A stretch of DNA of 64,000 bases from Platerodrilus igneus (taxonomy: Eukaryota > Arthropoda > Insecta > Coleoptera > Lycidae): contig JARFIW010001480.1 of the NCBI GenBank assembly GCA_036346225.1, forward strand, positions 15,557,501 to 15,621,500, written 5' to 3'. Within the stretch, counting starts at the first letter, position 1, and each line of letters opens with the position of its first letter. Positions 1 to 64,000 of the stretch are shown piece after piece. A program made the translations under genes and the position numbers. Below the pieces are notes generated by a model that was not told the origin of the DNA, made no database searches, and was given only the letters and a program-made list of their open reading frames with translations.

Positions 1-5
1 ATAAT

Positions 6-46
<41 letters not shown>
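1..46. repeat. (TA)n microsatellite
   Basis: An ATAATA start passes into an uninterrupted TA dinucleotide run at the left edge of the window. It may continue outside. TA arrays recur beside several repeats further on. Confidence 0.9.
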
Positions 47-48
<2 letters not shown>

Positions 49-364
49 GAAATTTATCCAAATAGAATCTATTTTGTTTTTGAAAGACGTTTTATTATTT
101 AACATTCAAAAAATTGCAAGTCATCCCGGATTAGCAATTGTGTGTAATGAAAACAAATTCCCTCAGTATATATTTTAGAAGCCTAAATTCTATTATTTTA
201 TTTTTTGGCAAATATTTTTGAGGACACAAATGGTCTCCATGTTGTACTCTTGTTTGTTCACAGGTAAAGCCGAGACACCTGTATGACATCTGGTGTGTGA
301 GGTCTTGGTAAGTGTGACCTAAAGAGTGAAATTCAGGTTTTATGGCTATGTTAGTAGTGTTAAG

Positions 365-625
365 ATAAGGTGTCCGCATTCCCCTTATACAAGCACAGTT
401 AAATTTTGTTGGTTATTGTATTGAAAAATACGGTGGCTCTCATTAAATATATTTTTGGTCTTTTATCAACCCATGACCCAAGCTCATGATCTACCCAGAG
501 CTAACACTCGAGTAGCTGTTTATGTCTTAAGAGTTTTTCTTTGTCTCAAGCCATTCTCCATCCAACATTACCTTGGGCTTACATTAAAAAGAAGAAATTC
601 TCGACCTTGTGATATCAGGTTAGGG
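365..625 (+). repeat. Dispersed repeat A, copy 1
   Basis: This stretch resembles 49535-49790 on the same strand. Both contain the block CCGCATTCCCCTTATACAA, then a GGTGGC motif, then CTACCCAGAGC, then a CCTTGGGCT block, in the same order with scattered substitutions and small indels. No reading frame is shared, so it looks like a non-coding dispersed repeat of unknown class. The flanks, about 640-1207, show nothing recognisable. Confidence 0.6.
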
Positions 626-1215
626 TTTAGGAAATTTGGGGGTGTAATTTCTTTTTTAGCTGAGAGTCACGAGGATAAAGTTAATAATGAATAATAAAGA
701 TAGAATCGCAAATAATAATATTCATTACAGCTCGGGACCAGTGGACGGATGTTCAACAGGGCTAAGTTTTCAAAATACAATACCCAAAATTTCGAAAAAA
801 CATCTGAAAAGTCGACAACGACTACGAAAAGACAAAGATATTGATTAGGAGTATGGTGTTTGTAGCATCAGTTGCGAAGTGTTTATTCTGTTGCGCTCCT
901 TATCGAACCAAGTGTCGATCAATATCTCATGACAAAGATATTTTTATGTATGATGGTTGTGGGGAAACAACGTCTGATTCAGATTAACTATACAAACGAG
1001 TATGTTTATAGAGAAGTATGATTTCTAATACATAGGTATACTTATGTGTACAACATTTCGAAGCAAATGAATATATTTGCATTGTATCACAACTCACAAG
1101 ATTAACTTTCCATTATTACCGATTTATTTTACCTATGCTCAAATTACCTTTATGTTTTTAATAAACATTAAGGGTAGTTTTTATCCATACCGTTATTAGC
1201 ATATATACCCAGTAA

Positions 1216-1262
1216 CATCGGCGGCTGGTCGTATGAGGCAAGTGAACCGCCGCCTCACCTTT
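1216..1262 (+). repeat. hAT left terminal inverted repeat
   Basis: The GGCGGCT core and the following GAGG and CGCCTCACC blocks mirror the right end at 4537-4568. The repeat is imperfect: CATCGGCGGCT here against CAGTGGCGGCT on the other side. It is immediately preceded by the CCCAGTAA duplication. Confidence 0.75.
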
Positions 1263-2284
1263 AATTTTATATACCTTCTTTTCAATTATAAAGAAAAATT
1301 CTATTACAACTAGTACAAACGTCTTTTAAACAATTTTTGGTCAAATATATCATAATTCGATTAATAATCAATATTATATAATAAACGTTTGTAATACAAA
1401 ATTTATTTCTTAATTCGTGCACGATTTCTGTTAATACAAATTCATCTGAGGCGTTATAAAGCGCGCCACACTTATTTGACCATGTCCATGCATCCAAAGC
1501 TACATTATACTCGAGCGCGATGCGTCTAGCGGTTATCTGTATACATCAACCAACACTTTATACTCGGGTACTGAGGCTCTCTCATCGTTGCCTCTCGGGT
1601 CTTTGTAAACATAATAACGACAGCAGCAGCTGCGGGATGGCTGGATACTTATACATACATACTTAAAGGAAGTCAGTCAATGGTCGGTAGGGATGATGAG
1701 TGTCAGACTTTGTAATACTTGTTAAACTGCACAAAAAGTCGAAAATTAAACATATGTGAATGTTAAATATATAATTTTCTATTATTATAAGAGCTTAAAC
1801 TTAGGTACTAGTGCAACCTTTTGCCCCGTAGTGGTTCCATAGTTTTTAACAACTGACGTTGACAAGTTGGAATTATTTGTTGGTTTCATTTTAAATTATT
1901 GTATTGTTTGAAAGCTGTGTTTTGTAAAAAACCTAGTTGGGTTAATTCTTCAATAGTGAATTGATGAACCGCGTTAACATTTGTACGTTTGGTGCTTCAT
2001 GCCTCAAATAGAATAGATTACACAGGGTTTAAGTGTTTACTGTTTAGTGTTCTTGTTCCTTATTTAGTACTTTATTTCTCGTGATCAGTGGTTAATCTTA
2101 ATCTATATAAGCAAAACTGATTGTTATAATATAATTCAAATTGTGTAATATCGTTATATTGTTCCAATTTGGATTGATTTCAAATTTCGGCACAGGGTCA
2201 TGTATCCCTTACATAATATTCTATTATCTTTATTTGAAACGCCTTTTCAGTGCGCGGTGAGTTAAAAAACGGCAAATTTTATTT

Positions 2285-4346
2285 ATGCGCCCGACTCCTC
2301 CACTAAATATATTTAGTACTGATAATCGACAAGGTCGAAGTTTTAATAGAACTTTTCAGTTATCGTGGTATGAAACCTACAAATGGATTTGCGGAAGTAC
2401 ATATAAACAGAGTCTATATTGTTGGCTGTCCGTTTTGTTATCAAATGTCAATAACAGCTGGACTTGCGGTAAAGGTTTTGCGATTTAAAAATATTTCGCG
2501 TAGTGCAAAAATGCATGAATGTTCTAAAGATCATATAAAAAATTTTATTGGTTTCAAACGACTTCAACAAAATCGAACAACTATACTAGATGCACTTCAA
2601 GAACATGCTGGTTTAAATAAAATTATATATAACGAAAATGTCCGAAAAATAGGTTGTTGCTAACTTATTTAATTGATACTACCATACTTTTGGGTAAACA
2701 AGAATTGACTTTTCGAGGTCATGATGAATCTTCACAATCGCTAAATCGTGGAAATTTTAAAGAAGTTTTTGAATGTTTGATTAAGCGAAACGCAGAAGTA
2801 TCAGAGCACCTATCAAAATGAGCCAAATCTTTACCGGCCAGTCAAAAACAATTCAAAATAAATTAATATCATGCATTGAAGATTTTCTAAAGAGAACATT
2901 TCTCAAGAAATAGCAGCTAGTCCTTTCTTTGCTTTAGTATCTGATGATACTACTGACATTGAGACAAATCTCAGTGCGCGCTAACTCTTCGATTTGTTAT
3001 TCGAAATTGTAAATTAAAAGAAAGGTTTATGGGATTTTTTGATGTAAATAGTGATCAAACCGCCAGTGCTCTCTTCGAAGTAGTTCAGGGTGTTTTAAAT
3101 CCATTTAGTTATAAAGAAAAGTTAGTTACCCAATCATACGACGCTGCCAGTGTTATGGCTGGCGAGCTAATTGGACTCCAGGCAAAAGTTAAGTCAATTG
3201 CACCCTATGCTCTTTTTACCCATTGCTGTGCTCACCGGTTAAACCGCGTTTTACAACAAGGAACACAAAATATTCCGCAAAGTAGAATCTTTTTCTCTAC
3301 TTTATCAGGTATACCAAGTTTTTTCCATCATTCACCTAAAAGATCAGTAATATTAGATCATATTGTTGGTAAACGTGTGCCACGAGCAGCGGAAACCAGG
3401 TGGTATTCGAGATCAAAATTTTGAACATTGTCGCAAGCGATTATGGGACAACTTTGTAAAAGTTTTCGAAGCAATAGTAAATGATCCGACCTCGGGAGCC
3501 GAATCCATTCGCGCAGCTAATGGGATTCCTTAAGCACTTTAGTGAATTTGTATTTACTATTGTTAACTTTATTTACCGCGAAATTTTTAATATTACTGAT
3601 GCTCCTTTAACATTTTACAGACTAAAGTTTTAAATGTAATATATTGTTCGCAACAAATACCAAGCTTGCGTCCGAATTAACGAATTAAGGAACGAAGGCA
3701 AATTTTGGAATGTTTTTCGGCGTGCCAGCAATTTAACCAGAGTTACCTAATCGGCGCTAACAACATCTGAGCAAGAAGATATTTCAAATACAACATTCTG
3801 TATTACGAAATTTTAGACCGCATTAGTCCGCAACTTAATAAACGGTATTTCGGATCTCAATAGCTTAGAATTTCTCGCTTTATTTGATCAATCTAAGTAA
3901 TGAATTCTATACTACCAAATTTCCTAAAAATCCCTGCAATCTCTATTTGAGACTTATCCAAATATTTTGATAGGGATAGACTTATTAATGAACTTTGTGC
4001 TTTTATAGAGACGAGCAAGTTTAAATTCAGATTTATATACAACCCTTAAAATACTTTCTTGTGAACTTTGCTGATATATTTTGCCAAATTCAAAAGTTCT
4101 ACAATTAATTTTAGACGATGTTCTGCTACAAGTGTATCAGTTGAAAGAAATTTCTCGTGTTTAAAACGTATAAAGTCATACTTAAGAAATACGATGAGTC
4201 AAGAGCGGCTTAGTGGATTAAGTTTAATGTCTATAGAAAAGGAACTATTAAGCGAATTAAGTAAAATCCAGATTTTTATGGAAAATGTAATAGATAAATT
4301 TGCAAAACTGAAAGACCGTAGAATACATTTGACTTATCAAACTTAA
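2285..4346 (+). pseudogene. hAT transposase pseudogene (TTF zinc finger, DUF4371, hAT dimerisation domain)
   Basis: A cut-and-paste transposase broken into at least three readable pieces. The first (about 2285-2663) carries a TTF-type zinc finger region with the SWYETYKWI motif, switching frame near 2485, then SAKMHECSKDH and the start of the DUF4371 domain. The second (3029-3424) holds the middle of the transposase, with DAASVMAG and THCCAHRLN motifs typical of ZMYM1-like hAT proteins. The third (4068-4346) is the C-terminal hAT dimerisation domain, with SVSVERNFSCLKRIK. Between them the reading frame is lost (stops and indels at 2664-3028 and 3425-4067). Product inactive as read; family call is confident. 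Confidence 0.85.
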
Positions 4347-4536
4347 TTTGCTTATAGTTAATAGGTATAGCTATGTAAACTAAGGTTATTAGAATCACTT
4401 TGTAAGCATTTCGTTTCAATAATTTGCTCTTGATTCCCAATGAATTCAAGGAATAATAAGAAATAGCACCTCTTAGATAACCTAGAGATTCATTTATGAT
4501 AAATGTTAGAGTTCCTAAATAGACTCATTTTGAGCC

Positions 4537-4568
4537 TCACCTCTTGTTCAGGTCACGAGCCGCCACTG
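4537..4568 (-). repeat. hAT right terminal inverted repeat
   Basis: Read on the minus strand it begins CAGTGGCGGCTCGTG and continues to GAGGTGAGGC. It is immediately followed on the plus strand by the second CCCAGTAA. Because the canonical CAGTG start is kept here, this end is probably closer to the original sequence. Confidence 0.8.
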
Positions 4569-4576
4569 CCCAGTAA

Positions 4577-5890
4577 TTGAATGAATGGAAATACTTCTCA
4601 AAAATATACTTAAATATCAAGTTAGTTACGAATTTAAAGAAAATATCACCAACATACCTTACTTTACCCTTTTGCACAAAAGCTGAGGTATCTGTGAATT
4701 GATTTTGAGTGTTAGAGCATAAATGTATAACGCTGACTAGCCATACCTATTTTTTATTTCACCGTCAGCGTTTTCTCCAAATAATTAATTAGAGATCGAA
4801 ATAGAAATTGTTTCAATTATAAGTTAAAACAAACCACTAGTAATTACGTTGTAGTGATTTTATTTTTTAATGTGAGAACACAAAATGTCTGCTTCTAGCT
4901 TTTTTATCGATGTGAAGTCAATAATTAATTTCATTTCGTTTGGACGATTTCTAACGAGATAGCGTTTCAACTTTGCCAAGTAGAAATAATACTGCTCAAT
5001 ATGATTTTCTTTTTTTCTTTCTTACCGAAAGATAAATAACATACGCCTAGATGGGAATTTTATGACTTTTAGTACGTTGACATAAATTGAAAGACGCTGC
5101 TCGGGTCGCTTGTTCCCAGCCGTAATGGCATGACAAGATTGTATGAAGATCGAATTTTTTTTCGCATCCGTTAAGTTAACTAGAGGCTTCATGCCTACAA
5201 ATTGATAGTTTAGGAGGTTTACATTACTGTTTGTTTTTGTAAGCCTATTGGGTAGTAGTTATTTGAAAGTGCAATGAAAAACGCCATAGCTGCTGGGCTA
5301 TAGGTAGCTGTTTAACTTCGAAAAGTTTAGGGTTTGTTACTGAGATCGAAGCGAATTCTATCAAACTTTGCAGCACAACTTGAAAGTTGTGCATATTGAT
5401 GAAGTTATTTGTATTCAATAAAGGAAATGTTCAGTGTGAACTGTGCGACTTCTAACGGATCGTGTAGGCTGCAATAATTAAGTTCTTATATTTATAAACA
5501 GCATTAGCTGTTTATAAAAATGATAGTATATTTATGCGTCCTTTTAAACTAGAGATAAATCGGCGTGAATTATTAAGAAAACATATAACACAACTCTACA
5601 GTTGTTGCTTCGTTTTTTATAAATGTTCCAGTTTTGATAACGCTGGACCTTGGTAAATCACTTCATTAAAAACTTACATAGGTGCAAAATGCAAAATGTC
5701 TATTACAAATGGATTTAATTTTAGGCGGACAGCAGAGCCTATGAATAAAAGAAATTGAGTGCACTAATCCCAGAATAAGTCGCGATCTTTTTAATGTGAT
5801 CCAATAACTCGCAATAAAACGTGTAAGTTAACAATAACACAAGAAGCTGTTAGTACATTAATTCACTATATCTGATATATTTTGTAACGT
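4577..5890. other. AT-rich DNA without recognisable features
   Basis: I see no coding frame of recognisable family, no tandem array and no repeat shared with other parts of the window here. Confidence 0.5.
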
Positions 5891-6390
5891 GAATTACGTT
5901 TTGGGCCTTGGGAGCTGCCTTGTTAAAAAGTCTTCTTCCAAAACTTTTTGTAACAAATTTATTTATTTACCAGAAAGTTACAGATGGCACCTTTACAAAA
6001 TTGACAAATTATACTAAGTCCAAATAAAATAATTAAAGTTAAATTAGGGCGAGTAGCCTCAGATCCAACAATGTAAAATCTCAGAGGCTCAAGATAGACA
6101 GACTGGTTTGGGGCTTGGTATTATGATGTTCCCTGACATTCACAAATTCTGTGGCAAATTGAGAGCTCATGTCTGATTATTTCTTTATTCAATTCAATTT
6201 AAAACAAAGTAATAATCTTTAATTCTAATAGTTGCGGTTTCAAACCCGTCTGTGACCTGCACCTGCAGGGTGTTTTAAATCATATGTATACAAAAGTTAG
6301 TTCCCAACTTGCTTGTGAGCTTTCAGTTAACCTTTATTATTTACCCTTGAATTACAATGTTGATCTAACTTAAGTTTCTAATAATTTCTT
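5891..6390 (-). mobile_element. Diverged LTR-like sequence related to the errantivirus LTR
   Basis: Collinear with 16157-16650: both begin with TTACGTTT followed by GGGC and TTGGGAG, then share CTTCCAAAACTT, a CCCTG...ACAATTCTGTGG-like block, TAATAATCTT, ACCGTCTGT-like and ACCTGCAG blocks, and a final CCTTGAATTA block. Identity looks like roughly 70 percent by eye, too low for the two LTRs of a young insertion. It may be the old 3' LTR of the element at 8169-16156 displaced by later insertions, or a solo LTR of a sister family. The right end abuts a hAT fragment. Confidence 0.5.
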
Positions 6391-6392
6391 TT

Positions 6393-6640
6393 ATTTACCC
6401 ATTGCTGTGTAACGGTAAACCCCGTTTTACAAAAGGAAAAAAAAGTTCCGCAATAATTTGTTACGCTCACTGTCAGCTAGTATACCAAATCTTTGGAATA
6501 GCTGGTTGCATAAAGATTCGATGTACATTAATAAACAAATAATTAAACCTCTTAAAAACCGGTGGTTATCTATTTCGAATCCGAGATAAGAGGCGCAAGT
6601 GAATGGACAATTAGTAAAGTTTGTATAGACAATAGGCAGA
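6393..6640 (+). mobile_element. hAT transposase fragment
   Basis: The first hundred bases match the hAT transposase at about 3217-3320 (TTTACCCATTGCTGTG, then AACCCCGTTTTACAA, then TTCCGCAA and TATACCAA blocks). The part from 6550 resembles 3390-3475 (AACCGGTGGT, CGAGAT, GCAAGTGA..TGGACAA, GTAAAGTTT). About 70 bases of the parent are missing between them. It is a degraded internal fragment without TIRs. Confidence 0.6.
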
Positions 6641-8168
6641 TACAAATAGGAGTTACAAAACAGATTAGCGCAGTTTTCGTAGTTCTTCGTTGTTTCTAAA
6701 ATTAATGAACTGTAAATTGGATTGTTCTTGTCTAACCGCTGTAATTAATGAGTAGATATGAGTGCTGCTTTCATATAAATACTGTTCCTTATGTGGATAT
6801 ACGAGTTTATTAAACAGAAGAGTCTTATTTGTGATAACAAGCAGTTTGTTTTTGGTTCCTATATATAAATTGCCCGTTTTTTGCGTTTGAGAATAGTGGG
6901 TATAAATTTTCGAATTGTTTTTACGGAACATTGACTTTATTGATACGCGTGTTTTAATGATGATGTTTTTTTGGTTGTTTTTCTTGTGGAACTGAAGTGG
7001 TATAACTTGTTGAACTCGACGGCACGTGTTCTTACGGAACAATTGACGGACTTACGAAGTGTTTACATGTACTTTTTAATTGTGGGTTTTTTAGTGCATA
7101 CTTTAGATTGTTTAAATACAGTTTTAAGCTTGGGTCTTGTTTCTGAAAATGATGATACAGTTGTAGCAGATAAAACACCCCGTGTTAACAGTAGCTTAAT
7201 GCAAGAACTTGTCAGATGACTTGCATTGCAGCGTGCCTTGAGGGTCCGTGACTCTGAATTCTAAATTTTTATTACAATTTTTGCGATTTGTGTTGCAAAA
7301 TATTTTCGAAATTGTTTTCTCAGAAAATAGAATTAACAAGAAAGTTATCAATGCCACATGGTTCCATTCAGTATGATAATGTCTGGGGCTAACACCAGTG
7401 AAGTGTGGTGAAGTGCTTCGTTAGTGTATAGTGTACTAGATTCTATCAACCCCATCACAATCAAGGGTGAAGTACTTCGTTCTGCAGGACTTTCTGTAAG
7501 TGAACTATTTCCTACTTTTTTTTTTTTTTAATTTTATTTGAAATATCTATCCGTTGCTTACCATATCTTTGTCGTTCTGCCACCTTTTACAAAAGACTTG
7601 CATGCTATTTTAAAACATAAAAGAAAAAGAGAGAACGAAAAACCAATATTACTGAATTACTCATACCAATTGTGTCTTATCTATTTATCTTTTGTAAACA
7701 TTTTATCTGATTTATGTTAAATTGGTGTGTGAGGAAACGTTTCTGCTACTCCCCAATATTACCTCACTTTGTATTAAAAGTTTTGTACTGCTATTACCGT
7801 TGTCATATTATATAGATTATTCAAACGTTTTACCTTCTTTTACATTCTTTTACATTCTTTTACATTCTTTTTTTTTCAGGTTTACTTAATTATTTTTATT
7901 GCAGGTTTGCTATTCTAATTCTTTTTTTTTTTAGGTATTGTTACTAATTCCTTATAGCCCCGTACGTTATATGTTAGTCTACTTTCTACAACCCCCCCCT
8001 AATCTCCGATTGAGCCCGGTCATTCCGTGATTCTCTTTGTGTGTTACGCCCGGCTACACGAGCCAACGTAACAAATTTTTAAAATTTATTGTTCCTAAGG
8101 GTACATTTATTACTTCTTTATTTACCTTTGTTTCCTTATGGTTAAAATGTCTTTCTTTATTCTTAGAT
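6641..8168. other. Unassigned AT-rich region between LTR-like piece and env
   Basis: An open frame of 125 codons runs on the minus strand (7042-6665) but resembles no family I know and is rich in lysine, asparagine and isoleucine, as random AT-rich frames are. A short tandem repeat with unit close to TTTTACATTC occupies about 7830-7870, and long T runs occur at 7510-7530. The 3' LTR of the errantivirus-like element should lie here, directly downstream of env on the minus strand. I cannot see a convincing match to the 5' LTR. Confidence 0.4.
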
Positions 8169-8450
8169 CTAAGATACATTTTGTACAATACATACATATA
8201 AAACGATTAAAATGATTAATAAAATTGTACAAACACTTATGTAATCATACTGTAATTTCGGCACTTTTAATTTACTTAAGTGTTCTTTATAGTTTTCCAT
8301 TAGTTTCATGGCGTGATTGAGGTTGTCTAAATCTAGGTGTTGTAGTTGCATGGGTTTCTGGATTATTTCTTCAACTTCGGTTTGTCTTGTCTTGAATTGT
8401 AGTTCTGGTAAACTTGCAAGTTTCTTGGTAGCTACGGGATCTTGATCCAC
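8169..8450 (-). pseudogene. env: env C-terminal fragment with membrane anchor
   Basis: This 93-codon piece continues the env-like protein encoded upstream. It has a heptad-rich leucine stretch (about residues 35-60) and ends in a strongly hydrophobic segment at about residues 70-90 with a very short tail, as expected of a type I envelope anchor. It is separated from the preceding env piece by a stop or frameshift near 8450-8490. The assignment rests on position after integrase and on architecture more than on motif identity. Confidence 0.6.
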
Positions 8451-8490
8451 TCTGATTATTTCGTTTTTTAGTTTTAAATAACAATCTTCT

Positions 8491-9054
8491 TTAAGGGTGA
8501 TTAGTTTGCTTCCGGTTAGTGCTAGATTGTTTTCGTCTTGATTGCAGTGGGCGGTTCCTATTACTGCTGTTGGTAAAATGGGAGTCCATTTGTTTTTTTG
8601 TAACTTTTTGAATCTTCATGTTGGTGATTTGTACGGGTTTGATTTCACAGTCTTCGTAATGATTTGAAAATTTTAATAATTGTACTTTGCAAGGGCAGTC
8701 TTCTTGAATAGTTGTTGTTGTTAATGATTGGCACAAATATTGATTTGGTGTTACTTCGGTACATTTTTCATTCGTATAACCATATCTTTGTTCATTTAAG
8801 GACAGGTACTTGATTTTGGGTATGACAACTTCATACATTCTAGTAATTTTCATGGGAAAAGCAAATAAATGATAATAATTATAATTGTTACTTTCTACTA
8901 TTGAGATTTCTATTAAAAATGTTATTTCGTTATTCTTTACATAGCCTTTAACTATAGCTATTTTTTCAAACATTAGAATGTTTGATTCTATTACGTCAAA
9001 GGGTAATTTACTGTTAGTTATAAATGATCTAATTCTTAATAATCCTTGGTTCAA
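8491..9054 (-). pseudogene. env: env central fragment, errantivirus type
   Basis: A 187-codon piece of an insect errantivirus envelope (baculovirus F-like fold, by family knowledge). Visible hallmarks are a PMK motif followed by a VIPKIKYLSLNEQ-like stretch, and then several cysteines, including a CPC motif near residue 120 and a DCE motif near residue 135. The last 40 or so codons look out of frame, being rich in S, N and R. Upstream, 9055-9436 continues the same protein in another frame. It is broken and could not be expressed as one product. Confidence 0.7.
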
Positions 9055-9436
9055 TGATACTAGAGTGTAAGGTATTTAATAAGTGTTACGGCATTTTCTA
9101 AAGTAGCTAACACTTGTTGGATTAAAGTGAGGGTTGATATTATTTGAGTGAATATTGTATTGAATCTAATTAAAATCTCGCATTCATAACATGGTGGTTT
9201 GCATGTTAGTTTCAAAGGTTTGTATTCTGTTGGCTATACTATCTTGGTTTCTTACTAGCTTTCTTAATGTTTCATTGAATTTTATAATAGTTGATTGGGT
9301 TGGAAATATTTGGTTGCTAACAATGGTTTTTATATCGTTTTGATTTTCAATTAGTTGTTGTATTGCGTTGTCATATCGTTCTGCGTCTTGATTATCTAAA
9401 TTGCCTGTGAACGCTTTTATTATGTTACCTAATCCA

Positions 9437-9898
9437 TTAATTAATGCTCTTTTTTCTTGCAGTTTGTTCTGTGGGTATTAATCTGTTAAATTTATCTTCT
9501 ATGTTTCTTAAAATGCTTTCTATTATGCTGTTATAATTCATCATTTCTATGGCGCATTCCTTTCCGAATTTGGCTGTGTCCATTGATTGTTTTAATCGGT
9601 AATAATTATTTTGAATTGTTGAAAATTCCTGTTTTAGTTCCGTTAAATCGAATTTTTGTGCGAATGTCCAGTAGTATATTGTATTTTGCATACTTTCCAA
9701 TTTTATTGGTAGTATACCGGGGTTGTTTTTTATATCTTCAATTAATATTTCGCTGTCCGTTCTACGTGAACGGAGGTTGACGGTAAGGGTGATGATTGTG
9801 CATCTGAAATTACAGGGTGTTTTAAGTTTTTCAAGTGAATGTATTTTATTAGCTTGCCGTTGTCTACTACGGCTGTTTTTGTCTGATATTCCCTTCAT
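9437..9898 (-). pseudogene. env: env N-terminal fragment ending at a basic cleavage-like motif
   Basis: A 153-codon piece that starts shortly after the integrase frame ends. It contains the NNPGILP motif (about residues 57-63) and the helical FDLTELKQEF stretch found in errantivirus envelopes. It ends just after a basic RKK motif, where these proteins are usually cleaved by a furin-like protease. The frame breaks in an A-rich run at about 9450. The expected downstream part, including a glycine-containing fusion-peptide-like segment, continues in another frame toward 9060. Read on its own, this is a truncated surface subunit. Confidence 0.65.
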
Positions 9899-10050
9899 TT
9901 TAAACGGGTCTAAATTTCTGGGTACCGTTTTGTGTCGTTCACTTTAGAAATTTTTTTCGTACACGGTTTGTTCTATTGAAGATTTATTTGCGTCGGTATT
10001 CTTATTGCGGATTGTGGTAATACGTTTTTTGTCGTTATCTAATGTATCTT

Positions 10051-10686
10051 TTACTTTATCATAAGTTTGACGTATTGTTGATATATTTCCTTGTTATAAT
10101 TTATGTCATAAGGGTTGCGTGAATCTGAATGTCTTAATGTTAATTCTAGAGGTGTAAAATTTGTTGATGAGTGGATCGTATTGTTGTAGGCGATTACTGC
10201 GTATGACATTAAATCGGTGATGTGTTTTTTCTTATAAGTTATTTTTAGTAATCTTATTTGTTCTAACAGGGTTGAATGTTGTCTTTCAATTAATCCGTTC
10301 GATTCAGGGTAGTTTTCAGTTATAAAATGAATTTTTATTTTGTGGAGTTCTAAAGTGTTTTGTATCGTCTCATTTTTGAGTACGCTGCCGTTATCTAAGG
10401 TTATTGTTTCGGGTGTTTCATAAAATGTAATGTATGGTAAAAATCCTTGTGTTACGTTAATGCTATTTTTAGAAGTGACGGTTATTGCTTGGTCTATTTT
10501 GGTGAATGCATCTACAATTGTTAAATAGTTTTGTGCTTCTGCTACTAGAGTATCGGCATGTAATTTTTGAAAAGGTTTGTCAGGTGTTTTCGTTAACATT
10601 AAGGGTATTTTTGGGGATGTTCGGTCGTATTTTGCCTTGTCGCATAATTCACATTGGTTAATAAAGTCTGTAGTTAATTCCTTCAT
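10051..10686 (-). pseudogene. pol: Integrase of the errantivirus-like element
   Basis: The longest pol piece of this element, 211 codons. It begins inside the zinc-binding region, with the CELC cysteine pair at residues 12-15, and carries a complete DDE core. The first catalytic aspartate is in HAD (D45), the second in LDNG (D98) and the glutamate in LIER (E134), with the normal 35-residue spacing between the last two. The upstream histidines of the zinc domain lie beyond a frameshift near 10690. It joins viral cDNA to host DNA in a live element; here it is cut off from the rest of pol. Confidence 0.85.
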
Positions 10687-11340
10687 ATCTTTAAAATAAT
10701 ATCGTTTTATATGTTGCTTTATTGTTTCATTAATTCCACGATGGTTGGTTTTTCCTGCGTGTTGATTTCTAATTACATCATTAATTTCGTCAGGGTCGTC
10801 TAATGTTATTAATCTTCTTGTTCATCGATAAGTTTAGAGCCAGAGTTATTAAATAATTTAACGTATAATTCTGAAAATTGTTTATACAAATATTCGGTGT
10901 TGAAGTAAAAGTAAAATCGCTTTTTCTCGGAGGTGTATTCTTTTAGAATTTTAATTATTTGCTCCTCGTTGTCGTTCTTTGTTATTTGAAATTGGTATAT
11001 TTTCTTGTTGTCTACTCTTGTATATTTTACGGGATTGGAGTTAGTTAAGACTTCGGTAATTATAAATTGATTTGGTTTTATATCGATGACTTCGTTTAAG
11101 ATTTTAGTCGCGGGTTTTGGTTCTTTATTTTGCGTTGAATGTATTGTATCTATCTCGTCTGGTTCTTCTCTTATTTCCGTCTCGTCTACGTTTCCTACAA
11201 TGGATTCCGTTTCTAGTGCGTTGAGCTGTATTTTACTTAAGACGTCTGCGCTGTTATTATAAATTCTTTTTTTTTATATAATTTCGTAATTGTACTCTTC
11301 TAGCCTGATTCTCCATCGTTGTAATTTCGAGTTTGGTTCT

Positions 11341-11532
11341 TTAAGTTTGCATAGCCATATGATCGGTGTATATGTGAAATTTTCGTCCGTTAAGGTATGG
11401 TCTAAAATATTTTGTTGCCCAAATAATGGCTAATAATTCTTTCTCTATTGTACTATATTTTTGTTCAGTCTCGTTTAGGGTTCTGAATGCGTAGCTGATG
11501 GGTTTATCGATACCTACTTTTCCTTGGCTCAA
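11341..11532 (-). pseudogene. pol: RNase H fragment of the errantivirus-like element
   Basis: A 63-codon piece with the [13 protein letters not shown] motif, the [12 protein letters not shown] helix carrying a catalytic glutamate, and the YTDH motif with a catalytic aspartate. This is the order of the Ty3/gypsy RNase H domain. The first catalytic aspartate (normally TDAS) lies upstream in another frame, visible as a [12 protein letters not shown] stretch near 11530-11570. Between 11341 and 10686 the tether and start of integrase are decayed. Confidence 0.8.
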
Positions 11533-11904
11533 GACTGCGTCTAATGCTACATTTGATGCGTCTGTCGTTATTATAAAAGGTTTCGAAAAGTCTGGGTATT
11601 ATAATACGAGGCAATTCGTTAGTATGCTTTTAATTTTGTCTACGGCTTTAATGAATTCTGGAGTGTGTTCAATTTTATTTCCTTTTTTTAAACAATTTGT
11701 CAGGGGGCTTGGTTATCTGAACGTAACCCTTAATGAATGTGCGGTAGTAACTACTATGTCCTAAAAATCCCTTAATTTCTTTGTTTGTTTTTGGTAGGGG
11801 GTAATTTAGTACCGCGTTTGTTTTCTCGGGGTGTGGCATAACTCCTTGGGGTGTTATTATATGTCCTAAAAATGATACTTTTTTCTGTAAAAATTCGTTC
11901 TTAT

Positions 11905-12568
11905 CTAATTGTACTTTGAAATGTGTTTTTTCAGTCTTTCAAATACTTCTCTTAATCTTTCTATGTGTTCTACTAATGATGTCGAATAAACTATGATGTC
12001 GTCAAGGTACACAAGACATTTTTCGTTGTGTATTCTTCGTAATATATTTTCCATGACTCGTTGAAAAGTAGCGGGTACGTTCTTTAGTCCAAATGGCATT
12101 CGTTTTTATTCATAATGTCCTCTAGGTGTGCTAAATGCTGTTTTCGGTGTGTCTTTCTCGTCAATTTCTACTTGATGGTATCCTGAGGCGAGGTCTAATG
12201 TTGAAAAATATTGACATTTACCTAGTTTGCCTAAAATTTCGGTGATTTTAGGTAGTGGATATTTGTCGTCTACCGTTTTTTTGTTTAATTTTCTGTAATC
12301 TATTGCCATTCGATATTTTCTCTTGCCTGAGGCGTCAAACTTCTTAGGTACTCTTAATACGGGGCTGCTCTATGGTGAGTTGGTGATGTATGATATCTTG
12401 TTCTAATAAGTCTGATACTTGTCTGTCGGCTTCTTCTTGGCTTGTCCGAGGTTGTCTGTACGCTTTTGTAAAAATTGGTTTGTTGCCTGTTAGTTCTATG
12501 TCGTGTTTAACTGTGTTGGTAAAGGTTAAGGGTATTCCTTCACAATGGAATATGTGGCGGTATTCCAA
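11905..12568 (-). pseudogene. pol: Reverse transcriptase of the errantivirus-like element (three frames)
   Basis: The RT is readable in three consecutive pieces. 12568-12344 carries the N-terminal part (IELTGNKPI, then EEADRQVSDLLEQ). 12309-12106 carries IDYRKLN, then [12 protein letters not shown] and [12 protein letters not shown]. 12099-11905 carries MPFGLKN, then the catalytic YLDD box at its residues 31-34. Breaks near 12340 and 12103 are small frameshifts. Motif order and spacing are those of Ty3/gypsy RT. The connection onward to RNase H (11900-11533) is also interrupted. Confidence 0.85.
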
Positions 12569-12897
12569 GCATAAATTTTTAATTGCTCTTTACTCTTCTT
12601 TGTTGATGTCGGTATTAAAGCGAATGTTACTTAAATTTTCTCTTAACATTTTTCAGTGTTCTACAGGGTTGTAGTCGTTTTCTAAATTTTCATATAATTC
12701 CATTTCGTTAAAATTTATTTCCTCTACATTAATTGGATTTGTTAGTGATAGATCTACGGGGTAGTTATTTGAGTTTAAAACTGTTGTAGTGGAATAATTA
12801 TCTTTTATTTGTACTAAGGCAGTTGAGGTCTCTACTCCTTGTTGGAATGTTATGTGATTTATTATTCCTACGTAATTTTTTGAATTTACTGAGATTT

Positions 12898-13413
12898 TTA
12901 TTTTTTTTCTGTTCGGGGTTCTATCGTGTATTTTTGTTCGGTTTGGATATTTTGAAATTTAATGGAGATTCCTCCGTGTCTCGTTCTTAATAAACGGTTC
13001 TTTATATCAATGTTGGCTCCTAATTTTCTTAGAAGGTCCATTCCTATTAGTCCGTCGTATATATCGTTGAATTCGAAAATACAAAATTTGTGTTTCATTT
13101 TTACATTGAATGTTCTAAGTAACGGTATATTAGCTACGAATTGGTGTAGGGTCGTTTGATGGGCTGCTTTAATTTTAAATCGTTCTCTTTCTACAAAATA
13201 TAAATAATGTTTTTTTACGGTTTGGGGGCTAATTAGTGTTTTTGAGGATCCGGTATCGATTAATAAATTAAGGTCTGCGTGGGGTATTTCGATATATGGT
13301 AGTACTACGTGATTAATATTATTCAAATTTATTAGGTTTGGTCGTTTATAAACCGGTTTATCTGAAAATTCGAGCACGCGTTTTTTTCGTCGTCTTCGTC
13401 GTAGTTTTCGCAT
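12898..13413 (-). pseudogene. pol: Aspartic protease region of the errantivirus-like element
   Basis: A 171-codon frame at the start of pol. The retropepsin active site LIDTGSSKTLIS lies at about residues 51-62, and the flap and closing region (GLIGMDLLRKLGA) follows at about 123-135. The basic N-terminus (residues 1-12) looks like the end of gag or a linker. It would process Gag-Pol in a live element. The frame stops at 12898 before the RT begins near 12568, so it is severed from RT. Confidence 0.8.
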
Positions 13414-13429
13414 GGCTAGTCGCGTTCGT

Positions 13430-14171
13430 AATTGTCCAAATGGTTTGATTCATCGTTCGTACTGGGGTGAATGTAATTATTCTGGTCATTGTCAAATTTT
13501 TCTACTTCTTGATGAAATAGTTATTCTGAGGTAAAGTTTCGTTTTTGATTGTGACTTTGTCAGATATGCGTTATTTTTGTATTTGGTCTGGTGTTACCAG
13601 ATGACGTACCCATAGGTGTTGGTTAGTAGTAATTGTTAGGGTATTATTATTTATCTTCGGTGTATTTCTAATAGGGTTCGCGTTGAATGTTGGTTTTTGT
13701 TGGTTCATGTTTTGGATGAATCTTGGTGAAAATGCGGGTTTTGTCAAATTTGAGTTAAACGTTGGTATCAGGAATTGTTTGAATTGATTATTAAAATTTG
13801 TGTTATTAAAATTTGAATTATCACTTTGCGGTTGATTTGTTTGTGCATTAAATGGTGTAAATCTTTGTTGGGTGGTTGTGTGTCTCGGGGCTTGTATGGT
13901 TTTTATTGATCAATAGCTTTTATTCGCATTAGGGTTATATAGTTTGTTTTGATAGTACATTATGTTTTCTTCCTCTATGTGTCATATTTATGACTTCTTC
14001 TAAATTTTGGGGACGTTGGAATATGATTTTATCTGATAGGCGTTCTGGTAGTGCATTTATGTAGGTGTCCAGTGCCATTTCGTCATACATTTTTGTTTTT
14101 AGAAGACGGATATTTTGGTCGGGTTCTTCGATTTTTAATTTGTTAATATTGAACTTCTTACGTCTTGGCAT
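13430..14171 (-). pseudogene. gag: gag C-terminal remnant
   Basis: The piece 14171-13935 contains LDTYINALPERLSDKI followed by NLEEVINM, matching the end of the errantivirus capsid domain. Downstream to about 13430 the minus strand reads as an N/Q-rich, low-complexity segment typical of gag C-termini, but with several stops. No CCHC zinc knuckle is visible, which is usual for errantiviruses. The capsid N-terminal half should lie upstream of 14171 and is not recognisable. Confidence 0.6.
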
Positions 14172-15896
14172 TTCATTCCGAATTGGTATGGGAATTGGTT
14201 ATTTTCCATTCTAAGGTTTATTAAATCGCATATTAGGCATTTTATGTTACGCCAAAATATGCAATTAATATGCGCTTAAAGTTTTCTCATTGTTCTAAGT
14301 CATCTAAGCTGGCTATTAAAGTTAGTGCCTGTCAGGTCAGTTAACTTATTAACAAGCGTAAAAGTAATACATTTATTTCGTTGACTCCGGGTTTGTAAAA
14401 GGTTTTCAAAAATATTTTGCACGCTGTAATGAAATGGTTTCAAGATAAATCTTCATATCTGAACTCATGGTTGTTAAGGGTTGTTCTAATAATTAATAGT
14501 TACTTTCGATTTTAATTAATTTTAAATTTTTGTAATAAATTGAGATTTATTCCACAGTTTGTATTGCTAACTTTTAATCTGGTTTGTTAATTTTCACTTT
14601 GAAGTGTGTTGGGTTATTTAAGAATCGAGTTGCTTGTATTTTGTACTTAATTATACGCTGCCGTAATTTGAATTGAGGGATTTTTGCTTGGAAAGGTCTG
14701 GTTAATTGCAGTAGCCTTGAATTCGTTTATTTATACTTCACGGATGTTAAGTTGTCTCTGGTTTTAGTTTTCTAAAAAGTTTCTATGCAATTAATATTCT
14801 TGCAATAATTTGCGTTGTACTTTGTACGTTTTTTTACGTTAGTTGAATTTAAATACGTCTCTATTTTGGTCCTGCTGATTAATTGAGTCTGCTTTAATTA
14901 TCTGTTCTCCGTGGATGTTGTAATTTATAAGTGCATAAGATGTTTCCTGTCAACTTTACTGTCTCGTTACCTTGATTGTTTTAATTTATAAAGTTACACG
15001 TTTTCAGTTAATTGCGTTGTTAAATGTTGCTGTTATAATTTATACAATTAATTGTTTGAATTACAAGTTTTAGTCTACTGAAAGATTTTTGTATTCAATT
15101 TTGTGATATATTTAAATAAATCGCGTCTTTTACAATTAATTACTTGGTATTGAAATATTTAATCATAAAGTGTCACGTTTGAATGAGTCTTTTCAGTGAT
15201 GTAACTTTTTATAAAGTTGCAATGCGTTTTTTTGAATAAATCTTATTCAGTAATTGTTTTGCTATAATTAGTACAATGATGGGAGTTTCCGGTGAGAATC
15301 GCGTTATAAATTTGCACGCTTGTTTTAATTAATAATGAGTTAATTTTAATAATAATTTGAAAGATGTTTCTACAATTACGCACTTCAGCCAATATGTTGC
15401 ACTGAAGGTCGAGTATTGAATAGTTCGTTTCTATAACTGAGGTGTTCTAATTATAGAATTTGATGAAGTTTAAATCTGAAATAAATCGTTTTTGTTATTA
15501 ATTGTTTATAAGAATTGCGTTATATACATTAGCTTTCGGTACTAAATGGTAGAGTTAATTACGTTCTATTTTTATGTTTCAGACTTGCTGAGTTGAATTC
15601 GTTTTTATTTCGTATTAATTTTAATAATTCGTGCGCCAGTTACGTTTTTGTATTATTTTAATAATTTGTAATAATTGTTTGTTCTATTCAGTTCTAAAAA
15701 TTATCTTGTTTTCAAAACAAATTCTCTTTTGCTTTAAAAATAATTTCTCGAATTTTGAAAACAATTTCTTTTAATACATAAGTAAATTATTTTCATTAAT
15801 TGGCATTAATAGTTAAAATCTGTACATACATAAAATAATAATAAAAAAAATTATTTTACTAGCTAATATCAAACAATTTGTGAAAATTAATTGGTT
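14172..15896. other. AT-rich leader / decayed gag region with degenerate repeats
   Basis: No recognisable protein. Phrases of the type TTATAAAGTTACACG, TTATAATTTATACAATT, TATAAAGTTGCAATG and TATAAATTTGCACG recur at irregular spacing between 14920 and 15330, suggesting an old degenerate repeat. A 15-bp string at 15633-15647 is identical to the PBS/LTR junction at 16151-16165. Confidence 0.4.
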
Positions 15897-16100
15897 TTAA
15901 GAGAAATGAACTTGCATTAATTTCTTTGTCGCTTTCATGAACTCTGTCGATTTTTGTACGTCGTCTACATTGGTTTGGTTTGGATTCGATCGATGGTTGT
16001 ATCTCGTCCAAGGTTTGTTTGGTTGGATTTGATCGATGCTTGTATCTCGTCCAACTTCTGTTTGGGTTCTGACAAATTGGGAATTGAAATTCCAGACCAT
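15897..16100 (-). other. Short leader ORF containing a tandem duplication
   Basis: A 67-codon frame just inside the PBS. It is partly made by a tandem duplication of about 45 bp (15975-16053), both copies containing TTGTATCTCGTCCAA. It may be the decayed start of gag, but it resembles nothing known and could equally be chance. Confidence 0.3.
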
Positions 16101-16138
16101 CAGTTCTTTGAATTTGGGTTCCTTAGTGACCTCATGAC

Positions 16139-16156
16139 ATTCGTATGGCTGCGCCA
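16139..16156 (-). other. Primer-binding site of the errantivirus-like element
   Basis: On the minus strand the sequence directly after the LTR end is TGGCGCAGCCATACG. The TGGCGCA start is the usual beginning of insect gypsy-type PBSs that pair with a tRNA 3' end. The match weakens after the first seven to eight bases. Confidence 0.55.
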
Positions 16157-16650
16157 GTTACGTTTCGGGCATTGGGAGTGGTGTTTTTAAAAACTACTTC
16201 CAAAACTTGCAACAAACTTTATTAGTTTAATCAAACATTAATTATGGATTTTAACAAACTGGTTTAAAATTACCTTGGTCGAAAAATAATTACTAATTGA
16301 ACTATTATGATTGAGTAGTCTAAGCAAACTGCAATGTTAAAACTGAAATACTTAAGACTGACTGACTGGTCTTTGGGCTCCCGGGATGTTTATGTTGTCC
16401 CTGCCCCTCACAATTCTGTGGAAACTTACAGAGGTCAAGTCTGCTTATTTCTTAATACTATTTTTAATACATTGTAATAATCTTACTTTCTAGGTAATCG
16501 CGGTATCTTAACCGTCTGTAACATGCCACCTGCAGTATCACTATCGTCTGGAATACATCGTATTGCATCCGTTTTCGTAACTTTTTATATTTATCCTTGA
16601 ATTATATTGTTGTACTTGGTTTAATAATTTCTTAATGATTTTTAATAATT
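16157..16650 (-). mobile_element. 5' LTR of the errantivirus-like element
   Basis: It lies upstream, on the minus strand, of the PBS and is collinear with the LTR-like piece at 5891-6390. The inner end reads CGTAACT on the minus strand. The outer end is uncertain: homology to the other piece fades at about 16640-16660. No target duplication could be identified. Confidence 0.55.
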
Positions 16651-16659
16651 TCCTATTAG

Positions 16660-17990
16660 ATTCTATTTTATAATACATATAAAGATTGGGGAATACATAA
16701 CTCGCGTTAAAATTTCTAATGTAGTAAAGACGTAAATAAACTTAGTTTTAAATCCTTTTGTGGTATAACAACCTTTTTTTTTGTTTGATTGGTGGTGAGT
16801 CAGGCACGCCAATGCAACTTATTCTTCGCGTTGGGCGTCAGTGAAGCGATATTTAATTTTATTATCTGGCAAAATTTTATTCTTGAAGCTATCACTTCCA
16901 ATAGATTCACGAACCTCACGATATTCGCGGCTTAGTCTGAAAATTACCCCAAGGGTGAGAAATGAGAATGGACGTGGATATAACGTAAATTCAATTATGA
17001 ACAGATATGGAAAGGGAAGGGGAATTGAGCGCCACTGCATCTATTTGGACGGTAAATAACGAAAGTTTCCTATGAGAAGACACAGAAACCCACATACAAG
17101 TTATACAAAACAACATATCTGAAAACTTTTTGAAAGTACTGACTTCAACTCCTGCTACTATGATTCTGAGAGAAAATGTCACACAATAAATTTTAATTAA
17201 TAGACACAGTTTGTGCCTTACAAGAAAACAGGACAACGATACCTATAAATTAATCACCATGAAATTACCACACTAAAGGTGTCTTATCTAAAAATGGATA
17301 TCAAAGTTAAATCACGAATGTCATTTCTATAACCTTATACTGCTTCAGTATTCCTCTAATTTCATTACTCAAAATTTATTTTCTCGATTGTGATGCCATT
17401 AGATTTAACTATTTATAACTACTTATAAAATAAAAAGTATTGAACAAAAAATTTAATTTAAAGTAAGTCCTTATTTTTTTTAAAAATAAAGTCAGGTATA
17501 ATATTCAGAACTAAAATTGATTTCTTAAGATTCGTAAATTTTCTCTTTACATAATGAGATTTTAGCATCTGGTACTATTTTTAAAAGACAAAATCTTTCT
17601 ACCCAATTGACAGATCTGTTAGATTGGGTCACATATGTTTCAAATAAGCCTCGCTTTTAGTATTTATTACAAAAAATTTAAATAGCATGAAAGTTACATA
17701 AATTAAAAATCTACTAATCTACTAATTATTTAATTTAATTTAATTAAATTTAATTTAATTTAATTTAATTAGTTAATCTACTAATTATCGAGCATACTAT
17801 AATTTGACATTTACAAGCGAAGGTGAACTTTACAAACCTTTTTATACAGCCACAAGTAGATTTCACATGTTCTACAGAACAATTTTGGATTACTTAGAAA
17901 AAGCAAAGTTTCCCCTTTCTTTCATATTTTTAACATTAAATAAGAAAATGAATCCGATATAGGATTACTAGAACATTATTACTTCTACGG
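16660..17990. other. AT-rich DNA with a TTTAA repeat
   Basis: No gene recognised. A short perfect array of the TTTAA pentamer occupies about 17728-17771. The rest is unremarkable. Confidence 0.5.
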
Positions 17991-18011
17991 TCTTTTATGA
18001 TTAAATCTAAA

Positions 18012-18268
18012 TGTAAAATCGCTCCACATCGCTCCACATCGCTCCACATCGCTTCACATCCCTCCATATTACTCTATATCATTCCACATCACTGCACATT
18101 GCTCCACATTACTCCACATCACTCCACATCACTCCACATCATTCCACATTACTCCACATCACTTCACCTCACTTCACATTACTCCACATCACTTCACAAC
18201 ACTCCACATCACTTCACAACACTCCACATCACTCCACATCACTCCACATCACTTCACATCACTCTACA
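18012..18268 (+). repeat. 10-bp minisatellite (CTCCACATCA type)
   Basis: About 25 head-to-tail copies of a 10-bp unit close to ACTCCACATC, with variants such as ACTTCACATC and GCTCCACATC. The open frame across it (rich in H, T and S) is a by-product of the repeat. It ends exactly where repeat B begins. Confidence 0.92.
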
Positions 18269-18465
18269 CAGGATCTAATAATTTTCTTCAACTAGCCATT
18301 TTTAGCTTCCAACATGGACCACTGGACTTCAGCATCTTTCCGCTGGACCACTGGCTCTGAGCATCGCTACGATAAACCATTAAGACGTCGCAAGATGGCC
18401 GTTGATATCAATCGGAAAAAAGTTGACACGAGCAGGAATCGAATAAGCTACCTAAAAACCTATTA
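18269..18465 (+). repeat. Dispersed repeat B, copy 1
   Basis: Starting at CAGGATCTAATAATTTT, this segment is matched by 20537-20729. Shared blocks include CCGCTGGACCACTGG, a GATATCAATCGG / GCTATCAATCGG pair, and AGCAGGAATCGAAT. Both copies are preceded by the same kind of CTCCACATC-rich minisatellite. Confidence 0.8.
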
Positions 18466-20373
18466 GTCAATGTAAATACGTGGACACGTCCATTATACCC
18501 ATCGAGTTAACGTGGTTAAAATGTTTTACTTCTGATACTTATGACGAGTAATAGAAACGGTTTTTTAAAGTATGATACATGAATCTGATCTACAATTTTC
18601 CTAACTACCCGAATCTTTTAAATTTCACCGTAAGTCTTGTTACGGTTTAAATTTTCATTACACTTCAAATTAATTTTATTGCAAACAATTATCTTACCTA
18701 CATGTTATTTACAAGAATTTAATTCATTTTGGCTATTATAAATTTTTAATTGTCTATTTCTTATTTGAAAATATAAACAGCATTAATTACAATAACTTTC
18801 ATTCTGACCAATTGAATTCATCTAGTAATTTGTTGTTTTGAAACTTCATCTTAATTGAAATAATATCTATTATTGATTATTGCTTATTAAGAAAATAAGT
18901 TGGCAGTTTTGATGTGATTGATTTGAAAGAATAAACACAGGTCTGCATTTAGGGAATTGATAGTTATTTAGAACTTGAATGCATTGCATTCTAATAAATA
19001 TATCTCAAAATAAAAAAGGATATATCATGAAATTAATTTTAAATGTTATGGAATTGTTACATGTACCTAACAAGAATTCTTTTGTTTTTAAAAAGGGAGT
19101 TACCCAATGTTATAATTGTTTAGCAGGTGAAATGCTGCCCTGTCTTATTGATTTTTAATTATTGAAATTTAATCTCTTTATATTGCATTCCTGTTTTTGA
19201 TTTGGATTATCTGAGAAGAAGGTATTTCCTTTCTGGTTGTTTTGTGAACAGCTTGGTAAAAGCATGGTGTATGCTAGTGCGAATTTTCTGACTATATCAG
19301 AGTAAGAGAAAGTCATCCAAAATATTGGGATTTATCGCCTGGCATAACGAGAAAGAATATTGCTGAAGAGTAGAATATTTTTTGGAACAGTTGAACTGGA
19401 TTTTATATTTCAATCTTGCTTGTTTGGTAGCACATGGTCGCGTGCATTATTTGTTATATATTTCTTTCATCCTGGTTTCCAGGGTAAGTAAATCCTTAAG
19501 TAAATTAGAAAAATTAAACACAATTATTATTACAGATTTTTATTCTTATTTTTATTTCATTTTCATTTTTGTTTGGAGTCTTGTCCTTGTCTTGAGTATA
19601 TGTTGTACAATAAGAAACCATTTTGGACTGGAGTTTAAAGGCTGCAAGTGGTGGTTGCAGAAATGTTAAGGATGCTGATGGCGTGCCGTTCCATGTCATG
19701 TGTATCTAGATGAGTATAACTAATTAGGATTAGTAGTTAAAGTGTGTATCTCTGACCCGTAAATAACTTATTGTTGTGGAAGTTAACTTGGGATTCAGAG
19801 TGTATTAAATTAGTTTAAGTATTAGAATATCGTTCTTGTTCAGTTAAAACGGAAACGAATTAATCTATATATTATATGTGATTTATATGTCAATTGTGAG
19901 CTTCGAGCAATTGCTTAAAGTGGAACAAGAAAAGGCTTTCTTAAAATTTGCGTTAAGACCCGTAAACAAAATTATGTTTAATTATGTCATGCATTTATTT
20001 CATTTTTATCAATGTACAAACAGTAATTGGGAATATTTTACAATAGAGATCATTGAGTTAGATTGACTTATTTGTAGATTATCTTTTGCCATTAATTAGC
20101 GTACACTTAGGGTTGTGAATACATTGTTATATTTACTGGTTGAGTATATTGGCTAATTGAGGTAACATTCATTCAGTTATAACGCAACGGGTAAGTTTTC
20201 TGGATTCAGTTACATACTTTGTGGTGGCATGTTAAGTCTTATCCCCTCTACAAAGTGTATAAAAAATTAAATTACGTTACTGAGTCTCATGTCTATATTT
20301 AAAAATTATAGCGTAATAAAAGCAGTGTGGAAAAGCACGATAAATTTTGATTAAAAAAATATAGTGTAATAGT
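18466..20373. other. AT-rich DNA without recognisable features
   Basis: Only short open frames with no recognisable family. Nothing here matches other parts of the window. Confidence 0.5.
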
Positions 20374-20536
20374 CTCACCTCCATATCCACCACCATATGT
20401 CTCCAGCTCCACATCCCTCCACCTTCCTCTACCACACCACCTCCAAATCCTATCACATCCTTAAAATCTCTCCACCCCCACACACCATCTCCACATCCCT
20501 CCAGATCCGTTCACATTCTTAAAACATTCCTCCACC
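20374..20536 (+). repeat. Degenerate CTCCACATC minisatellite
   Basis: A decayed or more variable version of the array at 18012-18268: phrases CTCCATATC, CTCCACATC, CCTCCACC and CTCCACCC follow one another with irregular spacing. It leads directly into repeat B copy 2. Confidence 0.75.
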
Positions 20537-20729
20537 CAGGATCTAATAATTTTGTTTAACTAGTCATTTTTAGCCTCCGACATGAACTCCTGGACTCCAG
20601 CATTTTTCCGCTGGACCACTGGATTTCAGCATCGTTACGCGGGACCATTATAACGTTACAAGACGGCGGCTGCTATCAATCGGAGAAAGTTGATACCAGC
20701 AGGAATCGAATGAGGTACCTAAAACATAG
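20537..20729 (+). repeat. Dispersed repeat B, copy 2
   Basis: Matches 18269-18465 along its length (about 80 percent by eye). It stops a few bases upstream of a degraded Ty3/gypsy RT domain. It may therefore be part of that element's upstream region or an independent repeat that the element joined. Confidence 0.8.
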
Positions 20730-20739
20730 TACTGAACAT

Positions 20740-23280
20740 CATATACTAACGACTCAGGCACCTCCAGTATATAGTCGTCCATGCAGATTGGCGCCTGCCA
20801 AACTCAAAATTGCTAAGGGTGAATATTCTACAATGATCCAATGCCATTCAAGTCACCATGGGTATCCCCCCTACATTTAGTGGCCCAACACAACAAAGAG
20901 TGGCAACCCTGTGGAGACTACTGGGCTTTAAACGCTTGCACAGCTCCTGGTAGGTATTCTATTTCGTTTGTGAAAAATTTTGCACAAAAACTGCAAGGCA
21001 GAAACATTTTGCTACAATCGATCTTGCCATAGCGTATCACCTAATCGCGAAGGTGATAAAAACATAGAAAACGCAGTTATAACAACGAAGTTTGGTTTTT
21101 AGATTTTCTATACGTGACCTTTGGATTACAAAACGTGGTATAAGCTTTTCTACAATTGATGGACAAAGTTTTAAGCGGACTACAATTCCGTCACAGCCAC
21201 ATTGACGACATCAGTTGAAAGAAGAACACAACAAACATTTGGAAATCTTCTTCAACAAATTAAAAGATTACGGCGCAGTCATAAACACAGCTAAATGCAT
21301 ATTTGGACAAGATGAAGTCAAATTTCTTAGCTACCTCATCAACAAAGATGGCACCAAACCACTACCAGAAAAAATCATAATTATACAGAATTTCACAAAA
21401 TCTGAGATAGGCAAAAACCTCAGATGATTCTTAGGTATGTTGAATTATTACCGACATTTCATACCACGAGCAAATGACTCACAAGCTACGCTAAACGAAT
21501 TACTAAAAGCCGAAATAAAAGGTAGCGCGTCTATCAATTGAAACAGCGAAGCAAACATAGCTTTCGAAAAGTGCAAAAAATAGCTAGCATAAGTCGTGCT
21601 GCTCATGCATTCACTCCCCAACACAAAACTATCTATGGCAACAGATACTTCAGACTTTGCTGTCGGTGGAGTAATTCAACAATGGAGAATCAATAATCGC
21701 AACCTTTTGCTTTTATTCAAAAAATTAGCCAATGTCTAAATAAAATATTCTGCATACAACCGGGAACTTCTCGCTATTTACCTAATTGTCAAGCAGTTTA
21801 AACACATGTAACAGCATAGATATATCACGATCTATACTGACCACAAACCTCTACCTTCGCTTTCCAACAGAAATTGGAAAACTGAACTTTCAAGCAAGTT
21901 AAATATCTAGATTCCATAAGCCAATATTTGACACACTTTCTCGTGAATGGGTAGTATTGATTTCAAACAGTTATCCAATTCACAGTAAAACGATGAAGAG
22001 TTCAAAAATCTCTGGGAAAACAATAACTCAAGTTTGACCTACAGATCGATACAAATTCTAAACTTTAATCAATTAACTTTTTGTGACATTTCAATAACGA
22101 TAGTTATCCCATTCGTAAAAAGAAAATCACGAATAGAAGCTTTCGCATGCATTCACAACTTTGCACACCCAGGAATAAAGGAAACCACTATGCTGGTACC
22201 CCAAAAAATTGTTTGGCCTGACATCAAATCAGACTGCCGCACCTGAACACCAAGTTGTATCCGATCCCAAAGAGCCAAAGTCACAAAATATATGATTACA
22301 GGGACGCAAAGTTTCAAGCCACCATTTTTAAGATCTGATCTTGTCCACGTAGATATTCTCGGACTAATACCCGCATCAGAGGGACACCGATACATTCTGA
22401 CATGCATCGATTGCTTTGCAAAATGACCAGAGGCAATACCTTAGCAAGAAACGGTTGCCAGAGCATTTATAACATAATGGATCGCACACTTTGGCGTACA
22501 ATTTAGAGTCACATTAAATCAAAAGTCGTTAATATAACTCGCAACTTTCAAACAATGAGAAACCTTCATTTGATTATGAGAATTGGCATAACATCATATC
22601 AACTGTAGTCTAATGACTTGGTGGAACGATTCCACCGACAACTCGAACAGCATCGACCTGCCGCGATACAGTAAACTGGACAGGTGCATTACCTTAAGTT
22701 CTAGTTGGAATTAGAAATGCTTGGAAAGAAAAATTAAATGCTACAGTTGCAAAGCTTACATTTAGCAGAACGCAACGCTTACTAGGAGAATGTCTCACAA
22801 GTTCCAACAAGCCAACGGAACAAACACATCTTAAGCCACTTGAAAACCAGCTACGTTACCACTTTCAACAACAACAACCAGTCGAAAGCATCAAGCATAG
22901 CAGCAAACAAACATTCATATTCAAGGAGTTGAGAAACTCAAACCACTTTTTGTACACTGCGGAAGTAAGCGATATGCTTTATAATGTATATACGATGGAC
23001 CATACAAAATAAGCCACACGGACGACAAATCGGTCACTCATCGACAAACACGACAAGAAATGATTTACAATGTACACACGATGGTCTATACAAAAATAAT
23101 CCACACGGACGACAAAATGGTTATCCATCGAGAAACAAGACAAGAAAATAACTGTTTCGATCGACAGAGTCATATCAGCATACAGGAAGAACGAACCCTC
23201 GTAGACAGTCAACACGATGCTAGAAAATCCAACTTGTACTCCTTCAACGACAGCTACAACGAGCGGTAGAACAATATACT
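20740..23280 (+). pseudogene. pol: Decayed Ty3/gypsy pol (RT, RNase H, integrase)
   Basis: A plus-strand pol with many breaks. RT begins at about 20740 with a PPVYSRPCRLAPAKL stretch, then SPLHLVAQ and CGDYWALNACT (20841-21032). 21215-21427 holds the end of the palm/thumb region (CIFGQDEVKFLSYLI). RNase H motifs (ATDTSDFAVGGVI; YTDHKPL) are readable at about 21640 and 21830. Integrase zinc-domain motifs (HPGIKETTMLVPQKIVWP) fall at 22034-22246. The DDE core start (VHVDILG, LTCIDCFAK) follows near 22340-22420. The C-terminal YDGPYK motif is near 22985. A roughly 85-bp internal duplication lies at 22990-23140. The wording resembles CsRn1/Kabuki-type insect elements, by recollection only. No 5' LTR, gag or protease is seen. 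Confidence 0.8.
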
Positions 23281-23320
23281 TCCAAAAAAATACATTATTT
23301 TTTATTGTGATTAACGCAGT

Positions 23321-23700
23321 CCGGAAAGGGGGTATGTAGGAGTATGCAACCAACCATATTCCTAACTAACAGACCAATAAGCACGCAACATGCAAATAAA
23401 TTGCATCATACTTAAAATGCCCCTTAAACAATGGCCGAGTCATTGATACCCTTCGAAATACGGAATAGAATAATCCGAAGGTGCAATACAAACAAATCCA
23501 GGATATAAAAAACGCTCCAAACGCAAGAACAAATTACATCGTAATTGTTCTCTCTTAAGGTAGTTACCAAACTTCATGGAGGAAACTTAAAAATACTACA
23601 AAACGTAAGTCACCAAGCTTCTCGTGCACTAAAGATTTTCCTTCAAATTATCGCCTTGTGATCACTAAATCTAACAAGATAAAATGAAGTAAACTTTGGC
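23321..23700 (+). mobile_element. Polypurine tract and 3' LTR of the 20.7-kb gypsy element
   Basis: A purine run GGAAAGGGGGTA (about 23323-23334) is followed at 23335 by TGTAGGAGTATG, the usual TG start of an LTR. A TATA-like GATATAAAAAACG lies at about 23504-23516. The end is not certain: a TTTGGCAACGC...ACGGGATCC stretch from about 23694 loosely resembles a tRNA-Trp type primer-binding site, which would put the LTR end just before it. No second LTR copy exists in the window. Confidence 0.55.
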
Positions 23701-25970
23701 AACGCTACGGACGGGATCCAATCCACCTACATAGCCATCAGAACGATCTCCTAGAGTTCGTGACGCCAAACGCACGCCATAATTGCGAATAATCCGCCAT
23801 CAATTTGCAATTTATACCAACCAAGGATGTCGCCCGTATGCCAGCATCTCCGCCTACCAGCCGCAGAGTACTGAAGTCACAGTCGCTAGTTGCCGCATTG
23901 CATTCGGCGTAACGATGGTCATCATCCTCTACGCAACACCAGATGGAAGTAAGTCTTTGTCGTGAAGCTACAATATTCACTTCAACAATGTAGAAATACC
24001 TTCTGCAACTTTACAAACTAAAGTGATTCCAGTTATTAAAGATATTTGCAATAATTACGCACACAAAATTTTTTAAAATATTTTCTCTGTGTGGCATGCT
24101 GCTATTAATGCAAAATTATTTCCTATTTTTAACTTGTAAATAAATATTATCTCTGTTGCATTAAGAAGGTGATCTTATGCCCATCCAAAACGCCACAAAA
24201 TAATATACTGGATATTGCATTTAAAATACCAAAGTGACCCATGTTTTAGGTGAAACGATCAATTTAGCAATAGTGTAAATAACAAATCAAAAATCGTCAT
24301 ATCATTGAACCCTCACATCCCAAATTTTGTACATTTCTGACAACCCGTTTCCGAAACAATTAGACGTTTCCAGACCTTTCTTCTTCAGACATTATTTCTT
24401 TATTCAAATCAGGACAAATGCACTTCGTTTCTAAAATTGATTGCAATTTTGACAAAACTCGAATTCGCTTCAGTTCCCTGTTTGATATGTGTTTAATGCT
24501 TATTAGAAAACTTTTAGTAAATTAAACAGCTGTTCATACATGTGAAATTGTTTCTATAAATCACTGCGATTAGAGTTGACTATCTTGATAAAATTCGATT
24601 GTGTTTTTTGTACACTGTACAAACCGAACAAGTTTGTCTTCTCCTTTACACGGTTTATTGAAAAAAATAAAAAAGCTTTTAAGAACACATAAAAATATAT
24701 GTTGGATGTCTTGTTATAAAGCTTCAAATTTTATTGGACTAAAGATAAAATTCCCGAAGGGATAAGAAGGTAAAAACTGTCAACACAATTTTTTATACTT
24801 TGCTTTTTGTGTATATGGCGTATTGTCATCACACATAGAATTACACGAAGGAGGATCAACCAGGTTATCACCAAAGGCGAAATGGCAGTTTCTTTTAGTA
24901 CATAAGCTTTGTCTTGCCATTTTTTCGCTTTCACTTATAGCATAGCTCAAGTTCTTATCACGGTCTAACGCTAAAAAACCGAAAATGAGCAAATGGAACC
25001 TTCTGATAACAGCCTGGAATTTAGAATCCATCGCTAGCTAGAAATATCTTGCTTTCTGTAAATGTTTCGCAGTTTGTGTGATTTTTACATCATCACTGAA
25101 AGAATGTTTTCTGGCAACCACTGAAGTTAGAAAAGTTTTCCTTTGGCTGAGCTTTCAATACGCATTAGCATAAATATTATTTATCACTTAGCTGACACCG
25201 GAAAATTCTCGGCTTGCCATTTGAATTGTAAATTACACGCATGAAAAACAAAAGGAACATGAAGATAACTCGCCACAAATCAAAACTGGAGAAGCACTAC
25301 ACAAATGTGCCGAATCATAAGCTATAAAATAATTCACACAAAAAGAAAACCTCTCTTCGAAGTGTCAATATCATCATTTTTAGAAATATTTGGAAGGATT
25401 TCCGGTTACATCTGCATCCTAGAGATTTGTTTTAATATTGCAAAAATTATTTAAGGGTTTTTTAATAATAAGAAGTTAGATATATATCACAATCTTGAGG
25501 TCCTAGACATTTTGTAACTAAAGTGCCTAGTCAGCTTAGGTATATAACAGCTACAGGCAATTTAGCTGCTAATACAACATATCAAAGGCGAAGGACCGGG
25601 GCGAAATGGATCCTATAAACAAAATTAAAATTTTAAATACAGGAACTAGTAAGTCTGAGGAACTGATACTTTACAGGACTAATTATAATATTTTATCATT
25701 TTTGGGAATCAAATAGGTAAAAGCAAGTACCAAGCTTGCGAAAAAATGCTGCTTATCTAAAAATAATGTGTTAGATGAGAAAATATTCTTATAATCTTCT
25801 CTGTGTAATTTCCTTTATATGACTGTATGCGAGTGTATGAAAGATTTTGTATTTATCTATTTATTTATTTATTTTCTAACCAGTTTCGGCATGCTGTCTG
25901 ATAATTTAAGTATGTCTGATCCAGTTATAACAATGTCGGTTCAGTTGGGGTTTGAGTTGTTTGAATGTGT
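23701..25970. other. Region of unknown content
   Basis: No protein family recognised apart from one small cysteine-containing frame at 24780-25031. The first 250 bases (23701-23960) are less AT-rich than the surroundings and may be leader sequence of a gypsy element. Confidence 0.4.
24780..25031 (-). CDS. Hypothetical small cysteine-containing protein
   Basis: An 83-codon frame from ATG to stop. A hydrophobic stretch at about residues 12-21 (FHLLIFGFLA) could be part of a signal peptide. After about residue 43 there are five cysteines with spacing C-x4-C-x13-C-x3-C-x15-C, the last at the C-terminus. I do not recognise the family, and an odd cysteine number argues against a simple disulfide-knot peptide. 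In AT-rich DNA a frame of this length can arise by chance. A spliced exon is also possible, since GTGATAAG about 70 bases in resembles a donor. Confidence 0.2.
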   Translation of the reverse strand: MDSKFQAVIRRFHLLIFGFLALDRDKNLSYAISESEKMARQSLCTKRNCHFAFGDNLVDPPSCNSMCDDNTPYTQKAKYKKLC

Positions 25971-25974
25971 TTTC

Positions 25975-26100
25975 TTTGTGTGTTTTCGCGCGGGTGCGCG
26001 CGCACGGGAGTGTGTGTTGGGTTTGTGTGTGTGTGAGTGCGTGCGTGCGTGCGTCCGTGCGTGCGTGCATGCGTTTGTGCGTGCGTGTGTGTATGTGTTT
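25975..26100 (+). repeat. GT/GTGC-rich low-complexity tract, copy 1
   Basis: Alternating GTGT, GTGC and GCGC units with GTGCGTGC runs. Followed by a unique tail (TAGTCTCGATCATCGG at about 26132) that recurs after the second tract. Open frames on both strands here are repeat artefacts. Confidence 0.85.
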
Positions 26101-26254
26101 TAGTGTTACGTTTATACTTGCTGTTTTTATTTAGTCTCGATCATCGGTAGCCGGAGGTCAGAGATAGAGCTGTCTGTGTTCGTAGTGTATGACCCCGGCT
26201 TCTGCATCCTAAAACCGTGAGTTGTTGTTGAACCGTACTTAAGTGTTCGTGTGG

Positions 26255-26395
26255 GGGTATATGCGTTCGTGAGTGTGTGTGCGTGCGTGCGTGTGTGCGT
26301 GCGTGCATGTGCGCGCGCGCGTGTTTGGATGATTGTGTGGTGTGTTCGGGCGTGCGTGTGTACGTATGGTGTGTGTTTGTCTGTGTATATGTGTA
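26255..26395 (+). repeat. GT/GTGC-rich low-complexity tract, copy 2
   Basis: Same composition as copy 1. Its tail at about 26437-26505 (CAGTCTCGACCATCGG, TCAGAGA, GTAGT..ATAGTGTA) matches the tail after copy 1 at 26132-26205, so the whole unit of about 300 bp is duplicated. Confidence 0.85.
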
Positions 26396-26800
26396 GGGCT
26401 TTCTTTGTTTTGTTGTGCTGTCGCATACTTCTTACACAGTCTCGACCATCGGCATTCGGAAATCAGAGACTGAGGTGTCGGTAGTCATAGTGTACTGTTG
26501 AATATATCACAGCGCCCGAGCTGAACACAAAACAGACTAAAGAATTGCAGTTAACTATGTCAAAGTGCACGAGCTGGAAACAGAACAGACTAAGAATCCC
26601 AAGAAATTCCAACTCATTTTTTGTGGTACCCAAAAATTAGCACGCTCATTGGTCAGACTAAATTTAGAGATTCTTTTACATTTAAAAATCGAAATACACC
26701 ATTCCATTAATTAAAGACATCTTCAACGTTTTGCAACACAGGAAGCATAGAAAATGGAAGTATATAAATATAATTGCAAATTCTTCGAAAGACATTCGTT

Positions 26801-26935
26801 AGTGCTCACCATAGCCTAAGGAATCACCTTGCAGTGTTTCCCATAGCCTGCAAAATTTTCAGCGAGCAGCGCTTTCCATAGCCTGCTACACTACAACACG
26901 CAGTGCTCCCCATAGCCCGCGTATTCTCCGACGAT
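26801..26935 (+). repeat. 34-bp tandem repeat, four units
   Basis: Units start at 26801, 26833, 26868 and 26902. Each begins AGTGCT or a close variant and contains CCATAGCCTG followed by a variable half. Unit lengths are 32-35 bp. No coding sense is evident. Confidence 0.85.
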
Positions 26936-27392
26936 GACAAATTATTTAGACCAGGGAAAACGAATTTGTAAACTTATAAAGCAGGTAAAATAACTGGATT
27001 CACTAGTAATATATTTGGCGTATTCTTAGAAAATTTAAATCCATTTTTCATATTAGCTAGCTAGATTTGGATAGTTTTAAGTCGACCCTTCTGGTTGCAC
27101 CGGTAAGCAGAGCTGGCGGCTGCTATCCGTCATTTTGTTTGTATCTTGTTGATCGGGCACACTCCAAATCAACGCTAGGGATACCATCAATCAACCCTAA
27201 ATTAAGTTTTTGTTTCAATTGTTAGATTTTTTAGGATGTGTTAATTTTGAAGTTAAAATAATTAGGAGCACGTTTATATTTTCGCGTTTAACCCTAACGT
27301 AGTACCTTTGGGTGGAGTATTGGGGACGTGGCCGCAAGCATGGCGGCCCTTAATTAAATTATAATGTATTTAACGTTCAGTTGCCTGTTACT

Positions 27393-27860
27393 CGCCACCG
27401 CTCTGTGTCTCTAAATAATCTAGGATAAATTTTCGATTTCACACAATTTGTTTTATATGTCTCGACTAGCTCAGTTCAACCCCACACAGAGTGCACGATG
27501 ATGCAATAACAGAAAAGTTTTTGCCCACCTTTTTTTCTACCTGAATGAGGTAAACAAAATTAACCAAAATTTTTATATTAACCAAAATACGTATAATTTG
27601 TAGCTCCACAACCTTTATAATATTATTCGCTGTTTAAGAAAACCCCTGAATCAAAGTAACAATATAAATCAGTTTGTCCTCAAATTATGATCCCTTAAAT
27701 CCGTTTAAAGCCAGCAAAAATAACTCTGTATACTACTGGAAACACGTTGAACGTTCAATGACCTTTCCCTTTTACGTAATTTCTACGTATCAACTTAAAA
27801 TTTTTGATGATCCTTTACATAAATATCTCAGTACATAAATTTAAATATTCAAAAAGAAAT
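27393..27860 (+). repeat. Inverted repeat C, left arm
   Basis: Matches the reverse complement of 37690-38085. Shared blocks from the outer end inward: CACCGCTCTGTGT, CGACTAGCTCAG / CGGCTAGCCCAG, CACACAGAGTGCAC, TTTAAAGCCAGCAA, CTACTGGAAA, AACGTTCAA, AATTTTTGAT. The outer boundary is sharp near CACCGCTCTGTG. Confidence 0.75.
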
Positions 27861-28074
27861 GAATGCCTTATGCCATTAATGAATTTTATCTCAGACCTGT
27901 TGTTTTTCCCCGTTGAACTCCTGATTATGAATACGCGTCTCTGTATGCACCCCAATTCTTAGAACTGCCACTGCTTGCTGTTGACCAGTATCTTTGGATT
28001 GTTTTCAGTTAAATTTTCTTATTGATTGTGTTTGGTAGTACAGCTTGGGTAAACGTCCAGTTTAACACTTAATC

Positions 28075-28196
28075 GTTTACTTAGTTGAATTTAGTTCGAT
28101 CCTTAGTTCAATCCTCAGTTTAATACTTAGTTCAATCCTTAGTTCAATAATTAGTACAATATTTAGTTCAATATTTAGTTCAATAATTGGTGCCTT
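28075..28196 (+). repeat. 12-13-bp tandem repeat (TTAGTTCAATCC type)
   Basis: About nine successive units close to TTAGTTCAATCC, with variants TCAGTTTAATAC, TTAGTACAATAT and TTAGTTCAATAA. No coding sense. Confidence 0.9.
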
Positions 28197-29022
28197 GAGT
28201 TAATAAAATATTAAAGATTATGTTTAATTAGAATTTTGGACTTACGTTTTAAATGTCAACGGCAAATTTCGGTTGCATGTTTGCACTTGTACTAGTTTTT
28301 GGAAACTAGGAGTTAGAAAACCGCAATTATTTAGCATTAAAAAAACGTAATTTGTATATTATGCAAAGAGCAAACATTTAACACCCTGTATAAGGATCGC
28401 AATTAATTTTAATTAATGCCGAGTAGCATATCGTTCAACAATAAACACATATGCAGCAAAAGAAATAACTCTACACGCAATCAAATCTGTCCTAAACCAA
28501 AAATACTCATAAATTATAAATCAATACGCGTTAAATGCAGTAAAAACCTAGAAAATCATAATATAATTCACATTAAACAAGCGGTAACAAAAGCAGATAG
28601 CATAGTGTCCTGCTAAAAAACGCATCCTTCAAAATAAATACGCTTCGGACACGCAAAAATGTAAACAGAAATATGTGAAATTACGTCACTTTGTCTACGT
28701 GCAGTGAATACGAATCCCAAAGTATTATCTTGACAAACAAAGCCATACGTGAAATTACGTGCCAAGGCGAATTAGAAATTCCTGTAACATCAAAACAGAC
28801 GGTATAAAATAAATACAAACTAGAAATATGCTGGAACCTACGTGATCAAGGAATCGATTCGACAAGACAATATCAGAGATAAACCTGTAAAAGCCCAAAA
28901 ATATCCAAAACAACTGATGGTTGGTCATACAATTTGAACAACAGATAAACCAATGAATTTAGATGGAGCGTAGGCTATATAACGCGCAAGTTTGATAAGC
29001 GGATATTTTCACTTTGAACCAC

Positions 29023-30540
29023 TGTGACGCTACAAAACAACACAACACAGGGACGTACTCAATATAGTTCAATACTAATCACAAAAGAGGAACGGCCAAA
29101 TAATACCTTTCCGGGTAGTCGGAGTCAACAGCTTCCATATGCCCTGGACCAACCCAGTACTGAGGCCGGGGTGGGGTAGACCATAAACAACCAGCCAAAT
29201 GAGCGCCACCTAAATCTATAACAGCTGTACTCCGACGGGACTGAAATAGGAAATCCTCACGCTTACCTGTAACACCCAAATCAGCAAAAATTCTCCTCAC
29301 ACCTCACACTCGAGTAATACAAAACTATCTTTTACATACAGTATTGACACTTTACTACAAACATATAATATATTTATAACAACAGTAAACATATAAAAAA
29401 AGGCTCCAATTACCCACCCACTTGTTATGGTGTAATTTCCAATAAACAACCAGCAAATAACCTGTTTGTATAACTCTTACTGCTACTTTTACTATTATAT
29501 TTAACGCAATTCAGCCAACCTATTGAAACAAATCTGCGCCAAGATGGCAGAACAGAATGACTATTAAATAATGTTAAGGGTGGTATACCAGGATCCTCGT
29601 AGATTGACCCTTGAACGCTGAGGGCATTGGTATAAACTACAATTATACCTATAATGATCGGTGCATTGGCTAAACTTCACACACGTGTTAAAATTGTGAA
29701 TAATGTAAATTACAAATTAGTAAATCTGAACCCACCCTATAATAAATGTGTAAACAAAACAGTCTTCAGTAAAGTGTTATTAAATGTGAAAAAAAAATCT
29801 TCAACAAGCAATATCAACCAGACGGTTGCAGTAGAAAAATTAAATGTGGAACGACTCACCCACAGCTGCACTAGTCGTTGTAAGCTGATCTTAGCATAAG
29901 CCAACTAAGGGTTGCGACGGCAAAATAACGACTGGAGCTATTATTGGGGCTAAACTGAAAACTGCAGATCGAGACTGAAAACTGCAAACTGGGATTTGAA
30001 GACTTAGAACTTGGAACTTGGCACGTGGAACTTGGAACCCTAAAATTTATAACCTATAACTTCCATTAATATATTCACGACTTCTTACCGGTCAATTCCG
30101 GGTCCAGTACAAAACAACAAACGAAAAATGTACAAGTGGTCACCAAATACAACGGTCGAGGATTCACTTTAGATCTACAATAGCATAAAAGTTATCTATT
30201 TGAAAGATTCTTCGATACTTACGAATCGCCGAAATCCCAATAAGGAAATAAGAAAATTATTTCAAATCACAACGAATAATTTCCTTCAATTAATCCGCCA
30301 AAACCCTTTCAATAAAGGAGGAAATACAACGTTCCAACGGCGTAATTAAAATTGCTCGATTCGAATCAAGCGTGTCATCAAGAGTATTGTGTTGAGACCA
30401 TCAAAGCTAGTCCGGGAACCGGTACCTGATAACACGGCGTGCTATCACTATTCGAATTCATACAATCTAATTTGGAAAGAATATACTTTTGAAGTACACT
30501 GCTAAATGCAAATGTCGTTATGAAAATTACGACCGTAACA
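29023..30540 (-). repeat. 3' LTR of the young gypsy element
   Basis: 1,518 bp, nearly identical to 35561-37082. It contains a 73-codon frame on the minus strand (29300-29079) that is identical in the other LTR simply because the LTRs are duplicates. Confidence 0.93.
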
Positions 30541-30555
30541 ACTCCCTTCTTACCC
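30541..30555 (-). other. Polypurine tract of the young gypsy element
   Basis: Read on the minus strand, GGGTAAGAAGGGAGT directly precedes the 3' LTR start TGTTACGG. A purine run at this spot primes plus-strand DNA synthesis in LTR elements. Confidence 0.75.
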
Positions 30556-30620
30556 AAAAAAAAAAAAAAAGCTAGCGCTGGGGTTCGAACCCACGCATAA
30601 CCATAACAAAAACACCAAAT
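30556..30620 (-). other. tRNA-like fragment with Pol III B box and T run
   Basis: On the minus strand a GTTATGGTTATGCG D-arm-like stretch is followed directly by GTGGGTTCGAACCCC, a perfect B box (GGTTCGAACCC), then GCGCTAGC and 15 or so T residues. The anticodon arm is missing. It sits between the end of pol and the PPT inside the element. Probably a captured tRNA or SINE end rather than a tRNA gene. Confidence 0.45.
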
Positions 30621-30798
30621 CCGAAGTTTCTTCGCCTTCAAGTAACCTTTGACGACAACAGTTACTCAAAGTACAGTAAAAGGAACAAAACCGACAAAAC
30701 TACTGAAGGGCACCAAAGTGCGCAACGTATCCCAAATACTGAAATCCAAAATCAATGAGCGGAACAGAACAAAATAACTAAACAACAGACAACAAAAC

Positions 30799-30999
30799 TT
30801 AGTCAAGGATCAGGACGGAGATCCTTGGCGTGCCACAATCAACACTACGACCATCATCAGTCTCCAACTGATAAGTCCACGGAGAAACGCATTTAGATAT
30901 AGTAAAGGGTCCTACGTACTTGGGTGCAAGCTTATTTGTAAAATAAACCGCGGCATCCGAGTGTACAAAATTTTGTGCCACACTTTTGGCCCACAACAT
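30799..30999 (-). pseudogene. pol: Integrase C-terminal region (GPF motif)
   Basis: A 67-codon frame that continues the integrase after a frameshift near 31050. It contains KLAPKYVGPFTISK (about residues 25-38), the GPY/F module typical of the integrase C-terminus in this group. No chromodomain follows. The same KLAPKFV wording occurs at the matching place in the element at 53771-60645. Confidence 0.75.
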
Positions 31000-31055
31000 A
31001 ACTATCGGGGCGGCGACGTAGGTCGTACACCTTTTACTACGTACAAAAGCTCTGT

Positions 31056-32477
31056 CTAAACGAGCACGAATATCTTTAAAACCTTTTCAAAAATTGGAGG
31101 TCGATCCACAGGAAGCACAGGATCTTGCCCAATGTCATCACTCACGGGGACTTTGGGTAAATCGTGACTGTCACCCCTATGATGCATTTCACGACTAAAG
31201 TTCACGAAGTACGGCGTGAGACCAGTAGCCTCATGTCTCGACGTACGAACTGCGCATGCGGCTTTCTGAAGCAACGAAGCCCATGTACGTTGATTGTCTT
31301 TAACAAAAGAAGCCAATATAGTTTTCAGAGAACGGTGCTGTCGTTCGGCAGCATTCGGCTGAGGATGATAATTTGCCGTATGGCTGACCTTAACACGATA
31401 GGCATCCATCAGAGATTTAAACTGACGTCCCTGAAGTTGATTGCCGTTATCACAGATTATGGTGAGGGGGACACCGAATAAACAAAACACATGGTCCTCT
31501 AATAATTCAACAAGCTTGGATGAAGTAGCCTCTCTCATGGGGAGAAAAATACAAAACTTACTGAAATAATCCTTTACACTCAACACATACTTGTATCCGG
31601 AAGTGGATCTTGGAAACGGTCCAACAATGTCAACAAAAATAAGTTCCCAAGGTCTTGAGATATCTGGGCGGCCCAAAAGGTATCCAGCAGGTGGTTTCTG
31701 TTCAACCTTGCAAACAATGCAAGTATGACAGTTACGCACATATTTTGCAACATCACTTTTGGCTTTCGGCCAAAAGTACCTAGAACTAATTCGATGGTAG
31801 GTTTTAAAAACATCTAAGTGGCCTGATGTAGGCTCATCATGATTATTACGCACAATCTCCAATCTATGGGACTTGGGGACTACGATCTTCCACTCAGAAG
31901 CAGCCGATTCTAAATCAGGGTATGGGGACTTACACTTTTTGAATAAATTTGACCCATCAAATCGCCATAAGGGAAATCTAAGGGGATCTTTCGAAATCTG
32001 ATCACACATTTTGTGAAACCAACGATCTTTTATATTTTTAAAATGTGGTTCCGGGTTACTAGGGGGTCCGATCTGGTTAATAACAGGCACAAAACGAGAT
32101 AAAGCGTCGGGGACAACGTTGTCTTTGCCACGACGGTGGACAATATCAAAACTGAATTGTTGTAAACGGACACTCCAACGCGCTAAACGACCAGCAGGGT
32201 CTTTTAAATTATCTAGCCAAAGTAAAGCAAAGTGGTCCGTAACAATCGTGAAGTGGGAACCTTCAACATAAGATCTGAACTTGCCGATAGCCCACACTAC
32301 CGCAAGACACTCTTTCTCAGTGGCGGTAAATTTCCGCTCGCTAGGACTCAGAGATCTGCTAATATAACTTATCACCTTTTCGCCATCGGGGTGAATTTGG
32401 GATAAAACAGCGCCCAAGCCATAATCACTGGCATCTGTTTGGATAGTAAATGGTAATTCAAAGTCGGGACAACTCAT
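31056..32477 (-). pseudogene. pol: RNase H and integrase of the young gypsy element
   Basis: A 473-codon open piece of pol. RNase H occupies about residues 1-125, with TDAS (D15), the EKECLAVVW helix and TDH (about 80-82). The integrase zinc domain follows, with H212, H219, C249 and C252. The DDE core has VDIVG (D282), CDNG (D342) and AAERQ (about E377). The piece starts mid-RT because of a frameshift upstream (32477-32568) and ends in a frameshift at about 31056. Both breaks are small indels, so polymerase or sequencing error in homopolymers cannot be excluded for so young a copy. Confidence 0.88.
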
Positions 32478-32567
32478 AATGGGAGCTGATACTAGGAAAT
32501 TTTTAATTTCAGTAAAAGCGGACTCGCATTCATCGGTCCATAAAATTTATGGCCCTTTCGCATTAAT

Positions 32568-33044
32568 TTATTTATAGGGGCTACTACCGTAGAGAAGTTT
32601 GGAAGAAAACGGCGATACCAACCGCATAAACCCAAAAGCGGCGGACTTCAAGAACGTTGCTAGGTTGAGGAAGATCCAAAATGGCCGAAACTTTTCGGGA
32701 TCAACGTGCAACCCTTCCTTATCAACGACGTAGCCTAGATATTTGATTTCGGGTCTACAAAAGTGACATTTCTGTCGAGCTACAGTTAAACCAGCCGATT
32801 TCAACCGACGGAAAATTTCATTGGTTACTTCTAAATGTTTATTGAAGTCGTTAGTAGCAATAACCAAATCATCAAGATAGACGTATACGTAGGAATCGAG
32901 GTCAAGACCGATAACGCGGTCAATAAGTCTCTGCCACGTAGCGGGACTATTATGTAAACCGAAAGGCATTCGGTTGAACTCGAAGAGACCTCTATCGGGA
33001 ACGCTAAAAGCAGTAATTGGGCGGGACGGTTCAGCTACCGGCAC
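32568..33044 (-). pseudogene. pol: Reverse transcriptase palm of the young gypsy element
   Basis: A 158-codon piece with ITAFSVPDRGLFEFNRMPFG, then the catalytic YLDD box at residues 56-59 and the KYLGYVVDKEGLHVDPEKF stretch at about 104-122. The last 38 or so codons look out of frame, so a further indel lies near 32690. RT copies the element RNA into DNA inside virus-like particles. Upstream it is cut from the RT N-terminus by a frameshift at about 33125. Confidence 0.88.
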
Positions 33045-33118
33045 TTGCCAGTAGGCGCTTTTAATATCAATCGAAGTAAGGTACTTGGCGTCGCGAAGTT
33101 TATCGAGGGTCGCTGAAA

Positions 33119-34036
33119 CTAAAGGCAGGGGTAGGCGTCGCGTTCGGTGACCTTATTTACCTTCCGGTAATCAACACAAAACCGATAGCTGCCATCCTTC
33201 TTTCTCGCCATAACCACCGGTGACGACCAAGGACTTGAAGATGGACTAACAACACCTTGTTCTAACATGATGTCCAACTGGGAATTGACAATTTTTTTAA
33301 GGGTTGGAGACAAAGGGTAAAACCTTTGCTTTATTGGTTCAGCACTTGTTCTTATCACATGTTCTACCAAGTGAGTGCAACCTAGTGCGTCGGGCATGTC
33401 TTTAAATAATTGTTCAATCGTCGAATTTAGTAGGGCTGTATGTTCTGGGTTAACTTTATCATCCGATTGTATACTAAATAGGTTTGGTGTTACTGAAGAA
33501 AACTGCCATAGACCGTGGCGTAAGTCAGGTACAATACCCATACTAAACCAAAAATCGGTACCAAGAATCAACGGATCTGGTACGGAAGGAATCACCAGAA
33601 CTTTTATGCAGACAACTTTATTTTGTAATTTAATTGGTAAATTATTAGTGCCACTAATGTTACACATTTGACCATTAGCAACGCGGCATGCTTGAATGTT
33701 ACTAGTTTGAAGTTTTATATTTAATTTACGGAGCTTGTCGTAACCAGCTTGGCCTAATATTGTGTGGGAGGCTCCACTATCAAGCAAACCGAGCATGGGT
33801 ATTCCATAGATGTCCACTTCGAGATAAGGACGTTCGTCGTCTATAACATTCGCCAAAACAAAATTAAGGGTGGCTTTAATAGTAGGGTTAAGATCGTTGT
33901 TGGGGTTATTTTTCTTAGACAGGTCGATCGGATTCGGGGTTGACACAGAGCGCGCAGACCGATCTATCGGCGGCCCAATTGTCCGTTTCCCGAACACTGG
34001 GGACAATTTCGTACGGTATAGTTGGCAGTACCGCAT
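33119..34036 (-). pseudogene. pol: Protease and RT N-terminus of the young gypsy element
   Basis: A 305-codon frame overlapping the end of gag by 73 bases in the -1 frame. The retropepsin motif LLDSGASHTILG lies at about residues 84-95. The RT N-terminus runs from about 241, with SPWSSPVVMARKKDG and FCVDYRKVN. It ends within DAYP, where loss of one base in a short C run (about 33130) brings a premature stop; downstream codons in another frame continue the RT. The first methionine is irrelevant, since entry is expected by ribosomal frameshifting from gag. Confidence 0.88.
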
Positions 34037-35469
34037 TTAAAGCAGCGTAACTTTCTTGGTTGAAGGCATAATCGGAATGGGTGCCCTTCTTTGTCGCAAT
34101 TCCAACACTTAATGGCACACAAGTTCGGTTGGATCTGGTTCACCGGTTGAATTGGTGTCTCGGAAAACTCATAATTTAAAAATGGATTGGTATTGTTCAC
34201 GTTAGTATTAACAAAAGCATAGTCGGGACTACTGTCCTCGATTTGACACAAAACAGCTTTGTGTTTCGATTTATGGTAAGCTAAATCAGGTTCAAGTAAA
34301 CCTTGTGAATTTGACGGGGGTGGGCGGTATTGCCTTGCCCTCAAGTGGGTTTCCTCAAGAGTTTGCCCTAACTGTGATAACTCCGCCATTGTCTTTATGG
34401 GGTGCAATGCCAATTGCGCTTGAATGTGCGGCAACAAATTACGTTTAATTAATTGGATTCTACTATTTTCGGGAGGAGGGTGACGCAAACGACTAAACAT
34501 ATTTTCCATCGCCGAAATAAATATAACAATTCTTTCATCGGGGCCTTGCGTCCGTGATCGAATTTCTTCTTGCAGGATGAATTCATAATCATAAGGTAGA
34601 AAAGCTTGACGTAATCTAGTTTCTAAGTCTTGCCATGAATTAATGGTATGTTTATTCGCCCTATACCATATAAGTGCTTGCCCTTGAAGCAATTCGATTA
34701 CCGAATTGAAAACATGGTGTTTTGATACACCGCGCGAGTCGCATAGTTCTTCCACGCGCTGTAGAAAATCGTTCACACTAGTAGAGCCGTCAAAAGTGCA
34801 ATTCCATTTGTACAATGGAAGGCAATTCTTATTTACATCCGAAAAGTTTCTCCGTACCGGACTAGAGTGAGAAATCCGTTCTGTCTCAATAAACGGGTTA
34901 TCGTCATTTAAATTTATGTTATTATTGTGCGTTACTTCAGGCAATAATAAATTGGGTTGATCTAAAACATGACCCGAAGTATGCGGGATGTCTAAGTCCA
35001 TTAACGACATTTCGCCTTGATCTGAAATTGTTGACACTTGTCTAACAATAGCGGCTTTATTCTGAATTTCAGTTACAAAGTTTATTAGACTTAAGCATTT
35101 GTTTGTAAGTTCATTTTTCCGAATTATTTCATCTTCATTAGAAGAAGTAATTCGTTGCAACCGGTTATCAATATGTGAAAGTCGCGTAGATATGCGTTTT
35201 GATTCATTAGAATGGTTAGAATAATTAAAATTGTTTAAGTCATTATCTAGATTATTAAGCTTGGCTAAACAAATAGCAAGCTCTGTACCAGGTATAATAT
35301 TTAAATTTTCATTAGGCACTAATTCACACGTGACACTTACTTGTAGTAAGTCTCTTAATAATTTACGTTTATCTTCTACATTGGCTTTGGTTAAACAAAG
35401 ACCGCGTATTCTCAATTCATACGAAATTTCATCAGATAATAGTCGATTTACGTCCATATCGATTAACAA
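33964..35469 (-). CDS. gag: Gag of the young gypsy element, intact
   Basis: A 501-codon uninterrupted frame starting about 70 bases inside the PBS. The N-terminal 45 residues (LLSDEISYELRIRG) resemble the short gag remnant at 58183-58335. The middle (about 215-380) looks like a retrotransposon capsid, with W-rich WYRANKHTI and a long Q-rich helix region. Two zinc knuckles end it: CWNCDKEGHPFRLC at 455-468 is canonical CX2CX4HX4C. The second, at 476-489, has Y in place of H. Gag packages the element RNA into particles. It ends at a -1 frameshift signal leading into pol. Confidence 0.9.
   Translation of the reverse strand: MLIDMDVNRLLSDEISYELRIRGLCLTKANVEDKRKLLRDLLQVSVTCELVPNENLNIIPGTELAICLAKLNNLDNDLNNFNYSNHSNESKRISTRLSHIDNRLQRITSSNEDEIIRKNELTNKCLSLINFVTEIQNKAAIVRQVSTISDQGEMSLMDLDIPHTSGHVLDQPNLLLPEVTHNNNINLNDDNPFIETERISHSSPVRRNFSDVNKNCLPLYKWNCTFDGSTSVNDFLQRVEELCDSRGVSKHHVFNSVIELLQGQALIWYRANKHTINSWQDLETRLRQAFLPYDYEFILQEEIRSRTQGPDERIVIFISAMENMFSRLRHPPPENSRIQLIKRNLLPHIQAQLALHPIKTMAELSQLGQTLEETHLRARQYRPPPSNSQGLLEPDLAYHKSKHKAVLCQIEDSSPDYAFVNTNVNNTNPFLNYEFSETPIQPVNQIQPNLCAIKCWNCDKEGHPFRLCLQPRKLRCFKCGTANYTVRNCPQCSGNGQLGRR
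33985..33991 (-). promoter_or_regulatory. -1 ribosomal frameshift slippery heptamer
   Basis: On the minus strand the heptamer GGGAAAC is positioned as G GGA AAC in the gag frame, the required X XXY YYZ register. It lies inside the gag-pol overlap, 18 bases before the end of the gag frame. Slipping back by one base enters the protease frame. A CCGA-TAGA-TCGG hairpin starts about 15 bases downstream and could serve as stimulator. Confidence 0.75.
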
Positions 35470-35538
35470 AATTCAACACTTCAATTCAAAACAAATGTAC
35501 TGATTAGCAACCAGCGATATAAATCAGAAACAAAACAA

Positions 35539-35556
35539 GCCTCACGTTGGGCGCCA
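35539..35556 (-). other. Primer-binding site, tRNA-Lys(CUU)
   Basis: On the minus strand TGGCGCCCAACGTGAGGC is complementary to the 3' end of insect tRNA-Lys(CUU) with a single mismatch. It lies 4 bases inside the 5' LTR. Confidence 0.85.
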
Positions 35557-35560
35557 AAAA

Positions 35561-37082
35561 TGTGACGCTACAAAACAACACAACACAGGGACGTACTCGA
35601 TATAGTTCAATACTAATCACAAAAGAGGAACGGCCAAATAATACCTTTCCGGGTAGTCGGAGTCAACAGCTTCCATATGCCCTGGACCAACCCAGTACTG
35701 AGGCCGGGGTGGGGTAGACCATAAACAACCAGCCAAATGAGCGCCACCTAAATCTATAACAGCTGTACTCCGACGGGACTGAAATAGGAAATCCTCACGC
35801 TTACCTGTAACACCCAAATCAGCAAAAATTCTCCTCACACCTCACACTCGAGTAATACAAAACTATCTTTTACATACAGTATTGACACTTTACTACAAAC
35901 ATATAATATATTTATAACAACAGTAAACATATAAAAAAAAGGCTCCAATTACCCACCCACTTGTTATGGTGTAATTTCCAATAAACAACCAGCAAATAAC
36001 CTGTTTGTATAACTCTTACTGCTACTTTTACTATTATATTTAACGCAATTCAGCCAACCTATTGAAACAAATCTGCGCCAAGATGGCAGAACAGAATGAC
36101 TATTAAATAATGTTAAGGGTGGTATACCAGGATCCTCGTAGATTGACCCTTGAACGCTGAGGGCATTGGTATAAACTACAATTATACCTATAATGATCGG
36201 TGCATTGGCTAAACTTCACACACGTGTTAAAATTGTGAATAATGTAAATTACAAATTAGTAAATCTGAACCCACCCTATAATAAATGTGTAAACAAAACA
36301 GTCTTCAGTAAAGTGTTATTAAATGTGAAAAAAAAAAAATCTTCAACAAGCAATATCAACCAGACGGTTGCAGTAGAAAAATTAAATGTGGAACGACTCA
36401 CCCACAGCTGCACTAGTCGTTGTAAGCTGATCTTAGCATAAGCCAACTAAGGGTTGCGACGGCAAAATAACGACTGGAGCTATTATTGGGGCTAAACTGA
36501 AAACTGCAGATCGAGACTGAAAACTGCAAACTGGGATTTGAAGACTTAGAACTTGGAACTTGGCACGTGGAACTTGGAACCCTAAAATTTATAACCTATA
36601 ACTTCCATTAATATATTCACGACTTCTTACCGGTCAATTCCGGGTCCAGTACAAAACAACAAACGAAATATGTACAAGTGGTCACCAAATACAACGGTCG
36701 AGGATTCACTTTAGATCTACAATAGCATAAAAGTTATCTATTTGAAAGATTCTTCGATACTTACGAATAGCCGAAATCCCAATAAGGAAATAAGAAAATT
36801 ATTTCAAATCACAACGAATAATTTCCTTCAATTAATCCGCCAAAACCCTTTCAATAAAGGAGGAAATACAACGTTCCAACGGCGTAATTAAAATTGCTCG
36901 ATTCGAATCAAGCGTGTCATCAAGAGTATTGTGTTGAGACCATCAAAGCTAGTCCGGGAACCGGTACCTGATAACACGGCGTGCTATCACTATTCGAATT
37001 CATACAATCTAATTTGGAAAGAATATACTTTTGAAGTACACTGCTAAATGCAAATGTCGTTATGAAAATTACGACCGTAACA
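35561..37082 (-). repeat. 5' LTR of the young gypsy element
   Basis: 1,522 bp, TG...CA on the plus strand, nearly identical to the 3' LTR at 29023-30540. On the minus strand it precedes the PBS and gag. Confidence 0.93.
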
Positions 37083-37289
37083 CCACGTACAAACTGCATT
37101 GCTGATACTTAAGAATTTACGCGACGAATAAATATTCAAATTAAACAATAAAATTTTTGTGAGAAGTAATGTTATAAAATATTTTGAATTAATTATAGTA
37201 AAAATATACGAGACAAGCTTAGCCGTTCGCTAGAAAACGTAAGTAGAAATTTATTATTTAATTTAGGTTAAATATTCATAATTTAAGGC

Positions 37290-37480
37290 CCTGAATGATA
37301 GTACACAAATTCTAAATCTAACTCTAAGGACAGTACAAAAATTCCAAGTCCAACTGATAGTACAAAATTTTAAATCTAATTTTAAGGGACATTACAAAAA
37401 CTCTAAGGATTGTGCAAAAATTCGAAATCTAAGTCTAAATACGAAAACTAAAATATTACAAAAATTCTGAGAGATATTAC
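37290..37480 (+). repeat. Degenerate ~36-bp tandem repeat
   Basis: The phrase AGTACAAAAATTC followed by AAATCTAACTCTAAGG recurs four to five times with drift (variants at about 37303, 37331, 37360, 37388 and 37413). No coding sense. Confidence 0.6.
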
Positions 37481-37689
37481 AACATTGTGAAAATTGAAGG
37501 GAAATCACATTAAACGGGGTAAAACTTGGAGACTAAATAAACTCAACTGAACGCAATATTGGGGTACTGATGCACAGCACGCAGCAGAAAGACGCACAAG
37601 GAAAAACTACAGGTCAGAACTATCTAGCATAAGACATTACTTTTACTGCATTTGAATATTGATCATATTAAGGCATTATTTGCTATTTA

Positions 37690-38085
37690 GTATTTTTAAA
37701 CAAATTTTAAACTTGAATATTTTTTTTTGTAAAGAGTTATCAAAAATTTATTGTTATACGAAAAACATTTCGTAAACAAAGGAAAAATTTTGAACGTTTA
37801 GAGAAATTTCCAGTAGAGTATAACGTCATCTTGCTGGCTTTAAAATAAGGACTTATTTTTGTTATACAGTCAAAAAGATTAAGCTGTGAAGTGTAAATCA
37901 TTTAACCTTTGCTCATTATACAAATATTAATCGATTTCGTTTTATCATTCAAAGCAGGTAAAGTTTTAGGGAAAAGGGGTAAACTATTTTATTATCGTAA
38001 CGTTGTGCACTCTGTGTGTATTAAACTGGGCTAGCCGAGGCAGATTTAAAATTTCAGGAAATTAAAATACACAGAGCGGTGGTGA
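37690..38085 (-). repeat. Inverted repeat C, right arm
   Basis: Reverse complement of 27393-27860 as described there; the outer end is again the CACCGCTCTGTGT block, here ending at about 38085. The two arms bracket the young gypsy element and some 10 kb in total. Confidence 0.75.
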
Positions 38086-38128
38086 TCAGAAGAAGTCTGA
38101 GAGAATAATTACATCGATGTGCAGCGTT

Positions 38129-38131
<3 letters not shown>

Positions 38132-38178
<47 letters not shown>
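38132..38178. repeat. (TA)n microsatellite
   Basis: Uninterrupted TA run, followed by the motif TAATTACACAAGGTAAGTTGATAAATAC that also occurs near 38590 and, inverted, near 48750. Confidence 0.95.
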
Positions 38179-38179
<1 letters not shown>

Positions 38180-38315
38180 TAGGTAATTAATTACACAAGG
38201 TAAGTTGATAAATACTATCGTATTACAGTGAAAAAGATGAAATAATAATTTAGACTTGTGCAAAGCCCAAGTGATCATTTCAAATCGAGCTAGTAATTGA
38301 AAGAGGGAAAATATA

Positions 38316-38826
38316 AGGCCTTAGACAGGACTTGAACCTGTATTCTGGTTTTGCCGGAACCATGCGTTTACGAATTACGCCACCGAAACCGATGACGACA
38401 ATTGACAAATTTACAAATTTAAATTGTGTACATAACTATACATAAACCTAACTTTCAATTACGTTTGGCATTTTTGTCAATCATATCTGACATTGTCAAA
38501 TTTTTGACTTGTGTCAGTTATAGACAGAAAGCTACGCTCAAAATTACAGCTATAAGCCAAGTATTAAATATATAAATATTTTAGGTGATTAATTACACAA
38601 GGTAAGTTGATAAATTTTGAGCGTAGCTTTCTGTCTATAACTGACATAAGTCAAAAACTTGACAATGTCAGATATGGTTGAAAAAATGCCAAACGTAATT
38701 GAAAGTTAGGTTTATGTATAGTTGTGTACACGATTTAAATTTACAAATTTTCCAATTGTCGGTGGCGTAATTGCTAAACGCATGATTCCGGCAAAACCAG
38801 GATACAGGTTCAAGTTCTTATATTTT

Positions 38827-38840
<14 letters not shown>
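38316..38840. mobile_element. Foldback pair of tRNA-headed SINEs
   Basis: Two copies of one tRNA-derived sequence lie head-out in inverted orientation, with arms of about 225 bp (38316-38555 and 38612-38840) and a spacer of about 60 bases. Each outer end reads as a tRNA-like head: an A-box-like TGGCGTAATT and a B box GGTTCAAGTCC (left copy, minus strand, perfect) or GGTTCAAGTTC (right copy, plus strand). The inner ends share the block TTTTGAGCGTAGCTTTCTGT. The left head lacks a good acceptor stem, so these are SINE heads and not tRNA genes. Confidence 0.75.

Positions 38841-38876
<36 letters not shown>
38830..38876. repeat. (TA)n microsatellite
   Basis: Uninterrupted TA run directly after the right SINE head. 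Confidence 0.95.
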
Positions 38877-38879
<3 letters not shown>

Positions 38880-38880
<1 letters not shown>

Positions 38881-40200
38881 TATGCTACTACTGGAAGTAT
38901 CGAGCCCCTTCGTTGGGCTGTATATTAATTTATGCTATGCTACTGCTGGAATTATCGAGCTCCATCATTTGGGCGACCATATTAATATTTCTATGTATAA
39001 ACAAGATTGTAATTATCTCCTCCGACGTTGGGCCGTCTTATTAATGTTGCTATCAATTCCCTCCAGAAACTTAACTGGATTTTATCTTGAACCAACCTTG
39101 TCAACCAATAACAAAATTCGATATGTTACCGCCTTACATGTTATCAATTTCCTATTCAACTCGTAGCTCCTCCTTTAACTATTTAAATTATCAAATCACT
39201 CTCTTATTAACTTTATCTTATGACCTCGACTAGCATTTATTTGGAATTATAAAATTCAGGTAATTCGATTTTATATAATGAAACCCATATATTATGTACA
39301 GTTTTTGTAAATTATTTGAAATACGCTTTTCAATTAGTTAATGTTGTAAATTTCATTTATTAAGCATCATATACTATTTACTCAAAACCCAAAGTCACCA
39401 AAAAACCTATTATCTTTATCAATGAAGTGTAGAACGTTCTAAACCTGTTATCATATTACTCACTTTATACGTATGCAACCTCTTTTGTTGACTTTTTCAC
39501 ATTCATATTATATTAAGCAAATTCAATATAAAAATAAAAAATATATATAGAAAAATAAAATGTCTTATAACTAAAAAATCTGACCTGGTCTATTTTCTTC
39601 ACATCGACGCTTCCATTTGAATAAAAATTATCTTCCCCCAATGTGGGATTATTACATGCCCTTTCGAAATATACGCTTGAACCATTGCATTTAAATTATT
39701 GCCATTACCCTATGGACTACCATTAACTTATGCACCCCAATTTATTGTCGTTTCATATCAGACTTGTTACTTCTTATCAATCAATTTCCTCAAACTTAGA
39801 ATAGAATTCTTATTATCATTATCCTCTGACTTGAAAGCGTAGTTTATTTTCCCCCTTGACTTAGAAGCCCTATTATTTTTATGTTTTAGTTTAAAATAAA
39901 TTCACCAAAATGTACTTACGTTTAATCGGCAATTATAGTTTTCATCTTGGCACTTATTTTATTTTTCACTTTTAAAATTACTACGTATCACTTTATTTCA
40001 TAGTGGCGCACTTCGGCCTTTGTTGAGTTGTAAAACTGACTTTGTTATCACTGTACCTGCTAATATATTATTCAGTTCCCACTCCGTCAGTGGGTATGGT
40101 CTAAAGCTCGTCGCTCATTTATAACCAATCAAATAATTACATTTAAAGCAGTTTCTGATGTAATTTTCTACGATTCCCAATAATTGTAACCTGCTTGCAG
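38880..40200. other. AT-rich DNA without recognisable features
   Basis: A tandem-like pair GCTATGCTACT[A/G]CTGGAA occurs at 38879 and 38934. Otherwise nothing recognised. Confidence 0.5.
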
Positions 40201-40216
40201 CTGTCTTCGTTATCAA

Positions 40217-40512
40217 GGCGGCTCCGTGGCGTAGTGGTATGTGTGTGACTACTACGCCCTAGGTCCCGGGTTCGAATCCCGACACGGTCCGCTTGAAAAA
40301 TGTTAGGCGAGCATTTTTCGCAAAAATACACCCTCGTTCGGATGAGAGGTAAAATGGAGGTCCCGTGTGTGAGTGTTGTCACGCACGTTAAAGATCCCTA
40401 CCTTGCCTGGAACAGCAACGATTCGGCAAAATTCAAAATTTTCCAGGTAAAAAAAACTCGCTTCCTGGCCAATGTAGTACCTTCGGCTGGAGCATTGGAA
40501 AATTACATGTAA
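40217..40512 (+). mobile_element. tRNA-derived SINE with conserved central domain and 15-bp TSD
   Basis: A 296-bp insertion flanked by the perfect 15-bp duplication TGTCTTCGTTATCAA (40202-40216 and 40513-40527). The head has an A box TGGCGTAGTGG and a perfect B box GGTTCGAATCC. The body contains AAATGGAGGTCCCGTGTG and CACGCACGTTAAAGATCCCT, resembling the highly conserved central domains of several invertebrate SINE families (recollection). The 3' part ends ACATGTAA. The perfect TSD marks a recent, LINE-mobilised insertion. Confidence 0.9.
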
Positions 40513-40529
40513 TGTCTTCGTTATCAACA

Positions 40530-41094
40530 TGCTGTGTTTTGATAGATCTAATTGCTTTTCCATAAACAACTGATGCAATTCGATTTTTAATTTTCATATT
40601 TACATGCTATTCACGTAATTTTTAATCTGCCTTCTTATCAAAAATGGTTAGATATTTGCACGCATTTACCTATGCTACCTGAAGCTCTATTTCTATCTCC
40701 GTATTAATCTAATTGTTTGGAACTCTTTTGAATGCGTGTCTAATTACACTTTATCGTTTACTTATAAATATACGCGTGCTTCTATTGAAAAATATTATTA
40801 CTTGCTATACCTAAATTAACTAAAACTTTATCTACAGGGTATTTAATATTTTCTATTTACCTAATGAGTGTCTTCCTGGTTTCTACGCTAACTATGCGTC
40901 TTCCTATGTTTATCTGTGTCGCTTAAAACTATTTATACTTTATATACAGGGTGTTGACTGCTTACTATTTACAAACTATCTCCATTTCTCAATTCTTCAC
41001 TAAATAAGTGCAGTTTTCTGCTGTCTATGGTAATTTCTCATTTCTAAACGACCTTTACTATAAAGTACACCCTTAAACAACCCCTTATCACAGC

Positions 41095-41125
<31 letters not shown>

Positions 41126-42390
41126 TCTTATATATCCTTCCCTCCTTTTGTTGTTTCTTTTATAAGTTTTGTATAGGACCAAAATATATCAGTAGAATGC
41201 TTCCCACTATCTCTCAAACTGATCGTCTACCTATGATTTTACTCCGGCTGCTCGTATATGCCTAACACATTCCAACCTGCACGGACCCCTTTTCTTAGGG
41301 TTTAAATTTTGATCTACCAACTTACAACTACCCTCGTCTAAGTTCTATAACCAGGGTAATTTCCGAATTCAAATAACCTTATTATTTTACCACCAACCTT
41401 GACTATTTTATAACAACTGTGGTACGAATGCACCCTTATGTCACGACTGCCAGTTATGTGTCGTAACTTGTTTTATTACGAGGATTTAGTTTTTCCTTTT
41501 GACCTTTTTTATGCTTTTGTAATTCTCAACGTTAAGTTTTGTTCAATAGCAATCAGAAAACTTAATACTAAATATTTACTTTTAGTTAAATCCTGATTCT
41601 GTTGACGGCGCCTCACAGGTAATGTGGTCCAACAAGATCTCTACTCCTGCCATGCCTCTTTATGCACTAACAACTGGTGGATGTAAACCGCTACCTACTA
41701 TACTTGTTTGTCGGTGAGTCCACACCGATTGCTTCCTTATTCTTCGATGCCCTTTGTAATTTTCCTTCAAGTCTGCTAAACACAGAATTTTCCCAACTAA
41801 CTCTACCTTTTAATTTTAGATTGCTCTTCTACTTGTTGGTTAGTGCTTCTGGCTCCTTTTCCTTATTATATGTAGCTACTTGTTGTAGACAAGCCCAATC
41901 ACTTCTAGTTTTATTCTTTTAAATAAAACACCAATTTTATAAAAGGAACTTGAACTTTTATTTTTTTAAACATCTTTTTTACAAAAAAAAATTCTTTTTA
42001 TCCTCTGCTTTTCAAAAATATTTTCAACCCTTTTTCCATAGCAACATCAACAATAAAACTAGCCAGCTCAATTCCTACATTCTTTATACCATCTAATAGC
42101 TCAATGCCAACTACTTTTTTTATATTACAATTAATACTTGTCACATCATTTCAATTCTACATCAATTATAGATTTCAATCATATGGACCAACATTTTACT
42201 ACACTACTTTCACCACAACTAATAATTAAAACAAGAACAGCCTTAATACTAACTTAATGTCTAAAACAATAAATTTGGATGGTTACATACATTTAGAAAT
42301 AAAAATAGCTTGGATTCTGAGTTCTTAACACTAAGTAATCTGTTTGGCTTTTTTAAAAATTATCTACAGGTTTATACAAAAACTTTCAAC
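40530..42390. other. AT-rich DNA without recognisable features
   Basis: Apart from a TA run at 41098-41126 I see no repeat or recognisable coding sequence. Short hydrophobic frames (for instance 41677-41922) look like chance. Confidence 0.5.
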
Positions 42391-42393
42391 ATT

Positions 42394-44406
42394 TTAAACG
42401 CCGGTTTTTATACGTTTTAGGGCAGAAAAGCTTCTTTCTACAGATGCAGATGTTATAGGTATAGTTAAATAAATACTGAGAAATTTATACAATTCTGGCA
42501 TACATCCATGTAATTCATTTTTATACATAAACTTAAGCATCTCCACAGTTGAACTTGATTTACCTAATATTTCTTTGTCAGTATATATAACCAGCAATTC
42601 ACTTTTAAGTTGAACTTTATCGAGAAATGGATACTGACTTTTCAACTCATCAAGTAGCTCATGAGAGAACTTACGCAGATCCAGATACTCTTCAAATTTG
42701 GCTACATTTAGCAATTAAAAAAAAACGGAGTGTACTTAGATCACTAAATCTTACTTAAATCTGATTGATTATAACATCTACAATTTCAAAAAATAGTGCT
42801 TTATATTTCTGACGCCCGCCTGGTAAATCTTCCCGTCTTTATTATGGCTAGTAGAAGCCGTTGACTTGTTATCGCGAACAGTTTCTAGCGAATCATAAAT
42901 TTGATCAAAGAACATGCTATTTGATCTAAATTCTTTTAATTTTATTAAGAGCGATTGCAGTCTGGTTCTCGCGTACGTTGCATCAGTGAGTTTGTGCTGC
43001 AAAATAGAAAACACTACGTCAGTTAGTTTAAAAATTAAATTATATACTTCTAAACAAAATATAAAATCATTATGTTATAAATTTTTTTTCAAACCTGATG
43101 CAGTAGTACTATCAAACTTGTCACTTTCAATGATGTTACTAAAAACTTCTATTAAATTGCTTCTATTAGCAAAAATGGTTAGCACAGCTTTTGGTGTAAA
43201 GTTGCATCGTGTTGAAGCGTTAGTTGGAAGTCTACGTTGGCAGATTTCGTCTAATAAAGCAGTGCGCTTAGACGATTTAGTAAAAAACGAAGAAAATCCG
43301 GATAACGTTTGAAAAAATATTTTGGCTTTTTTTATTGAATTACAAGCATTACTTAACACTAAATTTAATACGTGTGTAAAACAATGTGTAAACAAAGCTT
43401 GTGGAGCGACTGCTTTAATTTGTACTTTTAGTCCATTAAGATGACTAGCCATAACTGCAGCACCGTCATACATTTGAGCAAAAAGTTTGTTCTTAAAGTT
43501 GAACTTAGCAAAACTAGCATTTTGAAATTCAAACAGGCAGTCTGAGGTTTTTTTGGTACGTACATTAAAAAATCCCATGAAATGCTCTACTACGGTTCCG
43601 TCTTTGATATACATAATAACTACTGATAACTGGGATGAAGTTGATACGTCTGTGGTTTCATCGATTTGCCAAGAAAAATAATGGCATTATTTTATTTCAG
43701 AGCTAATATGTTTGTTTAAAACATGATGAAGCGATTCTATTAATTCGTCCTGAATTGTATTTGAAGTACCTAAAAACACCGACTTAGTGTCGCTATCGCC
43801 TTCTATAATTTTTTTTTACCGAAAACAAATAAAAGTTTTAAGAAATTGCCTTTATTTAATGAAGATTCACTTTCATTACACGAAATGGTAGTGCTTGATA
43901 ACACAAATACAGGATTATCTCCAATATCTTTTTAAGTATTTCCCGGTTTTCTGACACTTGTTTATTATATCTTTTAATTTCAATAATACGTGCACTATCG
44001 AAAATGTTTACAATATTTTGTTTACCCAAAAGATGTAATTTGCAATTGGAAGAAATGTGGCCTTTAGATTTTCATGTTTAGAAATTGACCGTGATAAATT
44101 TTTCATGTCCGAGTAACCGGTTTTATACCATACTACCTCACTTCTCGTAAAAAATAGAATGCACGGCCAGCAGAGCAAATTATTAATTTATGTGCTACCA
44201 CACAATCACGGGCATTTTTGGTACCATAAATTAGCAAATGCTCTATTTGGTTTTCCTGCATTGATTAAGGATTTGCTAAGATCTGGGCAAGGTCTTCCTA
44301 AATTTTTAATGTATATTTTATTTTAGTAAGATAACGATGTAAATCCGTTTTGAATTATAAAATGTACAATGTCGTCACACTTTCCGAGTTCAATTTGGTT
44401 TGACAT
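42394..44406 (-). pseudogene. hAT transposase pseudogene 2
   Basis: Readable in four pieces. The start at about 44406 (MSNQIELGKCDDIVHF) leads to a TTF-like zinc finger region at about 44300-44150. 43614-43075 has the transposase middle (MGFFNVRTKKTSD, DGAAVMASHLNG, THCFTHVLNLVL). 43014-42778 has FSILQHKLTDATYARTRLQ, in the same frame as the stretch just upstream of it. 42714-42394 has the hAT dimerisation domain with ITSASVERSFSALKRIK, where it stops early compared with the family. Breaks lie in an A run at about 43080 and near 42720-42770. Not functional. Confidence 0.85.
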
Positions 44407-45573
44407 TTTACAACTATCGCTTAAGATGCATACATACAAAAATATACAGCAGACGCTGACTCTTCTATGTTTCTGGTAATTAATAACTATTACCGTTACC
44501 GCCAACGCTAATTACGAAATTAATTAAACTAAAAGGTAGTCAAAGTACCTCATTCCAATCGCAGTTTTTAAAATAAACATTAGATAAATTTGAACTGAAT
44601 GCTTGTACGGATAACGCATAAGACAAAACGAGCACTGTATGTACAGGTGAAAATCAATCTAACGTTTAAATGAATATAAGTATATTTTCAAAATTTTACA
44701 TTATGTTCGAATAACAGGTAGGTAGCAACTGATTCACAATATAGAAATCTATCATAGAAATGAGTCAGACTTAGCAAGTACAATAAGGCTTTGTGTTGTC
44801 ATTGGAATGGGTTTATCGCATCCGCCTATAACTACCATGAGAGGCAGTTTGAATACTTCTCTCACACAACAAATACGAAAGTCTGAGAGTTAACAAACAC
44901 TTATTCTTAATTTTCATTTCTTTCTGTTCTTGTTCCTAAATAATTATCAGATTAGGTATTTATCGCATAACTGTGTATTAGAATTCGATATCGAATGAAT
45001 AGACATGTTATTATTTTAAAAAACGAAATCAAAACCTTTTGCTCTGTATGTTTGTTATACTTGGCGGTTCGGATTACATAGTATAATAAATAACAATCCA
45101 TGGCTCATTTAAAAGTGATTTCTTTAAAAGTTAGCCTTTATTAATTAGCACTAAGTAGTTAATTTTATAACTTGACATGCTCCGCCAAACCTGTAATTGT
45201 AAATCGTTTTTATATTAAACATCGACTACTATTTTATCCGTCAAATATAAGTGCACTTGAGGCCAGGTACCGGTCTGCCTCTCAACACAGCCTATAAGTT
45301 ATAAAGCACGGAACTAAAACGCCAGAGACCAAAGTTATGTATAAAAATGGGTTAAGGTTTCTGAACTGCAATGAACGTTGATGATTATGAATTAGGATCC
45401 ATGGTCATTTATAATAGACCAAAAATTAATAAAAGTGTGGCTAGCTAAAAGTGTGGCTAGATTTTAAATAAAAATAAAAATTTTAAATTGATATTTATGA
45501 GTTAGTTTTGAATTTAGATTTTTCTGTTCTTATTTTAGGGTGAGGCACTGCCTCACTGGAGAAGCCGCCCTTG
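42394..45573 (-). mobile_element. Second hAT transposon (ZMYM/DUF4371 type), decayed
   Basis: The minus-strand 5' end is marked by a terminal repeat at about 45540-45573, reading CAAGGGCGGCTTCTCCAGTG and then GAGGCAGTGCCTCA, a small palindrome often seen at this type of hAT end. About 1.1 kb of leader precedes a broken transposase (44406-42394). No matching terminal repeat or target duplication was found to the left, so the 3' end seems truncated or decayed. Same domain plan as 1216-4568, but clearly different in sequence. Confidence 0.7.
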
Positions 45574-46328
45574 GCAGAAAGTCGTCAGCTAATGCACTTT
45601 TAATCTGATGTGCTAATGTAATATTCAAAATGGTAAGAAGTCTAGTACGAAATGGTTTATTTTTGTGGGACTGGTTCAGGACTCTAAAAGTAAAGTAACT
45701 TTTATATCTGCATCTTTAAATTTTTGGTACTATAAATGCAAACCTTTTATCATTTTTATCAGGAACTATGAAAAGTGCTATAAAATTGTTGTTTTTCTTT
45801 TGAGTAAAACCTCTCTAACTTCACAGACACTATACTTTCTTGTTTACTTTTACAGAACAAATTTTAAAACTGCAACTGACTGCAAATTGTAACGAGACAG
45901 CGCGAAATAAAAAGAAAACTCTTTGCAGCACGCTTTTATGAGTTTGGATTGCAGTACGTACACGTTTTTACTTCGTACGTGTGTTGCCATAGTAACCATG
46001 CTCCCGGCAACTTTCCCAATTATCGTAAATGTTATTTTGACATATGATAAACTTATCGTAAAAGACTGTAAAAAATCACTGTTCCTGATTGTTGTGAGTG
46101 TCATTTTGCTTCTTGGAGCTTGAACTGCAAGTGATGTATACCAGGTAAATTTTGTATTTCCTGCGAACCTAAAAAAAAACAGCTTTATTATTTTGTATGA
46201 AAATTTAAAATTTAGAAATATATATATTTCTTGAGAGTTGTTCCATTTAAATAACCTTGTTAAAAACCTTCCGTACGGTAGAAAATAAAGTTTATCTTCT
46301 ATAAATGCAAGAAGATACAAGCCCACGT

Positions 46329-46385
<57 letters not shown>

Positions 46386-46640
46386 AAGCGTATTTTAGAA
46401 AACCGAATGGTTGCGAATTCATACACGCTATTCACTTATACAATAACAATTCTCTTAGTGACTTGCAGAAAGTGTAACTGTATTGCCAACACAAAACATT
46501 ACATCGTACAAAAATAATTTATACAGCTGGCAAGCGTTCCCTTAATTACATAAAGTTAATTATGTTGGTATTTCGGATATAGCTAACAGTTTGCCTCGTT
46601 TGCTAAATAAATGACCTTAGATTTATATGCCCCCGGGGTT
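45574..46640. other. AT-rich DNA with a TA array
   Basis: A TA microsatellite occupies 46337-46383. A 190-codon minus-strand frame reaching into it is not supported by any recognisable family. Confidence 0.5.
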
Positions 46641-46930
46641 CTTTTACGTGCAGGAAATTGCCAATCTCCTTAACAACGCAATGAGATTCAAGTTTACGTT
46701 AGCTTTCAATATGACTTGCCGAAATCCCAACTGAAGGACATGATGAGTTTGTTAATGGCCAGCTTTATACTCAAGTAAATAACTACGCTTATGTTTATAA
46801 TCCCTTTACATGCACTTATTAAAGGTGTCAAAAGATCCACCCTTTAAACTACAGATAAACGATTTATACCTTAAAATTTAGTTAGAAGAAATCTCGTGTT
46901 TGCAAAGTTTACCAATTCAACGTTATATTA
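46640..46930 (+). repeat. Dispersed repeat D, copy 1
   Basis: Resembles 61240-61500 in the same orientation. The clearest blocks are CCCTTTAAACT[A/G][C/A]AGATAAA[C/T]GAT followed by CTTAAAATTTA and a TTTGCAAAG / TTGCAAAGC block. Upstream similarity is weaker. Confidence 0.5.
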
Positions 46931-47698
46931 ATATCTTGCACTAGGATTTTAAAAATATTAAATGAGGTCAGTGGGGGGGATTTCCTAATAGGGAAGATGT
47001 GTTTTCATAAAATTATAAACAGAAACTAAAAATGACGAAAATAAACATTACTCCCTGTGTCACAAATTATGGTATAAATTTCTTCAAAATCGTTTGTTTA
47101 TGACATTTAAAGAAGTTAACAAGTTTCAAACACTTCATGTCGGAAAAAGACATATTCCTAGTACATTTATAATTAGTTGTGCTCAAAACAAATTTTGAAA
47201 TTTTGTTTCTGTTAGTTGAAGGAAAACACAAAAAGTACAAAATTAAAATGACACCTTCTTAAGGATACAATGAGCGTTACCCAAATAAATATCGATTTGC
47301 CCTAAAGGATCGGACACTCCATAACAATAAAAGGGTGCGTCGGCTAACTGCAGTGATGCAGGAGAGGAATCTATGGAATAAAAGTTATAAAATAAAATAA
47401 AAATATTCAAAATAAAAATCATAAATAAAAAATTGATAAATAAAATGGTTGAAATACAAAAACTGCGTTACATTAGTCAGTTACCCTGTAAGGCTTTTCC
47501 TCTTTGTCATAATTAAAGACGTTAAACAGTCTGTCATAGCAATCCCTCCAATATTACTCCTACACGGAAGAAGGTTAATCTGCATAGGCCTCCCTTTCTC
47601 GATTTTCTAAATTCTATCACCTTATGCGTTCCTTTCTCTAAAATATCACAAAACCATTCTTTAGTTTTTATCATAATTAAAAGTATATTATTTAATGT

Positions 47699-47796
47699 GC
47701 ATGTAATGATGGCTATTATAATTCACGAGTATGTTTTGAAATACGAACCGAAAACTAGTATCGTAAAACATCGAGTGAATAATAGCCATTACATGC
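47699..47796. repeat. Near-perfect hairpin (foldback element)
   Basis: Arms GCATGTAATGATGGCTATTA (from 47699) and AATAGCCATTACATGC (to 47796) are complementary over 30 or more bases, including the ATTCACGAGTATGTTTT / AAAACATCGAGTGAAT part, with a loop of about 27 bases. It is an extruding-type palindrome, possibly a small MITE or the end of a larger element. Confidence 0.75.
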
Positions 47797-48013
47797 GAGT
47801 ACAATATGATACTTTCTCTACCACTATGTAGATATTTTGTTTCACTATAGAGCTATTATATTGGTATGAGTTCGAAGGAATCTTAGTACCATTACAAAAG
47901 TAAGTAATGCGCCATCAGATGGTGAAACACCAACACTACTAAGTGCGAAAGTACAAAAATTGATTCGAAACTACATCGTAGTTTTATAGCTGGCTATACA
48001 AGTATGTTTCGCC

Positions 48014-48180
48014 TTCAAACTCATATCAGTATAATAGCTTCGATTACTTCTTAGGGTTGTTGGAAAACAAGTCGCTCTGACGATACTTAATAAAGCTGAA
48101 ACCGGTCAGTGGATGTTTCCTCGTCTTGTAAAGTAATAAAGCTATGGTTTTGTTTATGACTATACAACTAATAACCCGAT
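48014..48180 (+). repeat. Hammerhead-containing tandem unit, copy 1
   Basis: 167 bp, a direct repeat of 48521-48687 at about 88 percent identity by eye. It runs from ACTCATATCAGTATAATAGCT through a hammerhead motif to TTTGTTTATG and CCCGAT. The first bases are also found inverted at about 47851-47880. Confidence 0.85.
48072..48112 (+). ncRNA. Type I hammerhead ribozyme motif, copy 1
   Basis: Core elements in the right order: TCGCT (stem I), CTGACGA, a stem II with loop AATA, GAAA, CCGG (minimal palindromic stem III), TC, then AGTG (stem I). Stem II here is TACTT/AAGCT with two mismatches next to the core, so this copy is probably weakened. Predicted cleavage follows C48107. Confidence 0.65.
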
Positions 48181-48520
48181 TTGTAAAGGTGAATAAGCTC
48201 TTATTATTTTCGTAAGAATTTATTCACAGATACATCTTATTTTTTATTTTGTTGTACATTGCGAACTGCAATAATTTGTCCTTTTATTATTATGAATTGC
48301 CTTGGGACAAAAAACGGGTGACGCCACGAGGAGGTTGTTACGTTTGCAAATAAATTTTGATATAACATTTCGCAAATCTCAAAGGCGAGACATACTTGTA
48401 TAGCCATCTATAGAACTACGATGTAGTTTTGAATCAATTTTTGTACTTCCACACTTAGTAGTGTTGGTGTTTTACCACTTGATTTCGTATTATTTACTTT
48501 TGCCATAGCACAAAGATTCC

Positions 48521-48683
48521 TTCGAACTCATATCAGTATAATAGCTTGGATTACTTCATAGGGTTGTTGGAAACTAAGTCGCTCTGACGAAGCTTAATAA
48601 AGCTGAAACCGGTCAGTGAGTGTTTCCTTCCCTTGTGAAATAATAAAGCTATTGTTTTGTTTATGGCCTTACAACTATCAGCC

Positions 48684-48687
<4 letters not shown>
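48521..48687 (+). repeat. Hammerhead-containing tandem unit, copy 2
   Basis: Direct repeat of 48014-48180. It is followed by a TA array and by GGTGAATAAGCTGTTATT...ACAGATACATC (48856-48940), which repeats the sequence found after copy 1 (48187-48270). The larger tandem period is thus about 507 bp plus TA expansion. Confidence 0.85.
48579..48619 (+). ncRNA. Type I hammerhead ribozyme motif, copy 2
   Basis: A complete hammerhead: stem I TCGCT pairs with AGTGA, CTGACGA and GAAA form the core, stem II is perfect (AGCTT/AAGCT, loop AATA), and stem III is the palindrome CCGG followed by TC. Predicted self-cleavage follows C48614. The palindromic stem III suggests activity as a dimer, as described for minimal hammerheads of Penelope-like elements and some satellite DNAs. 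Confidence 0.8.

Positions 48688-48720
<33 letters not shown>
48686..48720. repeat. (TA)n microsatellite
   Basis: TA run after hammerhead unit 2. It is separated from the next one by 60 bases that are an inverted copy of the TAATTACACAAGGTAAGTTGA motif at 38183. Confidence 0.95.
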
Positions 48721-48724
<4 letters not shown>

Positions 48725-48777
48725 ATAAGATGAAATAATACGATAGTATTTATCAACTTACCCTGTGTAATTAACTA

Positions 48778-48779
<2 letters not shown>

Positions 48780-48857
<78 letters not shown>
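48780..48857. repeat. (TA)n microsatellite
   Basis: The longest TA run of the window, about 78 bases. Confidence 0.95.
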
Positions 48858-48859
<2 letters not shown>

Positions 48860-48959
48860 TGAATAAGCTGTTATTGGTTTCGTAAGAGTTTATTTACAGA
48901 TACATCTTATTTTTTATTTTGTTGCACATTGCAAACTGCAAATAACGAGCCCCTACGAG

Positions 48960-49534
48960 GGTTTTATTTATTTTTAGCCCCACGGTTGGGCATGTCATAA
49001 AATGTTGTGTTATTCCCTATATATTAATCAAGCACTTGTGAAATGTTAAGTTATAGATTTTCTTTGCCTCAACTAGCTGATTCAATTAAATAAAGCAATT
49101 CAAGTTCGAATATTAATAAGAATAACCATTGCTAAATTTTTATGATGTAAGAAGAACAACACTATCTAATTATTTGTGAGATATAGGTGTTGAGGAGATT
49201 ATTGTGTATATATTTTTCCTAACTATAACTAAGATAGTCGAATTTTTTTGAAGTTAATTTTGTTAAGAGAAATCATTGTAAATATTTTTCAACTGATACT
49301 TAACAGAATAGAAATTCATTTCGGTCACGTCTATCATTATTAGTTGGAATGAGCGAGGTTTGATTCTTAGTAATTATAAACTTTTTTGAATTAATTAACA
49401 GAATGCACAAACTGGGCTAGCATTGGTTTAGTTTGATTACAGGTGTAACAGTGCATCTTTATCAAGCAATATTGAGCCAGACGGTAAGCATTTGTAAAGG
49501 TTATGTTCACGTGATATTTTTAGTATAGCGGTAT
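48960..49534. other. AT-rich DNA without recognisable features
   Basis: No coding sequence, array or repeat shared with the rest of the window was seen. Confidence 0.5.
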
Positions 49535-49790
49535 TTGAGAATAGGTTTCCGCATTCCCCTTATACAAACAGACTAAAATTAGGTCTTCATTGTATTCAAA
49601 AATTCGGTGGCGCCATATTCACTATATGTTTGGCCGTAATCCAAACCCGACCCAAACTCATGTTCTACCCAGAGCAAATCACTCTACTAGCCGCTTAGTC
49701 TTTGTAGGTTTCTTTATCTATGAGCCGTTTTCCATCTAAACTAACCTTGGGCTCTTTACATCAACAGGAAATCCTCGTTAATTATCCTTG
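49535..49790 (+). repeat. Dispersed repeat A, copy 2
   Basis: Same-strand counterpart of 365-625, with shared CCGCATTCCCCTTATACAA, CGGTGGC, CTACCCAGAGC and ACCTTGGGCT blocks. It ends about 180 bases upstream of the mariner-like pseudogene. Confidence 0.6.
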
Positions 49791-49974
49791 TGCCTTTTAG
49801 TTGGCAATATAGGAGTAAAACCCAGTAGTAAGGCAAAACGTTACAAGGTATTCGTGAAATAAGGTGCATCTATATTTTAGTTTATCCATTTCAATTTACT
49901 AAATTTTCCTTCCCCACCATTTATTGCTAGGGTAACGCCACGCGTTACAACCTGTTTAGAAGTAAATATGGAAG

Positions 49975-51080
49975 GTATAGTTAAAGGAAATAGTGTGCGC
50001 GTGTGTAAGAAAAAGTCAAAAAATCTAAACAATTGACTTGTGACCAGCGTAATGGAATTTTACAGTTCGTACTGCAACATAAAGTAGGGAACAAATTGAG
50101 GCTCGGTGTTGTTAACGATGCTGCAAGTAAATGTAACGTTAACGATTAATCGTGTTCCAAATCTAGCAAAGGGCTAAGGAACAATATGATCAAGGATCTC
50201 CTTCTGTGGATGTTTCGGCTAGAAAGAAAAAGGACAATGTGGTCAATAAACCAAAAACGATTCGAAAATTTGAATAATATTCAGAATATCCCGTTGAATC
50301 ATAGCAATACCTTCCGCAGTTTGTCTTGTGCAGCTAAAATTTCAATATCAAGCTTTTTCCGCATATTTAAAGAGGGTAAACAGTTGAAAGGAATATCATC
50401 AGCAGTGAAACGGAACAAAACAAAACTAGTCCGAGTTGAATTTTGCTTATCGAAAGTGAAGCCAAATGGACTTTTTAAGACATGTATGACTACGTACTTT
50501 TAGATGAAAAATGATTTTACTTGGCCCAAGTTAAACCAACGTACTATGTCCTGTTTGATGAACAAGAGTAGAGATTTTCTCAGTAAGCGCTTTATTACAA
50601 AAGTAATATTCGTGGCTCCAGTGAACAGAGAGTGATATGACCGTGCTAAAGAGATTGAATTTGCCATTTGTTTATTAAGAACCCTCCAAATGAAGCAGTG
50701 AAGATTAAGAAAGAAAAAAATTAGTAACAAAAATCTACCACCAATGCCGTTGAATGTAAAAGAATAATTGTTGAAAATATTTGATGAACCATCAGATCTA
50801 AGTTTCTAGAGAGACATAAACTAAAACCCTTATACATTCAACAAAACAATGGTAAACCGCATGCACCTGATTATGATGAGGTTGTGCTGACTAAAGGATC
50901 AAAAGGTGGATAGAACTTTCAATTGAAATGATTGGAATCAAATAATCCCGATTTAAATGCTTTAGATCTTGGTCCTTTCAATTTAATTCAATTGCTCCAG
51001 CACCAAGAGAAAATAGCAGCACCTGGTGTAACCCAATTGCAATCCAAGCAAACGTACTGCGACTTTTAAATCACCAAATA
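49975..51080 (+). pseudogene. Mariner/IS630-like transposase pseudogene (plant-type DDxD)
   Basis: Decayed over its length but recognisable in plus-strand frames. The N-terminal helix-turn-helix part (VTSVMEFYSSY region; QRNGILQFLLQHK in the best frame) is at about 50030-50110. 50186-50503 has SLSCAAKISISSFFRIFKEGKQ and RVEFCLSKVKP. The first catalytic aspartate is in DEKWFY near 50503, where W is now a stop (TGA, 50512). KRFITKV follows near 50590. The second site reads QQNNGKPH near 50840, so the catalytic D is N. The third is PDLNALDLG near 50950. Both the stop and the D-to-N change make it inactive. Terminal repeats were not found. Confidence 0.75.
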
Positions 51081-51289
51081 TGCCCCACCCATAATCTGTA
51101 TACTTTATTTTTTCCAGTTCTTATTATGATAGTCTTCCTTCACATGTAATACGTAGGTAATATGAACGGAGGAGTACGAATTGCGATTATGAAGGAAAAC
51201 TCCCTTCAAGCTTAGAGTAGACGAATCAATAAATAGTCTCTACTCATTAGTTTTGTATTTATATTCTAATTTATCCATTAGTCCAGGAA

Positions 51290-51694
51290 CATCTACACAG
51301 TACACCAACTGATTATACCATGTAAAAAATTAAGAAAGTCTTATTCCTGTCGCCGATATATAGAAATACACGTACCACTCTGTAATAGATTTCAACCTTG
51401 AAGTCTGGATCCCAACAGTTCGGCTTGAGCATTTGACAAATTTAAATCCCGTACCAAGTTGTTAATCTCATCTTGTGAAGGTACATCAAATGTTTGGAAA
51501 TCAGGATCCGCATCTTCTTCCGTAGGTTCAACATTATCTTCAGCAGCATTCATATCATCGGCAAGTGTATAAGATCCTGGACGTTTGGAAACAGGTAAAT
51601 TCTCGCTGTGAAGAACAGGTGTAAGAGCTGATTGCAGGTTTGAGTATTGTACAGTATCCTTTGACTTCAGTAAAATTCCAGATAGATTCGTCAA
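51290..51694 (-). pseudogene. Fragment of a repetitive arthropod protein of unknown function
   Basis: A 100-codon frame with an acidic middle (about residues 51-70, ending in DPDF), then QDEINNLVRDLNLSNAQAEL and LGSRLQG. I recall a widespread uncharacterised arthropod protein family with a DPDF ... ELNDLVRDLNLSK ... AELLGSRLKGWNLL motif, often multi-copy. Here the W after LQG is a stop (TGA, at about 51392), and NLLQ follows in frame. Nothing downstream of about 51290 is readable. Function unknown. Confidence 0.5.
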
Positions 51695-51699
51695 GAAAA

Positions 51700-52150
51700 A
51701 AGGCTGAGTTTATCAGAATTGAAAATACATCATTTTGTTTGCTTCTTCACTTTCTCCTTAACTACTTTTAAACTTATGCAAATAATCTTTCTTTTATTTT
51801 ATTTGGAAATTATAGAGATTTTTTATACTAGAAATAATAATGTAGTTTCGGGGTTGAATATTTTAGATTTCCTATAACTTGTGCATATAAACTGTAGGAA
51901 GTAGAGTATATAATTTTTATTTACTGATTTTGATTGTTTATATTTATTTATGTAGTTAATTATATTCACTAAATTCTAAGTACTTAGAAGTAAATATTGA
52001 AGTTTTGATAATAACTTTTTGTTTTTATAGAAGAGTTATTTTATTATCCAAGGATTTTTTATTATAAGCGTAATTAATTTTATATAGAAATATGGTCATC
52101 TCAAGTATAAAATGTTTTTATAGAGCAAAACGTCTATTTTGTTCATTACA
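51700..52150. other. AT-rich DNA without recognisable features
   Basis: Highly AT-rich stretch with nothing recognisable. Confidence 0.5.
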
Positions 52151-53770
52151 ATCATTATAACTAGATCTTCAGTTCTAGAATTGATTGAACGCGTACTCCC
52201 ATCGTTTCCTATTCTTAGTTAACCCATATATTTCTCTGAAATTACCACAGCTCAAATCTTTCACTATCTTTGTGCAATCTAGGTCTTCCATCACCTCTTT
52301 TTTCCTTCTCTGCATCTAATATATGCCGCCATATTCCCTCATGCCCTAGTGTGTGTGTCCCATCATCCTTATCATCATCATTAGGGTTTCAGTCTTGGAA
52401 CTGGTTAGTTGCGTACCTTCATTGCTTCATATTCTGAGCCAACCTGAAATTTTTCTGAAATTTTCACAGCCTACATCTTTCACTATTTGATTGAAATGTT
52501 TAATCTAGGTCTACATATACCTCTACCTCTCTTTTTTCTACTTTTTCTTGTAATATATCCTCCACTATTTCCCAATGCCTTCTATTTCTTCTACTTTTTT
52601 TTCAACAGATATTTTAATTCTCTTATTATTTCTAGGACTTCTTTGGCCTTAACTTTGTCTGTCTTTGCTATCATCCTCACACATCTGAAACACCACATTT
52701 CACAGGTTTTACCTATTTCCTGTTTTCTTCTCCTACTGTCTCCGTTACATAGCCGTATAGTGCTCTGCTCCACACATATGCTTACAACAATTTTTTCCTT
52801 GCTTCTATGTTTATTGTCTTCGAACATAGCCGCTGCTGTTTCTTACCAGATACAGTTTGGTTCCCCTTCAATTGTTTTCTAAATATATACCATACTTCAC
52901 CGCTATTCAGTGGTACGCGAAAGGAGTCAAGCAATCTGACGACTACTAAGAATGTTGTTTTTTCTTCTTTCGATTTCGGCCATCTATGAACCACGTGAAA
53001 TAACTTATGATCATTATGTTTCTCCTCTTTTTCTTCTCTTCCAGTACTCTTTCATTTTTTCTCCGTGTTGTTTCTTTCTTTCTTGCATTTTGCTCCAGTC
53101 TTCTCTTTTTCCTTTACTTGGAAACCTTTGTACCCTCTTACTTTTACTCTGATTTTTTCACTTCGTTCTACCTCTTTTCTATATATGTTCATTTCTTTTA
53201 TATTTTTTTTCATTTCTTTGATCCAGGCCATCTGTATCTTAGGATTTCTGTCAAAGTAACTGAATAGTTTTTTTGTTATTATGTTATTATATTCTTATTA
53301 TTATTAATTTTTACGCCTTTATTAATAACCATTGGCCGCTGAATCAGGATGTAACTAACGCGACTATTTCACTCGACAATGGTCGGAAGTGAACTTGAAA
53401 CCTTCGTATTATTTCTATTGTCGTGTCCAAAATTGACTTACATTTTGTTGCTACTTGTATTTGTTTTTATAATTATGATTATTCATTAATAGTTTTCCAA
53501 TTAATCCTTTTGCATAATGAATGTTTGTTGAGCATATTGCAAACCCACACCACCTGTAGGTGTTTACAATAATCATTAGGTTTAAGTACAATTACTTTTA
53601 CCATCGTTCTATTTTTCATCTTGGAACTGCTTAGACGCGTACTACAATGATTTCCATTCTGAGCTAACCCACACATTTCTCTGAAATTTCCACAACTCAC
53701 ATCTTTCACTATCTGTGTGCAATAGTCTAACCTAAGTCTACCTCCAACTCTATTTTTTTCTATTTCTGCT
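52150..53770 (-). mobile_element. Tandem LINE remnants (RT ORF C-terminal ends)
   Basis: The minus strand carries the tail of a non-LTR retrotransposon ORF2 in at least three overlapping copies. The block containing CTTTCACTATCTTTGTGCAA recurs in variant form at about 52256, 52475 and 53702. In translation it gives CTKIVKDLSCGNFREI, the RT-ORF C-terminal region. 52827-52591 reads CEMWCFRCVRM and KVKAKEVLEIIRE, matching the family motif FEMWCYRRMLRI...TNEEVL. Decay is heavy. The debris continues at 60646, on the other side of the inserted LTR element. Confidence 0.7.
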
Positions 53771-55676
53771 TGTAACGAATTTTTTTTTAAATGGCTGGCC
53801 CCACTCATGGGTGCTAGTGAAACGTTTGCCCCACGTTGTGAGCACCAGTGCAACTATTTTTCCTTAGAGGCTCCTGCCCCACTCATGGGCGCAAGTGAGT
53901 GGAAGTCTTCCGACATAACTAGGGGTCTATTCCTTGGGTAGAGCTATGAGAAATGGGGGGTAAGTCAAAATCTGTTTGTAGGTCAAACTTAATCTAAAAC
54001 AAATAGGCGCCACCAAGTCCGGACTTATTCAGGATAATGGCATGGCATATTTCTAAGGGCGGACGTGGAGACCCAGAGAAAAAAAGATCGCCTTTGATGA
54101 CAAAAACCTGTCTTAATAAAATAAGACGCTGTTCCTGTAAGAAATTATAATAGTTAGGTTAATAAAAAAGGTGGAACACTATTTGTGTCCCGCAAATATA
54201 TATAAAGAACTAGTAAAAAGATATTTTCAATATAAAGTTGGCATCAAAATTCTACTCTTAAGGATGTTAGCTTTCTGTGGTTAGGTTTGATCATATTTGA
54301 TCAAAATAAAAAACTTTAATCTTGAACCAATTATTTACTAAAAAGAATCTCTTTTAAAATAAAATGAATTGCAACAAAAATTTAATTAATAACTGAATTA
54401 CTTCGTGAATTTTAATTTCAGGTTTATCTAAATTATTCATAATCAAACATTTTACAGTATATTGTAAACTTGTTACACAAAAAAACTCCGACCCGTGCGG
54501 ATCTGTTCAGGCAGGTTACATCTAAAAATGTTACTACTCAAGTTTTTCCTTTTTAAATTACATGTGCTAGTTTCAGTTTCTAAAAAAGCAGATCACAAAA
54601 ATACTCTTGTTTACATAACTTGTGCTAAAGCTGTTCGAAGCATTTGCTTTCAAGAATACATCTGTCAGCAGTATACTACAGAAAAATAAGTGACGTCAGT
54701 AACACCTGTTGTTGTTACTAACGATTCATAATGAACCACGCGTGTTGTTTCTCAAAACATAAAATTAGTGAATTTTAATTTCGACACTGGAAATCCAGCT
54801 CAGCAATAGTTGAAACTTTTATAATATTCATGCTTTTACACATTAGAACAAATTAACGTGTTTCTAATGTGAAACACCAAAAAAGTACTTAAAGCTAACT
54901 ACGAACCAAAAACTGCTTTTCTCGCCTTGATGAGGTACCTGTTATTTCATGCGAAGATTACTGCATGTAGTGTGAACCAAGCTCATACTAAACAACTTCT
55001 ACCAAATGGAGTTGTTCCACGTGTAGAATCAAATACGGTCACGATACATTCGGCAGCTGCTGCAATCCGGATGTTGAATCACGCTGCCTCACCAAATTAG
55101 CATTTTTACGTTGTATAACAAAGTGGTCTTCTTAAAATTGGTTGAACTTTCTATTTTCAAAGTTGCATTTTTAATTGTAGCATTCTTCACGTCGTATAAC
55201 AAAGTGGTCTTCATAAAATGGGTTAAATTTCCTATTTTCTAAGTTGCATTTTTAATTGTAGCATTCTTCACGTCGTGCTAAATAAATTATCTCAAATTAA
55301 ACAAGTTAATAACCTTCATACGATACCAACCGCTATTCAAAGATGTGTCCCGACTCCACAAAGTTGATACGCAAATTGCCGGCATGCAGTCTTTGGTACA
55401 TCTTATCGCTTCTTCCACGTATGGCCGACTGATTACAAAACTAGCTCGGCCGACCGAGGCGTCCGAGGAGGGGACTGTCAAACCGAAACGCGCCTGCGAA
55501 TAGCTGCAGACGACACAGATACAGATATTTAACCACAAATAGAATACCAAAGGACGATGCTGCTTTAATGTATTACCTTAGTTGTTAAATGTATTTTACC
55601 ATTATTTTAATAAAAGTGTTTGATTATTCTCGCACTTTTATGAAGGGATTTATTAATCAAAAATAAAATTGTTACA
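53771..55676 (-). repeat. 3' LTR of the deleted gypsy element
   Basis: TGTAAC...GTTACA ends. It contains an 81-bp tandem duplication at 55108-55269, with a third partial unit, and the same at 60070-60252 in the other LTR. Short frames inside (for instance 55550-55287) recur in the other LTR only because the LTRs are copies. Confidence 0.93.
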
Positions 55677-55692
55677 CTACCCCTTTCCTAAA
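55677..55692 (-). other. Polypurine tract of the deleted gypsy element
   Basis: On the minus strand TAGGAAAGGGGTAG immediately precedes the 3' LTR start TGTAACAA. Confidence 0.75.
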
Positions 55693-56820
55693 AGAAAAAA
55701 AATCTTTTTTTTTTATTTTAACAAAGAAAAAATTTTAAGTAAAACAAATACAAAAGATTTTTTTTTAACCATATACTAGCCTCTTCCACATTCGTAATTA
55801 TCATTATGAATTCTTATGAACCTATCAAAACGAGGGGGACAAATATTTACAAATTTAAGTGTGTCGGTAACTACGTGTACCAAGCGTCCATAGGGAGACA
55901 AAATCGGGGAGTCACAATCGGTGTATGTCAAAATTGGGAGAGGTCAAATCAAAAAGTCAAACACTCCACGGGACAAAAAAATTAATCAAAATCTAAATTT
56001 ATGGTAACCCTTTAACTAGAGTTTTACTACTCCTACTAAGGCTAGTATCTACTAACTGTAACTAAACACATTACAAATTATCTTAATTTCCAAAAATAAA
56101 AACTCCACTTCCTGGAGCTCAAGTAGCTCAACAAAAAAAAGGACGCTACAACATCAAAATAGCATAACTATTCAAAATATTATCATTATAAAGTGTAATC
56201 AAAAAGGTAACCTAACTAACAGGTTTGAATACAAAATATTATTATCACAAAGTGATAATCAAAACTAAGGTAACCTAACCAAAAGGTTACTTACAAAGAT
56301 CGAATTCAAAAACGAACCAGTTAGGGCTGTAATCTCCTACACCCTACTGATTATCCTATCACTAATTTTCAAACAACACATCTCATTAGTGATGGATCAA
56401 ATGGTGAGGTTTACCATGCAAACCTCCGACCTTATCAAACAAAAATCCCAGAAAGGTCCGAAATAAGGGAAAGAATAAGTCAATATTCTCTCTACCTAAA
56501 TATGTAGAAATCAGGACTAGCAACTAAATAGTCAACTTATCTCTACATTCTAAAGATATCTTTCAAAGACATCTTCTAATAACATCTTCAAATAACGCGC
56601 GACTAAAACGACCAGTATGCACACTAATGCACACCACAAAACTACTACATAAATTCTTAACCACATGCTTCAATTATCAAACAAAATTATCAAACAAAAT
56701 GAGTTACAAAAGGGCAGTCTCCATTTAGTATTGGTTAAACGATACTAAATCAAAAATCGGAACAAAACAAAGCAAACAACTATTGTTTTGCTTAACATCA
56801 AAGAAATGACTACACTGGAA
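55693..56820. other. 3' untranslated interior of the deleted gypsy element
   Basis: No frame recognised. A GGTAACCTAAC[T/C]AA[C/A]AGGTT block is repeated at about 56206 and 56270, part of a 65-bp duplication. Confidence 0.5.
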
Positions 56821-57705
56821 CTAATCGTCAGGATCATCATTCTCGTCTGGACACGATGCTTCAACGGGTTTCAAGTCCTTAATATGCCATTTTCCGGCTT
56901 TTGTTCCATCCTCATTCTCTAATTCATATACTAAATTGGAATATTTTTTTCGAACTTTACACAAAACGAACTTTGGAGCTAACTTAGCGGAGAATTTATC
57001 ACCAGCACTTGAAAGTACCTTAATAGTTCTCCAAACGCTTTCTCCGACTTGGAATGAAATGTCTCTTCTTCTAAGATTGTAGCGTTTACTCGAACGTTGA
57101 TAAGCTACATGTAAATTTTCACGGACATTTCCAAAAATATCAAACAAAGGTTGACGATCCAAAACATAAGAAGGTCTACTACTTGAAACAACATCCACAT
57201 CCTCACCAGGTTTAAAATTATTACTATAAGCTTTTCCACTTAAGGGTACCTGACGACCAAAGACTAAAAAATTTGGAGAATAGTTGGTGGATTCGTGTTT
57301 TGCTGAATTAACTGCGTACTGAATTTTTGATATCTCATTATCCCACGTATCATGTTCTTCTACGTACGAACGGATTGCAGTACCAACTGTCTTATTAATT
57401 CTTTCCACAAAATTGCATTGAGGAGCATAAACAGCATTGTACCAAATCTTTTGGATTTCGTACCTTGCACACAAAGCTTTAAAAACACGTCCAATCAATT
57501 GTGGACCATTATCACAAATAACAAATTGTGGTACTCCGTAAACAAGAAACACTTTTTCTTCCAAAAACTTTTCTATCAAATGTGCCGTGGCACTGCGCAA
57601 AGGTTGTAAAATCGAATACTTCGAGAACCAGTCACCAACAACTAAAAGCCATTTTTCTGCTTTTGAATCATCAATAAAAAAACTAATCACGACGATAGCT
57701 AACAA
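56821..57705 (-). CDS. pol: Integrase of the deleted gypsy element
   Basis: A 294-codon open frame covering the integrase core and C-terminus. Catalytic residues are D25 (in GDWFSKY), D65 (CDNG) and E101 (FVERIN), with the normal DD35E spacing. KLAPKFV and then VYELENEDG (about 243-265) form the GPY/F-like C-terminal module, and the tail is acidic. The upstream zinc domain is missing: the first 12 or so residues do not match the family, so the frame probably begins at a deletion junction. The long intact frame is notable in an element lacking RT. Start codon choice is arbitrary. Confidence 0.85.
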   Translation of the reverse strand: MLAIVVISFFIDDSKAEKWLLVVGDWFSKYSILQPLRSATAHLIEKFLEEKVFLVYGVPQFVICDNGPQLIGRVFKALCARYEIQKIWYNAVYAPQCNFVERINKTVGTAIRSYVEEHDTWDNEISKIQYAVNSAKHESTNYSPNFLVFGRQVPLSGKAYSNNFKPGEDVDVVSSSRPSYVLDRQPLFDIFGNVRENLHVAYQRSSKRYNLRRRDISFQVGESVWRTIKVLSSAGDKFSAKLAPKFVLCKVRKKYSNLVYELENEDGTKAGKWHIKDLKPVEASCPDENDDPDD

Positions 57706-57784
57706 AAAAATCAGTGTTCAGGTACACTCTCACCCTACTACCAACCGAACTGTCGAAACTACTACAATGCTTCACAACGCCTAA

Positions 57785-58005
57785 ATTTGCTAGAGTGACA
57801 AAACCTCTACGAGTCTCACCTAGACTAACAATACAAAAATTACATCAACTCAAAAAAAATATGATGCAAAAAATTCTAGAGCGACCAACTCACCTCGAGT
57901 CTCGTCTAGACTTATGTAATGCTGAGCGACCAACTCTTCCTGAGTCTCGTCTAGACTAACATACTGCTGAGCGACCAACCACGACGACAAGTTCCGCCTA
58001 GACTA
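57785..58005 (-). repeat. ~46-bp degenerate tandem repeat in gypsy interior
   Basis: Four drifting units, each with GAGCGACCAACTC (or GAGTGACAAAACC) followed by CGAGTCTCGTCTAGACT. It lies at the deletion junction between integrase and the gag start. Confidence 0.8.
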
Positions 58006-58182
58006 AATTGCGTTGCAATGCCGATCTAAATAAAAATCTGCTAACAAAATCAAAAACGTGCTTATGCACAAGAGCAATTCTCAAATGATACGACGACAGC
58101 TCAAACCGATGTACCCTCAAAATAGAATTCGTAGCCTTATCATCAAATTCGGACAAAAATGTTCTTTATTGACTCAAGCAAA

Positions 58183-58335
58183 TTAAACTCCAGGCTTATC
58201 AGCTTCTTTAACTAACAGTCTTTCTAAAATTTTCCTTTTCTCCAACACTGGTCTCTCACTCACTACTCCTCTAATTTTCAGTTCATACTCCAGTTCCTCT
58301 TTAAGTAGACAAACAATTTGGAATTTTTCCGACAT
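58183..58335 (-). pseudogene. gag: gag N-terminal remnant of the deleted gypsy element
   Basis: A 50-codon frame, ATG at 58335 and stop at 58183. It reads LLKEELEYELKIRG and later RKILERLL, closely matching the gag start of the young element (LLSDEISYELRIRG, then KRKLLRDLL). It stops where the capsid should begin. This ties the two long-LTR elements to one lineage. Confidence 0.75.
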
Positions 58336-58619
58336 GATTGCAAAAGCCTAATATTTTAATGAAATCAAACTGATAAATCTAAATGATTTGAACCTTACAA
58401 AAATTGTCAAAACAAATTCGGGCAACTAAAGGTAAAAGTCAAAAAGTGTATTTGGTAAAATAAATTTTACAAAAACAATATCAAAAAAATTATATTGGGT
58501 CAAAACAGAATGAAAGTTAAAAATAAATTAGACTAAGTTAATTAATTGACTGTATGGGGGTTAACGTCTCAACCAAACTTTTAAACAAACAAATCTTAAT
58601 GTCAAATAAACTTCGAGCA

Positions 58620-58727
58620 AACAAATTTCGAGGCAAAACAATTTTTGAATAAACAAATTTCGAAGCAAAATAATTTTGAACAGACTAATTTCGAAGCAAA
58701 ATAATTTTTGAACAAACAAATTTCGAG
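58620..58727 (-). repeat. 31-32-bp tandem repeat next to the PBS
   Basis: Four units with AAATTTCGAAGCAAAATAAT (or GGCAAAACAAT) at periods of 32, 31 and 32 bases, the last running into the PBS. Confidence 0.85.
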
Positions 58728-58745
58728 GCCCCACGTTGGGCGCCA
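58728..58745 (-). other. Primer-binding site, tRNA-Lys(CUU)
   Basis: On the minus strand TGGCGCCCAACGTGGGGC is perfectly complementary to the 3' end of insect tRNA-Lys(CUU) including CCA. One base separates it from the LTR. Confidence 0.9.
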
Positions 58746-58746
58746 G

Positions 58747-60645
58747 TGTAACAAATTTTTTTTAAATGGCTGGCCCCACTCATGGGTGCTAATGAAACGT
58801 TTGCCCCACGTTGTGAGCACCAGTGCAACTATTTTTCCTTAGAGGCTCCTGCCCCACTCATGGGCGCTAGTGAGTCGAAGTCTTCCGACATAACTAGGGG
58901 TTTATTCCTTGGGTAGAGCTATGAGAAATGGGTGGGTAAGTCGAAATCTGTTTGTAGGTCAAACTTAATCTAAAACAAATAGGCGCCACCAAGTCCGGAC
59001 TTATTCAGGATAATGGCATGGCATATTTCTAAGGGCGGACGTGGAGACCCAAAGAAAAAAAGATCGCCTTTGATGACAAAAACCTGTCTTAATAAAATAA
59101 GACGCTGTTCCTGTAAGAAATTATAATAGTTAGGTTAATAAAAAAGGTGGACACTATTTGTGTCCCGCAAATATATATAAAGAAGTAGTAAAAAGATATT
59201 TTCAATATAAAGTTGGCATCAAAATTCTATTCTTAAGGATGTTAGCTTTCTGTGGTTAAGTTTGATCATATTTGATCAAAATAAAAAACTTTAATCTTGA
59301 ACCAATTATTTACTAAAAAGAATCTCTTTTAAAATAAAATGAATTGCAACAAAAATTTAATTAATAACTGAATTACTTCGTGAATTTTAATTTCAGGTTT
59401 ATCTAAATTATTCATAATCAAACATTTTACAGTATATTGTAAACTTGTTACACAAAAAAACTCCGACCCGTGCAGATCTGTTTAGGTAGATTACATCTAA
59501 AAATGTTACTACTCAAGTTTATCCTTTTTAAATTACATGTACTAGTTTTAGTTTCTAAAAAAGCAGATCACAAAAATACTCTTGTTTACATAACTTGTGC
59601 TAAAGCTGTTCGAAGCATTTGCTTTCAAGAACACATCTGTCAGCAGTATACTACAGAAAAATAAGTGATGTCAGTAACACCTGTTGTTGTTACTAACAAT
59701 TTATAATGAACCACGCGTGTTGTTTCTCAAAACATCAAATTAGTGAATTTTAATTTCGACACTGGAAATCCAGCTCAGCAATAGTTGAAACTTTTATAAT
59801 ATTCATGCTTTTACACATTAGAACAAATTAACGTGTTTCTAATGTGAAACACCAAAAAAGTACTTAAAGCTAACTACGAACCAAAAACTGCTTTTCTCGC
59901 CTTGATGAGGTACTTGTTATTTCATGCGAAGATTACTGCATGTAGTGTGAACCAAGCTCATACTAAACAACTTCTACCAAATGGAGTTGTTCCACGTGTA
60001 GAATCAAATACGGTCACGATACATTCGGCAGCTGCTGCAATCCGGATGTTGAATCACGCTGCCTCACCAAAGTAGCATCTTTACGTTGTATAACAAAGTG
60101 GTCTCCTTAAAATTGGTTGAACTTTCTATTTTTAAAGTTGCATTTTTAATTGTAGCATTCTTCACGTCGTATAACAAAGTGGTCTTCATAAAATGGGTTA
60201 AATTTCCTATTTTCTAAGTTGCATTTTTAATTGTAGCATTCTTCACGTCGTGCTAAATAAATTATCTCAAATTAAACAAGTTAATAACCTTCATACGATA
60301 CCAACCGCTATTCAAAGATGTGTCCCGACTCCTCAAAGTTGATACGCAAATTGCCGGCATGCAGTCTTTGGTACATCTTATCGCTTCTTCCACGTATGGC
60401 CGACTGATTACAAAACTAGCTCGGCTGACCGAGGCGTCCGAGGAGGGGACTGTCAAACCGAAACGCGCCTGCGAATAGCTGTAGACGTCACAGATATTTA
60501 ACCACAAATAGAATACCAAAGGACGATGCTGCTTTAATGTATTACCTTAGTTGTTAAATGTATTTTACCATTATTTTAATAAAAGTGTTTTATTATTCTC
60601 GCACTTTTATGAAGGGATTTATTAATAAAAAATAAAATTGTTACA
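58747..60645 (-). repeat. 5' LTR of the deleted gypsy element
   Basis: 1,899 bp, a near copy of 53771-55676, with the same 81-bp internal tandem duplication. Confidence 0.93.
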
Positions 60646-61020
60646 TGCTTCTAGTATATTCCGCACTATTCCTCTCATGTTTTAGTATATGACCTACCAT
60701 CCCATCTTCTACTTTTTACTGTTTTTGCTTATTTCTTTCTTCCTATACCATTTCTAATTTTTTTTGTTTTTATCTTTGTCTGTCCATGATATCGTAGTTA
60801 TGCGCCTGTAGCATCACACTTCCAGAGGCTTCCATTGTTTTCTTGTACGCTTCTTCTACTGTCCAAGTTCTACAGGCGTATAGTGCTGTGCTTCACACAT
60901 TTTCTTTCAACAACCTTTTCCTTGTTTCTACATTTGTTGTCTTTGAACATAGTAGTTGCTTTTTCTTGTTATATGTAGTACGGCTTTGAGCTGATCTGCA
61001 CATTCTAATACTTGAACCGT
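60646..61020 (-). mobile_element. LINE remnant continuing across the gypsy insertion
   Basis: It resumes the debris interrupted at 53770. CTTCTTCTACTGTCCAAGTT followed by GCGTATAGTGCTGTGC resembles the 52730-52770 block (CTACTGTCTCCGTTACATAG, GTATAGTGCTCTGC) in the minus-strand LINE ORF. Confidence 0.6.
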
Positions 61021-64000
61021 TTTTTATTTTTATCAAATTAAATCATTATGGTGATAAATTTTTTTTGTTTAATCGATAATATTGTTCTGGGAATATAATT
61101 TTTTTCATAAAAAATAGCGGATATTTTATAAACTAAGCGTTTCCGTAATATCTCCAAACATTTTTTGTTTGGATGGATATATATGATCCGAAAATAAATA
61201 GTCAAGTACGTATTGTTGTTACACTATATATCCCCCGAGAAGGTTTTCTTAGGCGGATGAAATATAAATTTCGTAAATAACGCATTGGAATTTAAGCGAG
61301 TTTAACATGGCCACAGTCTCTAATTGCTTTGGAACACCTGTTGACAGACATCGTTATACTAAAGTAATTAATCCTTTTATAGCAACTTCCTACACTTCGC
61401 CCTTACTAACCCCACCTAAAGGTGATATAGTCAACCCCTTTAAACTGAAGATAAATGATCTGCCTCTTAAAATTTAATCAGAGTAACGCTAGGGCTTGCA
61501 AAGCTTGGTAAACTCCATGTGTTCCTTATTTTATATACTAAAATTTCAAGTGTTATGAATTTGTCTACTGGGGTAGAACGAACCTTTTATAACTGATGGC
61601 AACGTTGTCTGATATAATAATTCTCAGAAACGAATGCCTGGAGTAATTGCGTTTTAGTAGTTTAAAGTACAAGTAAAGATTCTCTTAATGAAAGAAATCG
61701 ATATATTCAGGTCACAGTTCTTATTAAAAATTTATAGAGGGGTTTAGAAATTATGCATCTTGATTGCAAACGACCTAAAGCGTAATATTCATATAAATGT
61801 TATTTGACTTGCACTGCTTTCAATTATACCTTTGCTCCTAACGAAACTAATAGCTGTCATCCATGTTACTGTAGACACGGCACAAACGACGCGTTATATA
61901 ATCAGATGTAGCTTCTTGCAATTGCTGCTATTAAAAGATACTGTCAAAATAAGCTACCATTCTGTAAAGGGCGGATATAGCCCTCACGCGTTACTTGAAC
62001 AAACATTTGATCGTAAAAAAAAATTTAGAAAATTTCAGTTACTGGAATAAGCTTCTCGTACAAAAATACCCTGAAAGTTTTATAGAAGCTGGGTCAGTAT
62101 ACATTTGATAACATGGCTATTTCAGTAGAATATTAAATTAGGACAAATAAATAAACGGGAACGCACCTACTACATTTTTATACAAACAGCAATAACAAAC
62201 AGCACTTTACACTCATTGTACTAAAATAAAAAACAATACAGATAATTCTCAATAAACAACCTGGTGTATTTAAACCCATTCACACGAGTTCAGTAACCAT
62301 CAACCATAAAAATAACTTCAATAATCTTAAATTTACATCTCTACAGAAGTAATAAGTAGTAATTAATAAATGGAGCAGCTGTTGATATTAAATGGAAAGC
62401 GTGAGAACACACATAACCGCTCTCACGCACCAAAATAACCTTGACTTCAACCTCAGGACAGTATAAGTCTTAAAATTCCTGAGAACGAAGAAAGCGGGAA
62501 ACAGCTACAAAAGATTTTAATTTATACAGCCCCCAGATAATAATAGGAGGGATCAGATTTGTTACGTTCAAAACCCTGCAAATAATTTTTCTTGCAGTTA
62601 TTTTTAAAATTCCCTAAAATTCCTCAACAAGCTCAATTTCCCGCCATTTGAATTAGTATTATTTAATAAAATTTCTCAAGTAATTACTCTATATAAAAGT
62701 TTGCTTTATAAAATCAAACAGCTGCTTAGGAAACTTTACGTTACAAAGTAGTTGTAATAAATTATAGCACTTGCAGTGATTACATTTTAATTAAAAGCTG
62801 CAGCTTTCTTCTAAAAGATAAGACCACTCACCACCTGCCTACATCTGCTTACAATGGACTTGTTATCTGGTATTCTGCAGCTGTTAAGAGGTTACAAAGT
62901 AACAAAAGTGTCTTCCTTTGTTTAAAACCCTTTGATAATTGCGTTATCTGCTTGTTGACAAGCTGCTACAGTTTGTATTTCGGCAGCTGTTGTCTGGAAA
63001 TTCTGCACACATAGTAATTCGGCGATATCTTTGAAAATCAAATACCCTACCCCTATACATGATTCTGGCCTTATAAAATAGAGACCGTGTTTTGAAAGAC
63101 AGCATTAAAACATTAACGATTAAAGATTAAAGATTGAATACAACATCCTCTTACCGAAAAGATACATGATGTAAAATCGCGCTATTAGAAACGCTTTCTG
63201 TGCTTGTATAAGTTAAGTTGGTGGTTCCAGCATGCAGTCAACCTATAGAGAAATGCAGCCACATTTTTTCGTCTTAAGATGAGACCAGCACGAAGCTGAT
63301 TGTGCAAGATACAGTTTTTTTATTTCCATAATTCTTTTATGCTGCTGTGAAAAAAAGACTTTTTATTTGCTGCTATTGCTTATATTATCCGATAAATTGG
63401 CACCACCCCGTTATAAAACTTACATACACGATGCACGAACAACTAAGTTATTATTCTGTAAATTAAAAATTAATTAATTAATGTTTATGTTGGAATCCTT
63501 CTTTACTGTGTCCTTTGTCTTTTTAACGTAAACCATTTACTTATAAATTTAAAACTAGTTGACACATGATTAATTTAAGTTAGGATGTCTAATTTTAATG
63601 TTATATTCTTTCTGAGAAAGTGCACTTCACAAAGCAGCATGTACATATAATTTAGGTATATTTCTTTTTCTAGATTTACTGTATAGTTTGTTTTATTTTC
63701 TTTTCTATGTATTTAATGTGAACCATTAAGTAGGTATTTAGATCATAAGATGTTATATTTGCTTACCAATTTTTATATGTTATGACACAATCACGATTAC
63801 GCAACTTATTAATTTTATTGCTTTGTAAATAATCTTCCAAGATTCGATGTTATCAATAGAGTATCTCAGAGGTTTCCAATGTGTTTTTGTTTTCACCCAC
63901 GTCCCTCTCCGACATTTTTGAGCTTGCCCAAATTCTACCATTCTATCCCCGTTCTGTTGCGGTATTCGGCGTAAACATTTCTTTACTTACTTTGACGGTT
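61021..64000. other. AT-rich DNA; dispersed repeat D copy 2
   Basis: Positions 61240-61500 resemble 46640-46930 (dispersed repeat D), with the shared block CCCTTTAAACTGAAGATAAATGAT and then CTTAAAATTTAA. Beyond that no gene, array or element was recognised to the end of the window. Confidence 0.5.

Follow-up and report, generated by a model that had tools for sequence, protein, structure and literature searches.

Tandem hammerhead motifs in a beetle repeat with traits of retrozymes and Penelope-like elements

Two hammerhead-like motifs lie in tandem, 507 nt apart from start to start, within a 64-kb stretch of the Platerodrilus igneus genome that is referred to here as the window. Do they belong to a retrozyme-like RNA unit, to the terminal part of a larger retroelement, or to a decayed repeat in which the hammerhead is a fossil? 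Minimal hammerheads reportedly occur in the pLTRs of Penelope-like elements, in work attributed to Cervera and de la Pena (2014) and Luense et al. (2017). The core pattern CTGANGA-N6..24-GAAANCGNTH matches the window twice, at 48077-48107 and 48584-48614 on the + strand, compared with a mean of 0.04 matches per shuffle in 100 shuffles, none of which had two. A stricter scan that required stems I, II and III matched copy 2 alone, and gave 0 matches in 60 first-order Markov sequences. Both window copies carry the type I core CUGANGA...GAA with a UH cleavage triplet. Judged by these scans, the motifs are genuine and not chance matches, and the initial annotation of two tandem type I hammerheads is borne out.

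That annotation also gave both copies stems I, II and III and had every helix of copy 2 paired. For copy 2 this stands in stems I and II: TCGCT (48579-48583) pairs with AGTGA (48615-48619), and stem II (AGCTT-AATA-AAGCT, 48591-48604) is fully paired between the core (48584-48590) and GAAA (48605-48608), with a predicted cleavage site after C48614. Stem III, annotated as CCGG, is the palindrome ACCGGT (48608-48613), which has no loop; from this geometry, pairing would therefore be possible only between two copies. In copy 1 (core 48077-48083; GAAA 48098-48101; ACCGGT 48101-48106; C17 at 48107), two core-proximal pairs of stem II are mismatched (TACTT/AAGCT), so this copy is probably crippled. 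The stem II loop region of both copies contains AATAAA (48596-48601 and 48089-48094), which is replaced by AAGAAA or similar in most other aligned copies and is unlikely to be a conserved poly(A) signal. The covariance search proposed as a check had a divided outcome. Rfam found no hammerhead at gathering scores in the window, nor at E ≤ 10 on 47500-49100; a model built from 29 other copies of the element, with the window copies left out, matched copies 2 and 1 (E of about 5e-22 and 3e-17) and had no further match in the window at E ≤ 10.

A search of the window's own genome (2.71 Gb) with the pattern CTGACGA-N10..20-GAAACCGGTC gave 358 matches, against 0 for the reversed control. Viral contigs, searched separately, gave 0 matches. 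This pattern fixes the core and stem III, so that the palindrome ACCGGT is preset at the loci picked. Among the first 100 of the 358 matches, 345 of 400 stem II cells are paired (shuffled mean 234, maximum 274, 2000 shuffles), and the 78 distinct strings among them have 263 of 312 cells paired against a shuffled maximum of 211. Most of the excess in these 100 matches comes from the contrast between two families. In family 1 alone, 121/140 cells are paired (shuffled maximum 120), and in family 2 alone the observed 142/172 is attained by shuffles (maximum 145); the families had been split on the 5' letters of stem II themselves. In the hammerhead part of the 29 sequences, window excluded, there are 20 double-change cells (shuffled mean 9.8; 0/500 shuffles reach this), the covariation score is reached by 1 of 500 shuffles, and 85.9% of cells are paired compared with 33.9%–54.9% when the partners are slid; pairs with double changes show no excess (5 against 4.8 shuffled). 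These comparisons indicate that stem II is maintained through paired changes. The initial annotation had staked its case on stem pairing being conserved in other genomic copies and had proposed a search for further units; the pairing is conserved, and tandem units do recur at other loci.

Support was likewise found for the annotated reading as a retrozyme-like RNA unit whose hammerhead is of dimer type, in a non-coding unit of ~507 nt. Scored genome matches to copy 1 and segment C DNA numbered 40, of 2942 first-look candidates; among these 40, matches of at least 320 bases outside the window are 80%–86% identical. Layout was compared in 40 loci, the window and 39 others (among which L038 probably duplicates L026), and parts of segment B matched in all 39. 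In tandems, segment C (U417-507 of a 507-nt reference unit whose core starts at U203 and whose cleavage falls after U233) sits between tail and segment A; the order of the full unit is therefore 5' C-A-B-tail 3'. C and A (48272-48585) have stops in all six frames. Unit spacing is 507 nt in the window, ~525 in L010, 479 in L011, 523 in L029 and 462 in L031; it is 460 in family 2 (L012), a second, diverged family that has kept the hammerhead in its 460-bp units and in L049 has one partial and four nearly full units consecutively. Family 2 occupies L012 583-1989, L049 674-2858 and L050 as tandems of 460-bp units, near-identical in L012, with head-to-head inverted starts; it is perhaps younger than family 1.

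When BLAST hits were classed automatically, with neighbours up to 120 bp apart taken as tandems and up to 40 bp apart as inversions, head-to-tail tandems occur in 17/40 loci, a head-to-head inverted partial copy at the 5' end, as in Penelope-like elements, in 14/40 (the window among them), and a weak tail-to-tail contact in one. Beyond the 40-bp rule, L018 has two tail-to-tail inserts 97 bp apart and L037 a head-to-head pair ~80 bp apart. The 5' ends of unit copies vary and the 3' end recurs: 11 of 60 outer 3' hit ends fall at U413-416 (48287-48290 in the window), and another 11 at U383-385, where the alignment halts at a variable stretch and several loci, L013 and L030 not included, continue to the same CTTGTC-type terminus. 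Both 5' ends and inversion junctions cluster at ~U172-202, which may be a product of choosing loci by an intact core. Target site duplications were sought for 27 inserts; none was convincing, the best shared words being short, (TA)n, or off the ends.

The window carries this layout in reduced form, with one hammerhead in each copy of a direct repeat (see the table). The tail of unit 2 stops ~16 nt short of the usual 3' terminus, with no (TA)n behind it. With stem II broken in copy 1 and unit 2 split by (AT)n, the locus reads as a decayed relic.

Table. Features of the element in the window (positions are those of the window).
Feature	Position	Strand	Basis or remark
Inverted copy of the A segment with 28 nt from B, facing copy 1 head-to-head	47851..48015	-	88% complementary to 48382-48546
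Segment B copy 1: hammerhead region and 3' tail	48012..48271	+	87% (48012-48185) and 91% (48184-48271) identical to copy 2
Hammerhead copy 1, two stem II pairs broken	48072..48112	+	Covariance model E 2.8e-17
Unit 1 3' terminus (to ~48290), followed by segment C (5' part of unit 2)	48272..48381	+	C lies between tandem units
Segment A of unit 2	48382..48518	+	Lies 5' of B in related loci
Segment B copy 2: hammerhead hairpin	48519..48692	+	Repeat identity, fold
Long imperfect hairpin (extended stem I), hammerhead at tip	48528..48666	+	MFE, z -5.0, pairing in 24 sequences
Hammerhead copy 2	48579..48619	+	Full stems I and II; E 4.6e-22 in leave-out model
(AT)n - ~60 nt - (AT)n block splitting unit 2 between hairpin and tail	48686..48853	.	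Middle largely recurs at 38132-38225
Unit 2 3' tail	48854..48941	+	91% identical to 48184-48271

Several other features of the window were recorded. A stretch of ~50 nt occurs three times (38132-38225, 38565-38615 and 48721-48780), twice beside long (AT)n, and may mark the terminus of a further element associated with (TA)n. Just upstream of the unit, 47698-47797 is predicted to form a strong, fold-back or MITE-like hairpin (-36.2 kcal/mol for 47690-47800) that has no close match to the unit. A tRNA-like sequence at 38317-38389 (Rfam tRNA, 40.9 bits) is followed downstream by a similar inverted stretch, identified by eye at ~38760-38825; between the two lies the window's most stable fold over 150 nt (38501), and the region may be a fold-back or SINE-like element. 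Two gypsy-type elements lie on the - strand, one at 31056-35469 with gag, protease, RT, RNase H and integrase in several frames, and one at 8491-13413 in which protease, integrase and Baculo_F were matched. Protein matches point to an insect host: the best named row for a gypsy-type pol is from a leaf beetle, and for a SETD1 exon the top named rows come from insects. One 81-bp tandem repeat is present in two places 5 kb apart (55098-55276 and 60072-60251).

How would such a unit fold? At its minimum free energy (-46.4 kcal/mol), copy 2 is predicted to fold into the single long hairpin, whose tip is formed by hammerhead stems I and II and whose core is partly paired; when the core is kept open, copy 2 has -43.6 kcal/mol. 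Its fold z-scores (300 shuffles) are -5.0 for 48525-48670 and -3.7 for 48519-48685, those of copy 1 being much weaker (-1.8 for 48018-48163 and -0.5 for 48012-48185). Across 24 copies including the window, 86.1% of hairpin cells are paired, compared with 42.7%–51.8% when partners are slid by 1–3 columns. The covariation score of the long hairpin in these 24 copies (0.190; 0.084–0.123 slid) is reached by 16/500 shuffles and its 21 double-change cells by 50/500; pairs with double changes (9, against 10.4 in shuffles) are not in excess. The RNAalifold consensus of the 24 copies does not recover the hammerhead and has instead an almost invariant CUGAC/GUCAG pairing, with which copy 1 alone also folds. 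Such a pairing would block the core and keep a lone copy inactive. In isolated copy 2 a partly blocked core is favoured (-9.6 against -6.8 kcal/mol). The internal loop of stem I faces loop II with no legible loop–loop contact, and stem III is minimal.

The flanks of the units bear on how they move. A (TA)8+ tract lies within 60 nt past the projected terminus at 19 of 35 outer 3' ends, window unit 2 being among the 16 without. The background is 0.7% of window positions with (TA)8+ wholly inside the next 55 nt, a contrast that is somewhat overstated, the 3' ends having been searched over 60 nt plus the distance to U416. Twelve loci (family 2, duplicates and Penelope pieces) were left out of this count. 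Rather than being a target, the (TA)n may have been added as a tail upon insertion.

The initial annotation had seen no RT or GIY-YIG frame near the motifs, and Pfam found neither domain in six frames of 43501-53202; the only match was a sub-threshold DUF4371 (E 0.016). A tblastn search of the window with two Penelope pieces from one locus gave no match. At L007/L009, two overlapping frames beside a unit encode RT and GIY-YIG (RVT_1 E 2.9e-5, under the gathering score; GIY-YIG E 1.1e-5, over it), and the Penelope endonuclease piece has 150 scored genome matches of 35882 first-look candidates. In nine of 12 Penelope loci read, a (TA)6+ tract follows the endonuclease at a distance of 493–607 nt. 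Two of the loci, L052 and L056, have a head-to-head layout, and L057 holds a tail-to-tail pair ~1 kb apart. The Penelope copy of L033/L034 has a 1036-nt head-to-head inversion (98.9%); one of its outer ends abuts (TA)n, and at the other the (TA)n lies ~35 nt further out. A candidate hammerhead in the 3' region of this Penelope copy (CTGAAGA...GAAA) was rejected by inspection, as it has no UH site before a possible stem I. In these comparisons the integration marks of the units and of the same genome's Penelope copies are similar.

Is the unit then part of a Penelope element? L009 at first seemed to prove either that the unit serves as a Penelope pLTR or that a template jump had occurred; both ideas were dropped after comparison with an empty site. 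At L009 7707-8022, a paralogue has the same unit and (TA)n without Penelope, and the flanks of the filled and empty sites agree at 98% over 496 bp on the 5' side and at 90% over 715 bp on the 3' side. The filled site has a ~1.6-kb, 5'-truncated Penelope at the (TA)n of the unit's 3' end. That Penelope copy therefore used a (TA)n site, the unit not being its pLTR, and the one contact of unit and Penelope, at L009/L051, is a nested insertion. Among the 12 loci read, none has a unit as a pLTR flanking a Penelope ORF (L051 alone has a unit, nested). The joined L033/L034 stretch has no unit, and the joined L035/L019 stretch has units only ~3 kb past the endonuclease. An ORF for RT and GIY-YIG between repeats was seen neither in the window nor in the loci read. 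The repeat has a minimal type I hammerhead motif and no visible ORF that it would terminate, and the annotation of the block as the terminal part of a larger retroelement found no support in these searches.

Among known systems, metazoan non-LTR retrozymes (Cervera and de la Pena 2020, PMC7229834, as far as the available text goes) have in common with the units a small size, the absence of coding sequence, a tandem arrangement and a type I hammerhead; in animals, a repeat of this description goes by the name retrozyme. Low GC, neither LTR nor ORF, and a proposed mobilisation in trans are likewise shared. In the available part of that paper, metazoan non-LTR repeats are 150–450 bp and circles 150 to >1000 nt, with canonical hammerheads in the coral case, and Penelope elements are strong but unproven candidate movers. 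The units here measure 460–525 bp and differ from that description in the loop-less palindromic stem III, the long extended stem I and the head-to-head inversions. The minimal hammerheads of Penelope pLTRs, as described in the accessible portions of PMC7761336 and PMC6155905, agree with ours in the minimal type I core, the want of a proper stem III, a proposed dimer action and the tandem layout. On the same partial descriptions, our units differ in having no ORF inside them or adjoining them as pLTRs, no core ATG, and a long hairpin beneath the motif.

For Penelope itself, the portions available record inverted pLTRs with palindromic junctions (PMC3846280), and AT-rich targets with internal RT initiation (PMC11167929). 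The Adineta vaga elements (PMC3846280, in part) resemble the units in a head-to-head inverted terminal repeat that overlaps a direct one, in junction palindromes and in 5' truncation; a further likeness is the movement in trans of foreign sequence set between pLTRs. They encode RT and GIY-YIG, which the units do not. The pDo500 satellite of Dolichopoda cave crickets (PMC2837043), compared by its description in part of that paper, is likewise a ~500-bp hammerhead repeat of insects; it makes up ~5% of one genome and its stem III folds within one sequence, in contrast to the intermolecular palindrome here. Our literature search, in which subscription journals were only partly covered, found no earlier report of the element.

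In the reading that we consider probable, with room for error, the unit is a non-autonomous, retrozyme-like retroelement whose predicted hammerhead is of Penelope type and depends on a dimer, and Penelope machinery probably mobilises it in trans. What sequence comparison gives to this reading is the motif, its covariation, the unit, the tandem and inverted layout, the recurrent 3' end, the (TA)n and the Penelope-like marks. Counting against it are the RNAalifold consensus with its blocked core, the number of double-change pairs at shuffled level, the stem II excess that lies mostly between families, the hit ends away from U413-416, the tail-to-tail pairs in L018 and L057, and the want of convincing target site duplications. 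The most serious competitor, which we regard as unlikely, takes the repeat to be the pseudo-LTR of an autonomous Penelope-like element, the tandems being pairs of pLTRs from which the ORF has been lost or between which it was not copied. Both the palindromic stem III and the layout fit this, and published Penelope pLTRs, in the parts of PMC7761336 and PMC3846280 available, do hold minimal type I hammerheads in tandem and inverted arrangement. Tandem units recur without an intervening ORF, however, and in the 12 loci read of 35882 candidates no Penelope ORF has the unit beside it as its pLTR. The core CTGACGA also lacks the ATG that the Anolis element, in the source as available, takes as its ORF start.

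That some other reverse transcriptase (LINE or other) moves the units, with only the (TA)n preference in common with Penelope, is less probable again. Tracts of (TA)n could be targets of several elements, and 5' truncation is general among non-LTR elements; the head-to-head inversions in 14/40 loci, found in Penelope copies of this genome too, count against it. The decay of the window locus, with its broken stem II and its unit split by (AT)n, is what a plain satellite or decayed repeat with a fossil, roleless hammerhead would lead one to expect. Yet the units are scattered across many contigs, their 5' ends vary and their 3' end recurs, and stem II appears preserved by paired changes, which makes this reading very improbable.

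For a retrozyme-like unit carried by Penelope, the following cycle may be proposed. Tandem units would be read through into multimeric RNA, in which two copies could pair via the palindrome ACCGGU (stem III) and the hairpin arms in trans. Self-cleavage after C17 would release unit-length, circularly permuted RNA that may be ligated into a circle. Cleavage, dimer action and circles would follow by analogy from the known behaviour of such motifs, as set out in the available parts of PMC7761336 and PMC6155905. The reverse transcriptase is probably of Penelope type: an RT/GIY-YIG protein encoded elsewhere would cut (TA)n DNA, and reverse transcription would begin near U413-416 and proceed toward the 5' end. 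More than one round of a circle, or passage across a multimer, would yield tandem copies; stopping anywhere would yield 5' truncation, and frequent fold-back would yield head-to-head inversion.

The element joins traits of retrozymes and of Penelope. Tentatively, and with somewhat more doubt than belief, we suggest that it stands for a class bridging retrozymes and Penelope-like elements, namely hairpin-borne, dimer-only hammerhead units that form circles and are copied by Penelope RT at (TA)n. The palindromic stem III and the long arms, which could pair in trans, suggest why Penelope-type hammerheads might need a dimer. This one insect genome, with 358 hammerhead-pattern matches, a numerous Penelope family and a filled and an empty site, offers material for a test of trans-mobilisation. 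If the bridging class is real, the enzyme that moves animal retrozymes becomes testable with both partners in one genome, which would be relevant to the spread of RNA repeats in animals.
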